This document shows, piece by piece, positions 1-64,000 of a stretch of DNA of 64,000 nucleotides. The DNA comes from an uncultured Roseobacter sp. (lineage in GTDB: Bacteria > Pseudomonadota > Alphaproteobacteria > Rhodobacterales > Rhodobacteraceae). The notes below the pieces were generated by a model, which was not told the origin of the DNA, searched no databases, and saw only the letters and a program-made list of their open reading frames with translations. How positions within the stretch are numbered: position 1 is the stretch's first letter; every line of letters begins with the position of its first letter. A program made the translations under genes and the position numbers. The stretch lies in the NCBI RefSeq assembly GCF_947495275.1, contig NZ_CANLYL010000002.1, positions 496,001 through 560,000 of the forward strand, read 5' to 3'.

Positions 1-1147
1 TCTGATGCATGTCAGTGTCCATGACGGTGATGTCTTCCATCATCGGAAAGGCCACGCCCTGACGGGCTTTGACCGCCGCGCGATCAGGTTTGTCCAGCCC
101 ATCCCAATCCGCGCCGCGCCACAGGCATTCGGTGACATGACCATAAGTTTCAGTAAGCCCGTAGACCTGTGTGACATTGAACCCCAGCGCTTCGATCTTG
201 CTGAGCGTCGCCGGGGCAGGGGGCGCGCCTGCCGTAAAAACCTCAACCACATGGCTGAAGTTGCGCCGATCTTGCGCAGGCGCATTGACCAGCATGTTGA
301 GCACGATGGGCGCACCCCCCAAATGGGTCACCCCCTGCTCTGCGATCGCGTCATAGATCGCAGGTGCCGTGATGTCGCGGCAACAGACGATCGTGCCACC
401 GATCAGGGGCATCATCCAGGTGTGGTTCCACCCATTGCAATGGAAAAGCGGCACAATTGTCAGGTAGATTGGGTGCAGGACCATGCGCCAGCTCACGACT
501 GTCCCCATGGTCATCAAATAAGCGCCCCGGTGATGATAGACGACACCTTTGGGGCGCCCGGTCGTGCCCGAGGTGTAGTTGAGCGCGAGGCTTTCCCACT
601 CATCCTCCGGCATGATCCAGTCGAAATTCGGATCGGCCCCCGCGAGCAAATCCTCGTAGACCTTGTGCTTGCCAGAGGCCGGGTAGCCGGCAGCTTCATC
701 AGGCACTTCAACAAGGATTGGTGGCGGGCCGTCCATCCTGTCGCACGCCGCTTCGGCCAATTCCAGGAACTGGCTGTCGACCATGACAATTTTCGCCTCG
801 CCGTGATCGAAGATGTAGCTCACGGTATCTACATCAAGCCGCGTGTTGATCGTGTTCAGAACCGCACCACATGCGGGCACGCCGAAATGGGCTTCGGCCT
901 GTGCGGTGACATTCGGAATAAGCGTGGCCACAACGTCGCCGGGATTGACGCCGAGCGTTGTCAGCGCGGATGCCAACCGCGTGCAGCGTTCATGGTACTG
1001 TGCATAAGTTGCGCGATGATCTGCATAAATCAGGGCGGTGTGATCCGCAAAGACATGGGCGGCACGACGCAGATGCGAGAGCGGTGTCAGTGGCACATAG
1101 TTCGCAGCACATTTCTCGAGCCCCGTTTCATCCCTCATCCAACCCAT
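1..1147 (-). CDS. Acyl-CoA synthetase / AMP-dependent ligase (3' end missing)
   Basis: ANL-superfamily ligase that would activate a carboxylic acid to its CoA thioester through an acyl-adenylate in the cytoplasm. The reverse strand reads open from ATG at 1147 to the window edge, giving about 382 N-terminal residues of a protein usually 520-550 long. The adenylate P-loop NYTSGTTGRPKG is visible near residue 190, followed by the core segment VYGLTETYGH near residue 330. A GGGAGG ribosome site lies about 6 bases before the ATG. The C-terminal lid domain is outside the window. The substrate is not readable; medium- or long-chain fatty acids, or methylmercaptopropionate as in DmdB-type ligases, are possible. 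Confidence 0.9.
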   Translation of the reverse strand, partial: MGWMRDETGLEKCAANYVPLTPLSHLRRAAHVFADHTALIYADHRATYAQYHERCTRLASALTTLGVNPGDVVATLIPNVTAQAEAHFGVPACGAVLNTINTRLDVDTVSYIFDHGEAKIVMVDSQFLELAEAACDRMDGPPPILVEVPDEAAGYPASGKHKVYEDLLAGADPNFDWIMPEDEWESLALNYTSGTTGRPKGVVYHHRGAYLMTMGTVVSWRMVLHPIYLTIVPLFHCNGWNHTWMMPLIGGTIVCCRDITAPAIYDAIAEQGVTHLGGAPIVLNMLVNAPAQDRRNFSHVVEVFTAGAPPAPATLSKIEALGFNVTQVYGLTETYGHVTECLWRGADWDGLDKPDRAAVKARQGVAFPMMEDITVMDTDMHQ

Positions 1148-1287
1148 GTTGTTTCCCTCCCGGTCTCTTTTTTGTAGTTTAGGCGCAACGCGGCTTCTAC
1201 GATATGGGTTTTGCGACATTTGAAAAGTGAATTGTCTTACATTTGGATCGCGCGTCGGGTCCCACAATACAACAGGGGGGTTGGTGG

Positions 1288-1944
1288 ATGATCATCTCTC
1301 GTGGTCGCAACTTTGTCTTTGTCCATATCCCCAAGACGGGCGGAACTTCCCTGGCGTTGGCACTTGAAGCACGCGCGATGAAGGATGATCTGCTGATCGG
1401 GGACACGCCAAAAGCCCGTAAACGAAAACGAAAGCTGGAAGGGCTGCGCCCAAGGGGTCGGCTTTGGAAGCACTCGACCCTGGCCGATATCGACGGCATT
1501 CTGGCGCCCGGGGATTTGGCGGAGATGTTTATCTTCACTCTGGTGCGCAATCCCTGGGACCGGCTGGTCAGCTACTATCATTGGCTCAGGGAACAGAGCT
1601 TCGATCATCCGAGTGTCGAAATCGCCAGATCAACAACGTTTGACGCCTTTCTACGCTCGGAGCCTGTTCAATCCAGTTTGCGGAATGCACCGGCAAGTCA
1701 CTATATGCGGGATGTAACCGGTGTCGAACGCTGCAATGCATTTGTCCGTCTGGAGAGATTTGAACAGGACGCGGCGCGTCTTGAGACGCATCTGGGGTTT
1801 GCGCTGTCACTGCCGCATATCAACCGATCAAAGCGCAATACGGACTACCGGGAATACTATGACGCCGAAACGCGCGCCCTTGTGGCCGACGTCTGTGCGG
1901 AAGACATCGCCCGTTTCGACTACCGCTTTGAACCGGACGAGTGA
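1288..1944 (+). CDS. Sulfotransferase-family protein
   Basis: Predicted 218-residue PAPS-dependent sulfotransferase of the carbohydrate sulfotransferase-like family. The 5'-phosphosulfate loop HIPKTGGTS sits at residues 13-21. The 3'-phosphate segment RNPWDRLVSYYHW starts near residue 87. A basic stretch, KARKRKRK, follows the first motif. I chose ATG 1288, behind a G-rich site, because the N-terminal beta strand then begins immediately; an in-frame ATG at 1243 is possible but adds no motif. The gene stands alone, so the acceptor (exopolysaccharide, lipid or small molecule) is unknown. No signal peptide or membrane segment is seen. Confidence 0.82.
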   Translation: MIISRGRNFVFVHIPKTGGTSLALALEARAMKDDLLIGDTPKARKRKRKLEGLRPRGRLWKHSTLADIDGILAPGDLAEMFIFTLVRNPWDRLVSYYHWLREQSFDHPSVEIARSTTFDAFLRSEPVQSSLRNAPASHYMRDVTGVERCNAFVRLERFEQDAARLETHLGFALSLPHINRSKRNTDYREYYDAETRALVADVCAEDIARFDYRFEPDE

Positions 1945-2177
1945 TTCTCGCAAAGAGCGAAATGGTTAACGGATTGGCTGCGATCTGTCGGTGTCGTTAG
2001 AAAACTGTTTCTTTTCCAGCGTCAATCCGATCCGTCGTGATCTCATTACCCAGCGTCGGCGATCCAATGCCCCAGATGCGCCGTAATCGCGGCCAAGCGC
2101 CGACATGCTTTGGTCGTTGTTTGGAAAGGATCGTAAAGCGTCGCTGCCAACTCCGACGCAACACAATGGGGATGAAG

Positions 2178-2858
2178 ATGAACATGTATCAACAGAGCTT
2201 GACTGCGTGGTCCAGGCTGGGGCGCTCAGTCCACAGCAAGAAGAACGCGCCGCCCGTCAGTCACGGCATCGTTGCCGGGACACGGGTCGCCTCAAATCTT
2301 GGTTGGCGTGTGGCGGAGGCGTTGACGGTGGGAGACAAGGTTCTGACGTTTGACAATGGGGTGCAAACGATCATGGACATTCAGCGGGCAACCTTGTGGG
2401 CTGATGGCACCGAAATCGCCAAAGGTCTCTGGCCGGTCGTGATACCTGCGGGCGCGCTTGGCAACGCGCAGGAGGTGACGTTGCTCCCAGATCAGGGCGT
2501 CATGCTGGAAAGCGAAGCGGCTTCGGACCCCTTGGGTGATCCTTTCGCCGTTGTGCCCGCACAGGCTTTGGAGGGACTGTGCGGCATACGCCGCAGCCCG
2601 CCGGCGCACCCGGTCGAATTGATCACCTTCTACTTTGCACGCGATGAGGTGATTTACATTGACGGCGGATTACTGATCCATTGTCCACGCAGTGTTGTGC
2701 ATTTGCAGGACATGATGGCACCGGAGGAAGTGCTCTATGAAGTTACCTCTGTGACGCAGGCCAGAGAAATCCTGAAAGACAGCGAAATGACCCGACAAGC
2801 ATTGGTCCAAAGCGGCGGCTATGTATTTGGGGCGACGGACATGGTTCTGGTCGCCTGA
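2178..2858 (+). CDS. Stand-alone Hint-domain protein without the catalytic Cys
   Basis: About 226 residues containing a Hint (Hedgehog/intein) fold. Block A is at residues 30-40 (GIVAGTRVAS), followed by VGDKVLTFDNG, and a His-containing segment GGLLIHCPRS lies towards the C terminus. In self-splicing Hint domains the first block begins with a nucleophilic Cys; here that position is Gly30, so autocleavage is unlikely. Similar proteins without the Cys are common in roseobacters as I recall. Four in-frame ATGs lie at 2166, 2172, 2178 and 2184. The GGGGATG stretch at 2168-2174 could serve as ribosome site only for the last of these, so the start is uncertain. Function unknown. Confidence 0.72.
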   Translation: MNMYQQSLTAWSRLGRSVHSKKNAPPVSHGIVAGTRVASNLGWRVAEALTVGDKVLTFDNGVQTIMDIQRATLWADGTEIAKGLWPVVIPAGALGNAQEVTLLPDQGVMLESEAASDPLGDPFAVVPAQALEGLCGIRRSPPAHPVELITFYFARDEVIYIDGGLLIHCPRSVVHLQDMMAPEEVLYEVTSVTQAREILKDSEMTRQALVQSGGYVFGATDMVLVA

Positions 2859-2903
2859 AGAGTTAACGCAAGACCTCGAGCAAAAACGCAGAGATAACTA
2901 GAA

Positions 2904-2925
2904 AGGGGGGCTGACAGACCCCCCT
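2904..2925 (-). terminator. Hairpin after the fatty-acid operon
   Basis: A perfect seven-pair stem (AGGGGGG at 2904-2910 with CCCCCCT at 2919-2925) and an 8-base loop. Read on the minus strand it comes 22 bases after the fadJ stop and is followed by TTTCT, so it best fits a terminator for the minus-strand operon. It may also block readthrough from the Hint gene, but there is no T run on that side. Confidence 0.6.
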
Positions 2926-2946
2926 CACAACTCAAACCTTTGTCGT

Positions 2947-5148
2947 TCAAGCTGCGTTGGCGGTTTTGTCAAAACGACCGTAGAAGCTTTGGTTTTTTGC
3001 TGCCATTTCCCGCAAAAGATCAGGGCAGGCAAATCGATCACCATAGTTGGCTGTCAACTGGTCGCAACGCTCCGACGCATAGGCCGCACCCAGCATGTCG
3101 AGCCAGCTTAGCGGCCCGCCCGACCAAGGTGCAAAACCCCACCCCAGGATTGCGCCCACGTCGCCCTCACGGATGTCCATCAGCACACCTTCCTCCAGCG
3201 CGCGGACGGCCTCCAGCGACTGCGAAAACAGCAAACGGTGCTGAACATCCGTCAGTTCCGGTTGGTCTTCGGTGGTCGGATATTTGGCGTCGAGACCCTC
3301 CCAGAGACCCTGCCGCTTGCCTTTTTCGTCATAGCTGTAAAAACCGGCCGATGATTTACGGCCCAAGCGGCCTTCACCTTCCATCCAGAAGATCACATCG
3401 TCCACTGCAGCGTCAGGATAGGCATCGCCCATCGCCGCCTTGGTCGCGCGCGCGATCTTGGCACCGAGGTCGATAGAGGTCTCATCGACCAGTTGCAGTG
3501 GCCCAAGCGGCATACCCACCAGGCGCGCGGCGTTTTCGATCAGCGCAGGCTCGACGCCTTCCGCGACCATACGGATACCTTCATTGATGTAGGGGATGAT
3601 GCAGCGATTGGCATAGAAGAACCGTGCGTCATTCACCACAATAGGTGTCTTGCGGATCTGGCGTACATAGTCGAGCGCTTTGGCGACCGCGCGGTCTCCG
3701 GTGCCTTTGCCCTTGATGATCTCCACCAGCAGCATCTTTTCAACAGGCGAGAAGAAATGGATGCCAATGAACTGCTCCGGTCGGCTCGCCGCTTTGGCCA
3801 GTTCCGTGATCGGCAGGGTGGAGGTATTGGAGGCAAAGATGCAGTCTTCGGGGATCACCGCCTCGACGCGTCGCGTCATCTCGGCCTTGACCTTCGGGTC
3901 TTCGAACACGGCCTCGATGATCAGATCGCAGCCCTTCAACGCGTCGAGATCGGTGGTGGCTGTGATGAGGCTGAGCAGCTGTTCCTTTTTCTCCGGCGTG
4001 GTTTTCTTGCGTGCGATGCCTTTGTCGGCGAACGTCGCCGTATAGGCCTTGCCTTTGTCGGCAGCCTCTTGCGTCTGGTCGATCAGCACTACTTCGATGC
4101 CCGCCTGCGCCGAGACCAGCGAAATGCCCGCGCCCATCATGCCTGCGCCGAGAACACCCAGTTTTTTCACCCTCTGGTCGGCCACATCCTGCGGTCGCAC
4201 AGCACCTTTCTCAAGCGCTTCCTTGTTAATGAAGAGCGAGCGGATCATCGCCTCGGACGAGGGGTTCATCAGCACCGAAGTGAACCAACGTGCTTCGACT
4301 TTTAATGCCGTGTCGAAAGGCACAAGTGCACCCTCATAGACGGCAGAGAGCAGCGCCTTGGCGGCAGGATAAACCCCTTGGGTCTTGCCGTTGACCATCG
4401 CTGAAGCGCCGACGAAGGTCATGAAACCAGCCGGATGATAGGGCGCGCCACCGGGCATTTTGTAGCCCTTGGCGTCCCAGGGTTTCACCAGATCAGCGTC
4501 CTTAGCCTCAAGCACCCAGACACGGGCATCGGCCATCGGATCATCGGACACCTCGTCAATGAGGCCCGCCGACTTGGCCTTCGCAGGATCGACCAACTTG
4601 CCTTCAAGCAGGAACGGAGAGGCCGCCATGGCACCCATCTTGCGTACCAGACGGGTTGTACCGCCAGCACCGGGAAAAATGCCGACCATGATCTCGGGCA
4701 GGCCAATTTTCGCCTTTGGATTGTTCGCCGCGAAGATGCGATGGCAGGAAAGCGGCAACTCCAACCCAATACCCAATGCTGTACCAGGTAGCACGCAGGC
4801 GATGGGTTTGCCGCCCTTGAGTGTCTTGGGGTCCATGCCTGCGCGTTCGATCTTGCGCAGCAGCGCGTGCATGTTCATCACACCTTCGAATAGTCCCCTG
4901 GCGGGCTCTTGCCCGGCATCGGATTTCATCTTGGCAATCAGGTTCAAATCCATCCCCCCGGCAAAGGACCCTTCCTTGCCAGATGTCAAAACGATGCCCT
5001 TCACGGCCTCATCGGCGATCGCCTCGCTCATCAGCTTGTCAATCTCGCTGAGCCCTTCGTAGGACATAACGTTCATGGATTTGCCGGGAACGTCCCAGGT
5101 AATGGTGGCGATGCCGTCGCCATCTGTCGTCATGGAAAACTCGGTCAT
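2947..5148 (-). CDS. fadJ: FadB/FadJ-type enoyl-CoA hydratase/3-hydroxyacyl-CoA dehydrogenase
   Basis: Multifunctional beta-oxidation enzyme of 733 residues. The N-terminal crotonase domain (about 1-190) keeps the two catalytic Glu segments GLELPLSCH and LPEIMVGIFPGAGG. A linker leads to a Rossmann NAD domain starting KKLGVLGAGMMGAG near residue 320, then the catalytic IHFFSPVEKM, and the helical dehydrogenase C-terminal domains. It converts 2-enoyl-CoA to 3-ketoacyl-CoA for the thiolase encoded two genes upstream. The chosen ATG has an AAAGGA site and overlaps the previous stop as ATGA, implying translational coupling. It is the last gene of the operon. Trifunctional FadB versus anaerobic-type FadJ cannot be decided by eye. 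Confidence 0.93.
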   Translation of the reverse strand: MTEFSMTTDGDGIATITWDVPGKSMNVMSYEGLSEIDKLMSEAIADEAVKGIVLTSGKEGSFAGGMDLNLIAKMKSDAGQEPARGLFEGVMNMHALLRKIERAGMDPKTLKGGKPIACVLPGTALGIGLELPLSCHRIFAANNPKAKIGLPEIMVGIFPGAGGTTRLVRKMGAMAASPFLLEGKLVDPAKAKSAGLIDEVSDDPMADARVWVLEAKDADLVKPWDAKGYKMPGGAPYHPAGFMTFVGASAMVNGKTQGVYPAAKALLSAVYEGALVPFDTALKVEARWFTSVLMNPSSEAMIRSLFINKEALEKGAVRPQDVADQRVKKLGVLGAGMMGAGISLVSAQAGIEVVLIDQTQEAADKGKAYTATFADKGIARKKTTPEKKEQLLSLITATTDLDALKGCDLIIEAVFEDPKVKAEMTRRVEAVIPEDCIFASNTSTLPITELAKAASRPEQFIGIHFFSPVEKMLLVEIIKGKGTGDRAVAKALDYVRQIRKTPIVVNDARFFYANRCIIPYINEGIRMVAEGVEPALIENAARLVGMPLGPLQLVDETSIDLGAKIARATKAAMGDAYPDAAVDDVIFWMEGEGRLGRKSSAGFYSYDEKGKRQGLWEGLDAKYPTTEDQPELTDVQHRLLFSQSLEAVRALEEGVLMDIREGDVGAILGWGFAPWSGGPLSWLDMLGAAYASERCDQLTANYGDRFACPDLLREMAAKNQSFYGRFDKTANAA

Positions 5149-6095
5149 GTCCGGGTCCTTTCTTGGATTGTTCGAAGTGTCACCAGCGCCTTGGCAGGCT
5201 TTGGGACGATGTAGGGGAATTTGGTGTTGCTCAGCGAATTGGTCACCGATTTGAGGTACCAGTCGGTGCCCTGGCGCTTGAGCACCATGCGGGATTTGAT
5301 CGGGCCGTAAACGCTTTTCATTCCGGAACAGAATTCGGTCGCATGATAACCGCAAAGCAAATCACCGGAGATGAATTCGGCCTTTTCGGCGTATCTGACG
5401 AGATGATCACCACCTTGCGCGACCACGCTTTCACGCAGATCATCGAAGAACAGGCGCACCTCCTCCTGAGACCGGATAACCACATCGGAACGCTCGGTGT
5501 GCCATGTGTAGGGAAACATTAAAAAGCTGCAGTAGGTTTCAAAATCATCCGCGTTGTTTGCTTCGGACAAGCCGTCAATGAAGGTCTGATAGAGGGTGAG
5601 GGGCGCCACTGCATGCTTTCGCACGTCATCTTCCGCAGAGCTTGCACCGAAATGTCGCGAGGCGTCCTGCGCCACACGGGGGACGTGAATCGGCCACTTC
5701 GAGTTGCTCAACATGCTTTCGAGTTCCAGCATTTTCCAGATTCCATCTTCCAACATCAGCACCATGCGGCTCGCATAGGTTTCAATCACCGGGGTTGCGT
5801 CTTTGAGGGAATGCGTGACGTGATGGCCCGCAATATAGTTTTCCCCCAAAAACGACGCGTCAGTCGCCAGCCGTACCCAATTCGTGACGCCGAGCCCTCG
5901 AAGTGTTGCGCCGTAAACCTTGAAGCCTTCCGCAAGATCCTCTTCGGTCTCCACGATCACTTCGCTGTTCACGGTACGACGCAGGTACGGCAGTTTGGTC
6001 CTTTCCAGCGCCGTCGCCACGTCTCCCATCATGGTGGCCGTCGACAGCGCGTCCAACACCCCCTGATAGATTGACATGGCTTCGGCGCTGGTCAC
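5145..6095 (-). CDS. Tandem NTF2-like protein in the beta-oxidation operon
   Basis: A 316-residue soluble protein made of two NTF2/SnoaL-like halves of about 155 residues. The halves end in matching segments, SNSKWPIHVP near residue 133 and SNTKFPYIVP near residue 297, so it looks like an internal duplication. Each half has the order long helix, Arg- and Tyr-bearing middle, and strands ending in LELESM or LKSVTN. No catalytic motif is recognised. The start is GTG 6095, just after the thiolase stop; ATG 6077 is an alternative. The stop overlaps the fadJ start by four bases. The position suggests a role with acyl-CoA intermediates, for example as an isomerase, hydratase or ligand binder, but this is inference. 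Confidence 0.75.
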   Translation of the reverse strand: MTSAEAMSIYQGVLDALSTATMMGDVATALERTKLPYLRRTVNSEVIVETEEDLAEGFKVYGATLRGLGVTNWVRLATDASFLGENYIAGHHVTHSLKDATPVIETYASRMVLMLEDGIWKMLELESMLSNSKWPIHVPRVAQDASRHFGASSAEDDVRKHAVAPLTLYQTFIDGLSEANNADDFETYCSFLMFPYTWHTERSDVVIRSQEEVRLFFDDLRESVVAQGGDHLVRYAEKAEFISGDLLCGYHATEFCSGMKSVYGPIKSRMVLKRQGTDWYLKSVTNSLSNTKFPYIVPKPAKALVTLRTIQERTRT

Positions 6096-6098
6096 TTA

Positions 6099-7310
6099 TC
6101 AGACCCGCTCGATGATCGTCGCCGCTCCCATTCCTGATGCGATACATAATGTGGCCAGACCAACTTCCTTGTCGGCACGTTCCATTTCATCAAGCAGAGT
6201 GCCGATGATCATCGCTCCCGTAGCGCCCAACGGGTGGCCCATGGCGATGGAACCGCCGTTTACGTTGACCTTTTCACTTTCCACATCAAAGGCTTGCATG
6301 AATCTCAGGACTACAGCGGCGAAGGCCTCATTGACTTCAAAGAGGTCGATATCCTTGATGTTCATGCCATTGTCGGCGAGGATTTTTTCGGTCACGGGCA
6401 CCGGACCGGTCAGCATGATGGTCGGGTCCGTTCCGATCTTCGCGGTGGCCCTGATGCGCGCGCGGGGTGTCAGCCCGTATTTCTCGCCAAAGGCTTTGGA
6501 ACCGATCAGAACGGCTGCCGCCCCATCCACGATGCCAGAAGAATTGCCTGCATGGTGAATGTGATTGATCTTTTCCAGATGCGGATACTTCATCAGGGCA
6601 ACCTTGTCGAAGCCCGGCATCACCTCACCCATGGCCTGAAAGGCGGGATTGAGGCCACCAAGCGATTGCATATCCGTCTGCGGACGCATGTATTCGTCGT
6701 GATCGAGGATCGGCAGGCTGTTCTGGTCACGGATTTCGATGACGGATTTGGCAAAGCGCTTCTCGTCCCATGCCATTTTGGCACGGCGCTGGGATTCCAC
6801 GGCCAACTGATCGGCGTCATCGCGGCTGAAGCCGTATTCTGTGGCGATGATGTCTGCGCTAATACCTTGAGGAACAAAGTACTTTTCCATTGCCAGAGTT
6901 GGATCCACGGCAATGGCCGCGCCGTCGGACCCCATGGCCACGCGGCCCATCATTTCCACGCCGCCAGCGATATAGGCCTCGCCCGCGCCGCCTTTGACCT
7001 GGTTGGCGGCAAGGTTCACGGCTTCCATGCCAGAGGCACAAAAGCGGTTGATGGCAAGGCCGGGAATGCGCTCGTCGAGATCAGAGGCCAGCACGGCCGA
7101 ACGGGCCAGACAGCCGCCCTGTTCCATGACCTGGGTGACGTTACCCCAGATCACGTCCTCGACGGCGTGGCCTTCCAGATTATTGCGCTCTTTCACGGCA
7201 TTCAACGTTTGCGCGGACAGGCGCAGTGACGTGACTTCATGCAGGCTGCCATCCTTACGGCCCTTGCCCCGTGGCGTGCGCAACGCGTCATAGATATAGG
7301 CTTCTGTCAT
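6099..7310 (-). CDS. Acetyl-CoA C-acyltransferase (thiolase)
   Basis: A 403-residue type II thiolase that cleaves 3-ketoacyl-CoA with CoA, the last step of beta-oxidation. Active-site residues are visible: nucleophile Cys91 in NRFCASGMEAV, His359 in GHPLGATGA and Cys389 in CIASGMGAA. Full length for the family. The gene lies between the GST and the tandem NTF2 gene, three bases before the latter's GTG, inside the same minus-strand operon as fadJ. The FadA/FadI class is more likely than biosynthetic PhaA, judging from the operon. The symbol is left empty because the subgroup was not tested. Confidence 0.93.
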   Translation of the reverse strand: MTEAYIYDALRTPRGKGRKDGSLHEVTSLRLSAQTLNAVKERNNLEGHAVEDVIWGNVTQVMEQGGCLARSAVLASDLDERIPGLAINRFCASGMEAVNLAANQVKGGAGEAYIAGGVEMMGRVAMGSDGAAIAVDPTLAMEKYFVPQGISADIIATEYGFSRDDADQLAVESQRRAKMAWDEKRFAKSVIEIRDQNSLPILDHDEYMRPQTDMQSLGGLNPAFQAMGEVMPGFDKVALMKYPHLEKINHIHHAGNSSGIVDGAAAVLIGSKAFGEKYGLTPRARIRATAKIGTDPTIMLTGPVPVTEKILADNGMNIKDIDLFEVNEAFAAVVLRFMQAFDVESEKVNVNGGSIAMGHPLGATGAMIIGTLLDEMERADKEVGLATLCIASGMGAATIIERV

Positions 7311-7379
7311 GGGTGTCTCCTTTTCGCGCGCATAGGCGCGGCTATTTTGGTCGGGCGCAGTTTGGCGCCGTAGTTCATG

Positions 7380-8018
7380 TCAGGCCCGATCAGCAGGGCT
7401 GCCGGGCATCAGATCATAGGGGTGTTTCCACCCGGGCGTGTTGGAAACTCGTGTGAGCCAGGCGTCGATATGGGGCCAGTCCACCCGGTCAAATCCAAAG
7501 CTTTCCGGGTAGTAGAGATAGCCGCAACAACACAGGTCCGCGTTTGTGATCTCGTCGCCGACAATCCAGTCACGCTCTGCAAGATGGTCGTTCAAAATCG
7601 CGTAGGCCGCCTTGAGACGCCCCTGATTGAAGGCGATGACCTCCCTAGGGCGCTTGTCCTCTGGCAGGAAATGCATCAGAAACCGCGTCGGGCCCGCAAC
7701 CGAGCTGAACTTGTGATTATCCCACAGTACCCAGCGCAGGATTTCGCGGCGCTCAGTGGCATCCTTGCCCGCGAACTTTCCTGACTTTTCAGATACATAA
7801 TCCTGAATAACCCCGGATTGGGTCAGGCGGATGTCGCCGTCTACCATCACCGGCACCTCGCCCATGCTGTTGACGTTTGCGCGGTACTCCGGCGTGCGAG
7901 CCTCACCGCCAAAGAAATCCACCTTTACAGGCTCCCAGTTGAGTCCGGAAAGTTCAAGAGCAAGGGCCGCCTTATAGGCATTGCCGCTTTCGCCAAAGCA
8001 ATAAAGTTGGATGGTCAT
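7380..8018 (-). CDS. Glutathione S-transferase family protein
   Basis: A 212-residue cytosolic GST-fold protein. The N-terminal thioredoxin-like domain (about 1-80) contains [11 protein letters not shown], where a Ser in the CxxS/S-type active-site loop could activate glutathione, and the cis-Pro segment [10 protein letters not shown]. An all-helical C-terminal domain follows. The start overlaps the stop of the upstream acyl-CoA dehydrogenase as ATGA, so the two are probably translated together. The stop is 69 bases before the thiolase start. A substrate within acyl-CoA metabolism is not known; detoxification of an unsaturated intermediate is one possibility. Confidence 0.88.
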
Positions 8019-9172
8019 AGGGTCCTCGCAATCAGTTCTTTCATGATCTCATTTGTGCCGCCGTAGATGCGTTGCACGCGGGCATCGGCCCACATCTCGG
8101 CCACGGCATATTCTTGCATGAAGCCGTAGCCGCCATGCAGTTGCACGCAATCGTCCAGTACGTCGCATTGCGTGTCGGTGAGCCAGTATTTGCACATCGC
8201 TGCGCGCTCGACGGTAAGGTTGCCTTGCAAATGCTCGGCGATGCATTGATCCAGAAAGGCACGCGCCACGGCTGCGCGTGTCTTGCATTCGGCCAGTTTG
8301 AAGCGCGTGTTCTGGAACTGGGTCAAGGGCCCGCCGAAAGCTTCGCGTTCCTTGCAATAGGTGATGGTGCGCTCGACGGCCCCCTCCATTGCACCGACAG
8401 CTCCGCAGCCGATGATCAGACGTTCCTGGGGCAGTTGCTGCATCATCTGATAGAACCCCTGACCCTCTTCACCGCCCAGAATGTTCTCTGGTGGGATCGC
8501 AACGTCATCGAAAAACAGCTCGGAGGTGTCGGCGGCATGCAGGCCGACCTTGTCCAGATTGCGCCCGCGGGAAAAGCCCTGTGCGCCATCGGTTTCCACG
8601 ATAACCAGAGAGACCCCTTTGGACCCCTCATTCGGGTCGGTCTTGGCGGCAACGATGATCAGGTTCGCGTGCTGGCCATTGGTGATGAAAGTCTTTTGGC
8701 CAGACAACCGATAGGCATTGCCGTCCTGCACGGCCTTGGTCTTGATGTTTTGCACGTCCGAGCCGGTGGAGGGTTCGGTCATGGCGAGTGCCCCCACCAG
8801 TTCGCCGGAGACCATCCTGGGCAGCCAGCGCTTCTTCTGATTTTCCGTACCATAGGCCAATACGTAATGGGCCACGATGCCGGAGTGGATACCATGCCCC
8901 CAGCTGGCCAGATTGGCGCGCGACGCTTCGATGAGGATTGCGGCCTCGTGCCCGAAATCGCCGCCCGGGCCGCCGTATGCTTCGGGCACCGAGGGGCAGA
9001 GCAGACCCAACTCCCCGGCCTCAGCCCAGGTTTCACGGTCCATCTGTCCCTGCTTGCGCCATTTCTCGAATTTAGGCGCCCATTCATTGGTGATGAACTG
9101 CGCCGTCATCTGGGCAATCATGTGGTGCTCTTCGGTCATCCAACCGCCGGCATCATTCAATCCGTCTTTCAT
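8015..9172 (-). CDS. Acyl-CoA dehydrogenase
   Basis: A flavin-dependent acyl-CoA dehydrogenase of 385 residues that introduces the alpha-beta double bond and passes electrons to ETF. It shows the signature segment [12 protein letters not shown], a flavin-contact region [11 protein letters not shown] and the C-terminal [12 protein letters not shown] that carries the usual catalytic Glu region. ATG 9172 was chosen because GGGGGAG lies eight bases upstream. ATG 9199, overlapping the previous stop as ATGA, would add nine residues. The chain-length class is unclear. It is in the same operon as a second, larger dehydrogenase. Confidence 0.92.
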
Positions 9173-9195
9173 CCCGTGCTCTCCCCCGGAAGCGC

Positions 9196-9408
9196 TCATT
9201 TCTTGCGCGCGTCCAGCTCAGAATTGAACAACCTCAGCCGATGGCCAAAAGTCTCTTCGTTGATGACACTGTCGAAATTCTCAAACAGAAACGACAGCGC
9301 TTCTCCCTCATCCAGACCGGCATCCCCAGCAAAACGTTTCAGCCTGCGATACCCGTCCTCTGTCATCGCAACAGGAAAACGACGGGTGAGACGAAAACGT
9401 TTGGGCAT
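9196..9408 (-). CDS. Small ribbon-helix-helix-like protein
   Basis: Seventy residues, strongly basic at the N terminus ([14 protein letters not shown]), then two predicted helices ([15 protein letters not shown] and [16 protein letters not shown]). This strand-helix-helix order resembles ribbon-helix-helix DNA-binding proteins, but no family was identified. AAAGGA eight bases before ATG 9408 supports the start; ATG 9435 would add nine residues. It sits between two acyl-CoA dehydrogenase genes, 54 bases after one and next to the other. It could be an operon-linked regulator or a short adaptor. Confidence 0.6.
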
Positions 9409-9462
9409 GGGCGCGTCCTTTGCAGCGGTAGGCAAGGTGGGTTTCAGCCCACCTGACCGACA

Positions 9463-11244
9463 TTAGAAGTTTGCTGCCTCCAACGCCATCACAGTATCGG
9501 CACCGGTTTGAATTCGGCTCAGATGCAGGGCTGTAGCGGGCAGTTGACGCGCCATGTAATAGCGGCCTGTGTGCAGTTTACTCTCAAGGAAAGCCACATC
9601 GGAGGCCCCGCTCTCCAGCGCCAGCTTGGCGGCTTTACCCATCCGCGCCCACATCAGACCAAGGCAGACATGGCCAAACATATGCATGAAGTCATGCGAG
9701 CCCGCGAGCGCATTGTTCGGATTTTTCATGCCGTTTTGCATGAAGTACATGCCCGCCGCCTGCAAATCTTTGCTTGCTGCTTTCAGGGGATCGAGGAACT
9801 GGGCGTCGAAATCCGCATCCTGCCCGGCGTTTTCCTTGATGAAACTTTTCACCAGGTCAAAGAATGCCATTACATGTTTGCCGCCGTCCTGAGCGAGCTT
9901 GCGCCCCACCAGATCCAGCGCCTGCACGCCGTTAGCCCCTTCGTAGATCATTGCGATCCGCGCATCGCGGGCAAACTGCGACATGCCCCATTCTTCGATA
10001 TAGCCATGCCCGCCGTAGACCTGCTGCGCCTTGATGGTCATGTCAAAACCCTGATCTGTCAGGAAACCCTTGATCACGGGCGTCAGCAGCGACACAAGAC
10101 CGTCCGCGTCCTCATCCTTACCGCGGTGGGCTGCGTCGATGAGCGTTGAGCCCCAAAGGATGAACGCCCGCGCGCCCTCGGCAAAGCTTTTCTGATCCAT
10201 CAGCGAGCGGCGGATATCCGGGTGCACGATCAGCGGATCGGCCGGCCCATCGGGGTTCTTGGTGCCCGTCACGTCGCGGCCCTGCAAGCGGTCCTTGGCG
10301 TAATCCAGCGCGTTCTGATAGGCGACCTCGGCCTGAGACATGCCCTGCATGCCCACGCCCAGACGCGCCTCGTTCATCATGGTGAACATTGCCCGCATGC
10401 CTTTGTGCTCTTCGCCCAGCAGGAACCCCGCCGCACCGTCGTAATTCATCACGCAGGTGGAATTGCCGTGGATGCCCATTTTCTCTTCGATCTTGCCGAC
10501 AGCAACCGCATTGCGCTCTCCCAGGGAGCCGTCGTCGTTGACCATGAACTTCGGCACGATAAAGAGCGAAACACCCTTGATACCTTCAGGTGCGCCACTG
10601 ATTTTCGCCAGTACCAAGTGAATGATGTTGTCGGACATGTCGTGCTCGCCGGCGGAGATGAAAATCTTCTGCCCGGTGATCTTATAGCTGCCATCATCCT
10701 GCGGTTCGGCTTTGGTGCGCATCAGCCCCAGATCGGTACCACAATGCGGCTCGGTCAGGTTCATCGTGCCGGTCCAATCGCAGGCGACCATTTTGGGCAG
10801 ATATGTGTCTTTCTGAGCTTCCGATCCATGCGCCAGAATGGCCGAAGCAGCCCCGTGGGTCAGGCCCTGATACATCGTGAACGCCATATTCGACGAGGAG
10901 AACATCTCGCCTACGGCGGTGCCGATCACATAGGGCATATTCTGGCCGCCGTATTGTTCGGGCATGTCCAAACCAGGCCACCCACCTTCCTTGACCTGTT
11001 CGAAAGCGGCCTTGAAACCGGTGGGTGTGCGCACCACGCCGTTCTCAAGGGAGCATCCTTCGGTATCGCCGACCACGTTCAGCGGCGCCAAGACCTCAGA
11101 AGTCAACTTGCCGGCTTCCTCCAGAACGGCGGAGGTAAAATCCGCTTCCAATTCGTCGTAGCCCGGGATCGGCTGATCAACGACGTTCAGCACATCGTGC
11201 AAAATGAACTGCATGTCTTTGGTCGGGGCGGTATATCTCGGCAT
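9463..11244 (-). CDS. DmdC-like acyl-CoA dehydrogenase
   Basis: A 593-residue member of the long acyl-CoA dehydrogenase group. It has an extra N-terminal segment beginning [13 protein letters not shown], the dehydrogenase core with [13 protein letters not shown] near residue 165 and [11 protein letters not shown] near residue 200, and a C-terminal extension of about 120 residues. The catalytic region is [13 protein letters not shown]. The same architecture is found in DmdC, the 3-methylmercaptopropionyl-CoA dehydrogenase of DMSP demethylation, and in related paralogues, so the substrate stays open. It follows the MerR gene by 40 bases and probably begins the enzyme part of the operon. Confidence 0.88.
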
Positions 11245-11284
11245 CTGGTCTCTCTCCCTAAAGGCGACGGTGCTTGAGGCGGCG

Positions 11285-11686
11285 TTATTCGGCCGCGTCC
11301 TTTTGGTTTTTCATGGAGTCGAGCATGTCGGCTCCCCACTTGAGCTGTTCTTGCAGTTCGTCAATCGCTTCGGTCAGCGCGTCACGCTGGTTTTCCATTT
11401 CAGCAAGACGTTTGAGGCCGACCTCATAAGAAGCCTGAAGCTGTGCTTGTTGCTGATCGCCCATATCGTAAAGATCAAGCAGCTGGCGGAGTTCTTCGAG
11501 GCTGACGCCGAACCGCTTGCCTCGCAATATCAGTTTCAGGCGCGCGCGATCCCGGCGGGTGAAGAGCCGTTTCTGACCCTCGCGGATCGGGAACAAGAGT
11601 TCTTTGGATTCGTAAAAACGCAGGGTGCGAGGTGTGACATCAAAAGTATCGCACATCTCTCGAATGGTCATTAATTCATCGGTCAT
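11285..11686 (-). CDS. MerR-family regulator of the acyl-CoA operon
   Basis: A 133-residue MerR-type regulator. The winged-helix DNA-binding domain is at the N terminus ([18 protein letters not shown]), followed by a long coiled-coil dimerisation helix (about 80-125) rich in Gln, Glu and Leu. There is no Cys-rich effector loop, unlike metal sensors, which fits acyl-CoA-responsive members such as LiuR. It is the first gene of the minus-strand acyl-CoA operon. ATG 11686 is preferred; an in-frame ATG at 11707 exists. A dyad with four ACGT cores lies 69-98 bases upstream and is a good autoregulatory operator candidate. Confidence 0.87.
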
Positions 11687-11754
11687 AGGTTTTACTCTTT
11701 TCAGCATCGGAACGCGGCACAGGTATGAACTGGTCAGGGAGCTACAATAACAGA

Positions 11755-11784
11755 TGACGTTTACGTAACCTGAACGTTACGTCA
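11755..11784. promoter_or_regulatory. ACGT-rich dyad upstream of MerR operon
   Basis: The outer arms TGACGT (11755-11760) and ACGTCA (11779-11784) are perfectly inverted. Inside lie the palindrome TTACGTAA (11761-11768) and AACGTT. It lies upstream of the MerR gene that heads the fatty-acid operon. MerR regulators bind dyads within promoter spacers, so this is the likeliest operator for one or both MerR proteins here. A possible minus-strand promoter is TTCAGG, 19 bases, TATTGT, which overlaps it. Confidence 0.55.
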
Positions 11785-11927
11785 CATTGCAAGCTGCCAT
11801 GACGGAAAGCGCGCAACACCTGAAGACGGAGCGCGATTTGTCGCTCATTCTTGATGGAAAATCCGATATTTAAGGCGGAAAACTCATTTTCGGTATCAAA
11901 GTGAAAAAAGATCGACCGGCCAGGCCG

Positions 11928-12302
11928 TCAGGTTGTACTGATCTCACGGGCCACGGAATCGCGCAAATCCTGCAATTCCTGCATCGCCTCATCCAATTGC
12001 GCGCGCTGCTCTGCGAGCTCTTTCAGCTGCCCATCGGCAAGCTCGACCCAAGCCGCCATTTGCGCAGCAGTGCCTTCTTTTTCATAGATCAGCAGCCACT
12101 GCCTGATGTCTTCCAGTTGAAATCCGAATTTGCGACCGCGCAAGATCAACTTCATCCGCGCGCATTCACGCGCGCCATAAAACCGGGCGCGCCCTTCACG
12201 ATCGGGCTGCAACAGTTCGATGTATTCATAGTACCGCAGGGTTCTCGGAGTGACATCGAATTCCGAACACATTTCTTTGAATGTCAGACGCTCATCTGCC
12301 AT
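11928..12302 (-). CDS. Second MerR-family regulator
   Basis: A 124-residue MerR-type protein with the helix-turn-helix [19 protein letters not shown] and a C-terminal coiled coil. It is clearly paralogous to the MerR product encoded downstream: both have the core [10 protein letters not shown] and KLILRG followed by a Lys/Arg-Phe-Gly segment. ATG 12302 is preceded by GGGAGAG. It is transcribed away from the thioesterase gene that begins at 12436, so it may control that divergent pair as well as the acyl-CoA operon. Confidence 0.85.
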   Translation of the reverse strand: MADERLTFKEMCSEFDVTPRTLRYYEYIELLQPDREGRARFYGARECARMKLILRGRKFGFQLEDIRQWLLIYEKEGTAAQMAAWVELADGQLKELAEQRAQLDEAMQELQDLRDSVAREISTT

Positions 12303-12435
12303 GCTTGGGCTCTCCCTTAAGCTCAGGCTAAGACGCGAAATCCCAGAGCGCAACCGTCGCTCTTGCTCTTGTGACTGCCTTGCGTTGATAAAGGGGTTCA
12401 GGTTCATCGCCTTTCGTCGTTCAGAGCAGGTTATC

Positions 12436-12858
12436 ATGAAAAATAAAGTCGATATCGCGCGCCAATTCATCGAAGCGATTCCCCACAGCAAAGCGCTGGG
12501 CATGCAATTGACCGATATGGGAGAAGGTGTGGCCACAATAGAGATGCCCTATGATGGCAAACTGGTGGGAGACCCGGATACCGGCGTGATCCATGGTGGT
12601 GCTGTATCTGCGCTGATGGATACCTGCTGTGGCGCTGCGGTCATGAGCCACCCCGCAAATCCTGGCGGCACAGCGACCATTGATCTGCGTATTGACTACA
12701 TGCGCGCGGCAACGCCCGGGCAGGCGATCCGGGCGCAGGCCATCTGCTATCACGTGACGCGTACGGTGGCATTTGTGCGCGCAACGGCAACGGATGACGA
12801 TACGGATAACCCCGTGGCCGCTGCAACCGGGGCGTTTACGGTGGAGGGCACGCGATGA
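12436..12858 (+). CDS. PaaI-like hot-dog thioesterase
   Basis: A 140-residue single hot-dog domain acyl-CoA thioesterase of the PaaI/4HBT group. The helix-cap motif VIHGGAVSALMDTCCG carries the usual catalytic Gly/Asp region, and the later strands TIDLRIDYMRAA and TGAFTVEG complete the fold. The start is ATG 12436 behind AGAGCAGG. The stop overlaps the next thioesterase start as ATGA. It is divergent from a MerR gene. Hydrolysis of short or aromatic acyl-CoA to free CoA during catabolism is the likely role. Confidence 0.88.
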   Translation: MKNKVDIARQFIEAIPHSKALGMQLTDMGEGVATIEMPYDGKLVGDPDTGVIHGGAVSALMDTCCGAAVMSHPANPGGTATIDLRIDYMRAATPGQAIRAQAICYHVTRTVAFVRATATDDDTDNPVAAATGAFTVEGTR

Positions 12859-13370
12859 AAGCGCCCCGCAGACCCCCCGAGCCCGTGCAGATCGTCAAGC
12901 AGCGCCGGGATGCCACCTTGCGTGCGCTGGTCGAACGGGTGCCCTACATACAGTACCTCGGCATGCAGTTTGAACGCAAAGGCGACGAACTGACCGGCGT
13001 TTTGCCTTTCGATCAGAAACTGATCGGAAACCCGATGCTGCCCGCCATTCACGGGGGTGTGACGGCAGCCTTTCTGGAAGTGACGGCCATCATCACTTTG
13101 AGCTGGTTCTTTCTTTGGGAAGATGTCGAATCCGGTGCGATCGATACGGCGGCGCTCGAAGCTGGCGGTTTGCCGCGATTGCCCAAAACAATCGACTTCT
13201 CAACGGATTATCTGCGCTCCGGCCTGCCGCGCGACGCCTATGCGCGCGCGCGCATCAACCGGTCGGGAAGACGCTATGCTTCTGTGCATGTCGAGGCCTG
13301 GCAGGACAATCGTAACAGGCTCTTTGCCCAGGCCACGGGTCATTTTCTGATGCCGTCGCAGCGTGACTGA
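12855..13370 (+). CDS. Second hot-dog thioesterase
   Basis: A 171-residue hot-dog protein paired with the preceding one. The motif AIHGGVTAAFLEVTAII matches the helix of PaaI-like thioesterases, and TIDFSTDYLRSG corresponds to the next strand. An insertion of about 25 residues between these (SWFFLWEDVESG and following) distinguishes it from its neighbour. Two adjacent, translationally coupled hot-dog subunits raise the possibility of a hetero-oligomer. Its stop overlaps the GTG start of the MATE gene by eight bases. Confidence 0.85.
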   Translation: MKAPRRPPEPVQIVKQRRDATLRALVERVPYIQYLGMQFERKGDELTGVLPFDQKLIGNPMLPAIHGGVTAAFLEVTAIITLSWFFLWEDVESGAIDTAALEAGGLPRLPKTIDFSTDYLRSGLPRDAYARARINRSGRRYASVHVEAWQDNRNRLFAQATGHFLMPSQRD

Positions 13371-14697
13371 AACCGTTACCGGTGCGCCAGCTGCGGTCAC
13401 GCACCGGCGCGTTCTGAAGGTCGCGCTGCCAATCGTTCTGTCGAATGCCACTGTCCCCATACTTGGTGCAGTCGATGTGGGTGTGGTCGGGCAAATGGGC
13501 GAGGCTGCCCCTATTGGCGCGGTTGCTCTTGGTGCGATCATCCTGTCCACCGCCTACTGGATTTTCGGGTTCCTGCGGATGGGGACTGTCGGTCTGGTCG
13601 GGCAGGCCGAAGGGGCAGGAGACAAGGCAGAAGTGTCAGCCTGGCTGACACGCGCGTTGCTGGTTGCCATGGCGGGCGGCTTGGGTCTGATTGCCTTGCA
13701 GCCTTTAGTCTTCTGGGCGGCCTTGCAACTGGCACCGGCCAGCGAGGAGGTTGAAAGTCTCGCGCGCGCCTACCTGAGCATTCGCATCTGGACAGCACCC
13801 GCTGCCATCGCCGTTTACGCACTGACCGGATGGCTGGTCGCGATGGAGCGCACGTCAGGCGTCTTCTGGGTGCAGCTGGTCATGAACGGCGTCAATATCG
13901 CGCTTGATCTGCTGTTTGTGCTGGTCTTCGACTGGGGCGTGAACGGCGTCGCCGTCGCGACAGCGATTGCGGAGGTTACCGGTGCAGGCCTGGCTTTGTG
14001 GTTCTGTCGCGCAGCCTTTCAACGACCTGATTGGCGCGACTGGTCCCGCATCTTTGACCGCGCCAAGCTGATCCGCATGGCTTTGCTCAACACCGACATC
14101 CTGTTGCGCTCCGCAATGCTGATGATCATTTTTTCCTCGTTTGTCTTTATCGGCGCCAAGTTCGGTGACGTGACGCTCGCGGCCAACGAGGTGTTGGTGC
14201 AGTTCATGTACATCACGGCCTATGCGATGGATGGTTTCGCCTTCGCCGCCGAGACCCTGATCGCGCGGGCCTTCGGTCGCGGTGACCGTGCGAACGTCCG
14301 GCGCAGTGCGCTGCTGACAACCGTCTGGGGCGGACTTGTCTGCGTTACCATGGCAGCTGCATTCGCATTTGCGGGTAGCTGGATCATTGATGTGATGGCC
14401 AAAGATGCTGATGTGCAGCAAACCGCCCGGATTTTTCTGCCCTATATGGTTATCGCGCCGCTGGTCGGCTGCATTGCCTGGATGATGGATGGGATCTACA
14501 TCGGCGCGATGCGCAGCCGCGACATGCGCAATATGATGGCGTTGAGCTTTGCGATCTACTGGGCAGCCATTTTCATTTTGCTGCCCTTGCTTGGTAACCA
14601 CGGATTATGGATCGCGCTGCTGATATCTTTTGCCGCGCGTGGCGTGACGCTGGGGCTGCGATATCCGGCACTGGAGGCGTCCGCCGAAAAACGCTGA
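13363..14697 (+). CDS. MATE-family efflux transporter
   Basis: A 444-residue inner-membrane protein with about 12 hydrophobic segments in two similar halves, typical of MATE cation/drug antiporters of the DinF-like branch. Recognisable parts are LPIVLSNATVPILGAVD in the first helix, GLVGQAEGAG after helix two and AMDGFAFAAETLIARAFGRG at the start of the second half. It starts with GTG inside the end of the thioesterase gene, so it is probably cotranslated. It converges on pyrD with only two bases between stop codons and no terminator. Confidence 0.9.
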   Translation: MTETVTGAPAAVTHRRVLKVALPIVLSNATVPILGAVDVGVVGQMGEAAPIGAVALGAIILSTAYWIFGFLRMGTVGLVGQAEGAGDKAEVSAWLTRALLVAMAGGLGLIALQPLVFWAALQLAPASEEVESLARAYLSIRIWTAPAAIAVYALTGWLVAMERTSGVFWVQLVMNGVNIALDLLFVLVFDWGVNGVAVATAIAEVTGAGLALWFCRAAFQRPDWRDWSRIFDRAKLIRMALLNTDILLRSAMLMIIFSSFVFIGAKFGDVTLAANEVLVQFMYITAYAMDGFAFAAETLIARAFGRGDRANVRRSALLTTVWGGLVCVTMAAAFAFAGSWIIDVMAKDADVQQTARIFLPYMVIAPLVGCIAWMMDGIYIGAMRSRDMRNMMALSFAIYWAAIFILLPLLGNHGLWIALLISFAARGVTLGLRYPALEASAEKR

Positions 14698-14699
14698 TG

Positions 14700-15743
14700 C
14701 TAAAGCCAATCGTCGCGGCGGCTACCGATCGCTTCGCTGACATTTGAAAAACCATCGCGGGCCAGCAATTGGTCAAGCCCCGAGGCGATGTCCCCGACCA
14801 GCGACAGCCCACTGTAAACGAGCGCGGTGTAAAGCTGCACCGCCGTAGCGCCGGCACAGATTTTTGCATAGGCCTGCTCTGCCGATCCGATGCCGCCGAC
14901 CCCGATCAATGGGATGTCGGTCCGGGTGGAAAGCTGCGCCAAAACCCTGGTGGCACGTTCAAAAAGCGGCTGGCCAGACAAGCCACCCGCTTCGCTTGCT
15001 TGCGCACTGCGCAGCCCGTCACGTGACAGCGTCGTGTTGGTCGCGATGATGGCATCTACGCGTGCTTCCTGCGCCACGGCAGCAATATCGGCGATTTCAC
15101 CATCGGTCAGATCGGGGGCGATCTTCAGGAATACAGGGGTTCGGCCGCGCACCTGCATGACGCCATCCAGCAATGCCGCCAGTGCCTCGGGTCCCTGCAG
15201 ATCGCGCAATTTCTCCGTATTGGGCGAAGAGACGTTCACCGTGGCGAAATCCACGTCACGACCAAGATGCGCCATGACCTTTGCAAAATCAGCAGCGCGG
15301 TCCTCGCTGGTCTTGTTGGCCCCAAGATTGATGCCAACGGGCAGATTGACCGATGCCTCTTTCAGCCGAGTGCCGATGGTGGTCATTCCGTCGTTGTTGA
15401 ACCCAAAGCGATTGATGGCAGCGGCATCCTGCGTCAGGCGGAACAGGCGCGGCTTGGGATTGCCGGGTTGTGGTTGCGGTGTTGCCGCCCCCACTTCCAG
15501 AAAGCCGAAACCGGCACGTCCTAAAGGCGCAATAGCCTGAGCGTTTTTATCGAAACCTGCTGCGAGCCCGACCGGGTTTGCCAGCGAAAGACCCGCCAGA
15601 GTGACTTGGAGCCGATCAGAGGTGATCGGCCCTTGTGTTGGCCCCAAACCGCTTTGCAGCGCCTTGATGGCCAGCATATGTGCCGCTTCAGGGTCGATCT
15701 GGCGCAATGCGCGCAGCCCGACCTGTTCGAGAACGCGTTTCAT
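14700..15743 (-). CDS. pyrD: Dihydroorotate dehydrogenase (quinone), class 2
   Basis: FMN enzyme of pyrimidine synthesis that oxidises dihydroorotate to orotate with membrane quinone. It has 347 residues. The N-terminal amphipathic helix (residues 1-40) and the segments [32 protein letters not shown] and [11 protein letters not shown] are visible, followed by [15 protein letters not shown] with the class 2 catalytic Ser region and the phosphate site [16 protein letters not shown] 15743 is chosen as it begins the typical helix. The gene follows the DUF952 gene by 13 bases and is probably cotranscribed with it. Confidence 0.95.
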
Positions 15744-15756
15744 GGCGCGCCGGAAA

Positions 15757-16107
15757 TCATGCGCTGGTCTCTTCCAGACCCGCCGGGAACAGGTGCAGAC
15801 CATCTTTCAGCGGCAAAGGCTGTGCCCAAACCACATCATCCAGCCTCAGAACGCGGTAGAGATGCGGGAACAGTTGGTCGCCGCGCGAAACTTCCCATTT
15901 CAGGTCGTCGCCGAGGCGATCTGTTTCCACCGCAAGCAGCATCAAACCGTCTTGGCCGGCAAAGTGCTTTGCCGCGGTTTCTGCGGCTTGCGAGGATGTC
16001 GAGAAGTGCACATAGCCGTCACTGACATCAATTGGCGCGCCTGTGGTTTCACCCTTTGCGCGCAGTTCTGCCCATTCATCGGCACGGAATATTTTGTAGA
16101 TCATCAT
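15757..16107 (-). CDS. DUF952 family protein
   Basis: A 116-residue small cytosolic protein of the DUF952 family, which is related in fold to ADP-ribosyltransferase-like/KptA-like proteins. The characteristic pieces are [10 protein letters not shown] at the N terminus, [16 protein letters not shown] near residue 30 and [13 protein letters not shown] near residue 80. Length is normal for the family. It lies directly upstream of pyrD in the same direction, an arrangement I recall from other alphaproteobacteria. No reaction is established. Confidence 0.85.
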
Positions 16108-16271
16108 GGTCTGCCTGATGCCCTGCGACTGTTACAGCGTCAAGGCCCTCTGCAGCTGGAAGGGGTCGCCATCATGACGCAGGGTAACGCCCGCCCGTTT
16201 CACCACAGAGCCTTTGACACGCGCTCTCCCATTGGCCACGATGTTGGCATGTTCCAATCGAGGGGAAAACC

Positions 16272-17828
16272 ATGAAACGATTCCTGACAGCAACCGCCGC
16301 CCTTGCCCTGACAAGCGGCATGGCGTCTGCTGAATACAATCTGACAATTCTGCACACCAATGACTTTCACGCACGTTTTGAGCCGATCAGCAAATATGAC
16401 AGCGGCTGCTCTGCGGAAGATGATGGCGAGGGCAAGTGTTTTGGCGGATCGGCCCGGCTGGTCACGGCTATTGCAGAGGCGCGCGCCAGGTCCAACAATT
16501 CGATCCTCGTGGACGGCGGCGATCAGTTTCAGGGCACGCTCTTTTACACCTATTACAAGGGCGCGCTGGCTGCTGAGATGATGAACAAGCTCGGCTATGA
16601 TGGCATGACCGTCGGCAACCACGAATTTGACGACGGGCCGGAAGTGTTGCGCGGGTTCATGGATGCGGTGAATTTTCCGGTTCTGATGTCGAATGCGGAT
16701 GTTTCCAATGAACCGCTGCTTGCTGACAAACTGGCCAAATCGACGGTGATCGAACGCGGTGGCGAGAAAATCGGGCTGATCGGCCTGACGCCTGAGGACA
16801 CCGACGAACTGGCCTCTCCGGGCGATAACATCACCTTTTCCGATCCAGTTGCGGCGGTTCAGGGGGAAGTGGACAGGCTGAGCGCTGAAGGTGTCAACAA
16901 AATCATCGTGCTGAGCCATTCCGGCTACCGTACGGACCAGCGCGTTGCCGCAGAGACCACAGGCGTTGACGTCATTGTCGGCGGTCACTCCAATTCGCTG
17001 TTGTCCAATTCCAGCGATCGCGCCGAAGGACCCTATCCGACGATGGTCGGTGATACGGCCATTGTGCAGGCCTATGCTTACGGTAAATTTCTGGGCGAAT
17101 TGAACGTCACATTCGATGACGCGGGCAATATCACCGAAGCCAAGGGGGAACCCATCCTGATCGACGGAAACGTCGCCAAGGACGCGGATACCGCCGCGCG
17201 GATCGCTGAAGCTGCGGCACCGCTCGACAAGATCCGCAACAAGGTAGTGGCTGAAACTGCTGCCGAGATTGTCGGTGTGCGTGAAGATTGCCGGGCCAAG
17301 GAATGTGCCATGGGCAACCTGATCGCGGACGCCATGCTGGCGCGTGTGAAAGATCAGGGTGTTGAGATCGCGATCCAGAACGGTGGTGGCATCCGTGCCA
17401 GTATCGACGCAGGTGAAGTTACCATGGGCGAAGTCCTGACGGTCCTGCCTTTCCAGAATACCCTGAGCACCTTCCAGGTCACTGGAGAGACAATTCTGGC
17501 CGCCTTGGAAAATGGCGTGAGCGAACATGAGGAAGGGGCAGGGCGTTTCCCGCAGGTTGCGGGCATGAGCTACGCGTTTGACGTCTCCAAACCCGCCGGC
17601 AGCCGGATCAGCGACGTCATGGTCGGTGGTGCACCCATTGACCTTGCGAAGGTCTATTCGGTTGTGTCCAACAACTATGTGCGTAACGGCGGAGATGGCT
17701 ACGACATGTTCAAAGCCGCGCAAAACGCCTATGATTTTGGGCCCGATCTGGCTGATGTGACGGCTGAATTCCTCGCGGCAAACGGCCCCTATTCGCCCTA
17801 CACAGACGGGCGCATCACAGCCAAGTAG
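16272..17828 (+). CDS. Periplasmic 5'-nucleotidase / metallophosphatase (UshA-like)
   Basis: A 518-residue secreted enzyme. An N-terminal signal peptide (KRFLTATAALALTSGMASA) is followed by the metallophosphatase domain with metal motifs LHTNDFHARF (about 28-37), DGGDQFQGT, VGNHEFDDG and GGHSN. A C-terminal 5'-nucleotidase domain starts near residue 320 and includes NGGGIRASIDAG and the substrate-stacking region NYVRNGGDGYDMF. It would strip phosphate from external nucleotides or sugar phosphates. It is divergent from the DUF952/pyrD pair and ends in a strong terminator. No Pho box was recognised. Confidence 0.93.
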   Translation: MKRFLTATAALALTSGMASAEYNLTILHTNDFHARFEPISKYDSGCSAEDDGEGKCFGGSARLVTAIAEARARSNNSILVDGGDQFQGTLFYTYYKGALAAEMMNKLGYDGMTVGNHEFDDGPEVLRGFMDAVNFPVLMSNADVSNEPLLADKLAKSTVIERGGEKIGLIGLTPEDTDELASPGDNITFSDPVAAVQGEVDRLSAEGVNKIIVLSHSGYRTDQRVAAETTGVDVIVGGHSNSLLSNSSDRAEGPYPTMVGDTAIVQAYAYGKFLGELNVTFDDAGNITEAKGEPILIDGNVAKDADTAARIAEAAAPLDKIRNKVVAETAAEIVGVREDCRAKECAMGNLIADAMLARVKDQGVEIAIQNGGGIRASIDAGEVTMGEVLTVLPFQNTLSTFQVTGETILAALENGVSEHEEGAGRFPQVAGMSYAFDVSKPAGSRISDVMVGGAPIDLAKVYSVVSNNYVRNGGDGYDMFKAAQNAYDFGPDLADVTAEFLAANGPYSPYTDGRITAK

Positions 17829-17848
17829 ACGCGCCGTAAAATCATGCC

Positions 17849-17884
17849 AACACGCCCGGACCAAGTTTCGGGCGTGTTTTTTTT
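17849..17884 (+). terminator. Rho-independent terminator of the 5'-nucleotidase gene
   Basis: A perfect ten-pair stem, AACACGCCCG (17849-17858) with CGGGCGTGTT (17869-17878), a ten-base loop, and a run of eight T at 17877-17884. It begins 20 bases after the stop codon. Confidence 0.93.
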
Positions 17885-18233
17885 GTGCATTGTGATTGCT
17901 GGAAACCTGGGTCGCGTCAGTTGTCCTGCCGAAGTGTGCAGACGTATGGCAGCTGTACTTCCAGACGATGCGTTGGCACTGAGGTGCCAACTCACCCCGA
18001 CAATTGAGTTTCCCAAAGGTCCAGATTCAGTGTTTGCTCGATGATGTGGGAACGCACAGTGCTTGGGGGCGCCACAACCCGCGGTCTGCTCCGCGCTTGG
18101 CGTATTCCAGCGTACGTCCCGTCTGCACGCGTTGACAGCGCTGTGATCTCAAAACGGGTCGCAGGCCAGAACTCCAAGGATCACAGTTTGTCGACCCAAA
18201 CAGCGCCAGTGTTTCGCTCGACGGTCGCGTGCC
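17885..18233. other. 349-base gap without a convincing gene
   Basis: Only short overlapping reading frames of up to about 70 codons exist here, none with a ribosome site or recognisable motif. The one clear structure is a perfect eight-pair hairpin with a TGAG loop, GTTGGCAC at 17972-17979 and GTGCCAAC at 17984-17991, without a following T run. It could be a transcript end, part of a small RNA, or relic sequence. Confidence 0.5.
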
Positions 18234-18578
18234 TCAGTTGATCAAAGGCGCGCGTGTCAGGTCAAGGCGGCCTTCGATGAGGCGATCTGACCAGCCGTGA
18301 AACCGGCCCGCCATCTCAGGCTGAAAATGAACGGTCGCTTCGGCGCGGGCAGCAATTGTGTCGGTGGTCCACAAGCCTTCTGAGCCGCTGACCGCATGAG
18401 CCTGACCGCTTTCATTGATGAAGCGAACCGTATCTCCGATTTGAACGTCAATATGTTCCGGGAAATAGGCAGAGGCCAAAATGATAACGATATGCTCTTC
18501 TGAAAGCGCCGTGTCGGCCGTGAATGAGACCGATCCAAAAAACAAGACAGATACTAGATACGCAGGTTTACACAACAA
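18234..18578 (-). CDS. Cupredoxin-like exported protein lacking most copper ligands
   Basis: About 114 residues. A hydrophobic leader (YLVSVLFFGSVSFTA) is followed by one cupredoxin-like beta sandwich: HIVIILASAYFPEHIDVQIG, then DTVRFINESGQAHAVSG with the first His ligand. The C-terminal loop that normally reads Cys-x2-His-x2-Met is FHGWSDRLIEG, so Cys, His and Met appear replaced by Gly, Asp and Ile. Blue-copper binding is therefore doubtful. No good ATG exists; TTG 18578 has AAGGA at a fitting distance, and TTG 18608 is an alternative. The gene is monocistronic, with no partner. Confidence 0.6.
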   Translation of the reverse strand: MLCKPAYLVSVLFFGSVSFTADTALSEEHIVIILASAYFPEHIDVQIGDTVRFINESGQAHAVSGSEGLWTTDTIAARAEATVHFQPEMAGRFHGWSDRLIEGRLDLTRAPLIN

Positions 18579-18776
18579 AACAAAATTCCTTAGATCGGTC
18601 CCACCCAATCAGCAGATAACCCTGCCCTAAAATCGAACTAAGACTGAAATGTGCCGGAACCATGGCGGAAATATGGCAACATGCACTCGCACAGAGTGTT
18701 TCCCAAGTCTCTACAATGCATTGAAAAAAAACAGTTTTCTAGCATTTGGGGAAGTTCGCGCATGAGGTGTGCGAGT

Positions 18777-19667
18777 CTAGGTGCCCGAAGCCTGACATTT
18801 CAGCCACTTACGAAACGACGTTAGAGCAGATGTCTCTTCGCGGTCTCGCGGCCAGACAAGATAATAGCTCCCGATGCTCTCGGACGAGTGTTCTGAAGCC
18901 AAGACAAGTTGACCGTTCGCCAGATAGGGCTCTGCGAAAAAAGTCGGAAGCAATGCGACACCCATACCGTGGATGGCAGCCTGCGCCATGGTGGAAAATT
19001 GATCGAAAACCATGCCCGGCGGTGGCACTGCTTCGGACCCCAGCGCGCGCATCCATCTGATCCATCCTCTTGGCCGCGTATCAAGATGCAACAAATCGTA
19101 GTGCAGCAAATCTGTGGGATCGGAGAGCGGTGAGGACAGCAAAGCGGGTGAACAAACGGGCACTACAGTCTCCGGAAGAAGTGGTAGATATCCAACGCCG
19201 GGCCAGTCTTCGCGGCCAAAGTGTATGGCCGCGTCGAAAGATGATGTTCTGAAGTCGAACCTGGCGAGGCGTGTGGAAAGGTTGACGGTAACCTCCGGAT
19301 GATTGCGGGCGAAATCCCGCAATCGAGGGGCCAACCAGTGCATGCCGAAGGCAGGCAGGATGGCGAGGTTCAAGGTCCCGCCTGTGGTTTCCGAGCGTGC
19401 AGAGACCGTTGCCTGCGCAAGCCGTTGCAATATGTCTCGAACTTCGCGCACGTAGTCGTCGCCTTTTGAGGTAAGCACGAGGCCACGCCCTTCTCTCACG
19501 ATCAATTCAGCGCCAAGTTGATCTTCCAGAGATCTCAATTGACGGCTAATGGCACTTTGCGTCAGGGAAAGCTCGGATGCGGCCCGCGTCGCACTTCCCA
19601 GGCGGGCAACGGCCTCAAAGGCAAGAAGAGCGGAGATTGACGGAAGATACCGACGCGGGACAGACAT
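18777..19667 (-). CDS. LysR-family regulator, probably of glutaryl-CoA dehydrogenase
   Basis: A 296-residue LysR-type activator of the GcvA-like branch. The winged helix-turn-helix is at residues 10-65 (FEAVARLGSATRAASELS, then LTQSAISRQLRSLEDQLG) and the periplasmic-binding-like effector domain begins near residue 90 (LNLAILPAFGMHWLAPRL). It is divergent from gcdH with about 110 bases between starts, the usual arrangement for a LysR protein controlling its neighbour, as with GcdR in other proteobacteria. ATG 19682 would extend it by five residues. The effector is unknown; glutarate or glutaryl-CoA is plausible. Confidence 0.88.
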   Translation of the reverse strand: MSVPRRYLPSISALLAFEAVARLGSATRAASELSLTQSAISRQLRSLEDQLGAELIVREGRGLVLTSKGDDYVREVRDILQRLAQATVSARSETTGGTLNLAILPAFGMHWLAPRLRDFARNHPEVTVNLSTRLARFDFRTSSFDAAIHFGREDWPGVGYLPLLPETVVPVCSPALLSSPLSDPTDLLHYDLLHLDTRPRGWIRWMRALGSEAVPPPGMVFDQFSTMAQAAIHGMGVALLPTFFAEPYLANGQLVLASEHSSESIGSYYLVWPRDREETSALTSFRKWLKCQASGT

Positions 19668-19778
19668 ATGAGTTTTTCTCATGAATGACAGGATAAAGCA
19701 TCGTTAGTCTTTTGGCATTTCCTTTGCAATAATGCGGCAACGCCCTGCGGGGCTGTCGCTGCCACGAGAGGACATGAG

Positions 19779-21002
19779 ATGAACGTTGAAAGCCCAGTTT
19801 TGAAAGCCAAGGATGCACCTGATCTTGGCTCTTTTGAGTGGTCCGATCCGTTTCGCCTAGCGGATCAATTGCATGAAGACGAGCGCATGGTTCAGGCCTC
19901 GGCACGTGCATATGCGCAGGAAAAATTGCAACCACGCATCATTGAGGCCTTTGAGAAGGAAACCACGGAGCCGGGTATCTTTCGCGAAATGGGAGAGATG
20001 GGATTGCTGGGGGTGACTTGCCCGGAGGAATACGGTGGGCTGGGGTCATCCTACGTATCTTACGGGCTGGTGGCGCGCGAAGTGGAGCGGGTGGATTCGG
20101 GCTACCGGTCGATGATGTCCGTACAATCCAGCCTCGTGATCTATCCCATTTACGCATATGGCTCCGAAGCGCAACGCAACAAATATCTGCCCAAACTCTG
20201 CTCGGGGGAATGGATCGGCTGTTTTGGCCTGACCGAACCGGATGCGGGTTCCGATCCTGCGGGCATGAAAACACGCGCCGTGAAAACCGCGACCGGCTAC
20301 AGGTTGACCGGATCAAAGATGTGGATTTCCAACGCGCCGATTGCGGATGTTTTTGTGGTCTGGGCGAAATCAGAAGAACACGGCGGCAAAATTCGCGGTT
20401 TCGTGCTGGAGAAAGGCATGGAAGGCCTCAGCGCGCCAAAGGTGGGCAACAAACTGTCCTTGCGCGCGTCGATCACCGGCGAGATCGTGATGGATAACGT
20501 CGAGGTGGGCGACGATGCCCTGCTGCCCAATGTGCAGGGGCTCAAAGGCCCGTTCGGATGTCTGAACCGGGCGCGCTATGGCATCAGTTGGGGGGCGATG
20601 GGGGCGGCCGAATTCTGCTGGTACGCGGCGCGGCAATATGGTCTGGACCGCCACCAGTTTGGCAAACCCTTGGCGGGCACGCAGCTATTCCAGAAAAAAC
20701 TGGCTGATATGATGACAGAGATTTCGCTGGGATTGCAGGGCTCGTTGCAGGTGGGCCGTCTGATGGATGAGGCCAATGCCGCACCCGAGATGGTCAGCAT
20801 CGTCAAACGCAACAATTGCGGTAAGGCGCTTGATATCGCGCGGATGGCGCGGGACATGCACGGCGGCAACGGGATCAGCGGAGAGTTTCAGGTGATCCGC
20901 CATATGATGAATCTCGAAACGGTGAACACCTATGAGGGCACGCATGATGTGCATGCGTTGATCCTGGGACGCGCGCAAACCGGCCTTCAGGCGTTTTTCT
21001 GA
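19779..21002 (+). CDS. gcdH: Glutaryl-CoA dehydrogenase
   Basis: A 407-residue FAD enzyme that oxidises and decarboxylates glutaryl-CoA to crotonyl-CoA in lysine, tryptophan and benzoate-type catabolism. The glutaryl-CoA-specific pattern is clear: [20 protein letters not shown] near residue 108, [19 protein letters not shown] near 148, [17 protein letters not shown] near 360, and the catalytic base region [17 protein letters not shown] near 388. It is divergent from a LysR gene and 31 bases upstream of the fused E1 gene, so a link between 2-oxoadipate or branched 2-oxoacid oxidation and glutaryl-CoA is possible. Confidence 0.93.
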
Positions 21003-21033
21003 TCAGCAGGCTTGCCAAGAAGATGAGTGATTG

Positions 21034-23214
21034 ATGGACCGTGTCCAGATTGTGCATGAGAATTTCCTGTCACGGCTTGCGACAGGCGATTTTCCCGAAG
21101 GTGCAGCACCCGCACCGGGTTTGACAGCAGATGAGGCTTTGCAGCTTTACCGCGCTCAGGTGCTGAGCCGGGCGTTGGATATCCAAAGCCGGGCGATGCA
21201 GAAGGCAGGGCGGGGGTTCTACACAATTGGCTCATCCGGTCATGAGGGGATGGCGGCCGTGGCAAAGGCGCTGCGACCCGACGACATTGCCTTTCTGCAC
21301 TACCGCGATGCCGCGTTTCAGATCGCGCGGGCGCAACAGGCCGGTCAGAAAGGCATGATGCGGGGTATGCTGCTGAGCTTTGCCTGTTCCTCCGAGGATC
21401 CGACCAGCGGGGGGCGTCACAAGGTGCTGGGCAGCCGCGCGCTGATGATCCCGCCCCAGACCTCGACCATTGCCAGCCATTTGCCCAAAGCACTGGGGGC
21501 CGCCTATAGTATCGGTTTGTCCCGTCGCCGCGCGCCTGAACACGGGTGCCTGGCCCGGGATGGTCTGGCGATGGTGTCCTTTGGTGATGCCTCGGCAAAT
21601 CATTCCACCGCCCAAGGAACGATCAACGCTGCTGGGTGGACATCCATTCAGGGCGCGCCCTTGCCCTTGCTGATGGTGTGCGAAGACAATGGCATCGGCA
21701 TCTCTACCAAAACACCGTCGGGCTGGATTAGGGCGTCGATGCAGCACAGGCCGGGTGTCCGTTACTTCGAGGCCGACGGGTTGGACATTTTTGCGGTTTT
21801 TGCGGCGGCACGTGCAGCCGCGCAATACGTACGCACCCAGAAAAAGCCTGCATTTCTGCACCTGCGTATGGTGCGGCTCTATGGGCACGCTGGCGCGGAT
21901 GTTGCCACCAGTTATCTGCCGCGCGCGGAAGTAGAGGCGGATGAGGCAAATGATCCGCTGCTCCATTCCGCGAGGCTGCTGGTTCTCAAAGGCGCGGCAT
22001 CAGCAGAAACCTTATCCGACATTTACCAATCCACATTGGAAGCGGTTGCGGTTGAGGCCGCACAAGTTGTCAGGCGACCGCATCTGAAAACGGCTGCGGA
22101 CGTCATGGCCAGCCTGATCCCCCCAAAGCGGCACTGTGCGCCCAGCAACGGGCCGGACCCACAGGCCAGAGAAACGCTTTTTGGTGCCGATGCCGCGCAG
22201 ATGAATGCGCCCCAGCCCATGTCGCGGATCATCAACTGGGCCTTGCACGATCTGATGCTGGCCCATCCCGAAACCCTGATCATGGGCGAAGATGTTGGTC
22301 GCAAGGGCGGGGTTTATGGCGTGACGCAGAAGCTGCAGGCGCGCTTTGGTCGCGACCGTGTGATCGACACGCTGCTCGATGAACAATCCATTCTTGGGCT
22401 GGCCATTGGCATGGCGCACAACGGATTTGTTCCGATGCCGGAAATCCAGTTTCTGGCCTATCTGCACAACGCTGAGGATCAGTTGCGGGGTGAGGCCGCG
22501 ACGCTGCCCTTCTTTTCGATGGGTCAATGGACCAACCCGATGGTGCTGCGGATCGCCGGTCTGGGCTATCAAAAGGGCTTCGGCGGGCATTTTCACAATG
22601 ACAATTCGCTGGCGGTGCTGCGCGACATTCCGGGCATCATCATCGCCTGCCCGTCAACCGGGGCCGACGCAGCGCAAATGCTGCGCGAGTGCCATAGGTT
22701 GGCGCGCGAAGAGCAGCGCGTTTGTGTCTTCGTAGAACCCATTGCGCTCTATCCCATGCGGGATTTGCATGGTGAAGGGGATGGTGGGTGGATGACCCCC
22801 TATCCTGATCCGGAAAAGACCATTCCGCTGAACACCGTCGGTGTGCACGGAGAGGGGGGCGATGTGGCGATTGTCACCTATGGCAACGGCCATTTCCTGT
22901 CGCGGCAGGCGCAAAAACAACTTCTCGCCTCTGACATCAAGGCTCGGGTCATTGATCTGCGCTGGCTTGCGCCCTTGCCGGTTGAGGCCCTGTTGGCGGC
23001 GCTCCAGGACTGTACGCATGTTCTGATTGTTGACGAATGCCGTCGTACCGGCGGGCAAGCGGAGGGTCTGATGGCGCTGATGGCGGAACACGGAATTGCA
23101 AGCTTTACGCGTCTTGCGGCGGAGGACAGTTTCATCGCCACAGGTCCTGCATATGCGGCCACCATGCCATCCTGCGACAGCATCGTCGCGGCGGTCAAGG
23201 CGCTTGTCGACTGA
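21034..23214 (+). CDS. Fused E1 alpha/beta 2-oxoacid dehydrogenase
   Basis: A 726-residue thiamine-diphosphate enzyme in which the normally separate E1 alpha and beta chains are joined. The alpha half (1 to about 350) has the ThDP motif GDASANHSTAQG near residue 184 and ends NN-like at CEDNGIGISTKTPSG. The beta half (about 385-726) has MGEDVGRKGGVYGVTQ near 415 and the final segment VDECRRTGGQAEG. It resembles branched-chain (BkdA) or 2-oxoadipate-type E1. The reading frame is continuous, so the fusion is not a frameshift artefact. No E2 or E3 gene follows. ATG 21034 comes just after a TTG. Confidence 0.87.
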   Translation: MDRVQIVHENFLSRLATGDFPEGAAPAPGLTADEALQLYRAQVLSRALDIQSRAMQKAGRGFYTIGSSGHEGMAAVAKALRPDDIAFLHYRDAAFQIARAQQAGQKGMMRGMLLSFACSSEDPTSGGRHKVLGSRALMIPPQTSTIASHLPKALGAAYSIGLSRRRAPEHGCLARDGLAMVSFGDASANHSTAQGTINAAGWTSIQGAPLPLLMVCEDNGIGISTKTPSGWIRASMQHRPGVRYFEADGLDIFAVFAAARAAAQYVRTQKKPAFLHLRMVRLYGHAGADVATSYLPRAEVEADEANDPLLHSARLLVLKGAASAETLSDIYQSTLEAVAVEAAQVVRRPHLKTAADVMASLIPPKRHCAPSNGPDPQARETLFGADAAQMNAPQPMSRIINWALHDLMLAHPETLIMGEDVGRKGGVYGVTQKLQARFGRDRVIDTLLDEQSILGLAIGMAHNGFVPMPEIQFLAYLHNAEDQLRGEAATLPFFSMGQWTNPMVLRIAGLGYQKGFGGHFHNDNSLAVLRDIPGIIIACPSTGADAAQMLRECHRLAREEQRVCVFVEPIALYPMRDLHGEGDGGWMTPYPDPEKTIPLNTVGVHGEGGDVAIVTYGNGHFLSRQAQKQLLASDIKARVIDLRWLAPLPVEALLAALQDCTHVLIVDECRRTGGQAEGLMALMAEHGIASFTRLAAEDSFIATGPAYAATMPSCDSIVAAVKALVD

Positions 23215-23394
23215 GACGTTGGCACGGCAGCGAAGCTTCCCGCCGTAGGCGCCCGTGCACGGTTCCGACTCGGCGATGAAGCTCTCAACTGGCCTTGCTG
23301 CAATACGATCCTGAGCGTTCTCTACTGGTATAAGAAATCGATGCAGTTCATTTTAGTGATTTAAAAATAAGTAGTTACCGATATTTCCCGAAAG

Positions 23395-23416
23395 TTTTTG
23401 CAAACGTGTGCAAAAA
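23395..23416. promoter_or_regulatory. LacI-type operator candidate before the ABC importer
   Basis: The eight-base arms TTTTTGCA (23395-23402) and TGCAAAAA (23409-23416) are perfectly inverted around AACGTG, giving the GCAAACG-type half-sites typical of LacI/GalR operators. It lies 75 bases before the ATPase start in a 276-base intergenic region that has no gene. The LacI protein encoded at 32974-33981 is the obvious candidate ligand. Confidence 0.68.
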
Positions 23417-23490
23417 TTTCTTGCCAAACGGCCATCTGAATGTCTAGCGTTGGGTAAGCCGGAAAATCAGCATCCGACAGTGGGGACATC

Positions 23491-24546
23491 ATGGCCGAAA
23501 TTCAACTGCGCAATATCAACAAGCGTTGGGGCAGCTTCGTAGGTGTCGATAACTTTGATCTGACCATCGCCGACGAGGAATTTCTGGTCCTTCTGGGGCC
23601 ATCGGGCTGTGGGAAAACCACAACCATGCGTATGATCGCGGGACTGGAGGACGCGACAGAGGGTGAGATCATCATCGACGGGCGCGTGGTCAACGATTTG
23701 GACCCAAAGGACCGCGATGTTGCGATGGTGTTCCAGTCCTACGGTCTCTATCCCAACATGAATGTTTACGAGAACATTCGCTTTCCATTGAAAGTTCGCA
23801 AGATTCCGGAGGGTGAGCATGATGAACGCGTGCGCCGCGCCTCTGCAATGGTCGAACTCGACGACTTCCTGCATCGCAAACCTGCTGAACTCTCCGGTGG
23901 TCAACGTCAACGCGTGGCGTTGGCGCGGGCCATCGTGCGCGAACCCAACGTATTCCTGATGGATGAGCCTCTCAGCAACCTTGATGCCAAACTTCGGGTG
24001 TCCACGCGGGCGCAGATCAAGAACCTCAGCCACGAACTCAAAGTTACAACGGTCTATGTGACCCACGACCAGATTGAGGCCATGACATTGGCGGATCGCG
24101 TCGTCGTAATGAAGCAGGGCAAGGTGCAGCAGGTGGGCACGCCAACTGACATCTACGATCATCCCGCCAATACCTTTGTCGCAAGTTTCATTGGCAGTCC
24201 GGCCATGAACCTTGTCGATGGAACCTTGGAGGGCGGTGTTTTCACCGGAACCAACGTTTCGATTTCCGGGCTCAAAGGCCCTGATGGACCGGTAACGTTG
24301 GGGTTCCGCGCCGAAGATGCCACTCTCGCAGAAGGCGATGGTGGACAAATTACAGCGCCAATCTACACGATCGAGCTTTTGGGAGATGCGACGATGTTGA
24401 CCGTGCGTGCCGGTGGGCAACTGGTCTCGGTCAAGGCCCATAAGGAATTCCGTGCAGAGATTGGGGATATGGTTTCCTTCTCCGTACCGGTCGCAATCTG
24501 TCATTTGTTCGACAAAGACAGCGGGACGCGCATTCAGCTGTCCTAA
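23491..24546 (+). CDS. Sugar-type ABC transporter ATP-binding protein (MalK/UgpC-like)
   Basis: A 351-residue ATPase that energises the importer encoded by the next three genes. It shows Walker A GPSGCGKTTT near residue 38, Q-loop MVFQSYGLYPNM, signature LSGGQRQRVALARA near 135, Walker B NVFLMDEPLSNLDAKL near 154 and H-loop VYVTHDQIEAMTLADR. The C-terminal 110 residues form the TOBE/MalK-type regulatory domain (LGFRAEDATL). This CUT1-type architecture usually goes with sugars, polyols or glycerol phosphates. It is the first gene behind the operator candidate. Confidence 0.95.
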   Translation: MAEIQLRNINKRWGSFVGVDNFDLTIADEEFLVLLGPSGCGKTTTMRMIAGLEDATEGEIIIDGRVVNDLDPKDRDVAMVFQSYGLYPNMNVYENIRFPLKVRKIPEGEHDERVRRASAMVELDDFLHRKPAELSGGQRQRVALARAIVREPNVFLMDEPLSNLDAKLRVSTRAQIKNLSHELKVTTVYVTHDQIEAMTLADRVVVMKQGKVQQVGTPTDIYDHPANTFVASFIGSPAMNLVDGTLEGGVFTGTNVSISGLKGPDGPVTLGFRAEDATLAEGDGGQITAPIYTIELLGDATMLTVRAGGQLVSVKAHKEFRAEIGDMVSFSVPVAICHLFDKDSGTRIQLS

Positions 24547-24629
24547 GCCGTGATGCCCTTTTTCGGGGCCAACCAAAGGGTGCAGACTTGCAAGATGCAC
24601 CCGAGCCAACTGCAACAGGGAGTTTGCAT

Positions 24630-25850
24630 ATGTTCTTGAAGAAAATCGCATTGGCGGGGGCGATCTCGCTTATGGGAAGCACGGCATTTGCCGCGTGTTC
24701 CTACGAAAATACCACGCCGGTAAAATCTCTGAGTGCCGGATTTGAAGCCTGGAAGGCCGTCACGGATGCGATGGCTGAATGCGGAAACTTTCAGGCGGAG
24801 CTGGATCAGGAGTTCCGGACAAAGCAGCCTGCCGCGTTTGAAGCCAATCCGTCGCTTTACCAAATCGGTGGCGTGTCGAACGGAACCATCACGCCGCTGC
24901 TGAACGCCGGTACCATCCGCCCGTTGGACGATCTGGTCGAGAAATATGGGCAAAACCTGAAGCCCAATCAATTGATCCGCATCAATGGCCAGATCATGGC
25001 TGTGGCGATGATGGTGAACACGCAGCATCTGATGTATCGCTCTGACGTTCTTGCGGACCTTGGCATCGAAACACCCTCAACATGGGATGAAGTTCTGGCA
25101 GCCTCCGCCAAGATCAAGGAAGCTGGCGTCATGGAATACCCACTGGGTGCGACGCTGAAATCCGGCTGGAATCTGGCCCAGGATTTCAACAACATGTACG
25201 CCGGTTTTGGTGGCAAATTCTTCAACGATGACAACACGGCTGCCGTTAATTCCGAAGCGGGTATCAAATCGCTGGAGATGATGAAGGCGATGACCGAGTA
25301 TACGGACCCTGAAGTCCTTGTCTCGGATTCCACCTACGTACAACAGCAGTTCCAGCAGGGTAAAATTGCAATGGCAAACCTCTGGGCAAGCCGCGCGGGT
25401 GCGATGGATGATGAAGCTGAAAGTCAGGTTGTCGGTAAGGTTGCGATGTCGGCTGCTCCCAAAGCTATGGAGGGCGGTGTTCCGGCCACAACTTTGTGGT
25501 GGGACGGTATCGTGATCGCCAAGAACATCTCTGACGAAGAGGCTGATGCCGCCTTCCGTCTCGCGATGGAAGGGCTGGATTCCGAAATGGTGAAAAGTGC
25601 CAATGACGCTGCGATCTGGCTGGTGGATGGCTACGCGCCAACTGACATTGCCAAGGGTGCGATTGAGACAGCGACGGCAAATCCTGCACCACCCGCCTAT
25701 CCATCCACAACGCAGATGGGGCTGCTTCATTCCGCTCTGGGCAACGAGTTGCCAGCATTCTTTACAGGAGAACGCAGCGCCGAAGCCACTTTGGAAGCAA
25801 TTACCGAAGCCTATACAACGTCAGCTAAAGAAGCTGGTGTCTTGAAGTAA
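24630..25850 (+). CDS. ABC transporter substrate-binding protein
   Basis: A 406-residue periplasmic binding protein of the family 1 (maltose-type) group. The signal peptide FLKKIALAGAISLMGSTAFA probably cleaves before Ala-Cys-Ser. The two-lobed core includes YQIGGVSNGTITPLLNAG near residue 80 and the lobe-crossing segment MMVNTQHLMYRSDVLADLGI, with GVPATTLWWDGIVIAKN late. CAGGGAG precedes ATG 24630. A strong stem-loop follows the gene, as expected where the binding protein must outnumber the permeases. The ligand is unknown. Confidence 0.93.
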   Translation: MFLKKIALAGAISLMGSTAFAACSYENTTPVKSLSAGFEAWKAVTDAMAECGNFQAELDQEFRTKQPAAFEANPSLYQIGGVSNGTITPLLNAGTIRPLDDLVEKYGQNLKPNQLIRINGQIMAVAMMVNTQHLMYRSDVLADLGIETPSTWDEVLAASAKIKEAGVMEYPLGATLKSGWNLAQDFNNMYAGFGGKFFNDDNTAAVNSEAGIKSLEMMKAMTEYTDPEVLVSDSTYVQQQFQQGKIAMANLWASRAGAMDDEAESQVVGKVAMSAAPKAMEGGVPATTLWWDGIVIAKNISDEEADAAFRLAMEGLDSEMVKSANDAAIWLVDGYAPTDIAKGAIETATANPAPPAYPSTTQMGLLHSALGNELPAFFTGERSAEATLEAITEAYTTSAKEAGVLK

Positions 25851-25858
25851 ACAAACGG

Positions 25859-25880
25859 CTGGCCGGGTATTCCCGGCCAG
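25859..25880 (+). other. Stem-loop after the binding-protein gene
   Basis: A perfect nine-pair stem (CTGGCCGGG at 25859-25867 and CCCGGCCAG at 25872-25880) with a TATT loop and no T run. It begins eight bases after the stop codon. It probably protects the upstream mRNA from 3' decay or attenuates readthrough to the permeases, as in maltose-type operons. Confidence 0.75.
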
Positions 25881-25924
25881 CGATCTTCTGTCGGCGATGT
25901 TTTGTTAAGCGCATCGAAATGTGT

Positions 25925-25953
25925 TTTGCAAAGCAAATTGAGCACTTTGCAAA
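25925..25953. promoter_or_regulatory. Paired TTTGCAAA octamers before the permease gene
   Basis: Two copies of the palindrome TTTGCAAA, at 25925-25932 and 25946-25953, are exactly 21 bases (two helical turns) apart in the gap between binding protein and first permease. The same octamer is the core of the operator candidate at 23395-23416. They could be secondary LacI sites; binding is untested. Confidence 0.4.
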
Positions 25954-25977
25954 CCGAGTTGTCACGAGGGCAAGCCC

Positions 25978-27003
25978 ATGAAATTCAAGACTTTTGCTGC
26001 TTTTGTTGGTCCATCTGTTTTCATGATGCTGTTGTTCATTGCGGCACCGTTGGTTAGCGTGTTCATCCAGAGTTTCCAAGTCACACAACCCATTTTGGAA
26101 CAGATAGAGGTAGAAACCTGCACTCCCGGGTTCGTGACGCAAACCTGTACAACCGAAATCAAGACCGTACCGGTTCTGGATGACAGCGGGAAAACCGTGA
26201 CGGAAACACGATGGGTGGGTTTGCAAAGTTACCGGAATGTTTTGCAAATGGAAAAGTTCTGGAGCGCTGTCGGGAATGGCGACTGGAATGCGATCATGCA
26301 GATCGACTTTTGGAAGGCCCTCAGATTCACCCTGTCGTTCACTTTGCTGACACTGCCATTGGTGATTGGCGTTGGTCTTGCCATCGCGCTGGCGGTCAAC
26401 AATGCCACGCGGGCCATTCGCGGGCCCATCATATTCATCTCGCTGCTGCCCTTTATCATCACGCCGGTCATCGGGTCACTGTCGATCTATTGGCTTTTTG
26501 TCGGGGACGGTATCCTGACGGCGATGCTTGAACGCTGGAGTGGCACCAACATTTCAATGTTTGCTCAGGCTTGGACCATTGAACTGCTGATGTACTTCTA
26601 CCGGGTCTGGCATGTGGCACCTTTCGCGTTCGTCATTTTCTATGCGGGTTTGCAGACTGTGAACATGGACACGCTGGAATCCGCTGTGATCGACGGTGCG
26701 AGCCGCTGGGAACGGCTGCGTCACGTCATCGTGCCACATCTGATGCCGCTGATCATTTTCATCGCGCTTATTCACCTGATGGATTGCTACCGCGTCTTCG
26801 AGGAAATCGTCGGTTTCCGCAGCCAGGCGCATGTCATTTCACTGCAATGGCTCACTTATGATTTCATGACGCCTGACGATGCCGGAAACCGTGCGATCAG
26901 CCGCGCGTCTGCGTCGGCTATGCTGACCATGGTCGGGATCGTCTTCCTGCTGATCCTGCCGTTGCGCCGAACCTGGCGAGACCACAAAGGGAGCGCGCAC
27001 TAA
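25978..27003 (+). CDS. ABC transporter permease, MalF-like
   Basis: A 341-residue inner-membrane subunit with about six membrane spans. The first span (about 10-30) is followed by a periplasmic stretch of about 60 residues holding two Cys (ETCTPGFVTQTC), unusual but small. The cytoplasmic coupling EAA loop reads ESAVIDGASRWERLRHVIVP near residue 235. It pairs with the next permease, whose ATG overlaps this TAA by one base. RBS: CACGAGGG region before ATG 25978. Confidence 0.92.
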   Translation: MKFKTFAAFVGPSVFMMLLFIAAPLVSVFIQSFQVTQPILEQIEVETCTPGFVTQTCTTEIKTVPVLDDSGKTVTETRWVGLQSYRNVLQMEKFWSAVGNGDWNAIMQIDFWKALRFTLSFTLLTLPLVIGVGLAIALAVNNATRAIRGPIIFISLLPFIITPVIGSLSIYWLFVGDGILTAMLERWSGTNISMFAQAWTIELLMYFYRVWHVAPFAFVIFYAGLQTVNMDTLESAVIDGASRWERLRHVIVPHLMPLIIFIALIHLMDCYRVFEEIVGFRSQAHVISLQWLTYDFMTPDDAGNRAISRASASAMLTMVGIVFLLILPLRRTWRDHKGSAH

Positions 27004-28160
27004 TGTCGACACCCAAAGCCATGCAGCAGTCTTTTGCGCTGCGTTTTTCCTCCGGTGCCTTCCTTGCGTTCTGGTGCCTGCTTGCCGCCTTCCCGATCTT
27101 CTGGATCGCGGTCATGAGTTTCAAATCCCCGGTAGACGCCTTTGCAGACAGCCCATGGGATGTGATCCTTGGCCCCGCCACCCGCGCCAACGGGGACGGG
27201 CTGTCGCTCTTGGACATCGTCGTTGGTCTCGTCGTGCTCTACTTTGCGATCCGGTGGGCGTTCACACGTCTTCCGGGTCTGGTTCGGCAATACTGCCCGC
27301 CGGGCCTGTTGGTATTGGGTTGGGTTTTCGGCGCGATCGCCTATGCCTTGGCATTTGTCCTGATCTTTTTTGGCCTTTTGCCTTTGGTTCTGGGGGCTCT
27401 CAATAGCATCCTGGGGCCCCTCGGCGCGCCGGTTCTTGGACTTACAACTGACCATTACGTGGCGGTGTGGGGCGAGAACGAATTCTACCGCAATTTTCTC
27501 AACTCGATGCTGGTAACGGCGGGGGTTGTCACCATTTCACTGACTGTGGGAACCTTGGCAGGCTATGGTCTCGCGCGTTCCGGCTCTGACCTTGCGTTCT
27601 GGCTGCTGATCCTGGCCTTGGTGTTCCGCGCCTTGCCGCACTCGGTTTTGGTTGCCGGATACCTGCCTGTCTTTATCAACTCTTCTGAAATCCTGCGTCC
27701 GATATTTGGCGACGGTGCGCCCACGCTTTACGGGCAACCCTGGGCCGTCATCGCCGTTCTGGTGTCGATCAACCAGCCTTTTACCATCTGGATGCTGCGC
27801 TCGTTTTTCCAGAATATCCCGGCAGAACTGGACGAAGCTGCCCGCGTTGATGGGTGCAGTCACTTTCAGGCTTTCCGCCGTGTCATCATGCCGGTGATGT
27901 GGCCGGGGGTGATCACCACGGGTCTCTTTTCCTTCCTGCTGGGGTACAATGACTTTCTGGTAACATCCCTGCTTCTGGACGCACAAAACCAGACCATGGT
28001 TCCGGCCATCGCAGGGTATTTCAACCGTGAAACAACCACCACGGATCAGGTCGAAGCGGTCGCGGCGGCGGTGTCGATCACCGCACCCCTGTTCCTGCTG
28101 GTCATGGTGTTCCAGCGCCAGATTGTATCGGGTCTGACGGCGGGGGCTGTGAAAGGCTGA
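27003..28160 (+). CDS. ABC transporter permease, MalG-like, with inserted membrane segment
   Basis: A 385-residue permease, about 100 longer than the usual MalG-type subunit. After the first span (about 17-40) there is an insertion (about 60-140) with two or three additional hydrophobic stretches, for example LSLLDIVVGLVVLYFAI and ALAFVLIFFGLLPLVLG. The normal core then resumes at DHYVAVWGENEFYRNFLNSM. The EAA loop is ELDEAARVDGCSHFQAFRRV. It probably forms a heterodimer with the MalF-like protein. The next gene is 127 bases away in the same direction, so the transcript may continue into the catabolic genes. Confidence 0.92.
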   Translation: MSTPKAMQQSFALRFSSGAFLAFWCLLAAFPIFWIAVMSFKSPVDAFADSPWDVILGPATRANGDGLSLLDIVVGLVVLYFAIRWAFTRLPGLVRQYCPPGLLVLGWVFGAIAYALAFVLIFFGLLPLVLGALNSILGPLGAPVLGLTTDHYVAVWGENEFYRNFLNSMLVTAGVVTISLTVGTLAGYGLARSGSDLAFWLLILALVFRALPHSVLVAGYLPVFINSSEILRPIFGDGAPTLYGQPWAVIAVLVSINQPFTIWMLRSFFQNIPAELDEAARVDGCSHFQAFRRVIMPVMWPGVITTGLFSFLLGYNDFLVTSLLLDAQNQTMVPAIAGYFNRETTTTDQVEAVAAAVSITAPLFLLVMVFQRQIVSGLTAGAVKG

Positions 28161-28287
28161 TGAGCAGACGTGCCAGAACCGGCCTGATGCAGCGTCACCC
28201 GGCGCTCAACAGGCTGCCCAGGGATTTCATCTTGAGATGCGTCACTGATCTGACGCTGTTTCAAAACAAAGATGAAAGGACCCTGTG

Positions 28288-28818
28288 ATGAAGGGATCAA
28301 GGCCAGAACAGGCCGTGCTCAGCAAAGACACGGACATGAGCAAAACCGAAGAGACCCGTGCGGTCATTGAGGGTATGGTGGACGGCCTGAACGACCACCG
28401 CATAGATGATATCGGTACCTTCTTTGCCGATGGCTTTCGCTGGATGGGCAATCAGGGATGCGGCACCAAAATCGGGTTGCAGGCGTTCCAGGATAATTGG
28501 CAACGGCCTTTTCAGGCGGCCTTTTCCGACAAGGTTTGTGTGGATGAAGCGCGGCTTTACATGGGCGAATGGGCCGCCGCTTTTGGCCGACAGGAAGCCA
28601 CGCATTCGGGCGCATTCATGGGTGTCGAACCAACAGGCAAGCGCGTGGAAATTCGGTACATGGATTTCTGGAAAGTGGAGGAAGGCCGCATCACCGATAA
28701 TTGGGTGATGGTGGATTTCCCGCATGTGCTGGCCCAGTTGGGCAAGGATGTTTTTCAGGGGGAAGGCTGGGAAGCCTTTGATCGCGGTGAAAAAACGCCG
28801 CCGCGTCCCGATCAGTAA
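28288..28818 (+). CDS. Single-domain NTF2/SnoaL-like protein
   Basis: A 176-residue soluble protein with one NTF2-like cone fold. The middle has FFADGFRWMGNQGCG and the C-terminal strand pair MDFWKVEEGRITDNWVMVDF. That last motif recurs in the second halves of the two tandem NTF2 proteins downstream, so these are paralogues. GAAAGGA lies six bases before the adjoining GTG/ATG pair (28285/28288); ATG 28336 is an alternative start. The gene follows the importer and precedes the HisD-like enzyme by 12 bases. SnoaL relatives act as cyclases, isomerases or hydratases, but the reaction here is unknown. Confidence 0.8.
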   Translation: MKGSRPEQAVLSKDTDMSKTEETRAVIEGMVDGLNDHRIDDIGTFFADGFRWMGNQGCGTKIGLQAFQDNWQRPFQAAFSDKVCVDEARLYMGEWAAAFGRQEATHSGAFMGVEPTGKRVEIRYMDFWKVEEGRITDNWVMVDFPHVLAQLGKDVFQGEGWEAFDRGEKTPPRPDQ

Positions 28819-28830
28819 AGAGGTGGTCTC

Positions 28831-30159
28831 ATGGCAATTGAATATCTCAAAAGTGGAAAACCGGCCGCAGAACGTGCTGACGATGATGCAAAAACGCGCG
28901 CTGCAGTGGAGGCGACACTCGCTGATATCGAAGCGCGCGGTGACGTGGCCGTGCGGGCATTATCGGAAAAGTTCGACAACTATTCTCCTGCCAGCTTCAG
29001 GCTGAGTATGGCGGAAATTGACGCGTTGATCGCTCAGTTGAGCCCGCGCGAATTGGCGGACATCAAGTTCGCACAGGAACAGGTTCGCAATTTCGCACAA
29101 GCGCAACGCGACAGCATGCTGGATATCGAAGTCGAAACCATGCCCGGGGTCATCTTGGGGCACAAGAACATCCCCGTGCAATCGGTCGGGTGCTATGTTC
29201 CGGGCGGGAAATTTCCAATGGTGGCCAGCGCGCATATGTCCGTCGCCACGGCTTCGGTTGCCAAGGTGCCGCGTATCATTGCCTGCACGCCGCCCTTCAA
29301 GGGCAAGCCCAATCCGGCAGTGATCGCCGCGATGCATCTGGGCGGCGCGCATGAGATTTACGTCATGGGGGGTATTCAGGCGGTCGGGGCCATGGCCCTT
29401 GGCACAGACACCATTGAGCCTGTGCACATGATCGTGGGTCCGGGCAACGCCTTTGTCGCAGAAGCCAAACGCCAGCTTTTTGGCCGTGTCGGGATTGATC
29501 TTTTCGCAGGCCCCACGGAAACCATGGTGATCGCGGATGATACAGTAGACGCGGAGATCTGTGCCACCGATCTTTTGGGGCAGGCGGAGCATGGGTATAA
29601 CTCACCCGCCGTGCTCCTGACCAATTCGCGCAAACTTGCAGAACAAACGCTTTCCGAGATTGACCGCATTCTGGAAATTTTACCAACCGCGGACACCGCG
29701 AAAGTCAGTTGGGAGGACTATGGCGAAGTGATCCTGTGTAGCAGCTATGACGAAATGCTGGCCGTTGCCGATGATATTGCTTCCGAGCATGTGCAGGTGA
29801 TGACCGACCGGGATGACTGGTTTCTGGAGAACATGACCTGCTACGGTGCGCTGTTTCTCGGCCCGCGCACGAATGTGGCCAATGGCGACAAGGTCATCGG
29901 GACGAACCACACCCTGCCGACCAAAAAAGCCGGGCGGTATACGGGCGGGTTGTGGGTTGGTAAGTTTTTGAAAACGCATAGCTATCAGAAGGTTCTCACC
30001 GATGAGGCGGCCGCAGAAATCGGGGCTTATGGCTCGCGCCTGTGCATGTTGGAAGGCTTTGTCGGTCATGCGGAGCAGTGCAATCTGCGTGTGCGCCGCT
30101 ATGGCGGGGTGAATGTTCCCTATGGCACCGGCGCACCGGTGCAGGAAGCGGCGGAGTAA
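28831..30159 (+). CDS. Histidinol-dehydrogenase-family alcohol dehydrogenase (HpsN-like)
   Basis: A 442-residue HisD-superfamily enzyme, a zinc- and NAD-dependent four-electron oxidation of a primary alcohol to a carboxylate. The zinc ligands are conserved as Gln251, His254, Asp353 and His413, and the catalytic pair as Glu319-His320. The substrate-recognition parts differ from biosynthetic HisD and the protein resembles HpsN, the 2,3-dihydroxypropane-1-sulfonate 3-dehydrogenase of marine bacteria. With an importer upstream and no his genes nearby, a catabolic alcohol substrate is more likely than histidinol. DHPS is one candidate only. Confidence 0.85.
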
Positions 30160-30165
30160 TCCTGC

Positions 30166-31170
30166 ATGGACGCCAATCAGCGCAACAAGGACAAGGCGCT
30201 GGCGCTTTGGACAGCGCTCGACACCGACCCTGGCAGTGCGCGCGCGCTTTTGCCCGCGCTCACCTATTGGCAAGCGTCGGAACCCATTGGTGTGCACACC
30301 GATGCGGACGCGGTGATCGCGCAACTTTTCACCCCGTTGCGCGCCGCGATCCCTGATCTGAAACGGGACGTGCATATATTCATGGGTGGTGCGTCCGAAG
30401 CCCATGAGAGTGGTGCCGAAGATGGCGCGTGGTGGGTCGCTGGCACCGGCTACTATACCGGGCGGGCAACGGCATCGGCCTTCGGTATCCCGGCAACACA
30501 GACCGATTTGCGGATCAGATGGGGTGAATTCTTGCGTTTTGACGATGCGGGCGAGATTACCCATGCGCAGACGATCTGGGATTTCGTCGACTGGTGCGAC
30601 CAGATTGGCATGCCGGTGCTGCCCAAACCGCGCGGAGCATTGCATGTTTTCCCGGCGGCGACGGCGTATGACGCGATTCTGAGCACGCCCCAAAGCGATG
30701 TCGCAACCCGCGAGACACTTGATTTCGGGCGGAATTTCATCTTCGGCGGTCTCAACCGCTACGACGAAAATGACCTTGGCAGCATGGGGATGGCCCGGTT
30801 TTTTCACCCGAATGTCAAATGGTACGGCCCCGGCGGCATCGGGGCGTGCCTGTCCTTGCGCGAGTTCGAGACCCTGCATCAAAATCCTTGGTTGACAGCC
30901 TTTCCCGACCGCAAGGTGATGCATCTGGAAAGCCTATTTGCAGAGGATCGTCTGTTGGCCGCCTCTGGTCCCAAAGGGGTCATCGGGACGCACAGCGGGA
31001 CCTATCTGGGTCATCCGGCAACGGGCAATCCCATCGAGGTTTCGGGCCTGGATTTCTGGTTGCGCACCGGTGGAAAATTCACCGAAAACTGGGTCTTTGT
31101 GGACATGGTGCATCTCTTTGCGCAGATGGGTGTAGATCTCTTTACCCGCCTCGAAAGATCCGCCGTATGA
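30166..31170 (+). CDS. Tandem NTF2-like protein A
   Basis: A 334-residue protein with two NTF2-like domains (about 1-155 and 185-330). The second contains FFHPNVKWYGPGGIGACL, HQNPWLTAFPDRKV and LDFWLRTGGKFTENWVFVDM, closely matching the second half of the next gene. The first half ends FDDAGEITHAQTIWDF. GGAG lies nine bases before ATG 30166, and the gene begins six bases after the HisD-like stop. Its TGA overlaps the next ATG as ATGA. Coupling of the two tandem proteins hints at a complex. Confidence 0.8.
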   Translation: MDANQRNKDKALALWTALDTDPGSARALLPALTYWQASEPIGVHTDADAVIAQLFTPLRAAIPDLKRDVHIFMGGASEAHESGAEDGAWWVAGTGYYTGRATASAFGIPATQTDLRIRWGEFLRFDDAGEITHAQTIWDFVDWCDQIGMPVLPKPRGALHVFPAATAYDAILSTPQSDVATRETLDFGRNFIFGGLNRYDENDLGSMGMARFFHPNVKWYGPGGIGACLSLREFETLHQNPWLTAFPDRKVMHLESLFAEDRLLAASGPKGVIGTHSGTYLGHPATGNPIEVSGLDFWLRTGGKFTENWVFVDMVHLFAQMGVDLFTRLERSAV

Positions 31171-32216
31171 CGGATTTGCCCACATACCACAAAGAGCTGA
31201 TCGCCCCCTTTCGCGCGGCACTTTATGATTTTGATATCAAGGCATTGCGCAGAACGCTGCAGGATATTTCCGCGCCGGATGCAATGTTTCGCCTGTCCTT
31301 CCCATTTGAGACCATGCAGAGCGTTGACACCTTCGTCGACACCGCCTTTGTCCCCTTGCAAAGCGCAATCCCCGACCTTGAGCGCCGCGATTTCATTGTG
31401 ATGGCCGGGGCCACGCCGGAGGGTCATCAATGGGTTGGCTTCGGCGGGTATTATTGCGGCACGTTTCACAAGCCCTGGCGCGACATCCCGGCGACCGGGC
31501 ATATCGTCCACATGCGGTTTCACGAGTTCTTCCGCTTTGTCGAGGGGCAGCTCGTTGAAATGCAGGCGATCTGGGACATTCCCGAGGTGATGATGCAGGC
31601 AAATGCCTGGCCGATGACGCCATCGCTGGGGCGCGAATGGCATGTGCCTGCGCCCGCCAGCAATGATGGCATCATTCCCGGCCCGCATGATCCAGCGGCG
31701 GGTATGGCAACATGCCAGCATATCATCGATGCGTTGAATTATCTCAAGAAACACCCTTCCGAGGGCGGACCGGAGGTCATGGAAATGGACCGTTTCTGGC
31801 ACCCCAAACTGATGTGGTACGGGCCTTCCGGCATTGGCAGTGGTCGCGGCATCGAAGGGTTTCGAAACTGGCACCAGATCCCCTTCCTCAAGGCGATGCC
31901 GGATCGGGGGCAATATCTGGACGAGATCGAATACCACTTCTTTGGGGAGGCAAATTACGCCGCTGTCACCGGCTGGCCAAACATGTATCAATCCATCACT
32001 CAAGGAGGCTGGCTCGGCATCGCGCCGACGGGCCAGAAGATCGAAATGCGCTCTCTGGATTTCTGGCGCGTGGAAAACGGGCTGATCCGTGAAAACTGGG
32101 TATTGGTTGATCTATTGCAGATGTATGATCAGATCGGGGTCGATGTTTTCGCGCGCCTGCGCGAGTTCAACAAGGCCCGCGCGGGATTTGACCCGGAAAC
32201 AGGAGTGGCCCTTTAA
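31167..32216 (+). CDS. Tandem NTF2-like protein B
   Basis: A 349-residue paralogue of the preceding product, also of two NTF2-like domains. The first half ends MRFHEFFRFVEGQLVEMQAI and the second holds FWHPKLMWYGPSGIGSGRG, HQIPFLKAMPDR and LDFWRVENGLIRENWVLVDL. Shared His-Pro, Trp-Tyr-Gly-Pro and Asn-Trp-Val residues are good candidates for a conserved pocket. It starts at the ATGA overlap with protein A; its TAA overlaps the SDR start by one base. No homologue of known reaction was recognised. Confidence 0.8.
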   Translation: MTDLPTYHKELIAPFRAALYDFDIKALRRTLQDISAPDAMFRLSFPFETMQSVDTFVDTAFVPLQSAIPDLERRDFIVMAGATPEGHQWVGFGGYYCGTFHKPWRDIPATGHIVHMRFHEFFRFVEGQLVEMQAIWDIPEVMMQANAWPMTPSLGREWHVPAPASNDGIIPGPHDPAAGMATCQHIIDALNYLKKHPSEGGPEVMEMDRFWHPKLMWYGPSGIGSGRGIEGFRNWHQIPFLKAMPDRGQYLDEIEYHFFGEANYAAVTGWPNMYQSITQGGWLGIAPTGQKIEMRSLDFWRVENGLIRENWVLVDLLQMYDQIGVDVFARLREFNKARAGFDPETGVAL

Positions 32217-32974
32217 TGGATTTGCCGAGAACGCCAAAGTTTGACCTGACCGGTCAACGCGCGCTGGTCACCGGAGCGTCCTCCGGCATCGGTCTGGGTT
32301 GCGCCGTGGCTATGGCAGAAGCAGGAGCCCATGTCGTGTGCGCCGCGCGGCGCCTGGACGTGCTGCAAGCCTCGGTCAATGCTATGGCTGCGCAAGGCTG
32401 GTCCGTCGAAGCCCTGCCGCTTGATCAGACAGATGTGGCCGCTTTGCCCGCCGTCTTTGAAGCGCCCTTCGACATTGTCGTCAATTCTGCCGGGCTGGCA
32501 CGTCATTCACCCGCCGTGGAAACCACGCCTGATGATTTTGACGCGGTGATGAATATCAATTTGCGGGGGGCGTATTTTCTGTCCGCCGAGGCGGCAAAAG
32601 CCCTGATGTCGGCCGGAAAACGCGGCTCGATCATCCATATTTCCAGTCAGATGGCGCATGTGGGCGGTGTGGACCGCGCGGTTTACTGCGCGTCCAAACA
32701 TGCGCTGGAAGGCATGGTCAAATCCATGGCAATCGAATGGGGCAAGTCAGGTATCCGGATCAATACGATCTGCCCCACGTTCATTCGCACGCCACTGTCA
32801 GCAGTGACACTCGACAACCCCGAACGCCTTGCATGGATCATGGACAAGATCAAACTGCCCCGCGTGGGCGAGATTGAAGACATCATGGGGGCGGCCCTCT
32901 TTCTGGCCTCAGATGCCTCGGCCATGGTCACCGGCACCTCGATGATGATTGATGGCGGGTGGACAGCAGGCTGA
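32216..32974 (+). CDS. Short-chain dehydrogenase/reductase
   Basis: A 252-residue classical SDR using NAD(P). The dinucleotide motif TGASSGIG is at residues 19-26, NSAG near residue 90, and the catalytic Ser (HISSQ) with Tyr-x3-Lys (YCASK) lies between about 138 and 160. The C-terminal MMIDGGWTAG is the usual end. The segment CAARRLDVL after the first helix suggests NADP preference (two Arg), but this is weak. It is coupled to the genes on both sides by one-base stop-start overlaps and probably oxidises or reduces a hydroxy/keto intermediate of this pathway. Confidence 0.92.
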   Translation: MDLPRTPKFDLTGQRALVTGASSGIGLGCAVAMAEAGAHVVCAARRLDVLQASVNAMAAQGWSVEALPLDQTDVAALPAVFEAPFDIVVNSAGLARHSPAVETTPDDFDAVMNINLRGAYFLSAEAAKALMSAGKRGSIIHISSQMAHVGGVDRAVYCASKHALEGMVKSMAIEWGKSGIRINTICPTFIRTPLSAVTLDNPERLAWIMDKIKLPRVGEIEDIMGAALFLASDASAMVTGTSMMIDGGWTAG

Positions 32975-33981
32975 TGGGCAAAGTGACCTCTCTGGAAGTG
33001 GCTGAAAAGGCCGGCGTCAGCCGATCCGCTGTCAGCCGCGTCTTCACGCCCGGTGCTTCCGTCAGCAAGGGGACTGCGGAAAAGGTGCGCAAGGCGGCGG
33101 CGCAACTGGGTTACCGGCCCAATGTGATCGCCCGCTCGCTGATCACCGGGCGCAGTCGCATCATCGGTCTGGTCGTGGCCTATCTGGAAAACCAGTTCTA
33201 CCCGGAGGCGATTGAGCGCCTGTCCAAAGCGTTGCAGGCCGAGGGTTACCATGTTCTGGTTTTCATGGCATCGAACGATCATGACGCCACACAATCGGTG
33301 ATTGACGAGCTATTGGATTATCAGGTCGATGCGATCATCGCCGCCTCGGTGGGCCTTTCGAACGATCTGACAAAACGCTGTGAGGGCCTGGGCATTCCCA
33401 TCGTTCTGTTCAACCGTCACCAATATGATGATCGCCTCACCAGCGTCACATCCGACAATGTGGCAGGGGGGCGAAAACTGGCGGACTTCCTGATTGCGGG
33501 CGGACATACCCGCATCGCGCATATCGCGGGTTGGGAGGATGCATCCACGCAAATTGACCGCGAGAAGGGGTTTGTTGCCGGGCTGGCGGCAGCGGGCATG
33601 ACGCTATTTGCCCGCGGTGTTGGTAATTTCAACTTTGAAACCGCACAGGCGGCGGCCCGCGAAATGTTTGCCGCAGAAGACCGTCCGGACGCTGTATTTG
33701 TGGCGAATGATCACATGGCTTTTGCCGTGATGGATGTGCTGCGATACGAGTTGAAACTGCGCATACCGCAGGATGTGTCGGTTGTTGGGTACGACGATGT
33801 GACGCTGTCGCACTGGCCCAGTTACGATCTGACAACCGTGCGCCAACCAGCCAATCGCATGGTCTCAGCGACAGTTGAGGCACTGCTTGCCCGCCTGACT
33901 GAAGCAGATGATGCGCCCCGGCGGATTGCGCTGGATGGCCCCCTGATTATCCGCGGCTCCGCCCGCAAACCTGAGGAATAA
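32974..33981 (+). CDS. LacI-family regulator inside the catabolic operon
   Basis: A 335-residue repressor. The N-terminal helix-turn-helix and hinge are clear (TSLEVAEKAGVSRSAVSRVF, then LGYRPNVIARSL at about 48-60), followed by a sugar-binding-protein-like effector domain starting GLVVAYLENQFYPEAIERL. ATG 32974 overlaps the SDR stop by one base; an in-frame ATG 15 bases upstream is less likely. Being the tenth gene of the transcript it would be autoregulated if it binds the operator at 23395-23416. The effector is unknown. Confidence 0.93.
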   Translation: MGKVTSLEVAEKAGVSRSAVSRVFTPGASVSKGTAEKVRKAAAQLGYRPNVIARSLITGRSRIIGLVVAYLENQFYPEAIERLSKALQAEGYHVLVFMASNDHDATQSVIDELLDYQVDAIIAASVGLSNDLTKRCEGLGIPIVLFNRHQYDDRLTSVTSDNVAGGRKLADFLIAGGHTRIAHIAGWEDASTQIDREKGFVAGLAAAGMTLFARGVGNFNFETAQAAAREMFAAEDRPDAVFVANDHMAFAVMDVLRYELKLRIPQDVSVVGYDDVTLSHWPSYDLTTVRQPANRMVSATVEALLARLTEADDAPRRIALDGPLIIRGSARKPEE

Positions 33982-33987
33982 ACGAAC

Positions 33988-34956
33988 ATGAAAGGCTTCG
34001 ATCCGAAGTTCAAGGACTTTCCCGATTACATAATCGGGATCACCCGGGAAATCTGGGAGGATCGCGGCATCGCGACCCTGCACCAGTATTATTCAGACGA
34101 TATCGTGGTGCGCTCACCTGCTTCCGTGGTCATTGGCAATCAGAATGTGATTGGTGCGACCATGGCGACTTTGGCGGAGTTTCCGGACAGAACCCTGCTG
34201 GGGGAGGATGTGATCTGGTCAGGGACACCTGAGGAGGGGATGTTGTCCTCACACCGGTTGCTGAGCACGGCAACACATGCCCATGACGGCGTTTATGGCA
34301 AGGCGACCGGCAAGAAACTGACCTACCGCATTCTGGCGGACTGCCATGCCATAAACAACCAGATCAACGATGAATGGCTGATCCGCGATCAGGGGGCGAT
34401 TGTCCGGCAATTGGGGTGGGATCCCAAGGCATATGCCGCTGAGCTGATCGCGCGCGAAGGGGGGCCGGAGGCTTGCGTCAAACCGCTGAGCCCGGCAACC
34501 GATCAACCCGGGCCCTACAAAGGACGGGGTAATGACAACCCCTTGGGGGCGAAATATGCCGACATCCTGACGCGGATCATGAGCGCGGATATGGCAGCCG
34601 TCGGGGCTGAATATGACCGGGCCGCCCATCTGGAATACCCCGGCGGCGTGACTGGTCACAGCCACGGCGATGCCGATCAGTTCTGGATGGGGCTGCGCGC
34701 CTCTTTCCCCGATGCGGAGTTCCGGATTGACCATCAGATTGGCCGCGACGATGCGATGATGCCGCCGCGCGCTGCCCTGCGCTGGTCGTTGCATGGCAAA
34801 CATTCAGGCTGGGGTCGGTTTGGCGCGCCCACAGGAGCCGAGGTTTATGTGCTGGGCATCAGCCACGCGGAATTCGGTCCCTGGGGGCTGCGCCGGGAAT
34901 ACGTCATATTCGATGAAACAACGATCTGGAAACAGATCCTGCTGCACACCGGGTGA
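33988..34956 (+). CDS. Tandem NTF2-like protein C
   Basis: A 322-residue protein again built from two NTF2/SnoaL-like domains. The first (about 5-145) includes YYSDDIVVRSPASVVIGNQN; the second (about 190-320) includes FWMGLRASFPDAEFRIDHQ and EYVIFDETTIWKQIL. It lacks the WYGP and NWVxVD motifs of proteins A and B and so belongs to a different subgroup. It starts six bases after the LacI stop. With the two tandem proteins and one single-domain protein, the operon has seven predicted NTF2-like domains. Confidence 0.78.
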   Translation: MKGFDPKFKDFPDYIIGITREIWEDRGIATLHQYYSDDIVVRSPASVVIGNQNVIGATMATLAEFPDRTLLGEDVIWSGTPEEGMLSSHRLLSTATHAHDGVYGKATGKKLTYRILADCHAINNQINDEWLIRDQGAIVRQLGWDPKAYAAELIAREGGPEACVKPLSPATDQPGPYKGRGNDNPLGAKYADILTRIMSADMAAVGAEYDRAAHLEYPGGVTGHSHGDADQFWMGLRASFPDAEFRIDHQIGRDDAMMPPRAALRWSLHGKHSGWGRFGAPTGAEVYVLGISHAEFGPWGLRREYVIFDETTIWKQILLHTG

Positions 34957-34960
34957 GGTC

Positions 34961-35590
34961 ATGGAGCCTTTCGGATCCCTCATGTTCACCCCTGCCGTCC
35001 AAGCAGAGCAGAAAGCGCGCGGATCACGTGACGCCAATGCGCGTATGGTGGCGCGTGGCGCGCCTGACGGGTTGGGCGAAGACGAAATCGCCTTTCTGAC
35101 CTCGCGCACATCGCTTTACATTGCCACGGTTTCGGAGACAGGCTGGCCCTATGTTCAGCATCGCGGCGGGCCACGCGGATTTCTCAAGGTGCTGGATGCG
35201 CAAACCATCGGCTTTGCGGATTATCGCGGCAACAGACAATATGTGAGTACGGGCAATCTGAAAAACGACGACCGCGTGTCCCTTTTTGCCATGGATTATC
35301 CGCGAAAAGCGCGCTTGAAACTGATCGGTCACGCAACCCTGGTTGATGCTGACGCTGCCCCCGATCTCGCGCAAGCACTGGCCAGCGGCGAGCAGGGCAA
35401 GGTCGAGCACCTTGTTACCATCAGGATTGCGGCATTCGACTGGAATTGCCCGCAGTTCATCACTCCCCGATTTGATACAGCCGAGATTGCGGCACTTGTC
35501 GCACCAGAACTTGAACGGCTGGAAACCGAAAATGCGCGTCTTGCTGATGAGTTGGCCAGCCTGCGCGAAACCCTGAAGAAAGATACCTGA
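34961..35590 (+). CDS. Pyridoxamine 5'-phosphate oxidase-fold flavoprotein
   Basis: A 209-residue protein with the split-barrel FMN-binding fold of the PNPOx-like family. Core segments are IAFLTSRTSLYIATVSETGW (about 45-64), QHRGGPRGFLKVLD and STGNLKNDDRVSLFAMDYP near residue 95. A C-terminal helix rich in Glu, Leu and Arg may be a coiled coil. These proteins bind FMN or F420 and reduce varied substrates or sense flavins; vitamin B6 synthesis is not implied. It starts five bases after the previous stop, and the bicupin ATG directly abuts its stop. Confidence 0.82.
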   Translation: MEPFGSLMFTPAVQAEQKARGSRDANARMVARGAPDGLGEDEIAFLTSRTSLYIATVSETGWPYVQHRGGPRGFLKVLDAQTIGFADYRGNRQYVSTGNLKNDDRVSLFAMDYPRKARLKLIGHATLVDADAAPDLAQALASGEQGKVEHLVTIRIAAFDWNCPQFITPRFDTAEIAALVAPELERLETENARLADELASLRETLKKDT

Positions 35591-36559
35591 ATGACCCCCG
35601 CTGAAATGGAAACCCGCATCGTTCGCTATGGCGATCTGAAGCCCTGCAAGACCGCGTTCATTGACGCGCACACGCCCGGCAGCGACCAGAAGGAAAATTT
35701 CACCATCATCGGCGGTGGCGTCTCCGAAAGCCCTGATCAGCACGTTCACATATCAATCCCGCACGGGTTCAACATCGGGGCTGCGGGCCAGCCGCCGAAG
35801 TGTCGCAACTCCCTGCACAGCCACCGCACGGCGGAGGTGTTTTTTGTCCTTAAGGGGCGTTGGCGGTTTTTCTGGGGCCGTTGGGGCGATGCTGGCGAAG
35901 TCATTCTGGACGAAGGGGATATTTTCAACATCCCCACGGGTATATTTCGCGGGTTTGAAAACATCGGCAATGACTACGGGATGATCATGGCCATCCTTGG
36001 CGGTGATGATGCGGGTGGTGGTGTGATCTGGGCACCGCAGGTAATTGAGGATGCTGCCGAACACGGGCTGGTTCTCTCCGAAGAAGGCAAGCTCTACGAC
36101 ACCAAACAGGGCCAGTCTCTGCCATCCGGTGTGAAGGCGATGCCGGTGCTTTCGGAGGCGGAACTGGCCCGCTATCCCGAACCTGCCACAGCCGATGTTA
36201 TCCCCAATCATGTGGCGCGGTACTGGGACATGGTGGCCCTGGCAGACAAGACTCCGGCCCGTGTCATCGGCGCTGAGGCAATGTTGCGTGATAAACCGGG
36301 GTTCGAGGTGTCACTGGTGACACGCGCCTCGGCATCGGCAGACATGCACCAGCATGATCGTGCCTCGGTCCTGATGCCGGTTACCGGCCATTGGAGGGTC
36401 TCCTGGGAGGGAGGGGCCGCAACGCTGGCGCCCGGCGACACAATGTCGGTTCCTGAAAACCTGATGCACAACGCGGTGCCTTCCATGACCGGTGAGGCCG
36501 CGCTTTATCACATCCTCGGCACCGATGATCCGGCCGGTCCCACATGGAGCGCGCCATGA
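35591..36559 (+). CDS. Bicupin protein (gentisate-dioxygenase-like fold)
   Basis: A 322-residue protein with two cupin barrels. The first has NSLHSHRTAEVFFVLKGRW (His76 and His78, Glu82 as likely metal ligands) and the second ADMHQHDRASVLMPVTGHW near residue 255. The length and two-barrel layout resemble gentisate or salicylate ring-cleaving dioxygenases as well as bicupin isomerases and dehydrogenase partners. No decisive dioxygenase motif was seen. It abuts the PNPOx-like gene and overlaps the MetE-like gene by ATGA. Confidence 0.78.
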   Translation: MTPAEMETRIVRYGDLKPCKTAFIDAHTPGSDQKENFTIIGGGVSESPDQHVHISIPHGFNIGAAGQPPKCRNSLHSHRTAEVFFVLKGRWRFFWGRWGDAGEVILDEGDIFNIPTGIFRGFENIGNDYGMIMAILGGDDAGGGVIWAPQVIEDAAEHGLVLSEEGKLYDTKQGQSLPSGVKAMPVLSEAELARYPEPATADVIPNHVARYWDMVALADKTPARVIGAEAMLRDKPGFEVSLVTRASASADMHQHDRASVLMPVTGHWRVSWEGGAATLAPGDTMSVPENLMHNAVPSMTGEAALYHILGTDDPAGPTWSAP

Positions 36560-37683
36560 CAGTTCTCACCACACATGTCGGTAGCCTGCCGCGCACGCAG
36601 AAGGTTGTGGATTTCATTTTCGCCCGTGAACGTGAGGAACCTTATGACGCGGCGGCGTTTGATGCGGCGATGACGCAAGCGGTCTCGCAAACGGTTGCCA
36701 AACAGGTCGCAGCGGGTGTGGATATTGTCAGCGATGGCGAGACTTCAAAGATTTCCTATGCCACCTATGTCAAGGATCGCTACACCGGGTTTTCGGGCGA
36801 CAGCCCGCGTAACGCACCGGCGGACCTAAAGAGATTCCCCAGCTTTCTCAAACGCTTGGCGGCAGATGGTGGCACACCGCAATACGCGCGACCCATGTGC
36901 ACCGGACAGGTCACGTCCAAAGGGCAGGGCGAGCTGCAAAAGGATATCGACAATCTGAAGGCGGCCATGTCCGAGCATGGCGCATCACGTGGTTTCATGA
37001 ACGCGGCCTCGCCCGGCGTGATTTCGCTTTTCCTGCAAAATGATTTTTACAAGACGCGGGAGGCCTATCTTGCGGCGCTCGCCGATGCGATGCGCGAAGA
37101 GTACCAGACCATTGTTGCCGCCGGGCTCGACGTGCAGCTTGATTGCCCCGATCTGGCGCTCTCGCGTCACATGCTTTTCAATGATCTGAGTGATGCGGAA
37201 TTTCTCAAGATCGCCGCCGCCCATGTGGAAGCCCTGAACCACGCGTTGCAGGATGTGCCCGAGGACCGCGTGCGCATTCACATTTGCTGGGGCAACTACG
37301 AGGGTCCCCATGTCTGCGATATTGGCATGGAAAAGGTCTTTGACGTGCTGATGTCCGCCAAGGCCCGCTATGTGCTTTTTGAGACCTCAAATCCGCGCCA
37401 TGCGCATGAATGGACGGTGTTCCGGGATCGCAAATCTGACATTCCGGATCACAAGGTGCTGGTGCCGGGCGTTGTCGATACAACGACCAACTTTGTGGAG
37501 CACCCTGAACTTGTGGCCCAAAGGATCGAACGGTTCACCGCGATTGTCGGTGAGGATCGTGTGATTGCCGGGTCGGATTGCGGTTTTGGCACATTTGCGG
37601 GATTTGGTTCTGTCGATCCGGAGATTGCCTTTGCGAAACTCGGCGCTCTCTCGGAGGGCTCAAAACTGGCGGGGGAACGATGA
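36556..37683 (+). CDS. MetE C-terminal-like zinc methyltransferase
   Basis: A 375-residue protein corresponding only to the catalytic C-terminal barrel of cobalamin-independent methionine synthase. The zinc site is complete: His242 and Cys244 in HICWGN, Glu276 and Cys342 in GSDCGFG. The N terminus TTHVGSLPRTQ is the usual start of this subgroup. It lacks the MetE N-terminal folate-positioning half, so it may transfer a methyl or alkyl group from a catabolic substrate to a thiol, as in epoxyalkane:CoM transferase and related enzymes. It overlaps both neighbours as ATGA, which places it firmly in the pathway. Confidence 0.85.
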   Translation: MTVLTTHVGSLPRTQKVVDFIFAREREEPYDAAAFDAAMTQAVSQTVAKQVAAGVDIVSDGETSKISYATYVKDRYTGFSGDSPRNAPADLKRFPSFLKRLAADGGTPQYARPMCTGQVTSKGQGELQKDIDNLKAAMSEHGASRGFMNAASPGVISLFLQNDFYKTREAYLAALADAMREEYQTIVAAGLDVQLDCPDLALSRHMLFNDLSDAEFLKIAAAHVEALNHALQDVPEDRVRIHICWGNYEGPHVCDIGMEKVFDVLMSAKARYVLFETSNPRHAHEWTVFRDRKSDIPDHKVLVPGVVDTTTNFVEHPELVAQRIERFTAIVGEDRVIAGSDCGFGTFAGFGSVDPEIAFAKLGALSEGSKLAGER

Positions 37684-38378
37684 TGGACGACGCACTTCTG
37701 GAACTGTTGCGCCGCGTCGATACGCCGACGGTCTGCAATGCGATCGAAGTGGCACAGGGCAAGCGCGGTTTCAATGATTTCACCCGTGGCACCATGCTGT
37801 GTTCCGCGCCCGAAGCCCCCGCGATTGTAGGCTACGCCCGTACGGCGCGCATTCAGGCGGTAAACCCTGCAACCGAGCCGCCCGAGATCATCAAGGCGCG
37901 CCGCATGGCCTACTACAAATACATGTCCGAAGGGCCGCGCCCGGGCGTGGCGGTTGTTCAGGATATGGATGTACCCGGTGCCATCGGGGCCTATTGGGGC
38001 GAGGTCAACACCAACATTCACAAGGCTTTTGGGCTCTCGGGCGCGTTAACGGACGGTGTCATGCGTGATCTGGGTGATCTGCCCGATGGGTTTTCGGTGG
38101 TGGCGGGTTCCATTGGGCCCAGCCATGGGTTTGTGCATGTGATCGACTTTGATCAGCCGGTTGATATTTTTGGTATGACGGTCGCGCCGGGGGCATTGGT
38201 ACATGCTGACCGGCACGGTGCTGTGGTGATCCCCGAAGCGGTTGTCCCGCATCTTGGCGAGGCCATCGCAACGCTGATGCGCTCCGAAAAGATCGTCTTT
38301 GACGCGGTCAAGGGAAAGCAGATCACTTTTGAAGACTTCGAAGCGGTCTGGGCGGCGTTTGAGGCGGCCCGGACCTGA
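37680..38378 (+). CDS. RraA-like aldolase/decarboxylase
   Basis: A 232-residue protein of the RraA/4-hydroxy-4-methyl-2-oxoglutarate aldolase family. The N-terminal VDTPTVCNAIEVAQG and the metal/phosphate loop GALTDGVMRDLGDL, with Arg-Asp, are typical, and GAYWGEVNTNIHKAFG precedes the latter. Catabolic members cleave 4-hydroxy-2-oxo acids to pyruvate or decarboxylate oxaloacetate. It starts at the ATGA overlap with the MetE-like gene and is the last gene of the plus-strand run. It may release a central metabolite at the end of the pathway. Confidence 0.85.
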   Translation: MMDDALLELLRRVDTPTVCNAIEVAQGKRGFNDFTRGTMLCSAPEAPAIVGYARTARIQAVNPATEPPEIIKARRMAYYKYMSEGPRPGVAVVQDMDVPGAIGAYWGEVNTNIHKAFGLSGALTDGVMRDLGDLPDGFSVVAGSIGPSHGFVHVIDFDQPVDIFGMTVAPGALVHADRHGAVVIPEAVVPHLGEAIATLMRSEKIVFDAVKGKQITFEDFEAVWAAFEAART

Positions 38379-38380
38379 TC

Positions 38381-39613
38381 TCAGGGTTTTGGTACCGGGG
38401 CACCGCCCTCAAAAGCATTGCCGTTCACATAGTCGCAGGGCTCTTCGCGCATTTCCAGGTGCAGCCCGCTGCCGGTGTAGGGATGCGCGCGTGCCAGATC
38501 TTCGTCAATGTCAATGCCGAGGCCGGGCGCTTGCGGCGGAGTAATGAAGCCGTTTTCCACCTGGATGCTGCTCTTGATCAGCGCGTCGTGAAAGGGCGTT
38601 TCGATGGTCTCGGCCATCAGCAGATTGGGGATTGAGGCGGCCAGATGAATATTGGCGGCCCATTCGATGGGTCCGGCATAAAGATGCGGTGCCATCTGGG
38701 CGTTGTGGACTTCTGCCATGGCCGCGACCTTCTTCATCTCCCAGATGCCGCCCGCGCGCCCCAAGGCAGGCTGCAGGATCGTTGCGGCACCGGCGCGCAG
38801 CACAGCGGCAAATTCGGCTTTGGTTGTCAGCCTCTCGCCAGTCGCTACGGGAATGCGCACGCTGCGTGCAACCTTGGCCATTTCCTCAACCGCATCCGGT
38901 GGCACCGGTTCTTCGAACCAGAGGGGTGAAAAGGGTTCCAGCGCTTGCCCCAGCCGGATCGCACCTGCGGTGGTGAATTGGCCATGGGTGCCGAAAAGCA
39001 GGTCAGCCTTGTCGCCGACAGCCGTTCGGATCGCTTTGCAAAAGGCGACGGATTGGGAGATATCGCTCATGGCGGGCATGTGGCCACCCCGCAGCGTATA
39101 AGGGCCTGCCGGGTCGAATTTGACGGCTGTGTAGCCCTTGGCGAGCATGGTCGAGGCGCTTTCAGCCGCCATCTCCGGGGATGTCCAGAAATCAGTCATG
39201 TCGTGCTCGGGTTGCGGGTAGAGATATGTGTAGGCGCGGATGCGGTCATTCATCAGCCCGCCCAAAAGCGCCCAGACCGGTCGGTTGCGGGCTTTGCCGA
39301 GAATGTCCCAGCAGGCGATTTCCAGACCCGAAAATGCGCCCATCACCGTGAGGTCGGGGCGCTGGGTGAAACCGGATGAATAGGCGCGGCGAAACATCTT
39401 TTCGATATTTTCGGGGTTTTCACCGGCCATGTGACGGGCAAAGATGTCCTCTATCACCGCGCGCATCGCCTCTGGTCCGACGGAGGAGGCGTAGCATTCG
39501 CCCCAGCCGACAATGCCGTCATCTGTCGTGAGTTTGACTAAAATCCAGTAGCGTCCACCCCAGCCGGGTGCAGGCGGGGCGGTGACGATAATGTCGAGAT
39601 CGGCGAGTTTCAT
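38381..39613 (-). CDS. Enolase-superfamily dehydratase-like protein with altered site
   Basis: A 410-residue member of the mandelate racemase/muconate lactonising group, closest in layout to galactonate dehydratase. Lid domain to about residue 125, then the barrel with AVKFDP near 168, WFEEPVPP (Glu metal ligand), ATGERLTT (Glu metal ligand) and MAPHLYAGPIEWAAN (catalytic His region). The usual first metal ligand Asp is absent: the segment reads FGTHGQFT. The Asp of the His-Asp dyad appears as Ala in ILQPALGRAGG. It converges on the accessory operon with two bases between stops. Acid-sugar dehydration is the best guess. Confidence 0.83.
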   Translation of the reverse strand: MKLADLDIIVTAPPAPGWGGRYWILVKLTTDDGIVGWGECYASSVGPEAMRAVIEDIFARHMAGENPENIEKMFRRAYSSGFTQRPDLTVMGAFSGLEIACWDILGKARNRPVWALLGGLMNDRIRAYTYLYPQPEHDMTDFWTSPEMAAESASTMLAKGYTAVKFDPAGPYTLRGGHMPAMSDISQSVAFCKAIRTAVGDKADLLFGTHGQFTTAGAIRLGQALEPFSPLWFEEPVPPDAVEEMAKVARSVRIPVATGERLTTKAEFAAVLRAGAATILQPALGRAGGIWEMKKVAAMAEVHNAQMAPHLYAGPIEWAANIHLAASIPNLLMAETIETPFHDALIKSSIQVENGFITPPQAPGLGIDIDEDLARAHPYTGSGLHLEMREEPCDYVNGNAFEGGAPVPKP

Positions 39614-39672
39614 GCGCGTTTCCTTCGAGCGGGCGGTGGCCTGAAGCCCACCTTAGGGGGCGGGCTCACCAG

Positions 39673-40764
39673 TTATCTGTCAAAGACAATGACATTGCGG
39701 CGTGCGGATCCGGATTTGGTATCAGCAATCGCCTCGTTGATCTGCTCCAGTCGCCAGCGTCCAGAGATCAACTCGTCCAGTTTCAGCCGCCCCTGCGCAT
39801 ATAAATCAACCATCCAGGGGATGTCGCGCTGGATCACCACGTCCCCCATTTTCGAGCCCACCATGCCTTGGCCCACAGCCGCCAGAATGACCGGCTCATA
39901 GCTCGATTGTGCACCGGAATGAGGCATGCCGACCATGATGACCTTTCCCCCCGTGCCCAGATAGCGCGTTGCCTGATCGTAGGCTGGAATGGCACCAACC
40001 GTCACAATGACGGCATCCGCGCCGCGCCCGCCCAAGGCATCAAAAGCCGCTTTCCAGGGTTTGTCCTGTGTTGCCAGCACGCCGTCAGTTGCGCCGAATT
40101 CTTTCGCAATCTCAAGCTTTTCGGCGCTCATATCCACCGCCACGATACGGCGCGCACCAGCGATGCGAGCCCCTTGAATCGCGTTGAGGCCAACGCCGCC
40201 AGCACCGATGACAACCACATCCTGCCCCGCCCGTAACTGGGCTGCATTCACCACGGCCCCAACGCCGGTAATCACACCGCAGGCAATCAGGGATGCGGCA
40301 TCTTTGGGAATGTTGTCGCCGATCCGCACCACCTGGTTTTGATCCACGACGACCTTTTCAGCGAAGCCTCCAGTAGCCATCGCCTGATGCAGTTTACCGC
40401 CCTCAGCCGTCTTGATCGGTCCGTGATCGCCGTCATAAGGCGTATCACAAAGCGTTGGTTTGCCGCCCGCGCAATTGCCACAGGTGCCGCAGGCGCGGAT
40501 CAGGGTGACGACCACGCTGTCGCCCTCCTTGAGACCGCGCACGGCATCGCCGGTTTTGCTGACAACTCCCGCCGCTTCGTGTCCGTAGACAGCCGGCAGC
40601 GAACCACCCCAGGCCCCCTCAGCGTAGGAAATATCCGAATGGCAGATGGCTACCGCATCCAGCGTTACTTCGACTTCGCCTAATTTGGGCGGCCGCAGCT
40701 GGATATCCTCGATTTCAAGTGGGGCGCCAAAGGCCCGACAGACGGCAGCTTTTATGGTTTGCAT
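39673..40764 (-). CDS. Zinc-dependent alcohol dehydrogenase
   Basis: A 363-residue medium-chain alcohol dehydrogenase of the class III-like branch. Catalytic zinc region AICHSDISYAEGAWG with GHEAAGVV, structural zinc cysteines in CGTCGNCAGGKPTLC, Rossmann motif VIGAGGVGLNAIQ and a cofactor-binding Asp in VAVDMS, so NAD is likely. ATG 40764 is chosen because it begins the conserved N-terminal strand; reading from 40842 adds 26 basic residues of low plausibility. It lies 59 bases before the enolase-superfamily gene. Its substrate is probably an alcohol or aldehyde of the neighbouring pathway. Confidence 0.9.
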   Translation of the reverse strand: MQTIKAAVCRAFGAPLEIEDIQLRPPKLGEVEVTLDAVAICHSDISYAEGAWGGSLPAVYGHEAAGVVSKTGDAVRGLKEGDSVVVTLIRACGTCGNCAGGKPTLCDTPYDGDHGPIKTAEGGKLHQAMATGGFAEKVVVDQNQVVRIGDNIPKDAASLIACGVITGVGAVVNAAQLRAGQDVVVIGAGGVGLNAIQGARIAGARRIVAVDMSAEKLEIAKEFGATDGVLATQDKPWKAAFDALGGRGADAVIVTVGAIPAYDQATRYLGTGGKVIMVGMPHSGAQSSYEPVILAAVGQGMVGSKMGDVVIQRDIPWMVDLYAQGRLKLDELISGRWRLEQINEAIADTKSGSARRNVIVFDR

Positions 40765-40869
40765 GAGGCGGCTGACTTTCCTTTGAGCGCGGGCGCGGTT
40801 GAACATTGCGACGAACCTGCCCCTATGCCGATGCGCGTGCAAGCATCATCACGACACCAGATGTCGCTG

Positions 40870-42087
40870 TTATTCCGTATTCATTGCGGTCCTTTGTTTT
40901 GGCCAGAAGGTCACAAAGACGCATAATCCCAATGCGATAAGCGCCGCCGAGAGCAGGAAAGGAGCGCCGGGCAGGTAAAGCGGTGCGGTGCTTGATGTGA
41001 AACTGGCGAAGACGCTGGTCATCATCATGGGCGACAGAATCATCGCCAGTGCGCTGGCGGAGGTCAGTGCCCCCTGTAGCTCGCCCTGTGCATCCTTGCC
41101 GACGGCTTTGGACATGATCCCTTGCAGCGCCGGGGTGATGACCGCCGCCAGGGCGGCCAGCGGCGTCAGGATCAGAGCAACCGTGCCATTGGCGACAAAT
41201 GCAAGCGCCATAAATGCTGCAATATCAAAGAGATGCCCGTAAAGAACCGTGCCTCTTTCGCCAAGTACACGCAAAACAAACCGGATCATGCCGCCTTGGA
41301 CGATGGCCAGCATGATCCCGAAAAGCGCGAGACTCAGACCAATTGTGGAGGGATCCCATCCAAATCGCTCCTTGCCGAAATACGACCAGATTGCCGGGTA
41401 GACGATGAAAGCGACCTGATACAGGAAGTAGACCAGAAGCAGGGGCCGCAGGCCGGGCAGTTTACCCAACTGGCGAATGCTGCCCCATGGATTGGCGCGC
41501 GACCATCGAAAGGGGCGGCGAATCGCGTCTGTGACCGTTTCGCGCAGGATGAAGTAGCCAAAAATCGCGTTGATGGCGGCGAGTGCCGCGGCGGCGTAGA
41601 AGGGGGCTCTGGTGCCGTATTCGCCAAGTAATCCTCCCAGCAATGGTCCAAGGACAAAACCAACGCCAAAGGCGGCACCGACCAGTCCGAAATTTGCCGC
41701 GCGATCTTCGGGGCCGGAGATATCGGCCATATAGGCGTTGGCCGTTGATTGCGTGGCCGCGGTAATGCCGCCAATCACGCGCCCTAACAGTAGAATGAAA
41801 ATGCTGCCCGCCACCGCCATTACCAGATAGTCCAATGTCATGACGACGAGCGAGAGCAGCAGCACGGGTCTGCGGCCAAACCGGTCCGACAAGCCACCGA
41901 TGATCGGGCCAAAGATGAATTGCATCAGCGCAAAGGTGGTGGAGAGCACGCCGCCCCAAAGCGCGGCCTTGCTCAGTCCGGTACCCTGAACCTCCTGTAT
42001 CAGATCCGGCATGACGGGAACGATCAGACCAATCCCCATCGCATCCAGCATGACGGTGATGAGGATGAAAAGAACTGCGGGGCGCAT
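40870..42087 (-). CDS. MFS transporter, TetA-like
   Basis: A 405-residue major facilitator with 12 predicted spans. [18 protein letters not shown] opens the first helix, and [17 protein letters not shown] is the signature loop between helices 2 and 3, as in TetA-type exporters. A second charged loop, WPKQRTAMN, closes the C terminus. ATG 42087 is preferred to GTG 42090. Its start is four bases from the pcaB stop. Export of a drug, or uptake/export of an aromatic acid as the pca neighbours suggest, cannot be distinguished. Confidence 0.9.
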
Positions 42088-42090
42088 CAC

Positions 42091-43416
42091 TCAGAGCGCC
42101 CGAACCCGTTCGGCGAACCGGAGCGCGTCCGCTGGTGCTTGACCAAGTTGCGCGTCGGGCTGGAAAAGAGATTTGGGCAAGTCGGAGTGCTTCGCCAGGG
42201 CAAGTTCGGCAAGCGTCTTTCCTGTGCGGGTCACTTCGGCACAAAGCACCCTGACTTCGTTTTTTGCGGCGGGACGCGGCATTTTCGCGCATAGTGCAAA
42301 ACTGAGCTTTTCGGCGTGGATCAACCCAAGGCCGCTTTGCAGCGATGACGCCATGTTTTGGGCGTTGGGTTGAAGCGTACCCGATAGCGCAGATGCTTGT
42401 TGAAGTGCCGCCGCGCAGGTCAGCGCAATCTGCGGTATCACCATCCATTCAGTGAACCAGCAAGCCCCATCACGCTGAAATTGATGTGACGTGGCATTGT
42501 GCAAACCCGCAGTCAGCCCCGCCATCTGGTAGGAAAGGGCTGTCAGTACGGAAGGCCCAACCGGGTTTTGTTTCTGCGGCATTGTCGAAGACGCACCGGT
42601 CTCGCCCAGGGAGACCTCCTGTAGCTCTGTTGCAGCCATCCCGGTCAGGGTTTGCCCCATACTTCCCAGTTGCGCCGTGACCTGCGTCATCCAACCCGCG
42701 ATCCGCAATAGCGGGCCGCGATCCGTGTGCCAGGAGCGGCCCGGATCCCGCAGCCCCAGACCATCGGCAAGGGCGGTTCGGAGTGCCGGTGCGCTCTCGC
42801 CCAAGGCAGAAGCGGTCCCAGTTGCGCCTGACAAAGAGACCCACAGGCTGTATTTGCGCACCTCGGGCAGAGCGTCCAGCGCGTCCAGCAATGGCGCGCC
42901 CCAGGCAGCAACAACGGCGCCCCAGCTTGTAGGCGTCGCCTGCTGCCCATAGGTGCGTGCGGCCATCGGCAAGTCGGCAAAGGCTTCTGCCTGACGACCG
43001 AGGTTTTCAAGGACCCTGCGCAACTCAGCCTCGGCCAGGGTCAGTGCCTGACGTAAGCGCAGCATCAACCCGGTGTCTATGATATCCTGCGACGTCGCTC
43101 CCCAATGCAGATACTGGGCGTGTTCGGGCGCATTCATTTCCGCCTGAAAGGCCGCCACCAGCCCCGGTACGGACACGCCGTTTTCACCGGTGGCTTTCGC
43201 CAGCGCGCCTGGGTCAATTTGTATTTCGAGCGTGGCACGATGAATGGCGGCGGCACTGATCTCAGGGATCAAACCAAGCTGCCCCTGCGCTTTTGCCAGT
43301 GCCCCTTCAACCAACAACATCGCACGTATGCTGGCACTGTCAGAAAAGAGCCGCCCGGTTTCGCCAGTGGGGAAAAGTTGAGAAAAGAGAGGGCTGTCAA
43401 AAACGCTTGCAGCCAT
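42091..43416 (-). CDS. pcaB: 3-carboxy-cis,cis-muconate cycloisomerase
   Basis: A 441-residue member of the fumarase/aspartase superfamily, acting in the protocatechuate branch of the beta-ketoadipate pathway. It has HWGATSQDIIDTG near residue 105, ARTYGQQATP near 155 and the signature loop ASSTMPQKQNPVGPSV, as in bacterial PcaB. It lies 33 bases after pcaD in the same orientation. Protocatechuate dioxygenase (pcaHG) and pcaC are not in the window. Confidence 0.92.
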   Translation of the reverse strand: MAASVFDSPLFSQLFPTGETGRLFSDSASIRAMLLVEGALAKAQGQLGLIPEISAAAIHRATLEIQIDPGALAKATGENGVSVPGLVAAFQAEMNAPEHAQYLHWGATSQDIIDTGLMLRLRQALTLAEAELRRVLENLGRQAEAFADLPMAARTYGQQATPTSWGAVVAAWGAPLLDALDALPEVRKYSLWVSLSGATGTASALGESAPALRTALADGLGLRDPGRSWHTDRGPLLRIAGWMTQVTAQLGSMGQTLTGMAATELQEVSLGETGASSTMPQKQNPVGPSVLTALSYQMAGLTAGLHNATSHQFQRDGACWFTEWMVIPQIALTCAAALQQASALSGTLQPNAQNMASSLQSGLGLIHAEKLSFALCAKMPRPAAKNEVRVLCAEVTRTGKTLAELALAKHSDLPKSLFQPDAQLGQAPADALRFAERVRAL

Positions 43417-43449
43417 GTTCAGAGAAATTCGGGCAATTGAGCGGTGACG

Positions 43450-44238
43450 TCAGACATGACCGACCTCTCTGAGAAATCTCGTCAGGATCGCGCCATATTC
43501 CTCGGGCTGTTCCACGCAAGGCAAATGGCCCGCCTTTCGAATGATGTGAAACTGGCTCCCGGGGATCAGATCCACGGTTTCTCTCACAAGATCGGGTGGG
43601 GTGGAGCCGTCTTCAGCGCCTGCAATGCCGAGCGTTGGCAGGCGAAGACTGGCTGTGGCGGTGTAGAAATCTGTCCCTGAAATGGCCGCAGAGCATCCTA
43701 TGTAGCCTACGTCCTCCTGCCGCGTCAGCATGTTGCGCCAAAGCTCAAGCGCTGGCGTCGCACGGAAACTCCTGGAAAACCAGCGCTCCATCACAGCATC
43801 GGCGAGCCTTTCAATGCCGCCTTTTTCGACATCCCGAATGCGTTCTGACCAGATATCCGGCGTCCCGATTTTGGCAGCGGTGTTCGACAGCACCATCGCC
43901 CGGATCAGGTCCAATCGTTTGACGGCCAGCCCCTGCGCGATCATTCCGCCGATGGAAAGGCCCACAAAGACGCACTCCCGGACATCAAGATGATCGAGCA
44001 GTCTTTCTGCATCGGTAACCAGTGCGCCCATGGAATAGGGGTGGGGTGGACAACTTGAAAGACCATGGCCCCGTTTGTCATAGCGAATGATGCGAAGACC
44101 TTCGGGCAGGTAGGGCAGGATCGGGTCCCACAGCCTCAGATCGGTGCCCAGCGAGTTTGCAAACACGACCGTTGCGCCATCATCTGGCCCATCCACGCGG
44201 TAGTGCAACCGCACGTCACCTAGATCGAGCATATTCAT
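43450..44238 (-). CDS. pcaD: 3-oxoadipate enol-lactonase
   Basis: A 262-residue alpha/beta hydrolase that hydrolyses 3-oxoadipate enol-lactone. Nucleophile Ser is in VGLSIGGMIAQG near residue 95, the acid Asp region is GAEDGSTPPDL near 213, and the catalytic His is in IRKAGHLPCVEQPEE. The oxyanion segment is VFANSLGTDLRLWD. Overlaps the upstream threonine-dehydratase-like gene as ATGA and precedes pcaB, which supports the assignment against other hydrolases. Confidence 0.9.
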   Translation of the reverse strand: MNMLDLGDVRLHYRVDGPDDGATVVFANSLGTDLRLWDPILPYLPEGLRIIRYDKRGHGLSSCPPHPYSMGALVTDAERLLDHLDVRECVFVGLSIGGMIAQGLAVKRLDLIRAMVLSNTAAKIGTPDIWSERIRDVEKGGIERLADAVMERWFSRSFRATPALELWRNMLTRQEDVGYIGCSAAISGTDFYTATASLRLPTLGIAGAEDGSTPPDLVRETVDLIPGSQFHIIRKAGHLPCVEQPEEYGAILTRFLREVGHV

Positions 44239-45242
44239 GCAGCGCTTTCCCTTTTTTGCTGCGAAGCTGGATCATCAAGCGCAAGCGCGCGCGCAAAGAC
44301 GTCGTTATCGACATTGCCACCCGAGATCGTGACGATAACATCATCGCCTTCGATCTCATGGCCATGAAACAGAGCGGCTGCCAGTGCCACCGCGCCGCCC
44401 GGCTCGGCCACGACCTTGAGCCGGTTGAACGCAAGGGCGACAGCGCGCAAGGCGTCCTCTTCGCTGATGACAATACCGGGGCCAGCCAATCGTGCCAATA
44501 TCGGGAATGTCAGGACGCCCGGTTGCGGAGTGATGATCGCGTCGCACAGGCTGCCCGATTGGGTCGCGTTTCGTTCGATCCGCCCCGACCGGAGTGAGCG
44601 CGCGACATCGTCGAACCCTTCCGGTTCTGCCGGACGCATGCGCAGCCCCGGAGCCTCTGCCTCAAGTGCAAGGGCAATGCCCGACGAAAAGCCACCGCCA
44701 CCGCAACAGACGATAACGTCTGCCTTGGAAATGCCTTGCTCAGCGGCCTGTTCGGCAATCTCCAGCCCGGCTGTCCCTTGCCCGGCGATGACCTGCGGTT
44801 CGTCAAAGGGTTTGATCAGGGTCAGGCCACGCTGCGCTGAAAGCGTATCTCCCAAGGCATCCCGGTCCTCCCCGGCGGCCCGGTCATAGAGCACAACCTC
44901 CGCTCCCAGGGCTTTGGTATTCTCGATTTTCACGCGCGGGGCATCTTGCGGCATAATGATGACTGCGCTGACACCATGCGCGCGGGCCGCCAGGGCCACT
45001 CCCTGCGCGTGATTGCCGCTGGAAAAGGCAATGACGCCGCGCGCGCGCGCGTCTTCGGGAAGGGCTGACACCGCAGACCACGCGCCGCGAAATTTGAAAC
45101 TGCCGGTTTGCTGCAGACATTCCGCCTTTACCCAGACCCGGCGTCCAGCGATCTCGTCCAGAAAGGGGGAAGACAGCAGCGGTGTCCTGCGGGCATGCCC
45201 TTCAAGACGCTGTGCCGCTGCTCTGATCATTTCTATGTTCAT
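44235..45242 (-). CDS. Threonine/serine dehydratase-like PLP enzyme
   Basis: A 335-residue fold-type II PLP enzyme. The PLP Lys is in TGSFKFRGA near residue 50, with SSGNHAQGVALAA following, the phosphate-binding glycine loop CCGGGGFSSGIAL near 185 and the C-terminal TISGGNVDND. It lacks the ACT regulatory domain of biosynthetic IlvA, so it is catabolic or acts on another hydroxy-amino acid such as 3-hydroxyaspartate. Translationally coupled (ATGA) both to the alpha/beta hydrolase before it and to pcaD after it. Confidence 0.87.
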   Translation of the reverse strand: MNIEMIRAAAQRLEGHARRTPLLSSPFLDEIAGRRVWVKAECLQQTGSFKFRGAWSAVSALPEDARARGVIAFSSGNHAQGVALAARAHGVSAVIIMPQDAPRVKIENTKALGAEVVLYDRAAGEDRDALGDTLSAQRGLTLIKPFDEPQVIAGQGTAGLEIAEQAAEQGISKADVIVCCGGGGFSSGIALALEAEAPGLRMRPAEPEGFDDVARSLRSGRIERNATQSGSLCDAIITPQPGVLTFPILARLAGPGIVISEEDALRAVALAFNRLKVVAEPGGAVALAAALFHGHEIEGDDVIVTISGGNVDNDVFARALALDDPASQQKRESAA

Positions 45243-46063
45243 GGCAATGCCTCAATCCAGGTTTGTAGTGCGGCGACGGACTCGGGTTCATCCAGAAATG
45301 GAATATGCCCTCTGCCGGGGACGGTCACACTGATCATATCAGGACGTCTGCGCCCCATTTCGAGAAACGTTTCGGCGCTCAACAGATTGGAGTTCTCCCC
45401 CCTTATACACGCCAATGGCAGCCCTTCCAAAGCATCGAAATAGGGCCAGAGGTCGGGAGCCGCCTGCGCGCCCAATGCCTCGACCGCGTTGCGCAATTTT
45501 GGATCGTAGGTGATCTCCAGCCCATCATCTGTTTCGCGAAAATGCTTGTAGGCTTCCTCAAGCCACCGGTTTTGCGGAACATCGATGAAGCCCGGCGAAT
45601 TTTGCGCCAGAATATGCGCTGCGTCGGCATGGGTTTTAGCCGATGGATTGCGTCCCAAGTAGCCGGAGATGAACTTTAGTCCCTCCGCTTCGATCACCGG
45701 TCCAATGTCGTTCAGCGCCACGCCGGTCAACCGGTCCTTGGCTCCCATCGCAAGGCCCATGGCGTTCAGACCCCCGCGGGATGTTCCGATGATCGCGGTT
45801 TTTTCGACCTGCAGATGGTCCAGCAGTTCCAGCGCATCGCGGCACTCAACCGGCAAAGCGTAGTTTTGCCAGTTCTGATCCCAATCGGAATATCCGCGTC
45901 CGCGGTAATCCATTTTGATCAGCCGCAGGTTTCGAAGATGTGGCGTGACATAGTCGAAATCTGCGGTTGTGCGGGTCAACCCTGCAAGGCAGAGCACCGG
46001 ACGCCCTTCGCCTTCGTCGGTATAGTGAAGCCACAACCCGTCTGATGCTTTGAATCGCGCCAC
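45239..46063 (-). CDS. Alpha/beta-fold hydrolase
   Basis: A 274-residue hydrolase of the epoxide hydrolase/lactonase type. The oxyanion region is VLCLAGLTRTTADFD, the nucleophile Ser is in IIGTSRGGLNAMG near residue 98, and the catalytic His is in GRGHIPFLDEP near 255. GTG 46063 overlaps the TAG of the upstream dehalogenase by one base. The unusual Arg after the nucleophile (GTSRGG) suggests a specialised pocket. Substrate unknown; lactone or ester hydrolysis in aromatic or hydroxy-acid breakdown is consistent with the neighbours. Confidence 0.88.
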   Translation of the reverse strand: MARFKASDGLWLHYTDEGEGRPVLCLAGLTRTTADFDYVTPHLRNLRLIKMDYRGRGYSDWDQNWQNYALPVECRDALELLDHLQVEKTAIIGTSRGGLNAMGLAMGAKDRLTGVALNDIGPVIEAEGLKFISGYLGRNPSAKTHADAAHILAQNSPGFIDVPQNRWLEEAYKHFRETDDGLEITYDPKLRNAVEALGAQAAPDLWPYFDALEGLPLACIRGENSNLLSAETFLEMGRRRPDMISVTVPGRGHIPFLDEPESVAALQTWIEALP

Positions 46064-46749
46064 TAGAGACCTGCCAATCGTGGGATGCCAGAGAGGTCAT
46101 CGAGGATGTGGTGTGGAGTCCAGGGCAGACGGTCCACCGGATCGCCCCCCCGATTAACCCAGGCGGTGGTAAAACCATAACCGGTCGCACAACCCGCATC
46201 CCACCCATTGGAGGAAACGAACAGAACCTCTTCTTTGGCGCAGCCAAATCGTTTTTCGACAAGGTCGTAAACCTGCCAATCGGGTTTGAAAACGCCAACT
46301 GCCTCGACCGAGAGCGTGTCGTCCAGAACATCAGCAATGCCAGCGGAGGTTACGGCACCCTGCAACATATCGGGCGAGCCGTTGGACAGGATTGCTGTCT
46401 GTAATCCGCCTGCTTTCAGACTGTGCAACATGGCAGGCACTTCCGCGTAGCTTTCCAGCTCCCAGTAGAGCGCCAGCAATCTTTCACGTAAAGCCGCATC
46501 GCCGTGCAGGCCGGTCTTTTCCAGCGCCCAATCCAGCCCGTCCTGCGTGACTTTCCAGAAATCGTCATGGGCGCTCGCCACGGCGCGCAGCCATGTGTAT
46601 TGTAGCTGCTTCAGGCGCCAATGTTCCGCCAGCGCGGGCCAGGTGTCTGATAGTTGCGCGAAATCGGGTTCAGCCGCTGCCTGTCTTGCCGCCGCTGCCA
46701 CGTCAAACAATGTGCCGTAAGCGTCAAAAACGCAGGTCGTTACTGGCAT
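46063..46749 (-). CDS. Haloacid dehalogenase, type II
   Basis: A 228-residue HAD-superfamily hydrolase. Nucleophile Asp8 is in FDAYGTLFD, then the Ser/Asn motif ILSNGSPDML near residue 118, Lys in VGVFKPDWQVYDLV near 150, and SSNGWDAGCATGYG near 175, the acid pair region of L-2-haloacid dehalogenases. It probably hydrolyses (S)-2-haloacids to (R)-2-hydroxyacids, although other small phosphate or halide substrates are possible. It heads a minus-strand run of coupled genes and is divergent from the FKBP gene. Confidence 0.9.
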   Translation of the reverse strand: MPVTTCVFDAYGTLFDVAAAARQAAAEPDFAQLSDTWPALAEHWRLKQLQYTWLRAVASAHDDFWKVTQDGLDWALEKTGLHGDAALRERLLALYWELESYAEVPAMLHSLKAGGLQTAILSNGSPDMLQGAVTSAGIADVLDDTLSVEAVGVFKPDWQVYDLVEKRFGCAKEEVLFVSSNGWDAGCATGYGFTTAWVNRGGDPVDRLPWTPHHILDDLSGIPRLAGL

Positions 46750-46934
46750 GGTGATACCCTCTCCGGCAGTCTCTTGTCTCAGAGTGTCACGGCTCTGCCC
46801 GACCGAAAAGTCCCAAATTCAGAATTTCGGGTTTACTCGCTGGGCCAACATGGGCAATTTGTTCACATCTTCAGGAGAACCCGTGCAGACACGCGGCCTC
46901 CGCCATTCTTTCCCAGAACATGATCGGAATTTTG

Positions 46935-47363
46935 ATGACCCAAGTTAAATCGGGAGACACCGTCGCCATTCATTACACAGGGACGTTGCTGGACGGCACC
47001 ACCTTCGACAGTTCGGATGGGCGCGATCCGCTTGAATTCGTGGTCGGCTCCGGCCAGATTATTCCCGGGTTGGATGTTGCCTTGTCGGGTATGGAAGTTG
47101 GCGAAAAAAAGACGGTCGATATCCCTTGTGCCGAAGCCTATGGCCCCTTGAATCCGGAGATGCGTCAGGCGGTACCGCGGGAGGGTATTCCGGCGGATAT
47201 CAAGCTTGATATCGGCACGCAGTTGCAGATGCAGACACCTGACGGGCAGGCCATGGCGGTTATGATTGTGGACGTTGATGAGGCGACCGTGACGCTGGAC
47301 GCAAATCATCCGCTCGCAGGCAAGGACCTCAAATTCGACATTGAGTTGATTTCCATCAGCTGA
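46935..47363 (+). CDS. FKBP-type peptidyl-prolyl isomerase (SlyD-like)
   Basis: A 142-residue FKBP domain with a chaperone-type flap. TVAIHYTGTLLDGTTFDSS opens the domain, GSGQIIPGLDVALSGMEVGE forms the pocket, and the insert-in-flap region carries EAYGPLNPEMRQAVPREGI. It lacks the long His-rich metal tail of E. coli SlyD. ATG 46935 was selected since it starts the domain; ATG 46920 adds five residues. It is a single cytoplasmic gene, divergent from the dehalogenase. Confidence 0.9.
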   Translation: MTQVKSGDTVAIHYTGTLLDGTTFDSSDGRDPLEFVVGSGQIIPGLDVALSGMEVGEKKTVDIPCAEAYGPLNPEMRQAVPREGIPADIKLDIGTQLQMQTPDGQAMAVMIVDVDEATVTLDANHPLAGKDLKFDIELISIS

Positions 47364-47376
47364 TCGCGCTGTGCGG

Positions 47377-47709
47377 CTAGCTGTCGTCTCCCGGACGGTT
47401 GACGGGTGTGCGGGCGATTGGCAGCCCTGCGATCTTTGCGTTAAGCTCAGCCGCCTTCTGAACAGCGGCGTCTTGCAACTCACGCGCTTCGTCGGTGGGG
47501 AATTCACCCTGCATCAGGGCATTGATGATCGGTTTGGATGTCTCCAGGCCGGCTTGTAGCTTGGGTTGCAGAACCGGATCGGACCACATGGCCGCTGAAA
47601 AAGTGGCGGCAGTTACCGGCATCAACAGCCAGGCGAAGAGGCGCGCGCGGCTTGCGCGCCGGATATAGCGAGCTTGTCGCAGGGTACGGGAATCAGCACG
47701 TTGAAACAT
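47377..47709 (-). CDS. Small membrane-anchored protein of unknown function
   Basis: A 110-residue protein. The basic N terminus (RRASRAR) is followed by one hydrophobic stretch, LFAWLLMPVTAATFSAAMW, and a largely helical acidic tail (DEARELQDAAVQKAAELNAKI). It probably has its tail outside the membrane. ATG 47709 lacks a clear ribosome site and TTG 47724 is an alternative. It is convergent with the FKBP gene, 13 bases from its stop. Its homologues are not recognised. Confidence 0.55.
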   Translation of the reverse strand: MFQRADSRTLRQARYIRRASRARLFAWLLMPVTAATFSAAMWSDPVLQPKLQAGLETSKPIINALMQGEFPTDEARELQDAAVQKAAELNAKIAGLPIARTPVNRPGDDS

Positions 47710-47774
47710 GAAATGAGCGTACAAATCGAATATGGCATCAGTGGGGCGTTATCGCCGGCCCCTTGCTTCAAATG

Positions 47775-48566
47775 CTAGATGTTTTCGCCCTGTGGCATGC
47801 CGAGCACGTGATAGCCACCATCAACGCGAATGATCTCGCCGGTTGTGCAGGCTCCTGCGTCGGAGGCCAGATAAACGGCCGTCCCGCCAACGGCCTCCAG
47901 GGTTGCATTGGCGCGCAAGGGTGCGTTCTGATCCGTGTGTTTGAGCGTTTTTCGCGCGCCGCCAATGGCTGCGCCCGCGAGCGTTTTCATCGGCCCGGGT
48001 GAGATCGCATTGACACGAATGCCATCTGGACCCAGATCATTGGCCAGATATCGGGTGGTACTTTCCAGCGCAGCCTTGGCCACGCCCATGACGTTGTAAT
48101 TTGGCACAACCGTGTTGCTGCCCTGGTAGGTCAGCGTCAGCAACGTGCCGCCATTCTCGACCATCAAAGGATGCGCCCGGCGCGCGACCTCAATGAAAGA
48201 GTAAGCGCTGATGTCCATGGTCCGTTTGAAATTGGCGCGACTTGTGTTGAGGAACCGGCCCGTCAACTCGTTCTTGTCTGAAAAAGCGATGGCGTGCACG
48301 ACAAAGCCGATCGTCGGCCAGCGCGCTCCCAGTTTCTCGAAAGCGCCGTCGAGGGAGGCGTCATCGGTCACATCGACGTCGACCATGAAATCCGAACCGA
48401 CCGAAGCTGCGAGGGGCGCGAGCCGGGACCCAAAGGCGTCACCCTGATAGGTGAACGCCAGCTCTGCGCCCGCCTCGGCCATGGCTTTGGCAATGCCCCA
48501 AGCGATGGAGCGTTCATTGGCCACCCCCATGACAAGGCCGCGTTTTCCGTTCAGTAGACCAGACAT
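47775..48566 (-). CDS. fabI: Enoyl-ACP reductase (NADH)
   Basis: A 263-residue SDR-type enzyme for the last reduction step of fatty-acid elongation. The FabI pattern is seen: GKRGLVMGVANERSIAWGIA at the N terminus, TYQGDAFG, and the catalytic Tyr-x6-Lys as NYNVMGVAKAALES. The C-terminal YHVLGMPQGENI is normal. It is third in the order fabA-fabB-fabI, ten bases after fabB. A triclosan-sensitive housekeeping FabI is likely. Confidence 0.95.
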   Translation of the reverse strand: MSGLLNGKRGLVMGVANERSIAWGIAKAMAEAGAELAFTYQGDAFGSRLAPLAASVGSDFMVDVDVTDDASLDGAFEKLGARWPTIGFVVHAIAFSDKNELTGRFLNTSRANFKRTMDISAYSFIEVARRAHPLMVENGGTLLTLTYQGSNTVVPNYNVMGVAKAALESTTRYLANDLGPDGIRVNAISPGPMKTLAGAAIGGARKTLKHTDQNAPLRANATLEAVGGTAVYLASDAGACTTGEIIRVDGGYHVLGMPQGENI

Positions 48567-48576
48567 ATGTGCTCTC

Positions 48577-49806
48577 TTACCCCTGATACTTGGACAGGAT
48601 CATGGACCCGTTGGTGCCACCAAAACCGAAAGAGTTGGTCATCACGGAATCGAGCCCGGCATTTTCAACAAGCTCCGTGGCAATCTCATCAGCTTGGAAA
48701 GCCGGGTCCAAGGTCTCAACATTGATCGAAGGCGCGATGAAATCTTCCTTCAGCATCAGCAGGCAGTAGATCGCTTCCTGCGCGCCCGCAGCCCCCTGGC
48801 TGTGCCCGGTCATCGATTTGGTCGAACTGACAGGCGGCTGGTTCATGCCCTCAAAGGCGCGGCGCACGGCTTCGATCTCCGGCTGATCACCGGCAGGAGT
48901 GCTGGTGCCATGCGCGTTGATATAGCTGACACTGCGGCCCGCTGGTAACGTCTCAAGGGCGATCTGCATAGCGCGACCGCCGCCTTCGCCAGAGGGTGCC
49001 ACCATGTCGTGGCCGTCCGATGTGGCCGCATAGCCGGTCACTTCAGCGTAGATATCTGCACCCCGCGCAAGCGCGTGATCCAGATCTTCCAAGACGACAA
49101 TCCCGCCGCCCCCGGAGATTACAAACCCATCCCTGTTGGCGTCAAAGGCGCGGCTCGCCGTGTCCGGCGCGTCATTATATTTGCTGCTCATCGCGCCCAT
49201 GGCGTCGAAAAGGCAGGAGAGCGTCCAGTCGAGCTCTTCGCCGCCACCTGCAAACATCACATCCTGCTTACCCAGCATGATCTGTTCGGCTGCGTTGCCG
49301 ATGCAGTGCAGCGAGGTCGAACAGGCCGAAGTGATCGAATAGTTGATACCCTTGATCTTATAGGCCGTGCTGAGGTTGGCGCTGACGGTCGAGGACATGC
49401 ATTTCGGCACGGCGAAGGGCCCAATGCGCTTTGTCGCACCCGTTTCCTTTACCACGTTGTGCGCGGTCAGCATGGCGCTGGTGGAGGGACCGCCAGAGCC
49501 AGCTACCAGCCCTGTGCGCGGGTGGGAAACCACATCTTCGCCCAGCCCGGCATCCTCAATCGCCTGGGCCATGGCGATGTAGGAATAGGCAGCGCCTGGT
49601 CCCATGAACCGCAATGTGCGTTTGTCGATATGCTCTGATACGTTGATCTTGAGCGTGCCGGCGACCCGGCTGCGGAACCCATGTTCTGCCATCTCCGGGC
49701 TGGCGACGATGCCGCTCTTGCCCGCTTTGAGAGAGGCCAGAACCTCTTCGGCATTGTTCCCGATGGATGAGACGATCCCCAATCCTGTCACGACGACGCG
49801 GCGCAT
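48577..49806 (-). CDS. fabB: 3-oxoacyl-ACP synthase I
   Basis: A 409-residue ketosynthase. Catalytic Cys is in [17 protein letters not shown] near residue 163, the two His are in [13 protein letters not shown] (near 300) and [13 protein letters not shown] (near 335), and [11 protein letters not shown] closes the active site. It is the elongase of the FabA/FabB anaerobic unsaturated fatty-acid pathway. ATG 49806 has GGAG upstream. It is 37 bases downstream of fabA and is followed by fabI. Confidence 0.94.
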
Positions 49807-49843
49807 GGCGCTCTCCTTCATTCCTTCGATGCGTGTTCAGGCG

Positions 49844-50353
49844 TCAGCTTTCTGACAGCGCGACCTTCATGTCAGTCACCTGATAGATGGTTTCGCCGTC
49901 TGCTTCCACACGGCCATTGGCAACCCCCATTGTCAAGCGCCGGGTCTGTATGGCTTTCGTAAAATCAACGTAATAGGTCAGCATCTTGCGATCGGGACGG
50001 ACCATACCGGTCAGTTTCACTTCACCGACCCCCAGCGCGTAGCCGCGCCCCTGCCAGCCCCGCCAGCCGAGGTTGAAACCCGTAAGCTGCCAGAGCCCAT
50101 CAAGCCCCAGGCAGCCGGGCATGATCGGATTGCCCGGAAAGTGGCACTCAAAAAACCATAGATCGGGCTGGATATCGAACTCTGCGACAACATGTCCTTT
50201 GCCGTGCTCTCCGCCGTCGCCAGAGATATCGGTAATCCGATCCATCATCAGCATCGGGGGTTCGGGGAGTTGGGCGTTGCCGGGCCCGAAAAGCTCGCCG
50301 CGGGCGCATTTTAGCAGGTCATCTTTGTCGAAATTTGTCGGGTATTGGGCCAT
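49844..50353 (-). CDS. fabA: 3-hydroxydecanoyl-ACP dehydratase/isomerase
   Basis: A 169-residue hot-dog enzyme that makes and isomerises trans-2-decenoyl-ACP, committing to unsaturated fatty acids. The diagnostic active-site segment [20 protein letters not shown] contains the catalytic His near residue 70 and an Asp near 84. AGGAGA precedes ATG 50353. It is the first gene of the fabA-fabB-fabI run and is divergent from irr, a conserved arrangement in Rhodobacterales. Confidence 0.95.
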
Positions 50354-50503
50354 TCTGGCGCGTCTCCTGCTGGGCAAGTCTTGTTATTCAAACCCCTCTA
50401 GCACCCGGTTCGGGAACTCTGCAAGAGTAACGGACCCGCAGAGGTGTCAGGAATTCTTAAGAAAACTTCGTGACAACGGCTATTGGAAATCGCCGGAATC
50501 CGA

Positions 50504-50533
50504 TTGAAAACACACCTGTGTATCCCTTATATA
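50504..50533 (+). promoter_or_regulatory. Candidate irr promoter
   Basis: TTGAAA at 50504-50509, an 18-base spacer and TATATA at 50528-50533, 27 bases upstream of the irr ATG. The spacing is acceptable for a housekeeping promoter. No Fur or ICE box could be assigned with confidence. Confidence 0.42.
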
Positions 50534-50560
50534 GCGAATGTAAGGACACAAGAGGCTGTC

Positions 50561-50980
50561 ATGACGAGCGCGCAACATAACGTAGGGACATCATGGCTCG
50601 CGAAAGCGGGGCTCAGGCCAACACGGCAGAGGGTCACCCTGGCGGCGCTTCTGATCGGTGATGGGCAGCATCGGCACGTGACGGCAGAAAGCCTGTTCGA
50701 AGCTGCCAAGTCGCATGGCGAAGCGGTTTCACTGGCCACAGTCTACAATACGCTTCGAGCATTCTGTGACGTTGGTCTGATGCAGGAAGTCACGGTGGAT
50801 GGATCGAAAAGCTATTTCGATACCAATACCCACGATCATCCGCATTTCTACTGGGAGGATGACGCAACCCTGACCGATGCCCCATCGGAAGAGTTGGTGA
50901 TTGCGCGACTGCCCGACGCACCGGAAGGTGCCGAGATTGCATCGGTTGACGTGGTCATCCGTCTGCGCCGTAAATCCTGA
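50561..50980 (+). CDS. irr: Fur-family iron response regulator Irr
   Basis: A 139-residue Fur-superfamily transcription factor. The winged helix includes GLRPTRQRVTLAALLIGDG, HVTAESLFEAAKSHG and SLATVYNTLRAFCDVGLM; the hinge and dimerisation part has DTNTHDHPHFYWEDD, the His-rich haem/metal area of Irr. ATG 50561 is preferred over 50483 as it gives the usual length. In alphaproteobacteria Irr represses iron-consuming genes when haem is scarce. It is divergent from fabA. Confidence 0.88.
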   Translation: MTSAQHNVGTSWLAKAGLRPTRQRVTLAALLIGDGQHRHVTAESLFEAAKSHGEAVSLATVYNTLRAFCDVGLMQEVTVDGSKSYFDTNTHDHPHFYWEDDATLTDAPSEELVIARLPDAPEGAEIASVDVVIRLRRKS

Positions 50981-51209
50981 ATTTCAGAGGGCGGGGCGTG
51001 CTCGCCTGCTTTGTCAGTCATTCGGGCGGGGCGAACCCAGGCGTCCCGAAAGGACCCTGAAATAGCGTCACAAACGGATCGAAGCTGCGATACCATTCCC
51101 GTTAAACTCCGATTTCAGGGGGGTAGAGCTCGCGCGAGGATTGGCTTTCTGTTTGGTTCCACAGAATGGCCCGGAATTCTTTTTCGGGCTTATGGCCGCG
51201 TCTGACGCG

Positions 51210-52079
51210 TCAGAACCATTGCCCGGGTTCCATCAACCCCAGATCAAGTAATTGTCGGGAGTGCCATTCAAAGGGCGCTGAATTGTGCCATTTGAAAGTC
51301 GGAATTTCATGGGTGCTGCCCGGGTTGCTCTTGAGTGCCTTTGCGGTACGGAACGAGCAGATCGTTGCGGTGATATTGTGATGCCAGGGGCAGGCATATG
51401 TGTTGTATTCTTCATCCGAGAAAGTGTGATCCTCACGCAAGGCCAGTCCCGGTTTGGCTCGAAAAATAGCGATCCTGTCAATCTTGCGCCGCGCGTGGGG
51501 AATATGCTCTTCGAAGCGCCAGCGCAGCCCGCCGTAAAAGTCTAGCTGTCGGTCTTTTGGATCATAGTTCCGCTGCGCATCTTTTCGCGCCAACGCATAA
51601 TAACCCGAGCGGTCCAGATGCGCCCGGTCGAGCGACACCGCATCTGGATGGTGTGACAGATCGTCGGAATAAAGGTCGATCACGTAAGTGAGCATGGCAT
51701 CGCGGCGTTCTTCGGAATGAAATGCCAGCAACTCGCCGATGCTGCGTGTCTCGCAGAAGGGGAAAAACAAATATTCGGCGTTGTAGCAGTAAAACATCCA
51801 CTGCCCGGTCGCCAGCGCGGCCAATCGACTGACCGCCTCTTCGACCGCGTTCTCGGCCGTGGCATCGTAATCGATGCGGTGCACCAACCTGTCCAAATCG
51901 TCGGGCAGGTCAAACTTCTCGGGCATAAACGCAATCACCGTGGCAAAGCCAATCTGAAGATGATGTCGGAGCGTCGTGGCCACTTCGACGTCATCTTCCA
52001 CGAAGATCAGCGCAACGGGGCCCCGGGTCAGCGTGGCGCCGCCGCTTTTCTGAAAATCTTTCAGGCTGGTATAGTGCAT
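51210..52079 (-). CDS. Conserved protein, possible glycosyltransferase-like fold
   Basis: A 289-residue cytoplasmic protein I could not place with certainty. The N-terminal half resembles a nucleotide-diphospho-sugar (GT-A) fold: VALIFVEDDVEVATTLRHHL, FMPEKFDLPDD, then WMFYCYNAEYLFFPF and DAMLTYVIDLYSDDL. The C-terminal part is rich in Trp, His and Arg (HEIPTFKWHN). No signal peptide or membrane span is seen. The frame is long and the codon use like that of the neighbours, so it is a real gene. It lies between irr and miaB, unlinked to either. Confidence 0.72.
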   Translation of the reverse strand: MHYTSLKDFQKSGGATLTRGPVALIFVEDDVEVATTLRHHLQIGFATVIAFMPEKFDLPDDLDRLVHRIDYDATAENAVEEAVSRLAALATGQWMFYCYNAEYLFFPFCETRSIGELLAFHSEERRDAMLTYVIDLYSDDLSHHPDAVSLDRAHLDRSGYYALARKDAQRNYDPKDRQLDFYGGLRWRFEEHIPHARRKIDRIAIFRAKPGLALREDHTFSDEEYNTYACPWHHNITATICSFRTAKALKSNPGSTHEIPTFKWHNSAPFEWHSRQLLDLGLMEPGQWF

Positions 52080-52191
52080 AGAGGGCTCCGAAAGCGATCA
52101 TTGCCCAGAATCAGTTAAATTGACGTGCATTGCAAGCCATTGCCTGTGCTGATAGGCACCGCGCCAACCCCTTATGATCCGGATCCGACCC

Positions 52192-53517
52192 ATGGCAGAG
52201 CCCAAAAAGCTATTCATCAAAACATATGGCTGTCAGATGAATGTCTATGACAGTGAGCGGATGGCTGAATCCCTCGGCGGGCAGGGCTATGTTGAGACGA
52301 CGAATGCCGAAGATGCGGATATGATCCTGCTCAACACCTGCCACATTCGCGAAAAAGCCGCGGAGAAGGTTTATTCCGAATTGGGCCGGCTGAAAGCGTT
52401 GAAAACTGTCAACCCAGACCTGAAGATCGGGGTGGCCGGCTGCGTGGCGCAGGCCGAAGGTGAAGAGATCATGCGCCGCCAACCGGCCGTCGATCTCGTC
52501 GTCGGGCCACAGTCCTATCATCGTTTGCCCGAAATGGAGGCGCAGGTCCGCTCTGGAGAGAAATCGCTCGATACCGATTTCCCTCAGGAGGATAAATTCG
52601 CCGCCTTGAAAAGCCGCCCCAAAGCCGCGCGGGCCCCTTCAGCGTTCTTGACCGTACAGGAAGGCTGCGACAAATTCTGCGCCTTTTGTGTGGTTCCTTA
52701 CACGCGGGGTGCTGAAACCAGCCGTCCGGTGGCGCGAATTCTTGAAGAGGCGCGCGAATTAGTGGACCGGGGCGTGCGTGAAATCACCTTGCTGGGCCAG
52801 AATGTGAATGCCTTCCACGGTGCAGGAGAGGATGGTTCGGAAAAAACCCTCGCCGATCTGATCTGGAAATTGAACGAGATCAACGGGCTGGCACGCATCC
52901 GGTTTACGACATCACACCCCAACGACATGACCGATGACCTGATCGATGCGCATGGGGCTTGTGAAAAACTCATGCCCTATCTGCATCTGCCCGTCCAATC
53001 GGGGTCGGATCGCATCCTCAAGCGCATGAACCGCAGTCACACCGCTGAAAGCTATCTGCGGGTCATTGAACGCATTCGTGCCGCGCGCCCCGACATCCTG
53101 ATGTCCGGCGATTTTATCGTGGGGTTTCCGGAAGAGACCGAAGAAGATTTTCAGGCGACACTGGCGCTGATCGAAGCGGTGAAATACGGCTATGCCTATT
53201 CGTTCAAGTACTCCACCCGTCCCGGCACGCCCGCCGCCGAACGGCCACAGGTGGACCCGAACGAAGCGGATGAACGGCTGCAACGCATTCAGGCGCTGAT
53301 TACCGATCAGCAACAGCAAATACAAAATGAGATGGTGGGGCGTGACTTGTCTGTCCTGGTCGAAAAACCGGGGCGCAATCCGGGGCAGATGGTGGGGAAA
53401 TCTGAGTACCTGCATGCGGTGCATATCGACAACTCCGATGCGCAGATCGGTGACATCGTTCCGGTGAGAATCACTGAGGCCAAGCGAAATTCTTTGGCAG
53501 CATTGCGGCGAAAATAA
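52192..53517 (+). CDS. miaB: tRNA-2-methylthio-N6-dimethylallyladenosine synthase
   Basis: A 441-residue radical-SAM methylthiotransferase that modifies A37 of tRNAs reading UNN codons. The N-terminal cluster cysteines are in [25 protein letters not shown] and [11 protein letters not shown], and the radical-SAM CxxxCxxC is [15 protein letters not shown] near residue 155. A TRAM domain ([10 protein letters not shown] onwards) ends the protein. ATG 52192 was chosen to fit the family start; ATG 52174 adds six residues. Confidence 0.95.
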
Positions 53518-53702
53518 GGGTTAACTTTGCACAGATTGGCAGAAATCTGCAGGCTGAGACTTCAGTAGTGCTTGAGCAGAGACAATAAATGCCTAGGCTT
53601 GCAGCAAATATCATTAGATTTTAGACATCTGGTTGTTATTTTTTTCCGCAATCCGTTCCGGTCTGCGGTGACTTGTTCGAGTGCTAAAGCGAGGTAGAGT
53701 CC

Positions 53703-54278
53703 TTGGGGTTTAATTTTTTCGGCATGGCGCGTCCACTTGCCTGTTTTGTGATCAGCGGCGTGGTTGCGGTAGCTGGCAGCATAAGTGCTGCTCAGGAAAA
53801 CTCGCAAGGCGGGCTGGACCGGGGCCAATATATACCCAATATCTGGGTTGATCCGGACGGTTGCGAGCATTGGGTTATGGATGATGGCGCCGAAGGTTTC
53901 ATGACACCGCATGTTACGCGAGACGGCCTGCCGGTCTGCCGCGAGGGCAATGTTTGCGGCGTTTTGAACGCGGACCCGTTTTTTGCCAGCGGCAGCCCGA
54001 GCATCAGCGCCAGCGGGCGCGATAGCCTGATCGATTTTTTTGCGACAACCAAGGCGCGCTCATATGTGATCACCGGCCATACCGACAGCCAGGGGTCAGA
54101 TGCCGCGAACATGCAGTTGTCTCTTGCGCGAGCCAATACCGTGGCGGGTATCGCCCGATCGCAGGGAGCGTCTATCTCTGATATCCGCGGGTATGGGGAA
54201 CGTCAGCCCAAAGCATCAAATCAAACCGCATCCGGCAGGGCACAGAATCGCCGCGTTGAAATCACATGTATTCGGTAG
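53703..54278 (+). CDS. Exported OmpA-domain protein with WVDP module
   Basis: A 191-residue secreted protein. The signal region (LACFVISGVVAVAGSISAA) is followed by a short module NIWVDPDGCEHWVMDDGAEG with two Cys further on in LPVCREGNVCG, and then an OmpA peptidoglycan-binding domain (about 90-191; VITGHTDSQGSDAANMQLS and SGRAQNRRVEI). GAGGTAGAG eight bases upstream supports TTG 53703; ATG 53724 is an alternative. The module recurs in the next gene. It probably sits in the envelope, with the OmpA part holding peptidoglycan. Confidence 0.82.
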   Translation: MGFNFFGMARPLACFVISGVVAVAGSISAAQENSQGGLDRGQYIPNIWVDPDGCEHWVMDDGAEGFMTPHVTRDGLPVCREGNVCGVLNADPFFASGSPSISASGRDSLIDFFATTKARSYVITGHTDSQGSDAANMQLSLARANTVAGIARSQGASISDIRGYGERQPKASNQTASGRAQNRRVEITCIR

Positions 54279-54290
54279 GGAGGGCTCACA

Positions 54291-54599
54291 ATGAAATTCT
54301 CTAAAGCAGTTTTTTTCACAGCCTTCTCTCTGGCGCTTGCCGGCTGTGGCGAATTAGGTGCCAGCAAGGGTGCGGATGATGGCTTTGACGCCAAAGATCT
54401 GTCAGAACTGAAGGCCGGTATTTGGGTGGATCCAAACGGCTGTGATCACTGGATCATCGACGATGGGCTCGAAGGTTATCTTTCCGCCCGACTGGACCGG
54501 AAAACCGGAAAACCGGTCTGCTCGGGAATCGCTGCTCCGACGCAAACGACGGGCAATTTCAAAGGCGGTGCCACTACGATTATCGGCGACATCTTCTGA
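54291..54599 (+). CDS. Small lipoprotein with WVDP module
   Basis: A 102-residue predicted lipoprotein. The signal peptide ends with the lipobox LALAGC, so Cys19 or so would be acylated. The mature part contains GIWVDPNGCDHWIIDDGLEG and later GKPVCSG, matching the OmpA protein encoded 12 bases upstream. The rest is low-complexity Thr and Gly. It is likely cotranscribed with and related by duplication to the upstream gene. Confidence 0.8.
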   Translation: MKFSKAVFFTAFSLALAGCGELGASKGADDGFDAKDLSELKAGIWVDPNGCDHWIIDDGLEGYLSARLDRKTGKPVCSGIAAPTQTTGNFKGGATTIIGDIF

Positions 54600-54741
54600 T
54601 TTATCGCTATCGACAAAGCTCAGGGCGCACCGCGATTATCGGCGCGCCCATTCGTATGCCAGTATTTGTTCCAATTTTTGTGAATTTAATGTGGTTGCGC
54701 TTGCGTTGCCGCTGTGTAATTGGCACCGTCCGAACAACCCC

Positions 54742-55776
54742 ATGCCCGAGGATCAGCGATTGGCTGTCAGCGACCAAAGTTCCCAAGAAGCTCTGAGTGC
54801 CGCGCCCGGTGGCAAAATCGAATTTCCTGACAATCGTCTGCTCATTGATCTGTGCGGCCCCTATGATGCTCATCTGGCGCAAATCGAAAAGGCGCTGGGG
54901 GTTCAGATTGTTCGGCGCGGCAACCAGCTGAACGTTTTGGGGGAGGCGGATGTACGCAGTGATGCGCTGCGTGTCCTGCATGCGCTTTACGCGCGGCTCG
55001 AAGCGGGGCGCGTGGTCGAACCCGCGGATGTGGACCGCGAGTTGCGCATGGGCCCGTTCGAGGAAGCGACCGGCACTCAGGACGGTGATCAGCTGGAAAT
55101 GCCAATCGGCAACCGGATCGAGATACAGACCCGCAAGAAACGGGTCGAACCGCGTACCGATGCTCAAAAGGCCTATGTGCAGTCGCTGTTTGAGAACGAA
55201 CTTGCCTTTGGCATTGGCCCGGCGGGAACCGGCAAAACCTATCTGGCGGTTGCTGTCGGCGTTTCCATGTTTCTTGCGGGGCAGGTCGACAAGATCATCC
55301 TATCACGCCCGGCGGTTGAAGCTGGTGAGCGGCTGGGGTTTCTGCCCGGCGACATGAAGGACAAGGTCGACCCCTACATGCAGCCCCTTTACGACGCGTT
55401 GGGGGATTTTCTGCCGGGCAAGCAACTGGCCAAACTCATCGAGGAAAAGCAGATCGAAATTGCGCCGCTGGCCTTTATGCGGGGACGCACGCTTTCAAAT
55501 GCCTTTGTGGTTCTGGATGAGGCGCAAAACGCCACCTCCATGCAGATGAAGATGTTTCTGACCCGCCTCGGAGAAGGCTCGCGCATGGTGATCACTGGCG
55601 ACCGGACCCAAATTGATTTGCCGCGCGGTGTGTCTTCGGGCCTTTCGGATGCCGAACGTTTGCTGAAAACGATTCCGAAGATCAGTTTCAACTATTTCAC
55701 GTCAAAAGACGTCGTGCGCCACCCCTTGGTTGCGGCGATCATCGAGGCTTATGAAGCTGACACACCACCGGCGTAG
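54742..55776 (+). CDS. phoH: PhoH-family ATPase
   Basis: A 344-residue P-loop protein of the PhoH family. An N-terminal KH-like segment (about 25-95) is followed by the helicase-like ATPase with Walker A FGIGPAGTGKTYLAVA near residue 145 and Walker B AFVVLDEAQNATSMQMKMF, then ITGDRTQIDLPRG. It is associated with RNA metabolism. ATG 54742 is chosen; the frame is open further upstream but overlaps the lipoprotein gene. It is followed by ybeY, a standard pairing. Confidence 0.93.
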   Translation: MPEDQRLAVSDQSSQEALSAAPGGKIEFPDNRLLIDLCGPYDAHLAQIEKALGVQIVRRGNQLNVLGEADVRSDALRVLHALYARLEAGRVVEPADVDRELRMGPFEEATGTQDGDQLEMPIGNRIEIQTRKKRVEPRTDAQKAYVQSLFENELAFGIGPAGTGKTYLAVAVGVSMFLAGQVDKIILSRPAVEAGERLGFLPGDMKDKVDPYMQPLYDALGDFLPGKQLAKLIEEKQIEIAPLAFMRGRTLSNAFVVLDEAQNATSMQMKMFLTRLGEGSRMVITGDRTQIDLPRGVSSGLSDAERLLKTIPKISFNYFTSKDVVRHPLVAAIIEAYEADTPPA

Positions 55777-55806
55777 CGGCGTGGCTTTGAAGCGCAGGGC
55801 AAACGC

Positions 55807-56304
55807 ATGCTTGAGGTTCTGATCGAAGCTGATGGGTGGGCGCAGGTGCCGCTGGAATCTCTCGCGGGACGCGCCGTGACGGCAACGCTTTGCAAAGTTG
55901 GTATCGCCCCGGAAGATGCAGAAATTTCGCTGCTGGCGTGCAGCGACGCGCGCATCGCCGATCTGAATTCGGAATTTCGCGACAAAACAACTGCTACAAA
56001 TGTATTGAGTTGGCCGGCTGTGGACCTCGCACCCGATGTTGACGGTGCCCGTCCCAAGGCGCCGGAACGTGATTTCGACGGGACATACGAGCTCGGTGAT
56101 ATCGCCATCGCCTTTGAAACCTGCCTGCGCGAAGCAGCCGAAATGCAAAAATCTATGGAAGATCACGTAACCCATCTTATCGTTCACGGCCTGTTACATC
56201 TTTTGGGATATGACCACGGCCGTGACCGCGATGCCACGCTCATGGAGGCATTGGAAACCGAAATACTTGGCAAACTGGGTCTCGATGACCCATATAGGAA
56301 CTGA
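55807..56304 (+). CDS. ybeY: rRNA maturation endonuclease
   Basis: A 165-residue zinc metalloprotein acting in 16S rRNA 3'-end maturation and ribosome quality control. The metal motif His-x3-His-x5-His is in VHGLLHLLGYDHGRD near residue 125-140, and the conserved NSEFRDKTTATNVLSWP precedes it. It follows phoH by 30 bases and precedes corC by 37, the usual order. Confidence 0.94.
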   Translation: MLEVLIEADGWAQVPLESLAGRAVTATLCKVGIAPEDAEISLLACSDARIADLNSEFRDKTTATNVLSWPAVDLAPDVDGARPKAPERDFDGTYELGDIAIAFETCLREAAEMQKSMEDHVTHLIVHGLLHLLGYDHGRDRDATLMEALETEILGKLGLDDPYRN

Positions 56305-56341
56305 TCGGCCCCAGAGCCGAGCCATTCTAGAACAGGACCCA

Positions 56342-57238
56342 ATGGGCGACAACGACGGACAGTCTGAAGCAGCGCAACGCGCGCATGTCGACACTGACAC
56401 CTCCCCCGAACCAGAATCTTCCAGGCAAGGCGGCTTTTTCAGTCGCGTGATCGAAGCGCTCAGCCCGAGCGAATCCGATGCAGTCATTTCTGCATCGCCC
56501 GTCGCGATGGATCGCCCGCAGACACATGGCATGATCAATCTGCGCCGCATGCGCGTTGAAGACGTCTCGATGCCCAAGGCGGATATCACCGCAATTCCCG
56601 CGACCTCATCGCTGGAAGAAGTGGTCGCAATATTCAAGGAAAGCGGGCTGACCCGTCTGCCGGTCTATGATGGCACATTGGACACACCGATTGGCCTTTT
56701 GCACCTCAAGGACCTGGCGCTCACCCATGGGTTCAATGGCGATACCCATGATTTCGACCTGCGAGCCATGTTGCGCCCGCTGCTGTTTGTGCCGCCGTCC
56801 ATGACCATTGGCGTGCTGCTGACCAAGATGCAGGCGGAGCGCCGCCACATGGCATTGGTGATTGATGAATATGGGGGTGTAGATGGTCTGGTCACCATCG
56901 AGGATTTGATCGAACAGGTCATCGGTGAGATCGAAGACGAGCACGACGTGGACGAAGGCCTCTACTGGACCGAGGAAAAACCCGGATGCTACCTCGCGCT
57001 GGCGAAGACACCGCTGGAGGATTTCGAGGCAGAAATCGGGCAATCCCTGACCGACCATGACGAAGTGGACGAAGAAGAGATTGATACGCTGGGGGGCCTC
57101 GTTTTCATGTTGTCGGGCCGGGTGCCTGCGCGTGGCGAAGTGGTGCCGCACCCGGACGGTCCCGAATTCGAAGTGCTTGACGCAGATCCCCGACGGATCA
57201 AGCGCCTGCGCGTCCGCGTTGCATCGCGCGCGTCGTGA
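56342..57238 (+). CDS. corC: Hemolysin/CorC-type CBS protein
   Basis: A 298-residue cytosolic protein with two CBS domains (about 70-195; PATSSLEEVVAIFKESGLTR and IDEYGGVDGLVTIEDLIEQV) and a C-terminal CorC_HlyC domain (about 210-290; LGGLVFMLSGRVPARGEVV). A roughly 65-residue polar N-terminal segment is typical for this family. CAGGA precedes ATG 56342. Its stop overlaps the lnt GTG by four bases, a coupling seen in many proteobacteria. Magnesium/cobalt efflux support is the traditional assignment. Confidence 0.9.
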   Translation: MGDNDGQSEAAQRAHVDTDTSPEPESSRQGGFFSRVIEALSPSESDAVISASPVAMDRPQTHGMINLRRMRVEDVSMPKADITAIPATSSLEEVVAIFKESGLTRLPVYDGTLDTPIGLLHLKDLALTHGFNGDTHDFDLRAMLRPLLFVPPSMTIGVLLTKMQAERRHMALVIDEYGGVDGLVTIEDLIEQVIGEIEDEHDVDEGLYWTEEKPGCYLALAKTPLEDFEAEIGQSLTDHDEVDEEEIDTLGGLVFMLSGRVPARGEVVPHPDGPEFEVLDADPRRIKRLRVRVASRAS

Positions 57239-58791
57239 CGCGCAGGGCTGTATCCCAGCCGGAAAAACCCTTGGCGTGGTTTTCGAGACTGCCCAGAAGA
57301 TATCGTGTTGCCGTTGCCGCCTTGCTTGGGGCAGTGGCCCCGCTGGGTCAGGCGCCTTACGATCAACCCCTGGTCATGTTGTTGGTGTTCTCCCTTGCCT
57401 TTGTATTGATGCGTCGCCAGAGCCGGAGGAACGATGCGGCGCTGATTGGCTGGGCCTTTGGCGTCGGATACTTCAGCGTTGCACTGATCTGGATTATCGA
57501 ACCCTTCCAGATTGATCCGGACAGGCATGCCTGGATGGCGCCTTTCGCGCTTGCTTTCATGAGCATGGGCCTAGCGCTCTTCTGGGGAGGAGCCTTTGGA
57601 TTGGCGCGGCAGCTTTCGAGCCGGACGTGGCCCCTGATCCTGACATGGACAGCCGCAGAAGTTCTGCGGGCCTATCTCTTTACCGGATTTCCCTGGGCAA
57701 GCCCTGCTCAGGCTCTGGTGGACGGAATCGCCGGTCAAAGCCTCGCTTGGGTCGGACCGCATGGCGTGACGCTTTGGCTGATGTCTCTGGCATGGGCTCT
57801 TTCGTTCCCGGCCGCGTATCGGGGACGCAAGGTTATGCGCGTGGGTCAGGCGGGTCTGCTTTGCAGTGCGATCGGCCTGTTTTACCTACCGCCATCAGCA
57901 GCGACCGCGCTCCTCACCGGGCATTGGGTACGGCTTGTTCAACCGAATGCAGCGCAGCACCTGAAGTGGCAGCCGGAGTTCGCACAGCAGTTTTTCGACT
58001 CTCAGCTCTCTTTCACCGCAGCGCCGACAACCGGAGGCACCCCGACACCCAGCCTGACGGTTTGGCCAGAGACCTCCATCCCCTGGTCGTTGGAAACGGC
58101 GGCGCCGGTTCTGTCCCAGATCGCCGCGACAGCGCAGGGTCGTTTCACCGCTTTGGGTCTTTTGCGCCGCGAGGAAACATCTGTTTTCAACAGCATGGCG
58201 GTCCTAGATGGCGACGCGCTTGAACCTCAGGTTTATGATAAGCATCATCTGGTCCCCTTCGGCGAATACATCCCCTTTGGGCGTTTTGCAGCCAAACTCG
58301 GGCTCAGCGGTCTGGCGGATGCGGCGGGTACGGGTTTTGCGAGCGGAACCGGCCCCGAACTACTTGACTTCGGTCCATTGGGGCGCGGCTTGCCATTGGT
58401 TTGTTATGAGGCGGTGTTTGCCCATGATGTCAATGCAAGCCCCGAACGGCCGGATTTTCTGCTTCAAATCACGAACGACGCCTGGTTCGGTCGCAACATC
58501 GGACCTCAGCAGCATTTGGCGCAGGCCCGTATGCGCGCGATAGAGCAGGGATTGCCACTGATGCGCGCAGCCAACACGGGCATTTCGGCGATGATTGATC
58601 CCCAAGGGCGCATTATTGCGAGCTTGCCGATGGGTGTTTCGGGGTTTGTGGATGCGCCGCTTCCCAGACCCATGTCGCCAACCCTCTACAGCCGCACCGG
58701 TGATATCCCGATTGTCATTTTACTCGTCATTGGGCTGGTGACCGCCAAACTCAGGCCCGGCCCGGGGGATGTGCGCTCAATTAGAGATTGA
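57235..58791 (+). CDS. lnt: Apolipoprotein N-acyltransferase
   Basis: A 518-residue inner-membrane enzyme that adds the third acyl chain to lipoproteins. Six or so membrane spans (about 25-215) precede a nitrilase-like domain with the catalytic Glu in WPETSIPW near residue 279, Lys in YDKHHLVPFGEYIPFG near 336 and Cys in VCYEAVFAHD near 389. The final span is near 490. The GTG start overlaps the corC stop. The lipoprotein at 54291 would be a client. Confidence 0.94.
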   Translation: MTRRAVSQPEKPLAWFSRLPRRYRVAVAALLGAVAPLGQAPYDQPLVMLLVFSLAFVLMRRQSRRNDAALIGWAFGVGYFSVALIWIIEPFQIDPDRHAWMAPFALAFMSMGLALFWGGAFGLARQLSSRTWPLILTWTAAEVLRAYLFTGFPWASPAQALVDGIAGQSLAWVGPHGVTLWLMSLAWALSFPAAYRGRKVMRVGQAGLLCSAIGLFYLPPSAATALLTGHWVRLVQPNAAQHLKWQPEFAQQFFDSQLSFTAAPTTGGTPTPSLTVWPETSIPWSLETAAPVLSQIAATAQGRFTALGLLRREETSVFNSMAVLDGDALEPQVYDKHHLVPFGEYIPFGRFAAKLGLSGLADAAGTGFASGTGPELLDFGPLGRGLPLVCYEAVFAHDVNASPERPDFLLQITNDAWFGRNIGPQQHLAQARMRAIEQGLPLMRAANTGISAMIDPQGRIIASLPMGVSGFVDAPLPRPMSPTLYSRTGDIPIVILLVIGLVTAKLRPGPGDVRSIRD

Positions 58792-58824
58792 CGGTCGTAT
58801 TCGGTGCACGTAAGCACGCCCGAA

Positions 58825-58872
58825 CGTGTGGCAACGGCTTCCTGGCGCGGCACGATTTCTTTTAAATGGAGC
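58825..58872 (+). ncRNA. SAM/SAH riboswitch in front of metK
   Basis: The stretch AACGGCTTCCTGGC (58833-58846) is flanked by CGTGTGGC (58825-58832) and GCGGCACG (58847-58854), which pair except for one G-G mismatch, and is followed by AAATGGAGC. This matches what I recall of the Rhodobacterales SAM/SAH aptamer, in which the GGAG of the ribosome site (58868-58871) enters a pseudoknot with the loop. Ligand binding would thus hide the metK ribosome site. Confidence 0.87.
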
Positions 58873-58877
58873 GATAC

Positions 58878-60062
58878 ATGTCCCGAAAAAACTACATCTT
58901 TACGTCTGAATCGGTATCCGAGGGCCACCCGGACAAGGTTTGTGACCGGATTTCTGATGCAGTGTTGGATGCCTTTCTTGCAGCCGAACCGGAGGCCCGT
59001 GTCGCCGCCGAAACTTTTGCGACAACCAATCGGGTCGTCATCGGTGGTGAGGTTGGACTGTCAGATCAGGATGCGCTCAAGGAGTACATGGGCCGTATCG
59101 AGGATATCGCGCGCGCCTGCATCAAGGATATCGGGTACGAACAGGATAAATTTCACCATGCAACCTGTGAAATTACCAACCTGCTCCATGAACAATCCGC
59201 TCACATCGCTCAAGGCGTCGATGCCAGCGGCGACAAGGATGAAGGTGCCGGTGACCAGGGGATCATGTTCGGCTTTGCCACCAGGGAAACCCCTGAACTG
59301 ATGCCCGCACCCATTCATTATGCGCATGCGGTCCTGCGGCGGTTGGCCGAGGTGCGCAAGAACGGGACCGAACCCACCCTGCGCCCTGACGCAAAGAGCC
59401 AGCTATCTGTGCGATATCAAGATGGCAAGCCGGTGGGCGTAAGCTCGATCGTTCTGTCAACGCAACACGCGGATGAAAACCAGAGCTCAGATGACATTCG
59501 GGCCATTGTGGAGCCCTACATTCGTGAAGTTCTGCCAAGCGGCTGGATCACCGATGAAACCGAGTGGTGGGTGAACCCGACGGGTACTTTTGTTATTGGC
59601 GGCCCGGATGGCGATGCAGGATTGACGGGGCGAAAGATTATCGTGGACACCTATGGCGGCGCCGCGCCGCACGGCGGCGGCGCGTTTTCGGGGAAGGATC
59701 CCACCAAGGTGGACCGTTCCGCAGCTTACGTCGCGCGCTATCTGGCGAAAAATGTGGTCGCCTCCGGAATGGCGGAAAAATGCACGATCCAGCTGAGTTA
59801 CGCGATTGGTGTCAGTAAACCCCTTTCGATCTATTGCGATACGTTCGGAACGGGTGAAGTGGGGGATGGAGAGATCGAGCAGGCCATTGGCAAGATCATC
59901 GACCTGACCCCGCGGGGCATTCGTGAGCATTTACAGCTAAACCGACCCATCTACGCGCGGACGGCAGCTTATGGGCATTTCGGCCGGGCACCTGATGCGG
60001 ACGGTGGCTTTAGTTGGGAAAAGACCGATCTGGTGGATGCTTTGAAAGCTGCAATCCAGTAG
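58878..60062 (+). CDS. metK: S-adenosylmethionine synthetase
   Basis: A 394-residue enzyme forming SAM from methionine and ATP. Conserved pieces are [20 protein letters not shown] at the N terminus, [12 protein letters not shown] near residue 118, [20 protein letters not shown] near 245 and [19 protein letters not shown] near 265. ATG 58878, six bases after GGAG, is the real start; the in-frame ATG at 58866 overlaps that ribosome site. Control by the riboswitch is expected at translation. Confidence 0.96.
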
Positions 60063-60137
60063 CCAACGGGCGGCTAGCAAGCAAAGGGCAAATATCACCT
60101 TGATTGCGGCGCCAGCCAGGGACCGTCAACTCTGGCG

Positions 60138-61058
60138 CTATCTGGATTTTCGGAATACGCCCGGGCGTTTCGTTTTGAGCTTCGGGTCGGACGGCTGACG
60201 CGATCCGTCTTTGTTTCCCTGAGAGGATTTTAGCCGCCGAGGCTTGATTGCATTGATGTCGCCTGAAGAGGATGGCGCCGCGACAGATTCCGCGAGCGCG
60301 CCCTCTTTGGAGCCGATGTCGAGGCCCAAGGCGCTGGCGGTCGATTGACCTGCAAAAGTTTGCTGCGACAAATCAGTTCCCTGATATCGTTCAAGGTCAT
60401 CGAGAAATTCCCAAAGGCGCATGCAGGATTTTTCAATCCGGCCAAAACGTTCAGCGCTTTGCTCTTCGGACAGGGACGGTGCCTCTCGCAAGTCGCGAAT
60501 CTGACGCATCATGCGACTGACAACAGGTTTGATTTCATTGGCACATTCGGTAGAGAATCGTTCGAGAACCGATTCCATCTGCTGACGCTTGGCGTCCTGC
60601 GTTTCAATGCCAATGGACAGATGTGATTTCTGCAAGGCGTTGATAGAGGCGCGGCGGAAAGCGGCGGGGGACAGGTCATCTTTCGTTATGTAGTCGCTGC
60701 ATCCGCGTTTTAGAGCTTCGATCGCGATTTCATTCTGATCGTCACCCGTGATCATGATGGTCGCAGCCTGACGGTTTTTAGGATCAAGCCTCACTGCGTC
60801 TAATGCCTGGAGCCCGTTACCATCGGGAAGATTGTAGTCCAGCAGGATCAGGTCAAAGTGATCCCTTTGCAGCATCGTGCCCATTGTTTCCAGACAATCC
60901 GCTTCCGCGACATGGGTCTCAAATTCGAGCCCGCCGATCAGACGGATAAGGCGCGCACGATCAAAGCGTTGGTCATCGACCACAAGAATGCTGGCGAACT
61001 CCGGCAGGACCGTTGCATCGGGCCGGACCTTCGCATGTATCTTTCCAATCTGGCTCAA
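60138..61058 (-). CDS. Orphan response regulator with uncharacterised C-terminal region
   Basis: A 306-residue protein. The receiver domain (about 23-145) keeps the acid pair in ILVVDDQ, the phosphoacceptor Asp in LILLDYNLPDGNGL, the Thr in MITGDDQ and the Lys in YITKDDL. The rest (about 150-306) is a helical region with Glu/Arg-rich segments and a disordered basic tail (SDPKLKTKRPGVFRKSR); there is no recognised output domain. TTG 61058 is chosen because AAAAGGGAGG ends seven bases before it; GTG 61091 is weaker. No histidine kinase gene is adjacent. Confidence 0.82.
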   Translation of the reverse strand: MSQIGKIHAKVRPDATVLPEFASILVVDDQRFDRARLIRLIGGLEFETHVAEADCLETMGTMLQRDHFDLILLDYNLPDGNGLQALDAVRLDPKNRQAATIMITGDDQNEIAIEALKRGCSDYITKDDLSPAAFRRASINALQKSHLSIGIETQDAKRQQMESVLERFSTECANEIKPVVSRMMRQIRDLREAPSLSEEQSAERFGRIEKSCMRLWEFLDDLERYQGTDLSQQTFAGQSTASALGLDIGSKEGALAESVAAPSSSGDINAIKPRRLKSSQGNKDGSRQPSDPKLKTKRPGVFRKSR

Positions 61059-61191
61059 ACTGAAGCCTCCCTTTTGGGCCTGCCACCGCACGGCAGATGT
61101 CTATGCCTTCCGCCTTAATTCCGGGTAAATCAGCCCGTATTGCCTGCCGCTTGCCATTGAAAACCCGCCCCGACCGGGCTAAGGCGCTGCC

Positions 61192-61893
61192 ATGTCACAA
61201 AATATTCGTCCCCGTCGCAATTTTTATGGCCGTCTCAAGGGCAAGACTTTGAAGCAGTCGCAAAAGGGGTATCTTGAAGAAGACCTCATGGCTTTGTCGC
61301 CGGGACCGGTCACTTGGGACGAGAACCCGGGGCGAACGCCTCTTGACCTCAAGGCGCGTTTTGACGGCAAACCCGTCTGGCTTGAGATTGGCTTTGGCGG
61401 TGGCGAGCACATGGTGCATCAGGCGCAGCAGAATCCAGACATCGGGCTAATCGGTGCCGAGCCTTACATCAACGGCGTCGCCATGCTGCTGGGCAAAATC
61501 AGACGGGCAGGCACGGATAACATTGCCGTCCATGCCGGTGATGTGCGGGATCTCTTTGACGTCTTGCCCGAAAATGCGATTGACCGCGCCTTTCTGCTCT
61601 ATCCGGATCCCTGGCCAAAAACCCGGCACCACCGTCGACGCTTTGTCACGCGGGAACATCTGGAACCTTTGGCGCAGGTGATGAAGCCCGGTGCCCTTTT
61701 CCGTGTCGCCACGGATATCGAGGATTACGTGCGTCAAACGCTGGAGGAGGTCCCGCGTTATGGCTTTGACTGGCTGGTGGAGCGTCCGCAGGACTGGCGC
61801 GACCCCTGGGATGACTGGATTTCCACGCGCTATGAACAAAAGGCGTTGCGCGAGGGGCGAACACCTCACTATCTGACGTTTCAAAAGACCTGA
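61192..61893 (+). CDS. trmB: tRNA (guanine-N7)-methyltransferase
   Basis: A 233-residue SAM-dependent enzyme that makes m7G46 in tRNA variable loops. The SAM-binding motif LEIGFGGGEHMVHQAQ is near residue 65, AEPYINGVAMLLGKI follows, and the catalytic region LYPDPWPKTRHHRRRFV is near residue 140. It is divergent from the response-regulator gene with a 133-base gap. Confidence 0.95.
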   Translation: MSQNIRPRRNFYGRLKGKTLKQSQKGYLEEDLMALSPGPVTWDENPGRTPLDLKARFDGKPVWLEIGFGGGEHMVHQAQQNPDIGLIGAEPYINGVAMLLGKIRRAGTDNIAVHAGDVRDLFDVLPENAIDRAFLLYPDPWPKTRHHRRRFVTREHLEPLAQVMKPGALFRVATDIEDYVRQTLEEVPRYGFDWLVERPQDWRDPWDDWISTRYEQKALREGRTPHYLTFQKT

Positions 61894-61976
61894 TAGCGAT
61901 AACGGGTTAGGGGCTGGACCCTGACCTGCACAGCCGCTAAGCCTCTGCCAACATCAACGCAGATTTGAGACCGAAC

Positions 61977-63329
61977 ATGTCCAGCCACGGTGCGCCGATC
62001 CCGATGACTTCCCACCCTTGCGGGCCCCTCTCTGGCAATGCGGATGTGCCGGGCGATAAATCCATTTCGCACCGCTCGCTGATCCTGGGGGCGTTGAGCG
62101 TCGGCGAAACGAAGATTGTCGGGTTGCTGGAAGGTCAGGACGTTCTGGACACGGCCAAGGCAATGCGGGCATTCGGCGCGGAAGTCACTGATCATGGGGG
62201 TGGTAATTGGACGGTCAATGGCGTCGGCGTTGGTGGATTTGCGGAACCGGATCAGGTGATTGACTGCGGCAATTCCGGCACCGGGGTGCGGCTGATCATG
62301 GGCGCGATGGCGACATCGCCGATCAGCGCGACCTTCACCGGGGACGCGTCCCTGAACGGTCGGCCCATGGCCCGGGTCACCGATCCTTTGGCGCTCTTCG
62401 GCACGCAGGCCCATGGCCGTGCGGGGGGGCGTCTGCCCATGACACTGGTGGGTGCGGCTGATCCCATGCCGGTTGAATATACGGTGCCGGTGCCCTCGGC
62501 ACAGGTCAAATCAGCCGTGCTGCTGGCGGGGCTTAATGCGCCGGGAAAAACCGTTGTTATCGAAGCCGAAGCGACGCGCGATCATACCGAACGGATGCTG
62601 GCGGGCTTTGGCGCGGACATCACGGTTGAGCAAACGGACGCGGGCCGCGTGATCACCCTGACCGGTCAGCCGGAGCTGAAACCCCAGAAAATCGACGTAC
62701 CGCGCGACCCGTCCTCTGCTGCTTTCCCGGTCTGTGCGGCGCTGATCGTGCCGGGCTCGGACGTGCTGGTCCCGGGCATTGGTCTGAACCCAACGCGCGC
62801 CGGGCTTTATGCCACGTTGCGCGACATGGGGGCCGATCTGACCTACGAGAACGAGCGCATCGAAGGCGGCGAGCCGGTGGCGGACCTGCGCGCGCGCTTC
62901 TCGCCTGACCTGAAAGGCATCGAAGTGCCGCCCGACCGGGCTGCCAGCATGATTGACGAATACCCGGTGCTGTCTGTGGTGGCCGCCTTCGCGCAAGGCC
63001 AAACCGTGATGCGCGGGGTCAAGGAGCTTCGCGTCAAGGAAAGTGACCGCATCGATGCTATGGCCGTAGGTCTGCGCGCCAATGGCGTCACGGTGGACGA
63101 AGGGCCCGATTGGTGGACGGTCACAGGGCTTGGGCATGGCAATGTGCCTGGCGGCGCTACCGCTGCAAGCCAGCTTGATCACAGGATTGCCATGTCTTTC
63201 CTGATCCTCGGCATGGCCGCGCAAAACCCGGTGCGCGTCGATGACGGCGGGCCTATCGCCACGTCTTTCCCGATTTTCGAGCCGCTGATGTCCGATCTGG
63301 GTGCGCAACTCGTGCGCGATGCTCAATAA
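61977..63329 (+). CDS. aroA: 3-phosphoshikimate 1-carboxyvinyltransferase (EPSP synthase)
   Basis: A 450-residue shikimate-pathway enzyme joining shikimate-3-phosphate with [23 protein letters not shown] marks the N-terminal site, [16 protein letters not shown] near residue 103, DGPLNGR-type segment [15 protein letters not shown], and the catalytic Asp/Glu region around [17 protein letters not shown] and [12 protein letters not shown]. Gly in place of Ala in the NSGT loop relates to class I or II; this was not resolved. ATG 61977 is used; TTG 61965 is possible. Confidence 0.95.
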
Positions 63330-63335
63330 TCGTTG

Positions 63336-63953
63336 ATGGCCGGGGCGTTCACCATCGCAATTGACGGTCCGGCGGCGGCGGGCAAGGGGACCATATCCAA
63401 AGCTGTCGCGGCGCATTTTGGGTTTGCCCATCTGGATACGGGGCTTTTGTACCGCGCCGTCGGAGCCAGACTGCTGTTGGGCATGGATGCTATAACAGCA
63501 GCCCGCACATTGACAGCCGATGATCTTCAGGCAGAGGATTTGCGCAGCCCCGAAGTGGCGCAGGCCGCCAGCAAAGTGGCCGTGATTGCCGAGGTGCGCA
63601 GCGCCTTGCTCGATTTTCAACGCAGTTTTGCAAGACGGGCAGGGGGGGCTGTTCTGGACGGCCGGGATATCGGCACGGTGATCTGCCCGAATGCGGAGGC
63701 CAAGCTCTTTGTGACCGCCAGCGCCGAGGTGCGTGCGGACAGACGTTTCGCCGAACTGGCGGCTTCCGGTTCTGCCATCAGCCGGGCGCAGGTGCTGGCC
63801 GATGTGAAAGAACGCGATGCTCGCGACCGCGACCGGGCTGAGGCCCCGCTGAAGCCCGCGGCGGACGCGATCCTTATAGACACCTCTGACATGGACATTG
63901 ACACGGCTGTTGCCGAGGCGATTGCCGCGATCGAGGCCCGTCTGGCGGACTGA
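63336..63953 (+). CDS. cmk: Cytidylate kinase
   Basis: A 205-residue kinase phosphorylating CMP and dCMP. Walker [16 protein letters not shown] is near residue 9, the substrate segment [12 protein letters not shown] follows, and [21 protein letters not shown] is near residue 108, with the lid arginines in [15 protein letters not shown]. It begins six bases after the aroA stop, a common order; ATG 63336 is preferred to TTG 63333. Ribosomal protein S1 usually follows, beyond the window. Confidence 0.95.
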
Positions 63954-64000
63954 AAGCACAACGCTTTCCCCCAGGTGGAGATGTTGCAAAGTGATCACCA

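Follow-up and report, generated by a model that had tools for sequence, protein, structure and literature searches.

A LacI-type operon encoding seven NTF2/SnoaL-like domains in an uncultured Roseobacter sp. and its candidate role in the catabolism of a sugar-like compound

A 64,000-nucleotide stretch of DNA from an uncultured Roseobacter sp. (NZ_CANLYL010000002.1, positions 496,001 to 560,000; the window) contains a probable catabolic operon under LacI control. With a probability of about 0.6, it serves the use of a small polyhydroxylated, sugar-like carbon source, possibly N-containing and methylated, with NTF2 enzymes as its front end. The observed basis of this reading consists of gene content, a conserved operator, recurrence and conserved active-site motifs, and NTF2 folds are predicted for two of the tandem proteins, B and C. 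The best reading of the sequences is that the NTF2 proteins would be proton-transfer enzymes feeding a core of oxidation, cleavage and pyruvate-aldolase steps. An earlier note on this DNA, made from the letters alone, had recognized no matching pathway, and no description of a pathway with this gene set was found in the literature searched; in the main text of PMC4334477, the terms 'SnoaL' and 'histidinol' are both absent.

The four NTF2 genes belong to one compact operon downstream of a conserved operator of the LacI type. The features are:

23398..23413, strand., LacI-type operator TTGCAAACGTGTGCAA, a palindrome 77 bases upstream of the importer's first gene
23491..24546, +, importer ATP-binding protein, MalK/UgpC type
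24588..25850, +, solute-binding protein, SBP_bac_1 (ORF from TTG 24588; the true start may be further downstream)
25978..27003, +, importer permease, MalF type (assigned from its position and sequence, without an NCBIfam match at 1e-20)
27003..28160, +, importer permease, MalG type (assigned on the same basis, again without an NCBIfam match at 1e-20)
28288..28818, +, S1, single SnoaL/NTF2 protein (PF07366, 72.8 bits; ATG 28288 is the conserved start, the ORF itself running from GTG 28285)
28831..30159, +, HisD-like dehydrogenase of an HpsN-like subfamily that lacks the His recognising sulfonate
30166..31170, +, A, tandem SnoaL/NTF2 protein (PF07366, two stretches)
31167..32216, +, B, tandem SnoaL/NTF2 protein (Pfam; AlphaFold pLDDT 94.2, two NTF2 units)
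32216..32974, +, SDR dehydrogenase, KduD/HpsO-like
32974..33981, +, LacI regulator (start ATG 32974 from relatives; ORF from GTG 32959)
33988..34956, +, C, tandem SnoaL/NTF2 protein (Pfam; AlphaFold pLDDT 92.0)
34961..35590, +, PNPOx-fold flavoprotein (Pfam; match in 13 of 80 related loci)
35591..36559, +, bicupin (H76, H78, E82 and R120 of the N-terminal cupin invariant)
36556..37683, +, MetE-like catalytic-core protein (Meth_synt_2, 54.9 bits; start from relatives; ORF from ATG 36544)
37680..38378, +, RraA-like class II aldolase (PF03737, 57.2 bits; start judged to be ATG 37680; ORF from TTG 37578)

S1, A, B and C are open reading frames at the positions given in the earlier note, and gene content and packing bear out its description of an operon behind a sugar-type importer. 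Its statement that most genes are joined by ATGA or one-base overlaps was slightly generous. A and B overlap by ATGA, B and the SDR gene by one base, and the SDR and LacI genes by one base provided that LacI starts at ATG 32974, but gaps of 6, 6 and 12 bases separate the HisD-like gene from A, LacI from C and S1 from the HisD-like gene, respectively. The operator pattern was also found in 55 of the 80 related loci. It has one exact match in the window; in a control, 37 of 100 shuffles gave a match with at most one mismatch. A LacI regulon wider than this operon was considered and rejected: the only other exact operator-like sites of the genome, C2:331350 and C2:335663, lie within a cluster that was read by eye as of the myo-inositol type and has its own LacI.

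All four NTF2 proteins score above the PF07366 (SnoaL) gathering score of 28.4 bits (S1 72.8, A 66.6, B 69.9 and C 49.4). The matching stretches correspond to one domain in S1 and two each in A, B and C, which is the seven-domain set claimed from the letters. The NTF2 folds also appear in structure prediction, with two repeated units in each of the AlphaFold models of B and C. Structure matches span each half of B singly; for C they span the second half only, Lsd19 excepted. In profile comparisons, A and B were related through their second halves with a probability of 99.8, as were S1 and the second half of B, while the first halves of A and B gave 99.3 and the two halves of C gave 99.2. These values indicate at least two independent origins of the tandems: A and B have a two-type architecture in common, with S1 as a free copy of its second half, and C is a duplication of its own. 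The motifs picked out previously agree, with a DFW...NWVxVD pattern common to S1, A and B (A reads GKF where the others read GxI), WYGPxGIG in A and B, and a different sequence in C.

The description of these folds as non-catalytic-looking was not upheld. Alignments of relatives revealed blocks of near-invariant polar residues in the NTF2 domains, including acidic residues, His, Asn and Trp, and among the nearest structures of B and C are enzymes, namely SnoaL-type proteins, ketosteroid isomerase and epoxide hydrolases. The active site of ketosteroid isomerase consists of a Tyr and two Asp, and its match to B and C is at the level of the fold. In S1, the one protein for which this position was aligned, Val occupies the place of Asp121, the catalytic residue of SnoaL, and SnoaL's mechanism is therefore not transferable.

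A search of genome contigs confirmed 399 relatives of C, which shows that the observation is not due to chance. The best 80 of the 399 loci were examined; at most 79 are distinct (L071 and L073 are identical), one labelled Nocardioides (L022) has a doubtful label given its 83% match, and gene calls for unlabelled ORFs are crude. A variably complete set of C, a HisD-family gene, SDR, LacI, cupin, hydrolase and an RraA or HpcH aldolase recurs in alpha- and gammaproteobacteria, Deinococcus and Priestia. Plasmids carry related sets in Deinococcus, Bacillota and gammaproteobacteria. In Deinococcus, seven NTF2 domains are reached by a separate route, and the one HisD-family gene of Priestia has 41% identity and belongs to a second type. 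Co-occurrence was scored in 120 genomes, one per genus, of which 46 contain C at E 1e-10. At a cut-off for C of about 1e-100 (G355, at 2.0e-100, counted in; the weaker matches of G316, G339, G350, G371 and G391 counted out), S1 was found only alongside C (32 of 32), B likewise (32 of 32), and C was accompanied by the HisD-like gene in 40 of 41 genomes. The idea that all four NTF2 genes travel together thus holds for S1, B and C, which are nested in the 120 genomes, but not for A, which is a full-length ORF in only one of the 80 loci (L037) and a fragment in another (L030). At the cut-offs used, 14 of the 54 genomes bearing the HisD-like gene have no S1, B or C. C homologs also occur apart from the operon (L118-L121, L126 and L127), and there are importer-NTF2 modules for which the fetched stretch shows no HisD match (L157, L160 and, in the same genome as the window, L001); the NTF2 proteins are therefore not tied to this pathway alone.

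In the proposed pathway, the importer would bring the compound in, and the NTF2/SnoaL enzymes, each tandem being two covalently paired cones, would perform acid-base steps on it. Candidate steps are beta-elimination, a double-bond shift or hydrolysis beside a carbonyl. Like HpsN, the HisD-like enzyme would then use two NAD steps to oxidize a terminal CH(OH)-CH2OH to CH(OH)-COOH, and the SDR would oxidize the adjacent secondary alcohol. Rearrangement or cleavage of the product would fall to the N-terminal cupin, which is probably metal-dependent. Pyruvate would be released by an RraA- or HpcH-type aldolase together with an alpha/beta hydrolase, which is present in 48 of the 80 relatives and absent from the window's operon. 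RraA proteins are known to have aldolase activity; the window's protein scores 57.2 bits with PF03737 (cut-off 24.5), and the R and D of the motif are kept in 64 of 64 rows. The MetE-like protein, for which the best NCBIfam match is PRK04326 (90.8 bits, below the equivalog cut-off of 406), may serve to pass a methyl or alkyl group on to a thiol. In this scheme, HisD and SDR would make up a more constant core, with the NTF2 proteins as its adaptable front end.

The families assigned to the partner genes in the earlier note were right, except that the HisD-like protein belongs with HpsN and not with the biosynthetic HisD, scoring 389.5 bits with HpsN and 244 bits with HisD structures. A part in histidine biosynthesis was rejected: the genome has four other HisD-family genes, of which the 38% identical C9 copy is likely hisD. 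The affinity to HpsN, together with the retention of its Lys353, would suit the degradation of a DHPS-like sulfonated sugar or polyol, and the SDR is 40% identical to that of an hps-like cluster in the same genome, about equal to the best other paralog (38%). However, His126 of the 122-126 motif, the diagnostic, sulfonate-recognising residue of HpsN (PMC11382572), is missing from all 102 rows, the window included; 95 of them have Met at this position and 7 have Leu. The sulfonate reading is for this reason not the main one and is very improbable; moreover, the genome already has that hps-like cluster, with TRAP genes and an HpsN that retains His126 (L090). The absence of His126 in 102 of 102 rows suggests instead that the HisD-like enzyme probably acts on another vicinal diol. 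It is also doubtful that the NTF2 proteins are ligand carriers or sensors, channelling for instance a reactive intermediate between dehydrogenases, rather than enzymes. NTF2 cones can serve as binding or scaffold modules, and the structure matches listed for B include two de novo binders. In addition, an extra B-type tandem adjoins the importer genes in 58 of 71 loci (the 80 minus 9 without a binding-protein match). The invariant polar blocks and the many enzymes among the named nearest structures argue against this role. Transporter type was rejected as a predictor of the extra tandem, since the apparent contrast (34 of 35 against 4 of 36) is largely an artefact of upstream-clipped loci and becomes 34 of 35 against 24 of 36 when partial matches are counted.

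A sugar-acid route parallel to alginate and pectin uronate breakdown is unlikely, though less so than the carrier and sulfonate alternatives. The HisD-like enzyme would convert CH2OH to a uronate-like acid, the NTF2 proteins would beta-eliminate the 4-substituent, the bicupin would act like KdgF/KduI and the SDR would correspond to KduD, and pyruvate and an aldehyde would come from cleavage of a 2-keto-3-deoxy acid by the aldolase. The best NCBIfam match of the SDR is indeed KduD, at 198.4 bits (below the cut-off of 338.85), RraA or HpcH aldolases are present, and a galactonate-dehydratase-like MR_MLE gene (below cut-off) lies downstream in the window. KdgF is the best single-sequence PDB match of the bicupin, a weak one (E 0.007), but falls to 0.16 with a profile. 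With the profile, the N-terminal cupin matches acireductone dioxygenase (3e-4 over 44 positions) and 3-hydroxyanthranilate dioxygenase (E 0.004), both weakly, and the top row of the search is an unassigned cupin (6.7e-5) on the C-terminal cupin. Furthermore, the conserved operon genes include no glycoside hydrolase or sugar kinase, and the MetE-like protein and the amidase of relatives are left unexplained by a uronate route.

As to the compound itself, O-methylated cyclohexenones (gadusol and mycosporines) are a long shot that matches most steps on paper. The NTF2 tandems would split off the variable substituents, which are amino acids or amino alcohols, the HisD-like enzyme would convert the ring C-CH2OH to COOH, and loss of the O-methyl group to the MetE-like protein would uncover a cyclic reductone. 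The cupin, with its distant likeness to acireductone dioxygenase, would open the ring to 4-carboxy-4-hydroxy-2-oxoadipate, which an RraA-type aldolase would split to pyruvate and oxaloacetate. The carbon count fits, with seven carbons after demethylation. This route leaves the SDR without an obvious function. A second HisD-type gene and an amidase or C-N hydrolase, carried by several relatives of which some come from leaves and the rhizosphere, would suit fungal amino-alcohol mycosporines. According to a review (PMC3083659), mycosporine-glycine is hydrolysed to 6-deoxygadusol, and hydrolysis of shinorine is suggested for Vibrio harveyi. Bacterial genes for gadusol or mycosporine breakdown were not among the literature matches listed.

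The marker protein of the cluster, C, is frequent in a marine family that is itself abundant (the 46 of 120 genomes above), and related sets occur on plasmids elsewhere; a widely available natural compound is therefore the likely substrate. A fold familiar mainly from biosynthesis has here undergone multiplication and fusion, more than once, within a catabolic operon. The HisD-like proteins without the sulfonate residue form a defined branch of the HpsN/HisD family.

Among known systems, the SnoaL/AclR/IdmH-type polyketide (ester) cyclases and hydroxylases belong to the same family, PF07366, and provide the best PDB sequence and fold matches. Unlike these proteins, the window's set is mostly tandem and sits in a catabolic operon. 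The polyether epoxide hydrolases Lsd19 and MonBI/MonBII are biosynthetic, not catabolic. Among the 50 matches listed, they are the solved proteins for which the Foldseek alignment runs along both halves of B, and Lsd19 also aligns along both halves of C; the whole-chain rmsd is 15-18, and the two cones do not superpose jointly. Cobalamin-independent methionine synthase (MetE, Meth_synt_2) shares with the MetE-like protein motifs that are invariant in 68 of 68 rows, presumably the Zn site and the homocysteine site, but the latter protein is the catalytic core only. HpsN, the sulfopropanediol 3-dehydrogenase of hps clusters, is the nearest solved relative of the HisD-like protein, which keeps its Zn ligands, Glu318, His319 and Asp352 in 102 of 102 rows, whereas the importer, cupin, aldolase and NTF2 genes distinguish this operon from the hps clusters.

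The genome of this uncultured Roseobacter sp. (5.08 Mb, window at G000:C2:496001-560000) has Roseobacter strains as its nearest relatives, judged by protein C in a search of genome contigs. A run of genes on one strand, from 23491 to 38378, codes for MalK, a binding protein, MalF, MalG, S1, a HisD-like protein, A, B, an SDR, LacI, C, a PNPOx-like protein, a bicupin, a MetE-like protein and an RraA-like protein. From S1 to the RraA-like gene, neighbours overlap or are at most 12 bases apart, some starts being judged from relatives.

23398-23413, palindrome TTGCAnnCGnnTGCAA
28288-28818, S1, single SnoaL/NTF2 protein
28831-30159, HisD-like (HpsN-like) dehydrogenase
30166-31170, A, tandem SnoaL/NTF2 protein
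31167-32216, B, tandem SnoaL/NTF2 protein
32216-32974, SDR
32974-33981, LacI
33988-34956, C, tandem SnoaL/NTF2 protein
35591-36559, bicupin

The seven NTF2-like domains claimed in the earlier note were borne out, as Pfam SnoaL matched S1 once and A, B and C twice each. Immediately 5' of the operon, at 21031-23214, lies a 727-aa ORF that by eye looks like an alpha+beta E1 fusion of a 2-oxoacid dehydrogenase. An MFS gene at 40870-42090, whose best models are Tet(A)/(B)/(C) efflux proteins at a score below the cut-off (339.3 vs 475 bits), is operon-linked in Roseobacter/Sulfitobacter-type loci.

Among 399 relatives of C, the best 80 (79 distinct loci) have a very stable gene order: MalK-SBP-MalF-MalG-S1-HisD-B-SDR-LacI-C-(PNPOx)-bicupin-MetE-(hydrolase)-RraA. 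Counting a match anywhere in a locus, with some counts lowered by loci cut short, LacI and C were found in all 80, B (at least 50% identity) in 78, SDR and bicupin in 77 each, HisD-like in 76, S1 in 72, MetE in 70, RraA in 67, a hydrolase after C in 48 and PNPOx in 13. Protein A matched in two, as a full-length ORF in L037 only and as a fragment in L030. Of the 71 loci where a binding protein was matched, at least 58 also have an additional B-type tandem. A glutathione S-transferase gene, called by Pfam in L060 and by clustering in L015, L033, L036 and L051, adjoins B in these five operons, of which four are of Roseibium type and one is from Sulfitobacter.

S1, B and C also travel together across the family. 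Among 120 genomes, one per genus, and with E-value cut-offs picked to favour orthologues, C was detected in 41, S1 and B in 32 each, HisD-like in 54 and MetE-like in 39. S1 and B occur solely within C genomes, MetE-like solely within HisD-like genomes, and all C genomes except G344 have HisD-like; S1, B and C are found jointly in 25 of the 41. Fisher values for co-occurrence, all below 1e-12, overstate independence since the genomes are related. At these cut-offs 14 genomes have HisD-like without S1, B or C, including two (G316 and G371) with a distant C-type protein (31-32%); HisD-like and SDR matches adjoin in 8 of 11 loci, taken from 11 of the 14. In a phylum-wide sample, C was present in 16 of 299 genomes, ten of them in this family.

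The palindrome TTGCAnnCGnnTGCAA is a putative operator whose weight lies in its conservation in relatives; judged on the window sequence alone it lacks significance, as 37 of 100 shuffles also match. Relatives also have a copy upstream of the importer, often doubled with about 55 bases between copies. Of the 80 loci, 55 have an exact copy, as do 70 of the full 151; the latter tally includes the window's copy, two inositol-cluster sites and some loci that overlap.

Homologues of C were found in 53 records of a plasmid collection, 52 of which span more than 80% of the query, and stretches from ten of these records were inspected. Six of the ten carry a C-type gene with HisD-like, SDR, LacI, cupin, hydrolase and RraA or HpcH aldolase genes in one stretch.

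Plasmid stretches with a C-type gene and the HisD/SDR/LacI/cupin/hydrolase/aldolase set
L155, Pantoea dispersa
L161, Novosphingobium
L159, Sinorhizobium medicae (HisD copy perhaps broken)
L158, Paracoccus alcaliphilus
L154 and L163, two Deinococcus plasmids

Three of the ten plasmid loci have the palindrome (Pantoea, Paracoccus and Novosphingobium); it was not found in the other seven. In S. medicae ml29 the HisD-like match is split in two pieces (84% and 55%) at 4168-5648 with no gene listed there, and this copy may be broken, mis-called or simply unlisted. The gene set of the six recurs in Priestia filamentosa (L156), whose sole HisD-family gene is, however, of a second type (41% identical). 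The cupin of Deinococcus and Priestia is a single domain matching the first half of the bicupin (38% and 36% respectively). Genes of the second HisD type, 44-51% identical to the window's HisD-like and with an amidase or C-N hydrolase gene adjacent or close by, occur as a second HisD-family gene in L154, L155, L161, L162 and L163, and as the sole gene or alongside in L156 and in L122 and L123, the last two with an amidase.

The seven NTF2 domains were compared profile against profile, with caution for A, whose profile was built from two sequences. The first halves of A and B match each other (99.3%), as do their second halves (99.8%), and S1 matches the second halves of B (99.8%) and A (99.3%). 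The halves of C match each other (99.2%); its first half matches S1 and the second halves of A and B at 95.7-97.3%, whereas the first halves of A and B give 12-13%. By these half-by-half pairings, A and B derive from one fusion joining two domain types, S1 is the second type, unfused, and C looks like a duplication of its own. Deinococcus QL22 (L154) again has one single and three tandem proteins, seven domains in all. Each of the four has C as its closest match (29-33% identity), and thus domain multiplication took place independently there.

NTF2 genes were also found in other settings. A second module of the same genome (L001, G000:C29:1-18832, at 364-8550) contains LacI, a single SnoaL-like ORF, MalG, MalF and a binding protein together with three tandems, one C-like (28%) and two B-type (27% and 49%); the stretch inspected gave no HisD match. 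Importer and NTF2 genes likewise occur in Vibrio L157 and Phaeobacter L160, where no HisD match was found within the stretch. Lone C homologues (38-53% identity) lie among ORFs that by eye are BAX-inhibitor-like, LysR and peptidase-like in L118, L119, L121, L126 and L127; C-type tandems therefore have at least one setting outside the operon. A further NTF2-like protein with a SnoaL_2 match in its second half stands beside C at L112:638-1369 and L114:8302-9129 (sub-gathering score in L114), near a sodium-symporter-like gene and, in L112, also a TonB-receptor-like gene.

Catabolism of a gadusol or mycosporine-type compound is the most specific reading linking most of the conserved parts, at a probability of about 0.1 and as chemistry on paper. 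Oxidation, demethylation and reductone cleavage would yield 4-carboxy-4-hydroxy-2-oxoadipate, a substrate of RraA-family aldolases, and the reading is attractive because this product would feed such enzymes. The main rival, a uronate-like route, is unlikely as well, if less so. 

Among the partner enzymes, the N-cupin of the bicupin has invariant H76, H78, E82 and R120 (91 rows). Its profile weakly matches acireductone dioxygenase (E 3e-4) and 3-hydroxyanthranilate dioxygenase (0.004), and that of the C-cupin weakly matches quercetinase (2e-4). Putative zinc and homocysteine residues are kept in 68 of 68 MetE-like rows, and all 64 RraA-like rows retain R and D. A second HisD-like copy, 85% identical, is found in a different sugar-ABC operon of this genome (L088, G000:C35, 3265-12968) with LacI, bicupin, hydrolase, HpcH-type aldolase and, at the contig end, an RraA match; no NTF2 match was found in that operon.

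The NTF2 proteins are taken as putative enzymes for proton-transfer steps, which would precede a core of oxidation and C-C cleavage steps. Polar residues conserved at 97% or more are numerous in the alignments of S1 (72 rows; e.g. H107, D127 and N139 in 177-residue numbering), B (79 rows at >50% identity; e.g. E120, D137, H236, D298, E309 and D315) and C (104 rows; e.g. D134, H249, H272, E304 and D309). The position of SnoaL Asp121 is Val in S1, and therefore the chemistry of S1 must be arranged otherwise than that of SnoaL. HpsN is nearest to the HisD-like protein (389.5 bits; best HisD structure, 244 bits), and the equivalents of its Zn ligands, Glu318, His319, Asp352 and Lys353 are retained in 102 of 102 window-like rows. 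In contrast, the position of His126, the residue distinguishing sulfonate enzymes according to the CpHpsN structure paper (PMC11382572), is Met or Leu in all 102. The second-type HisD genes have Leu or Ile at this position, and a separate hps-like cluster of the same genome (L090) has His.
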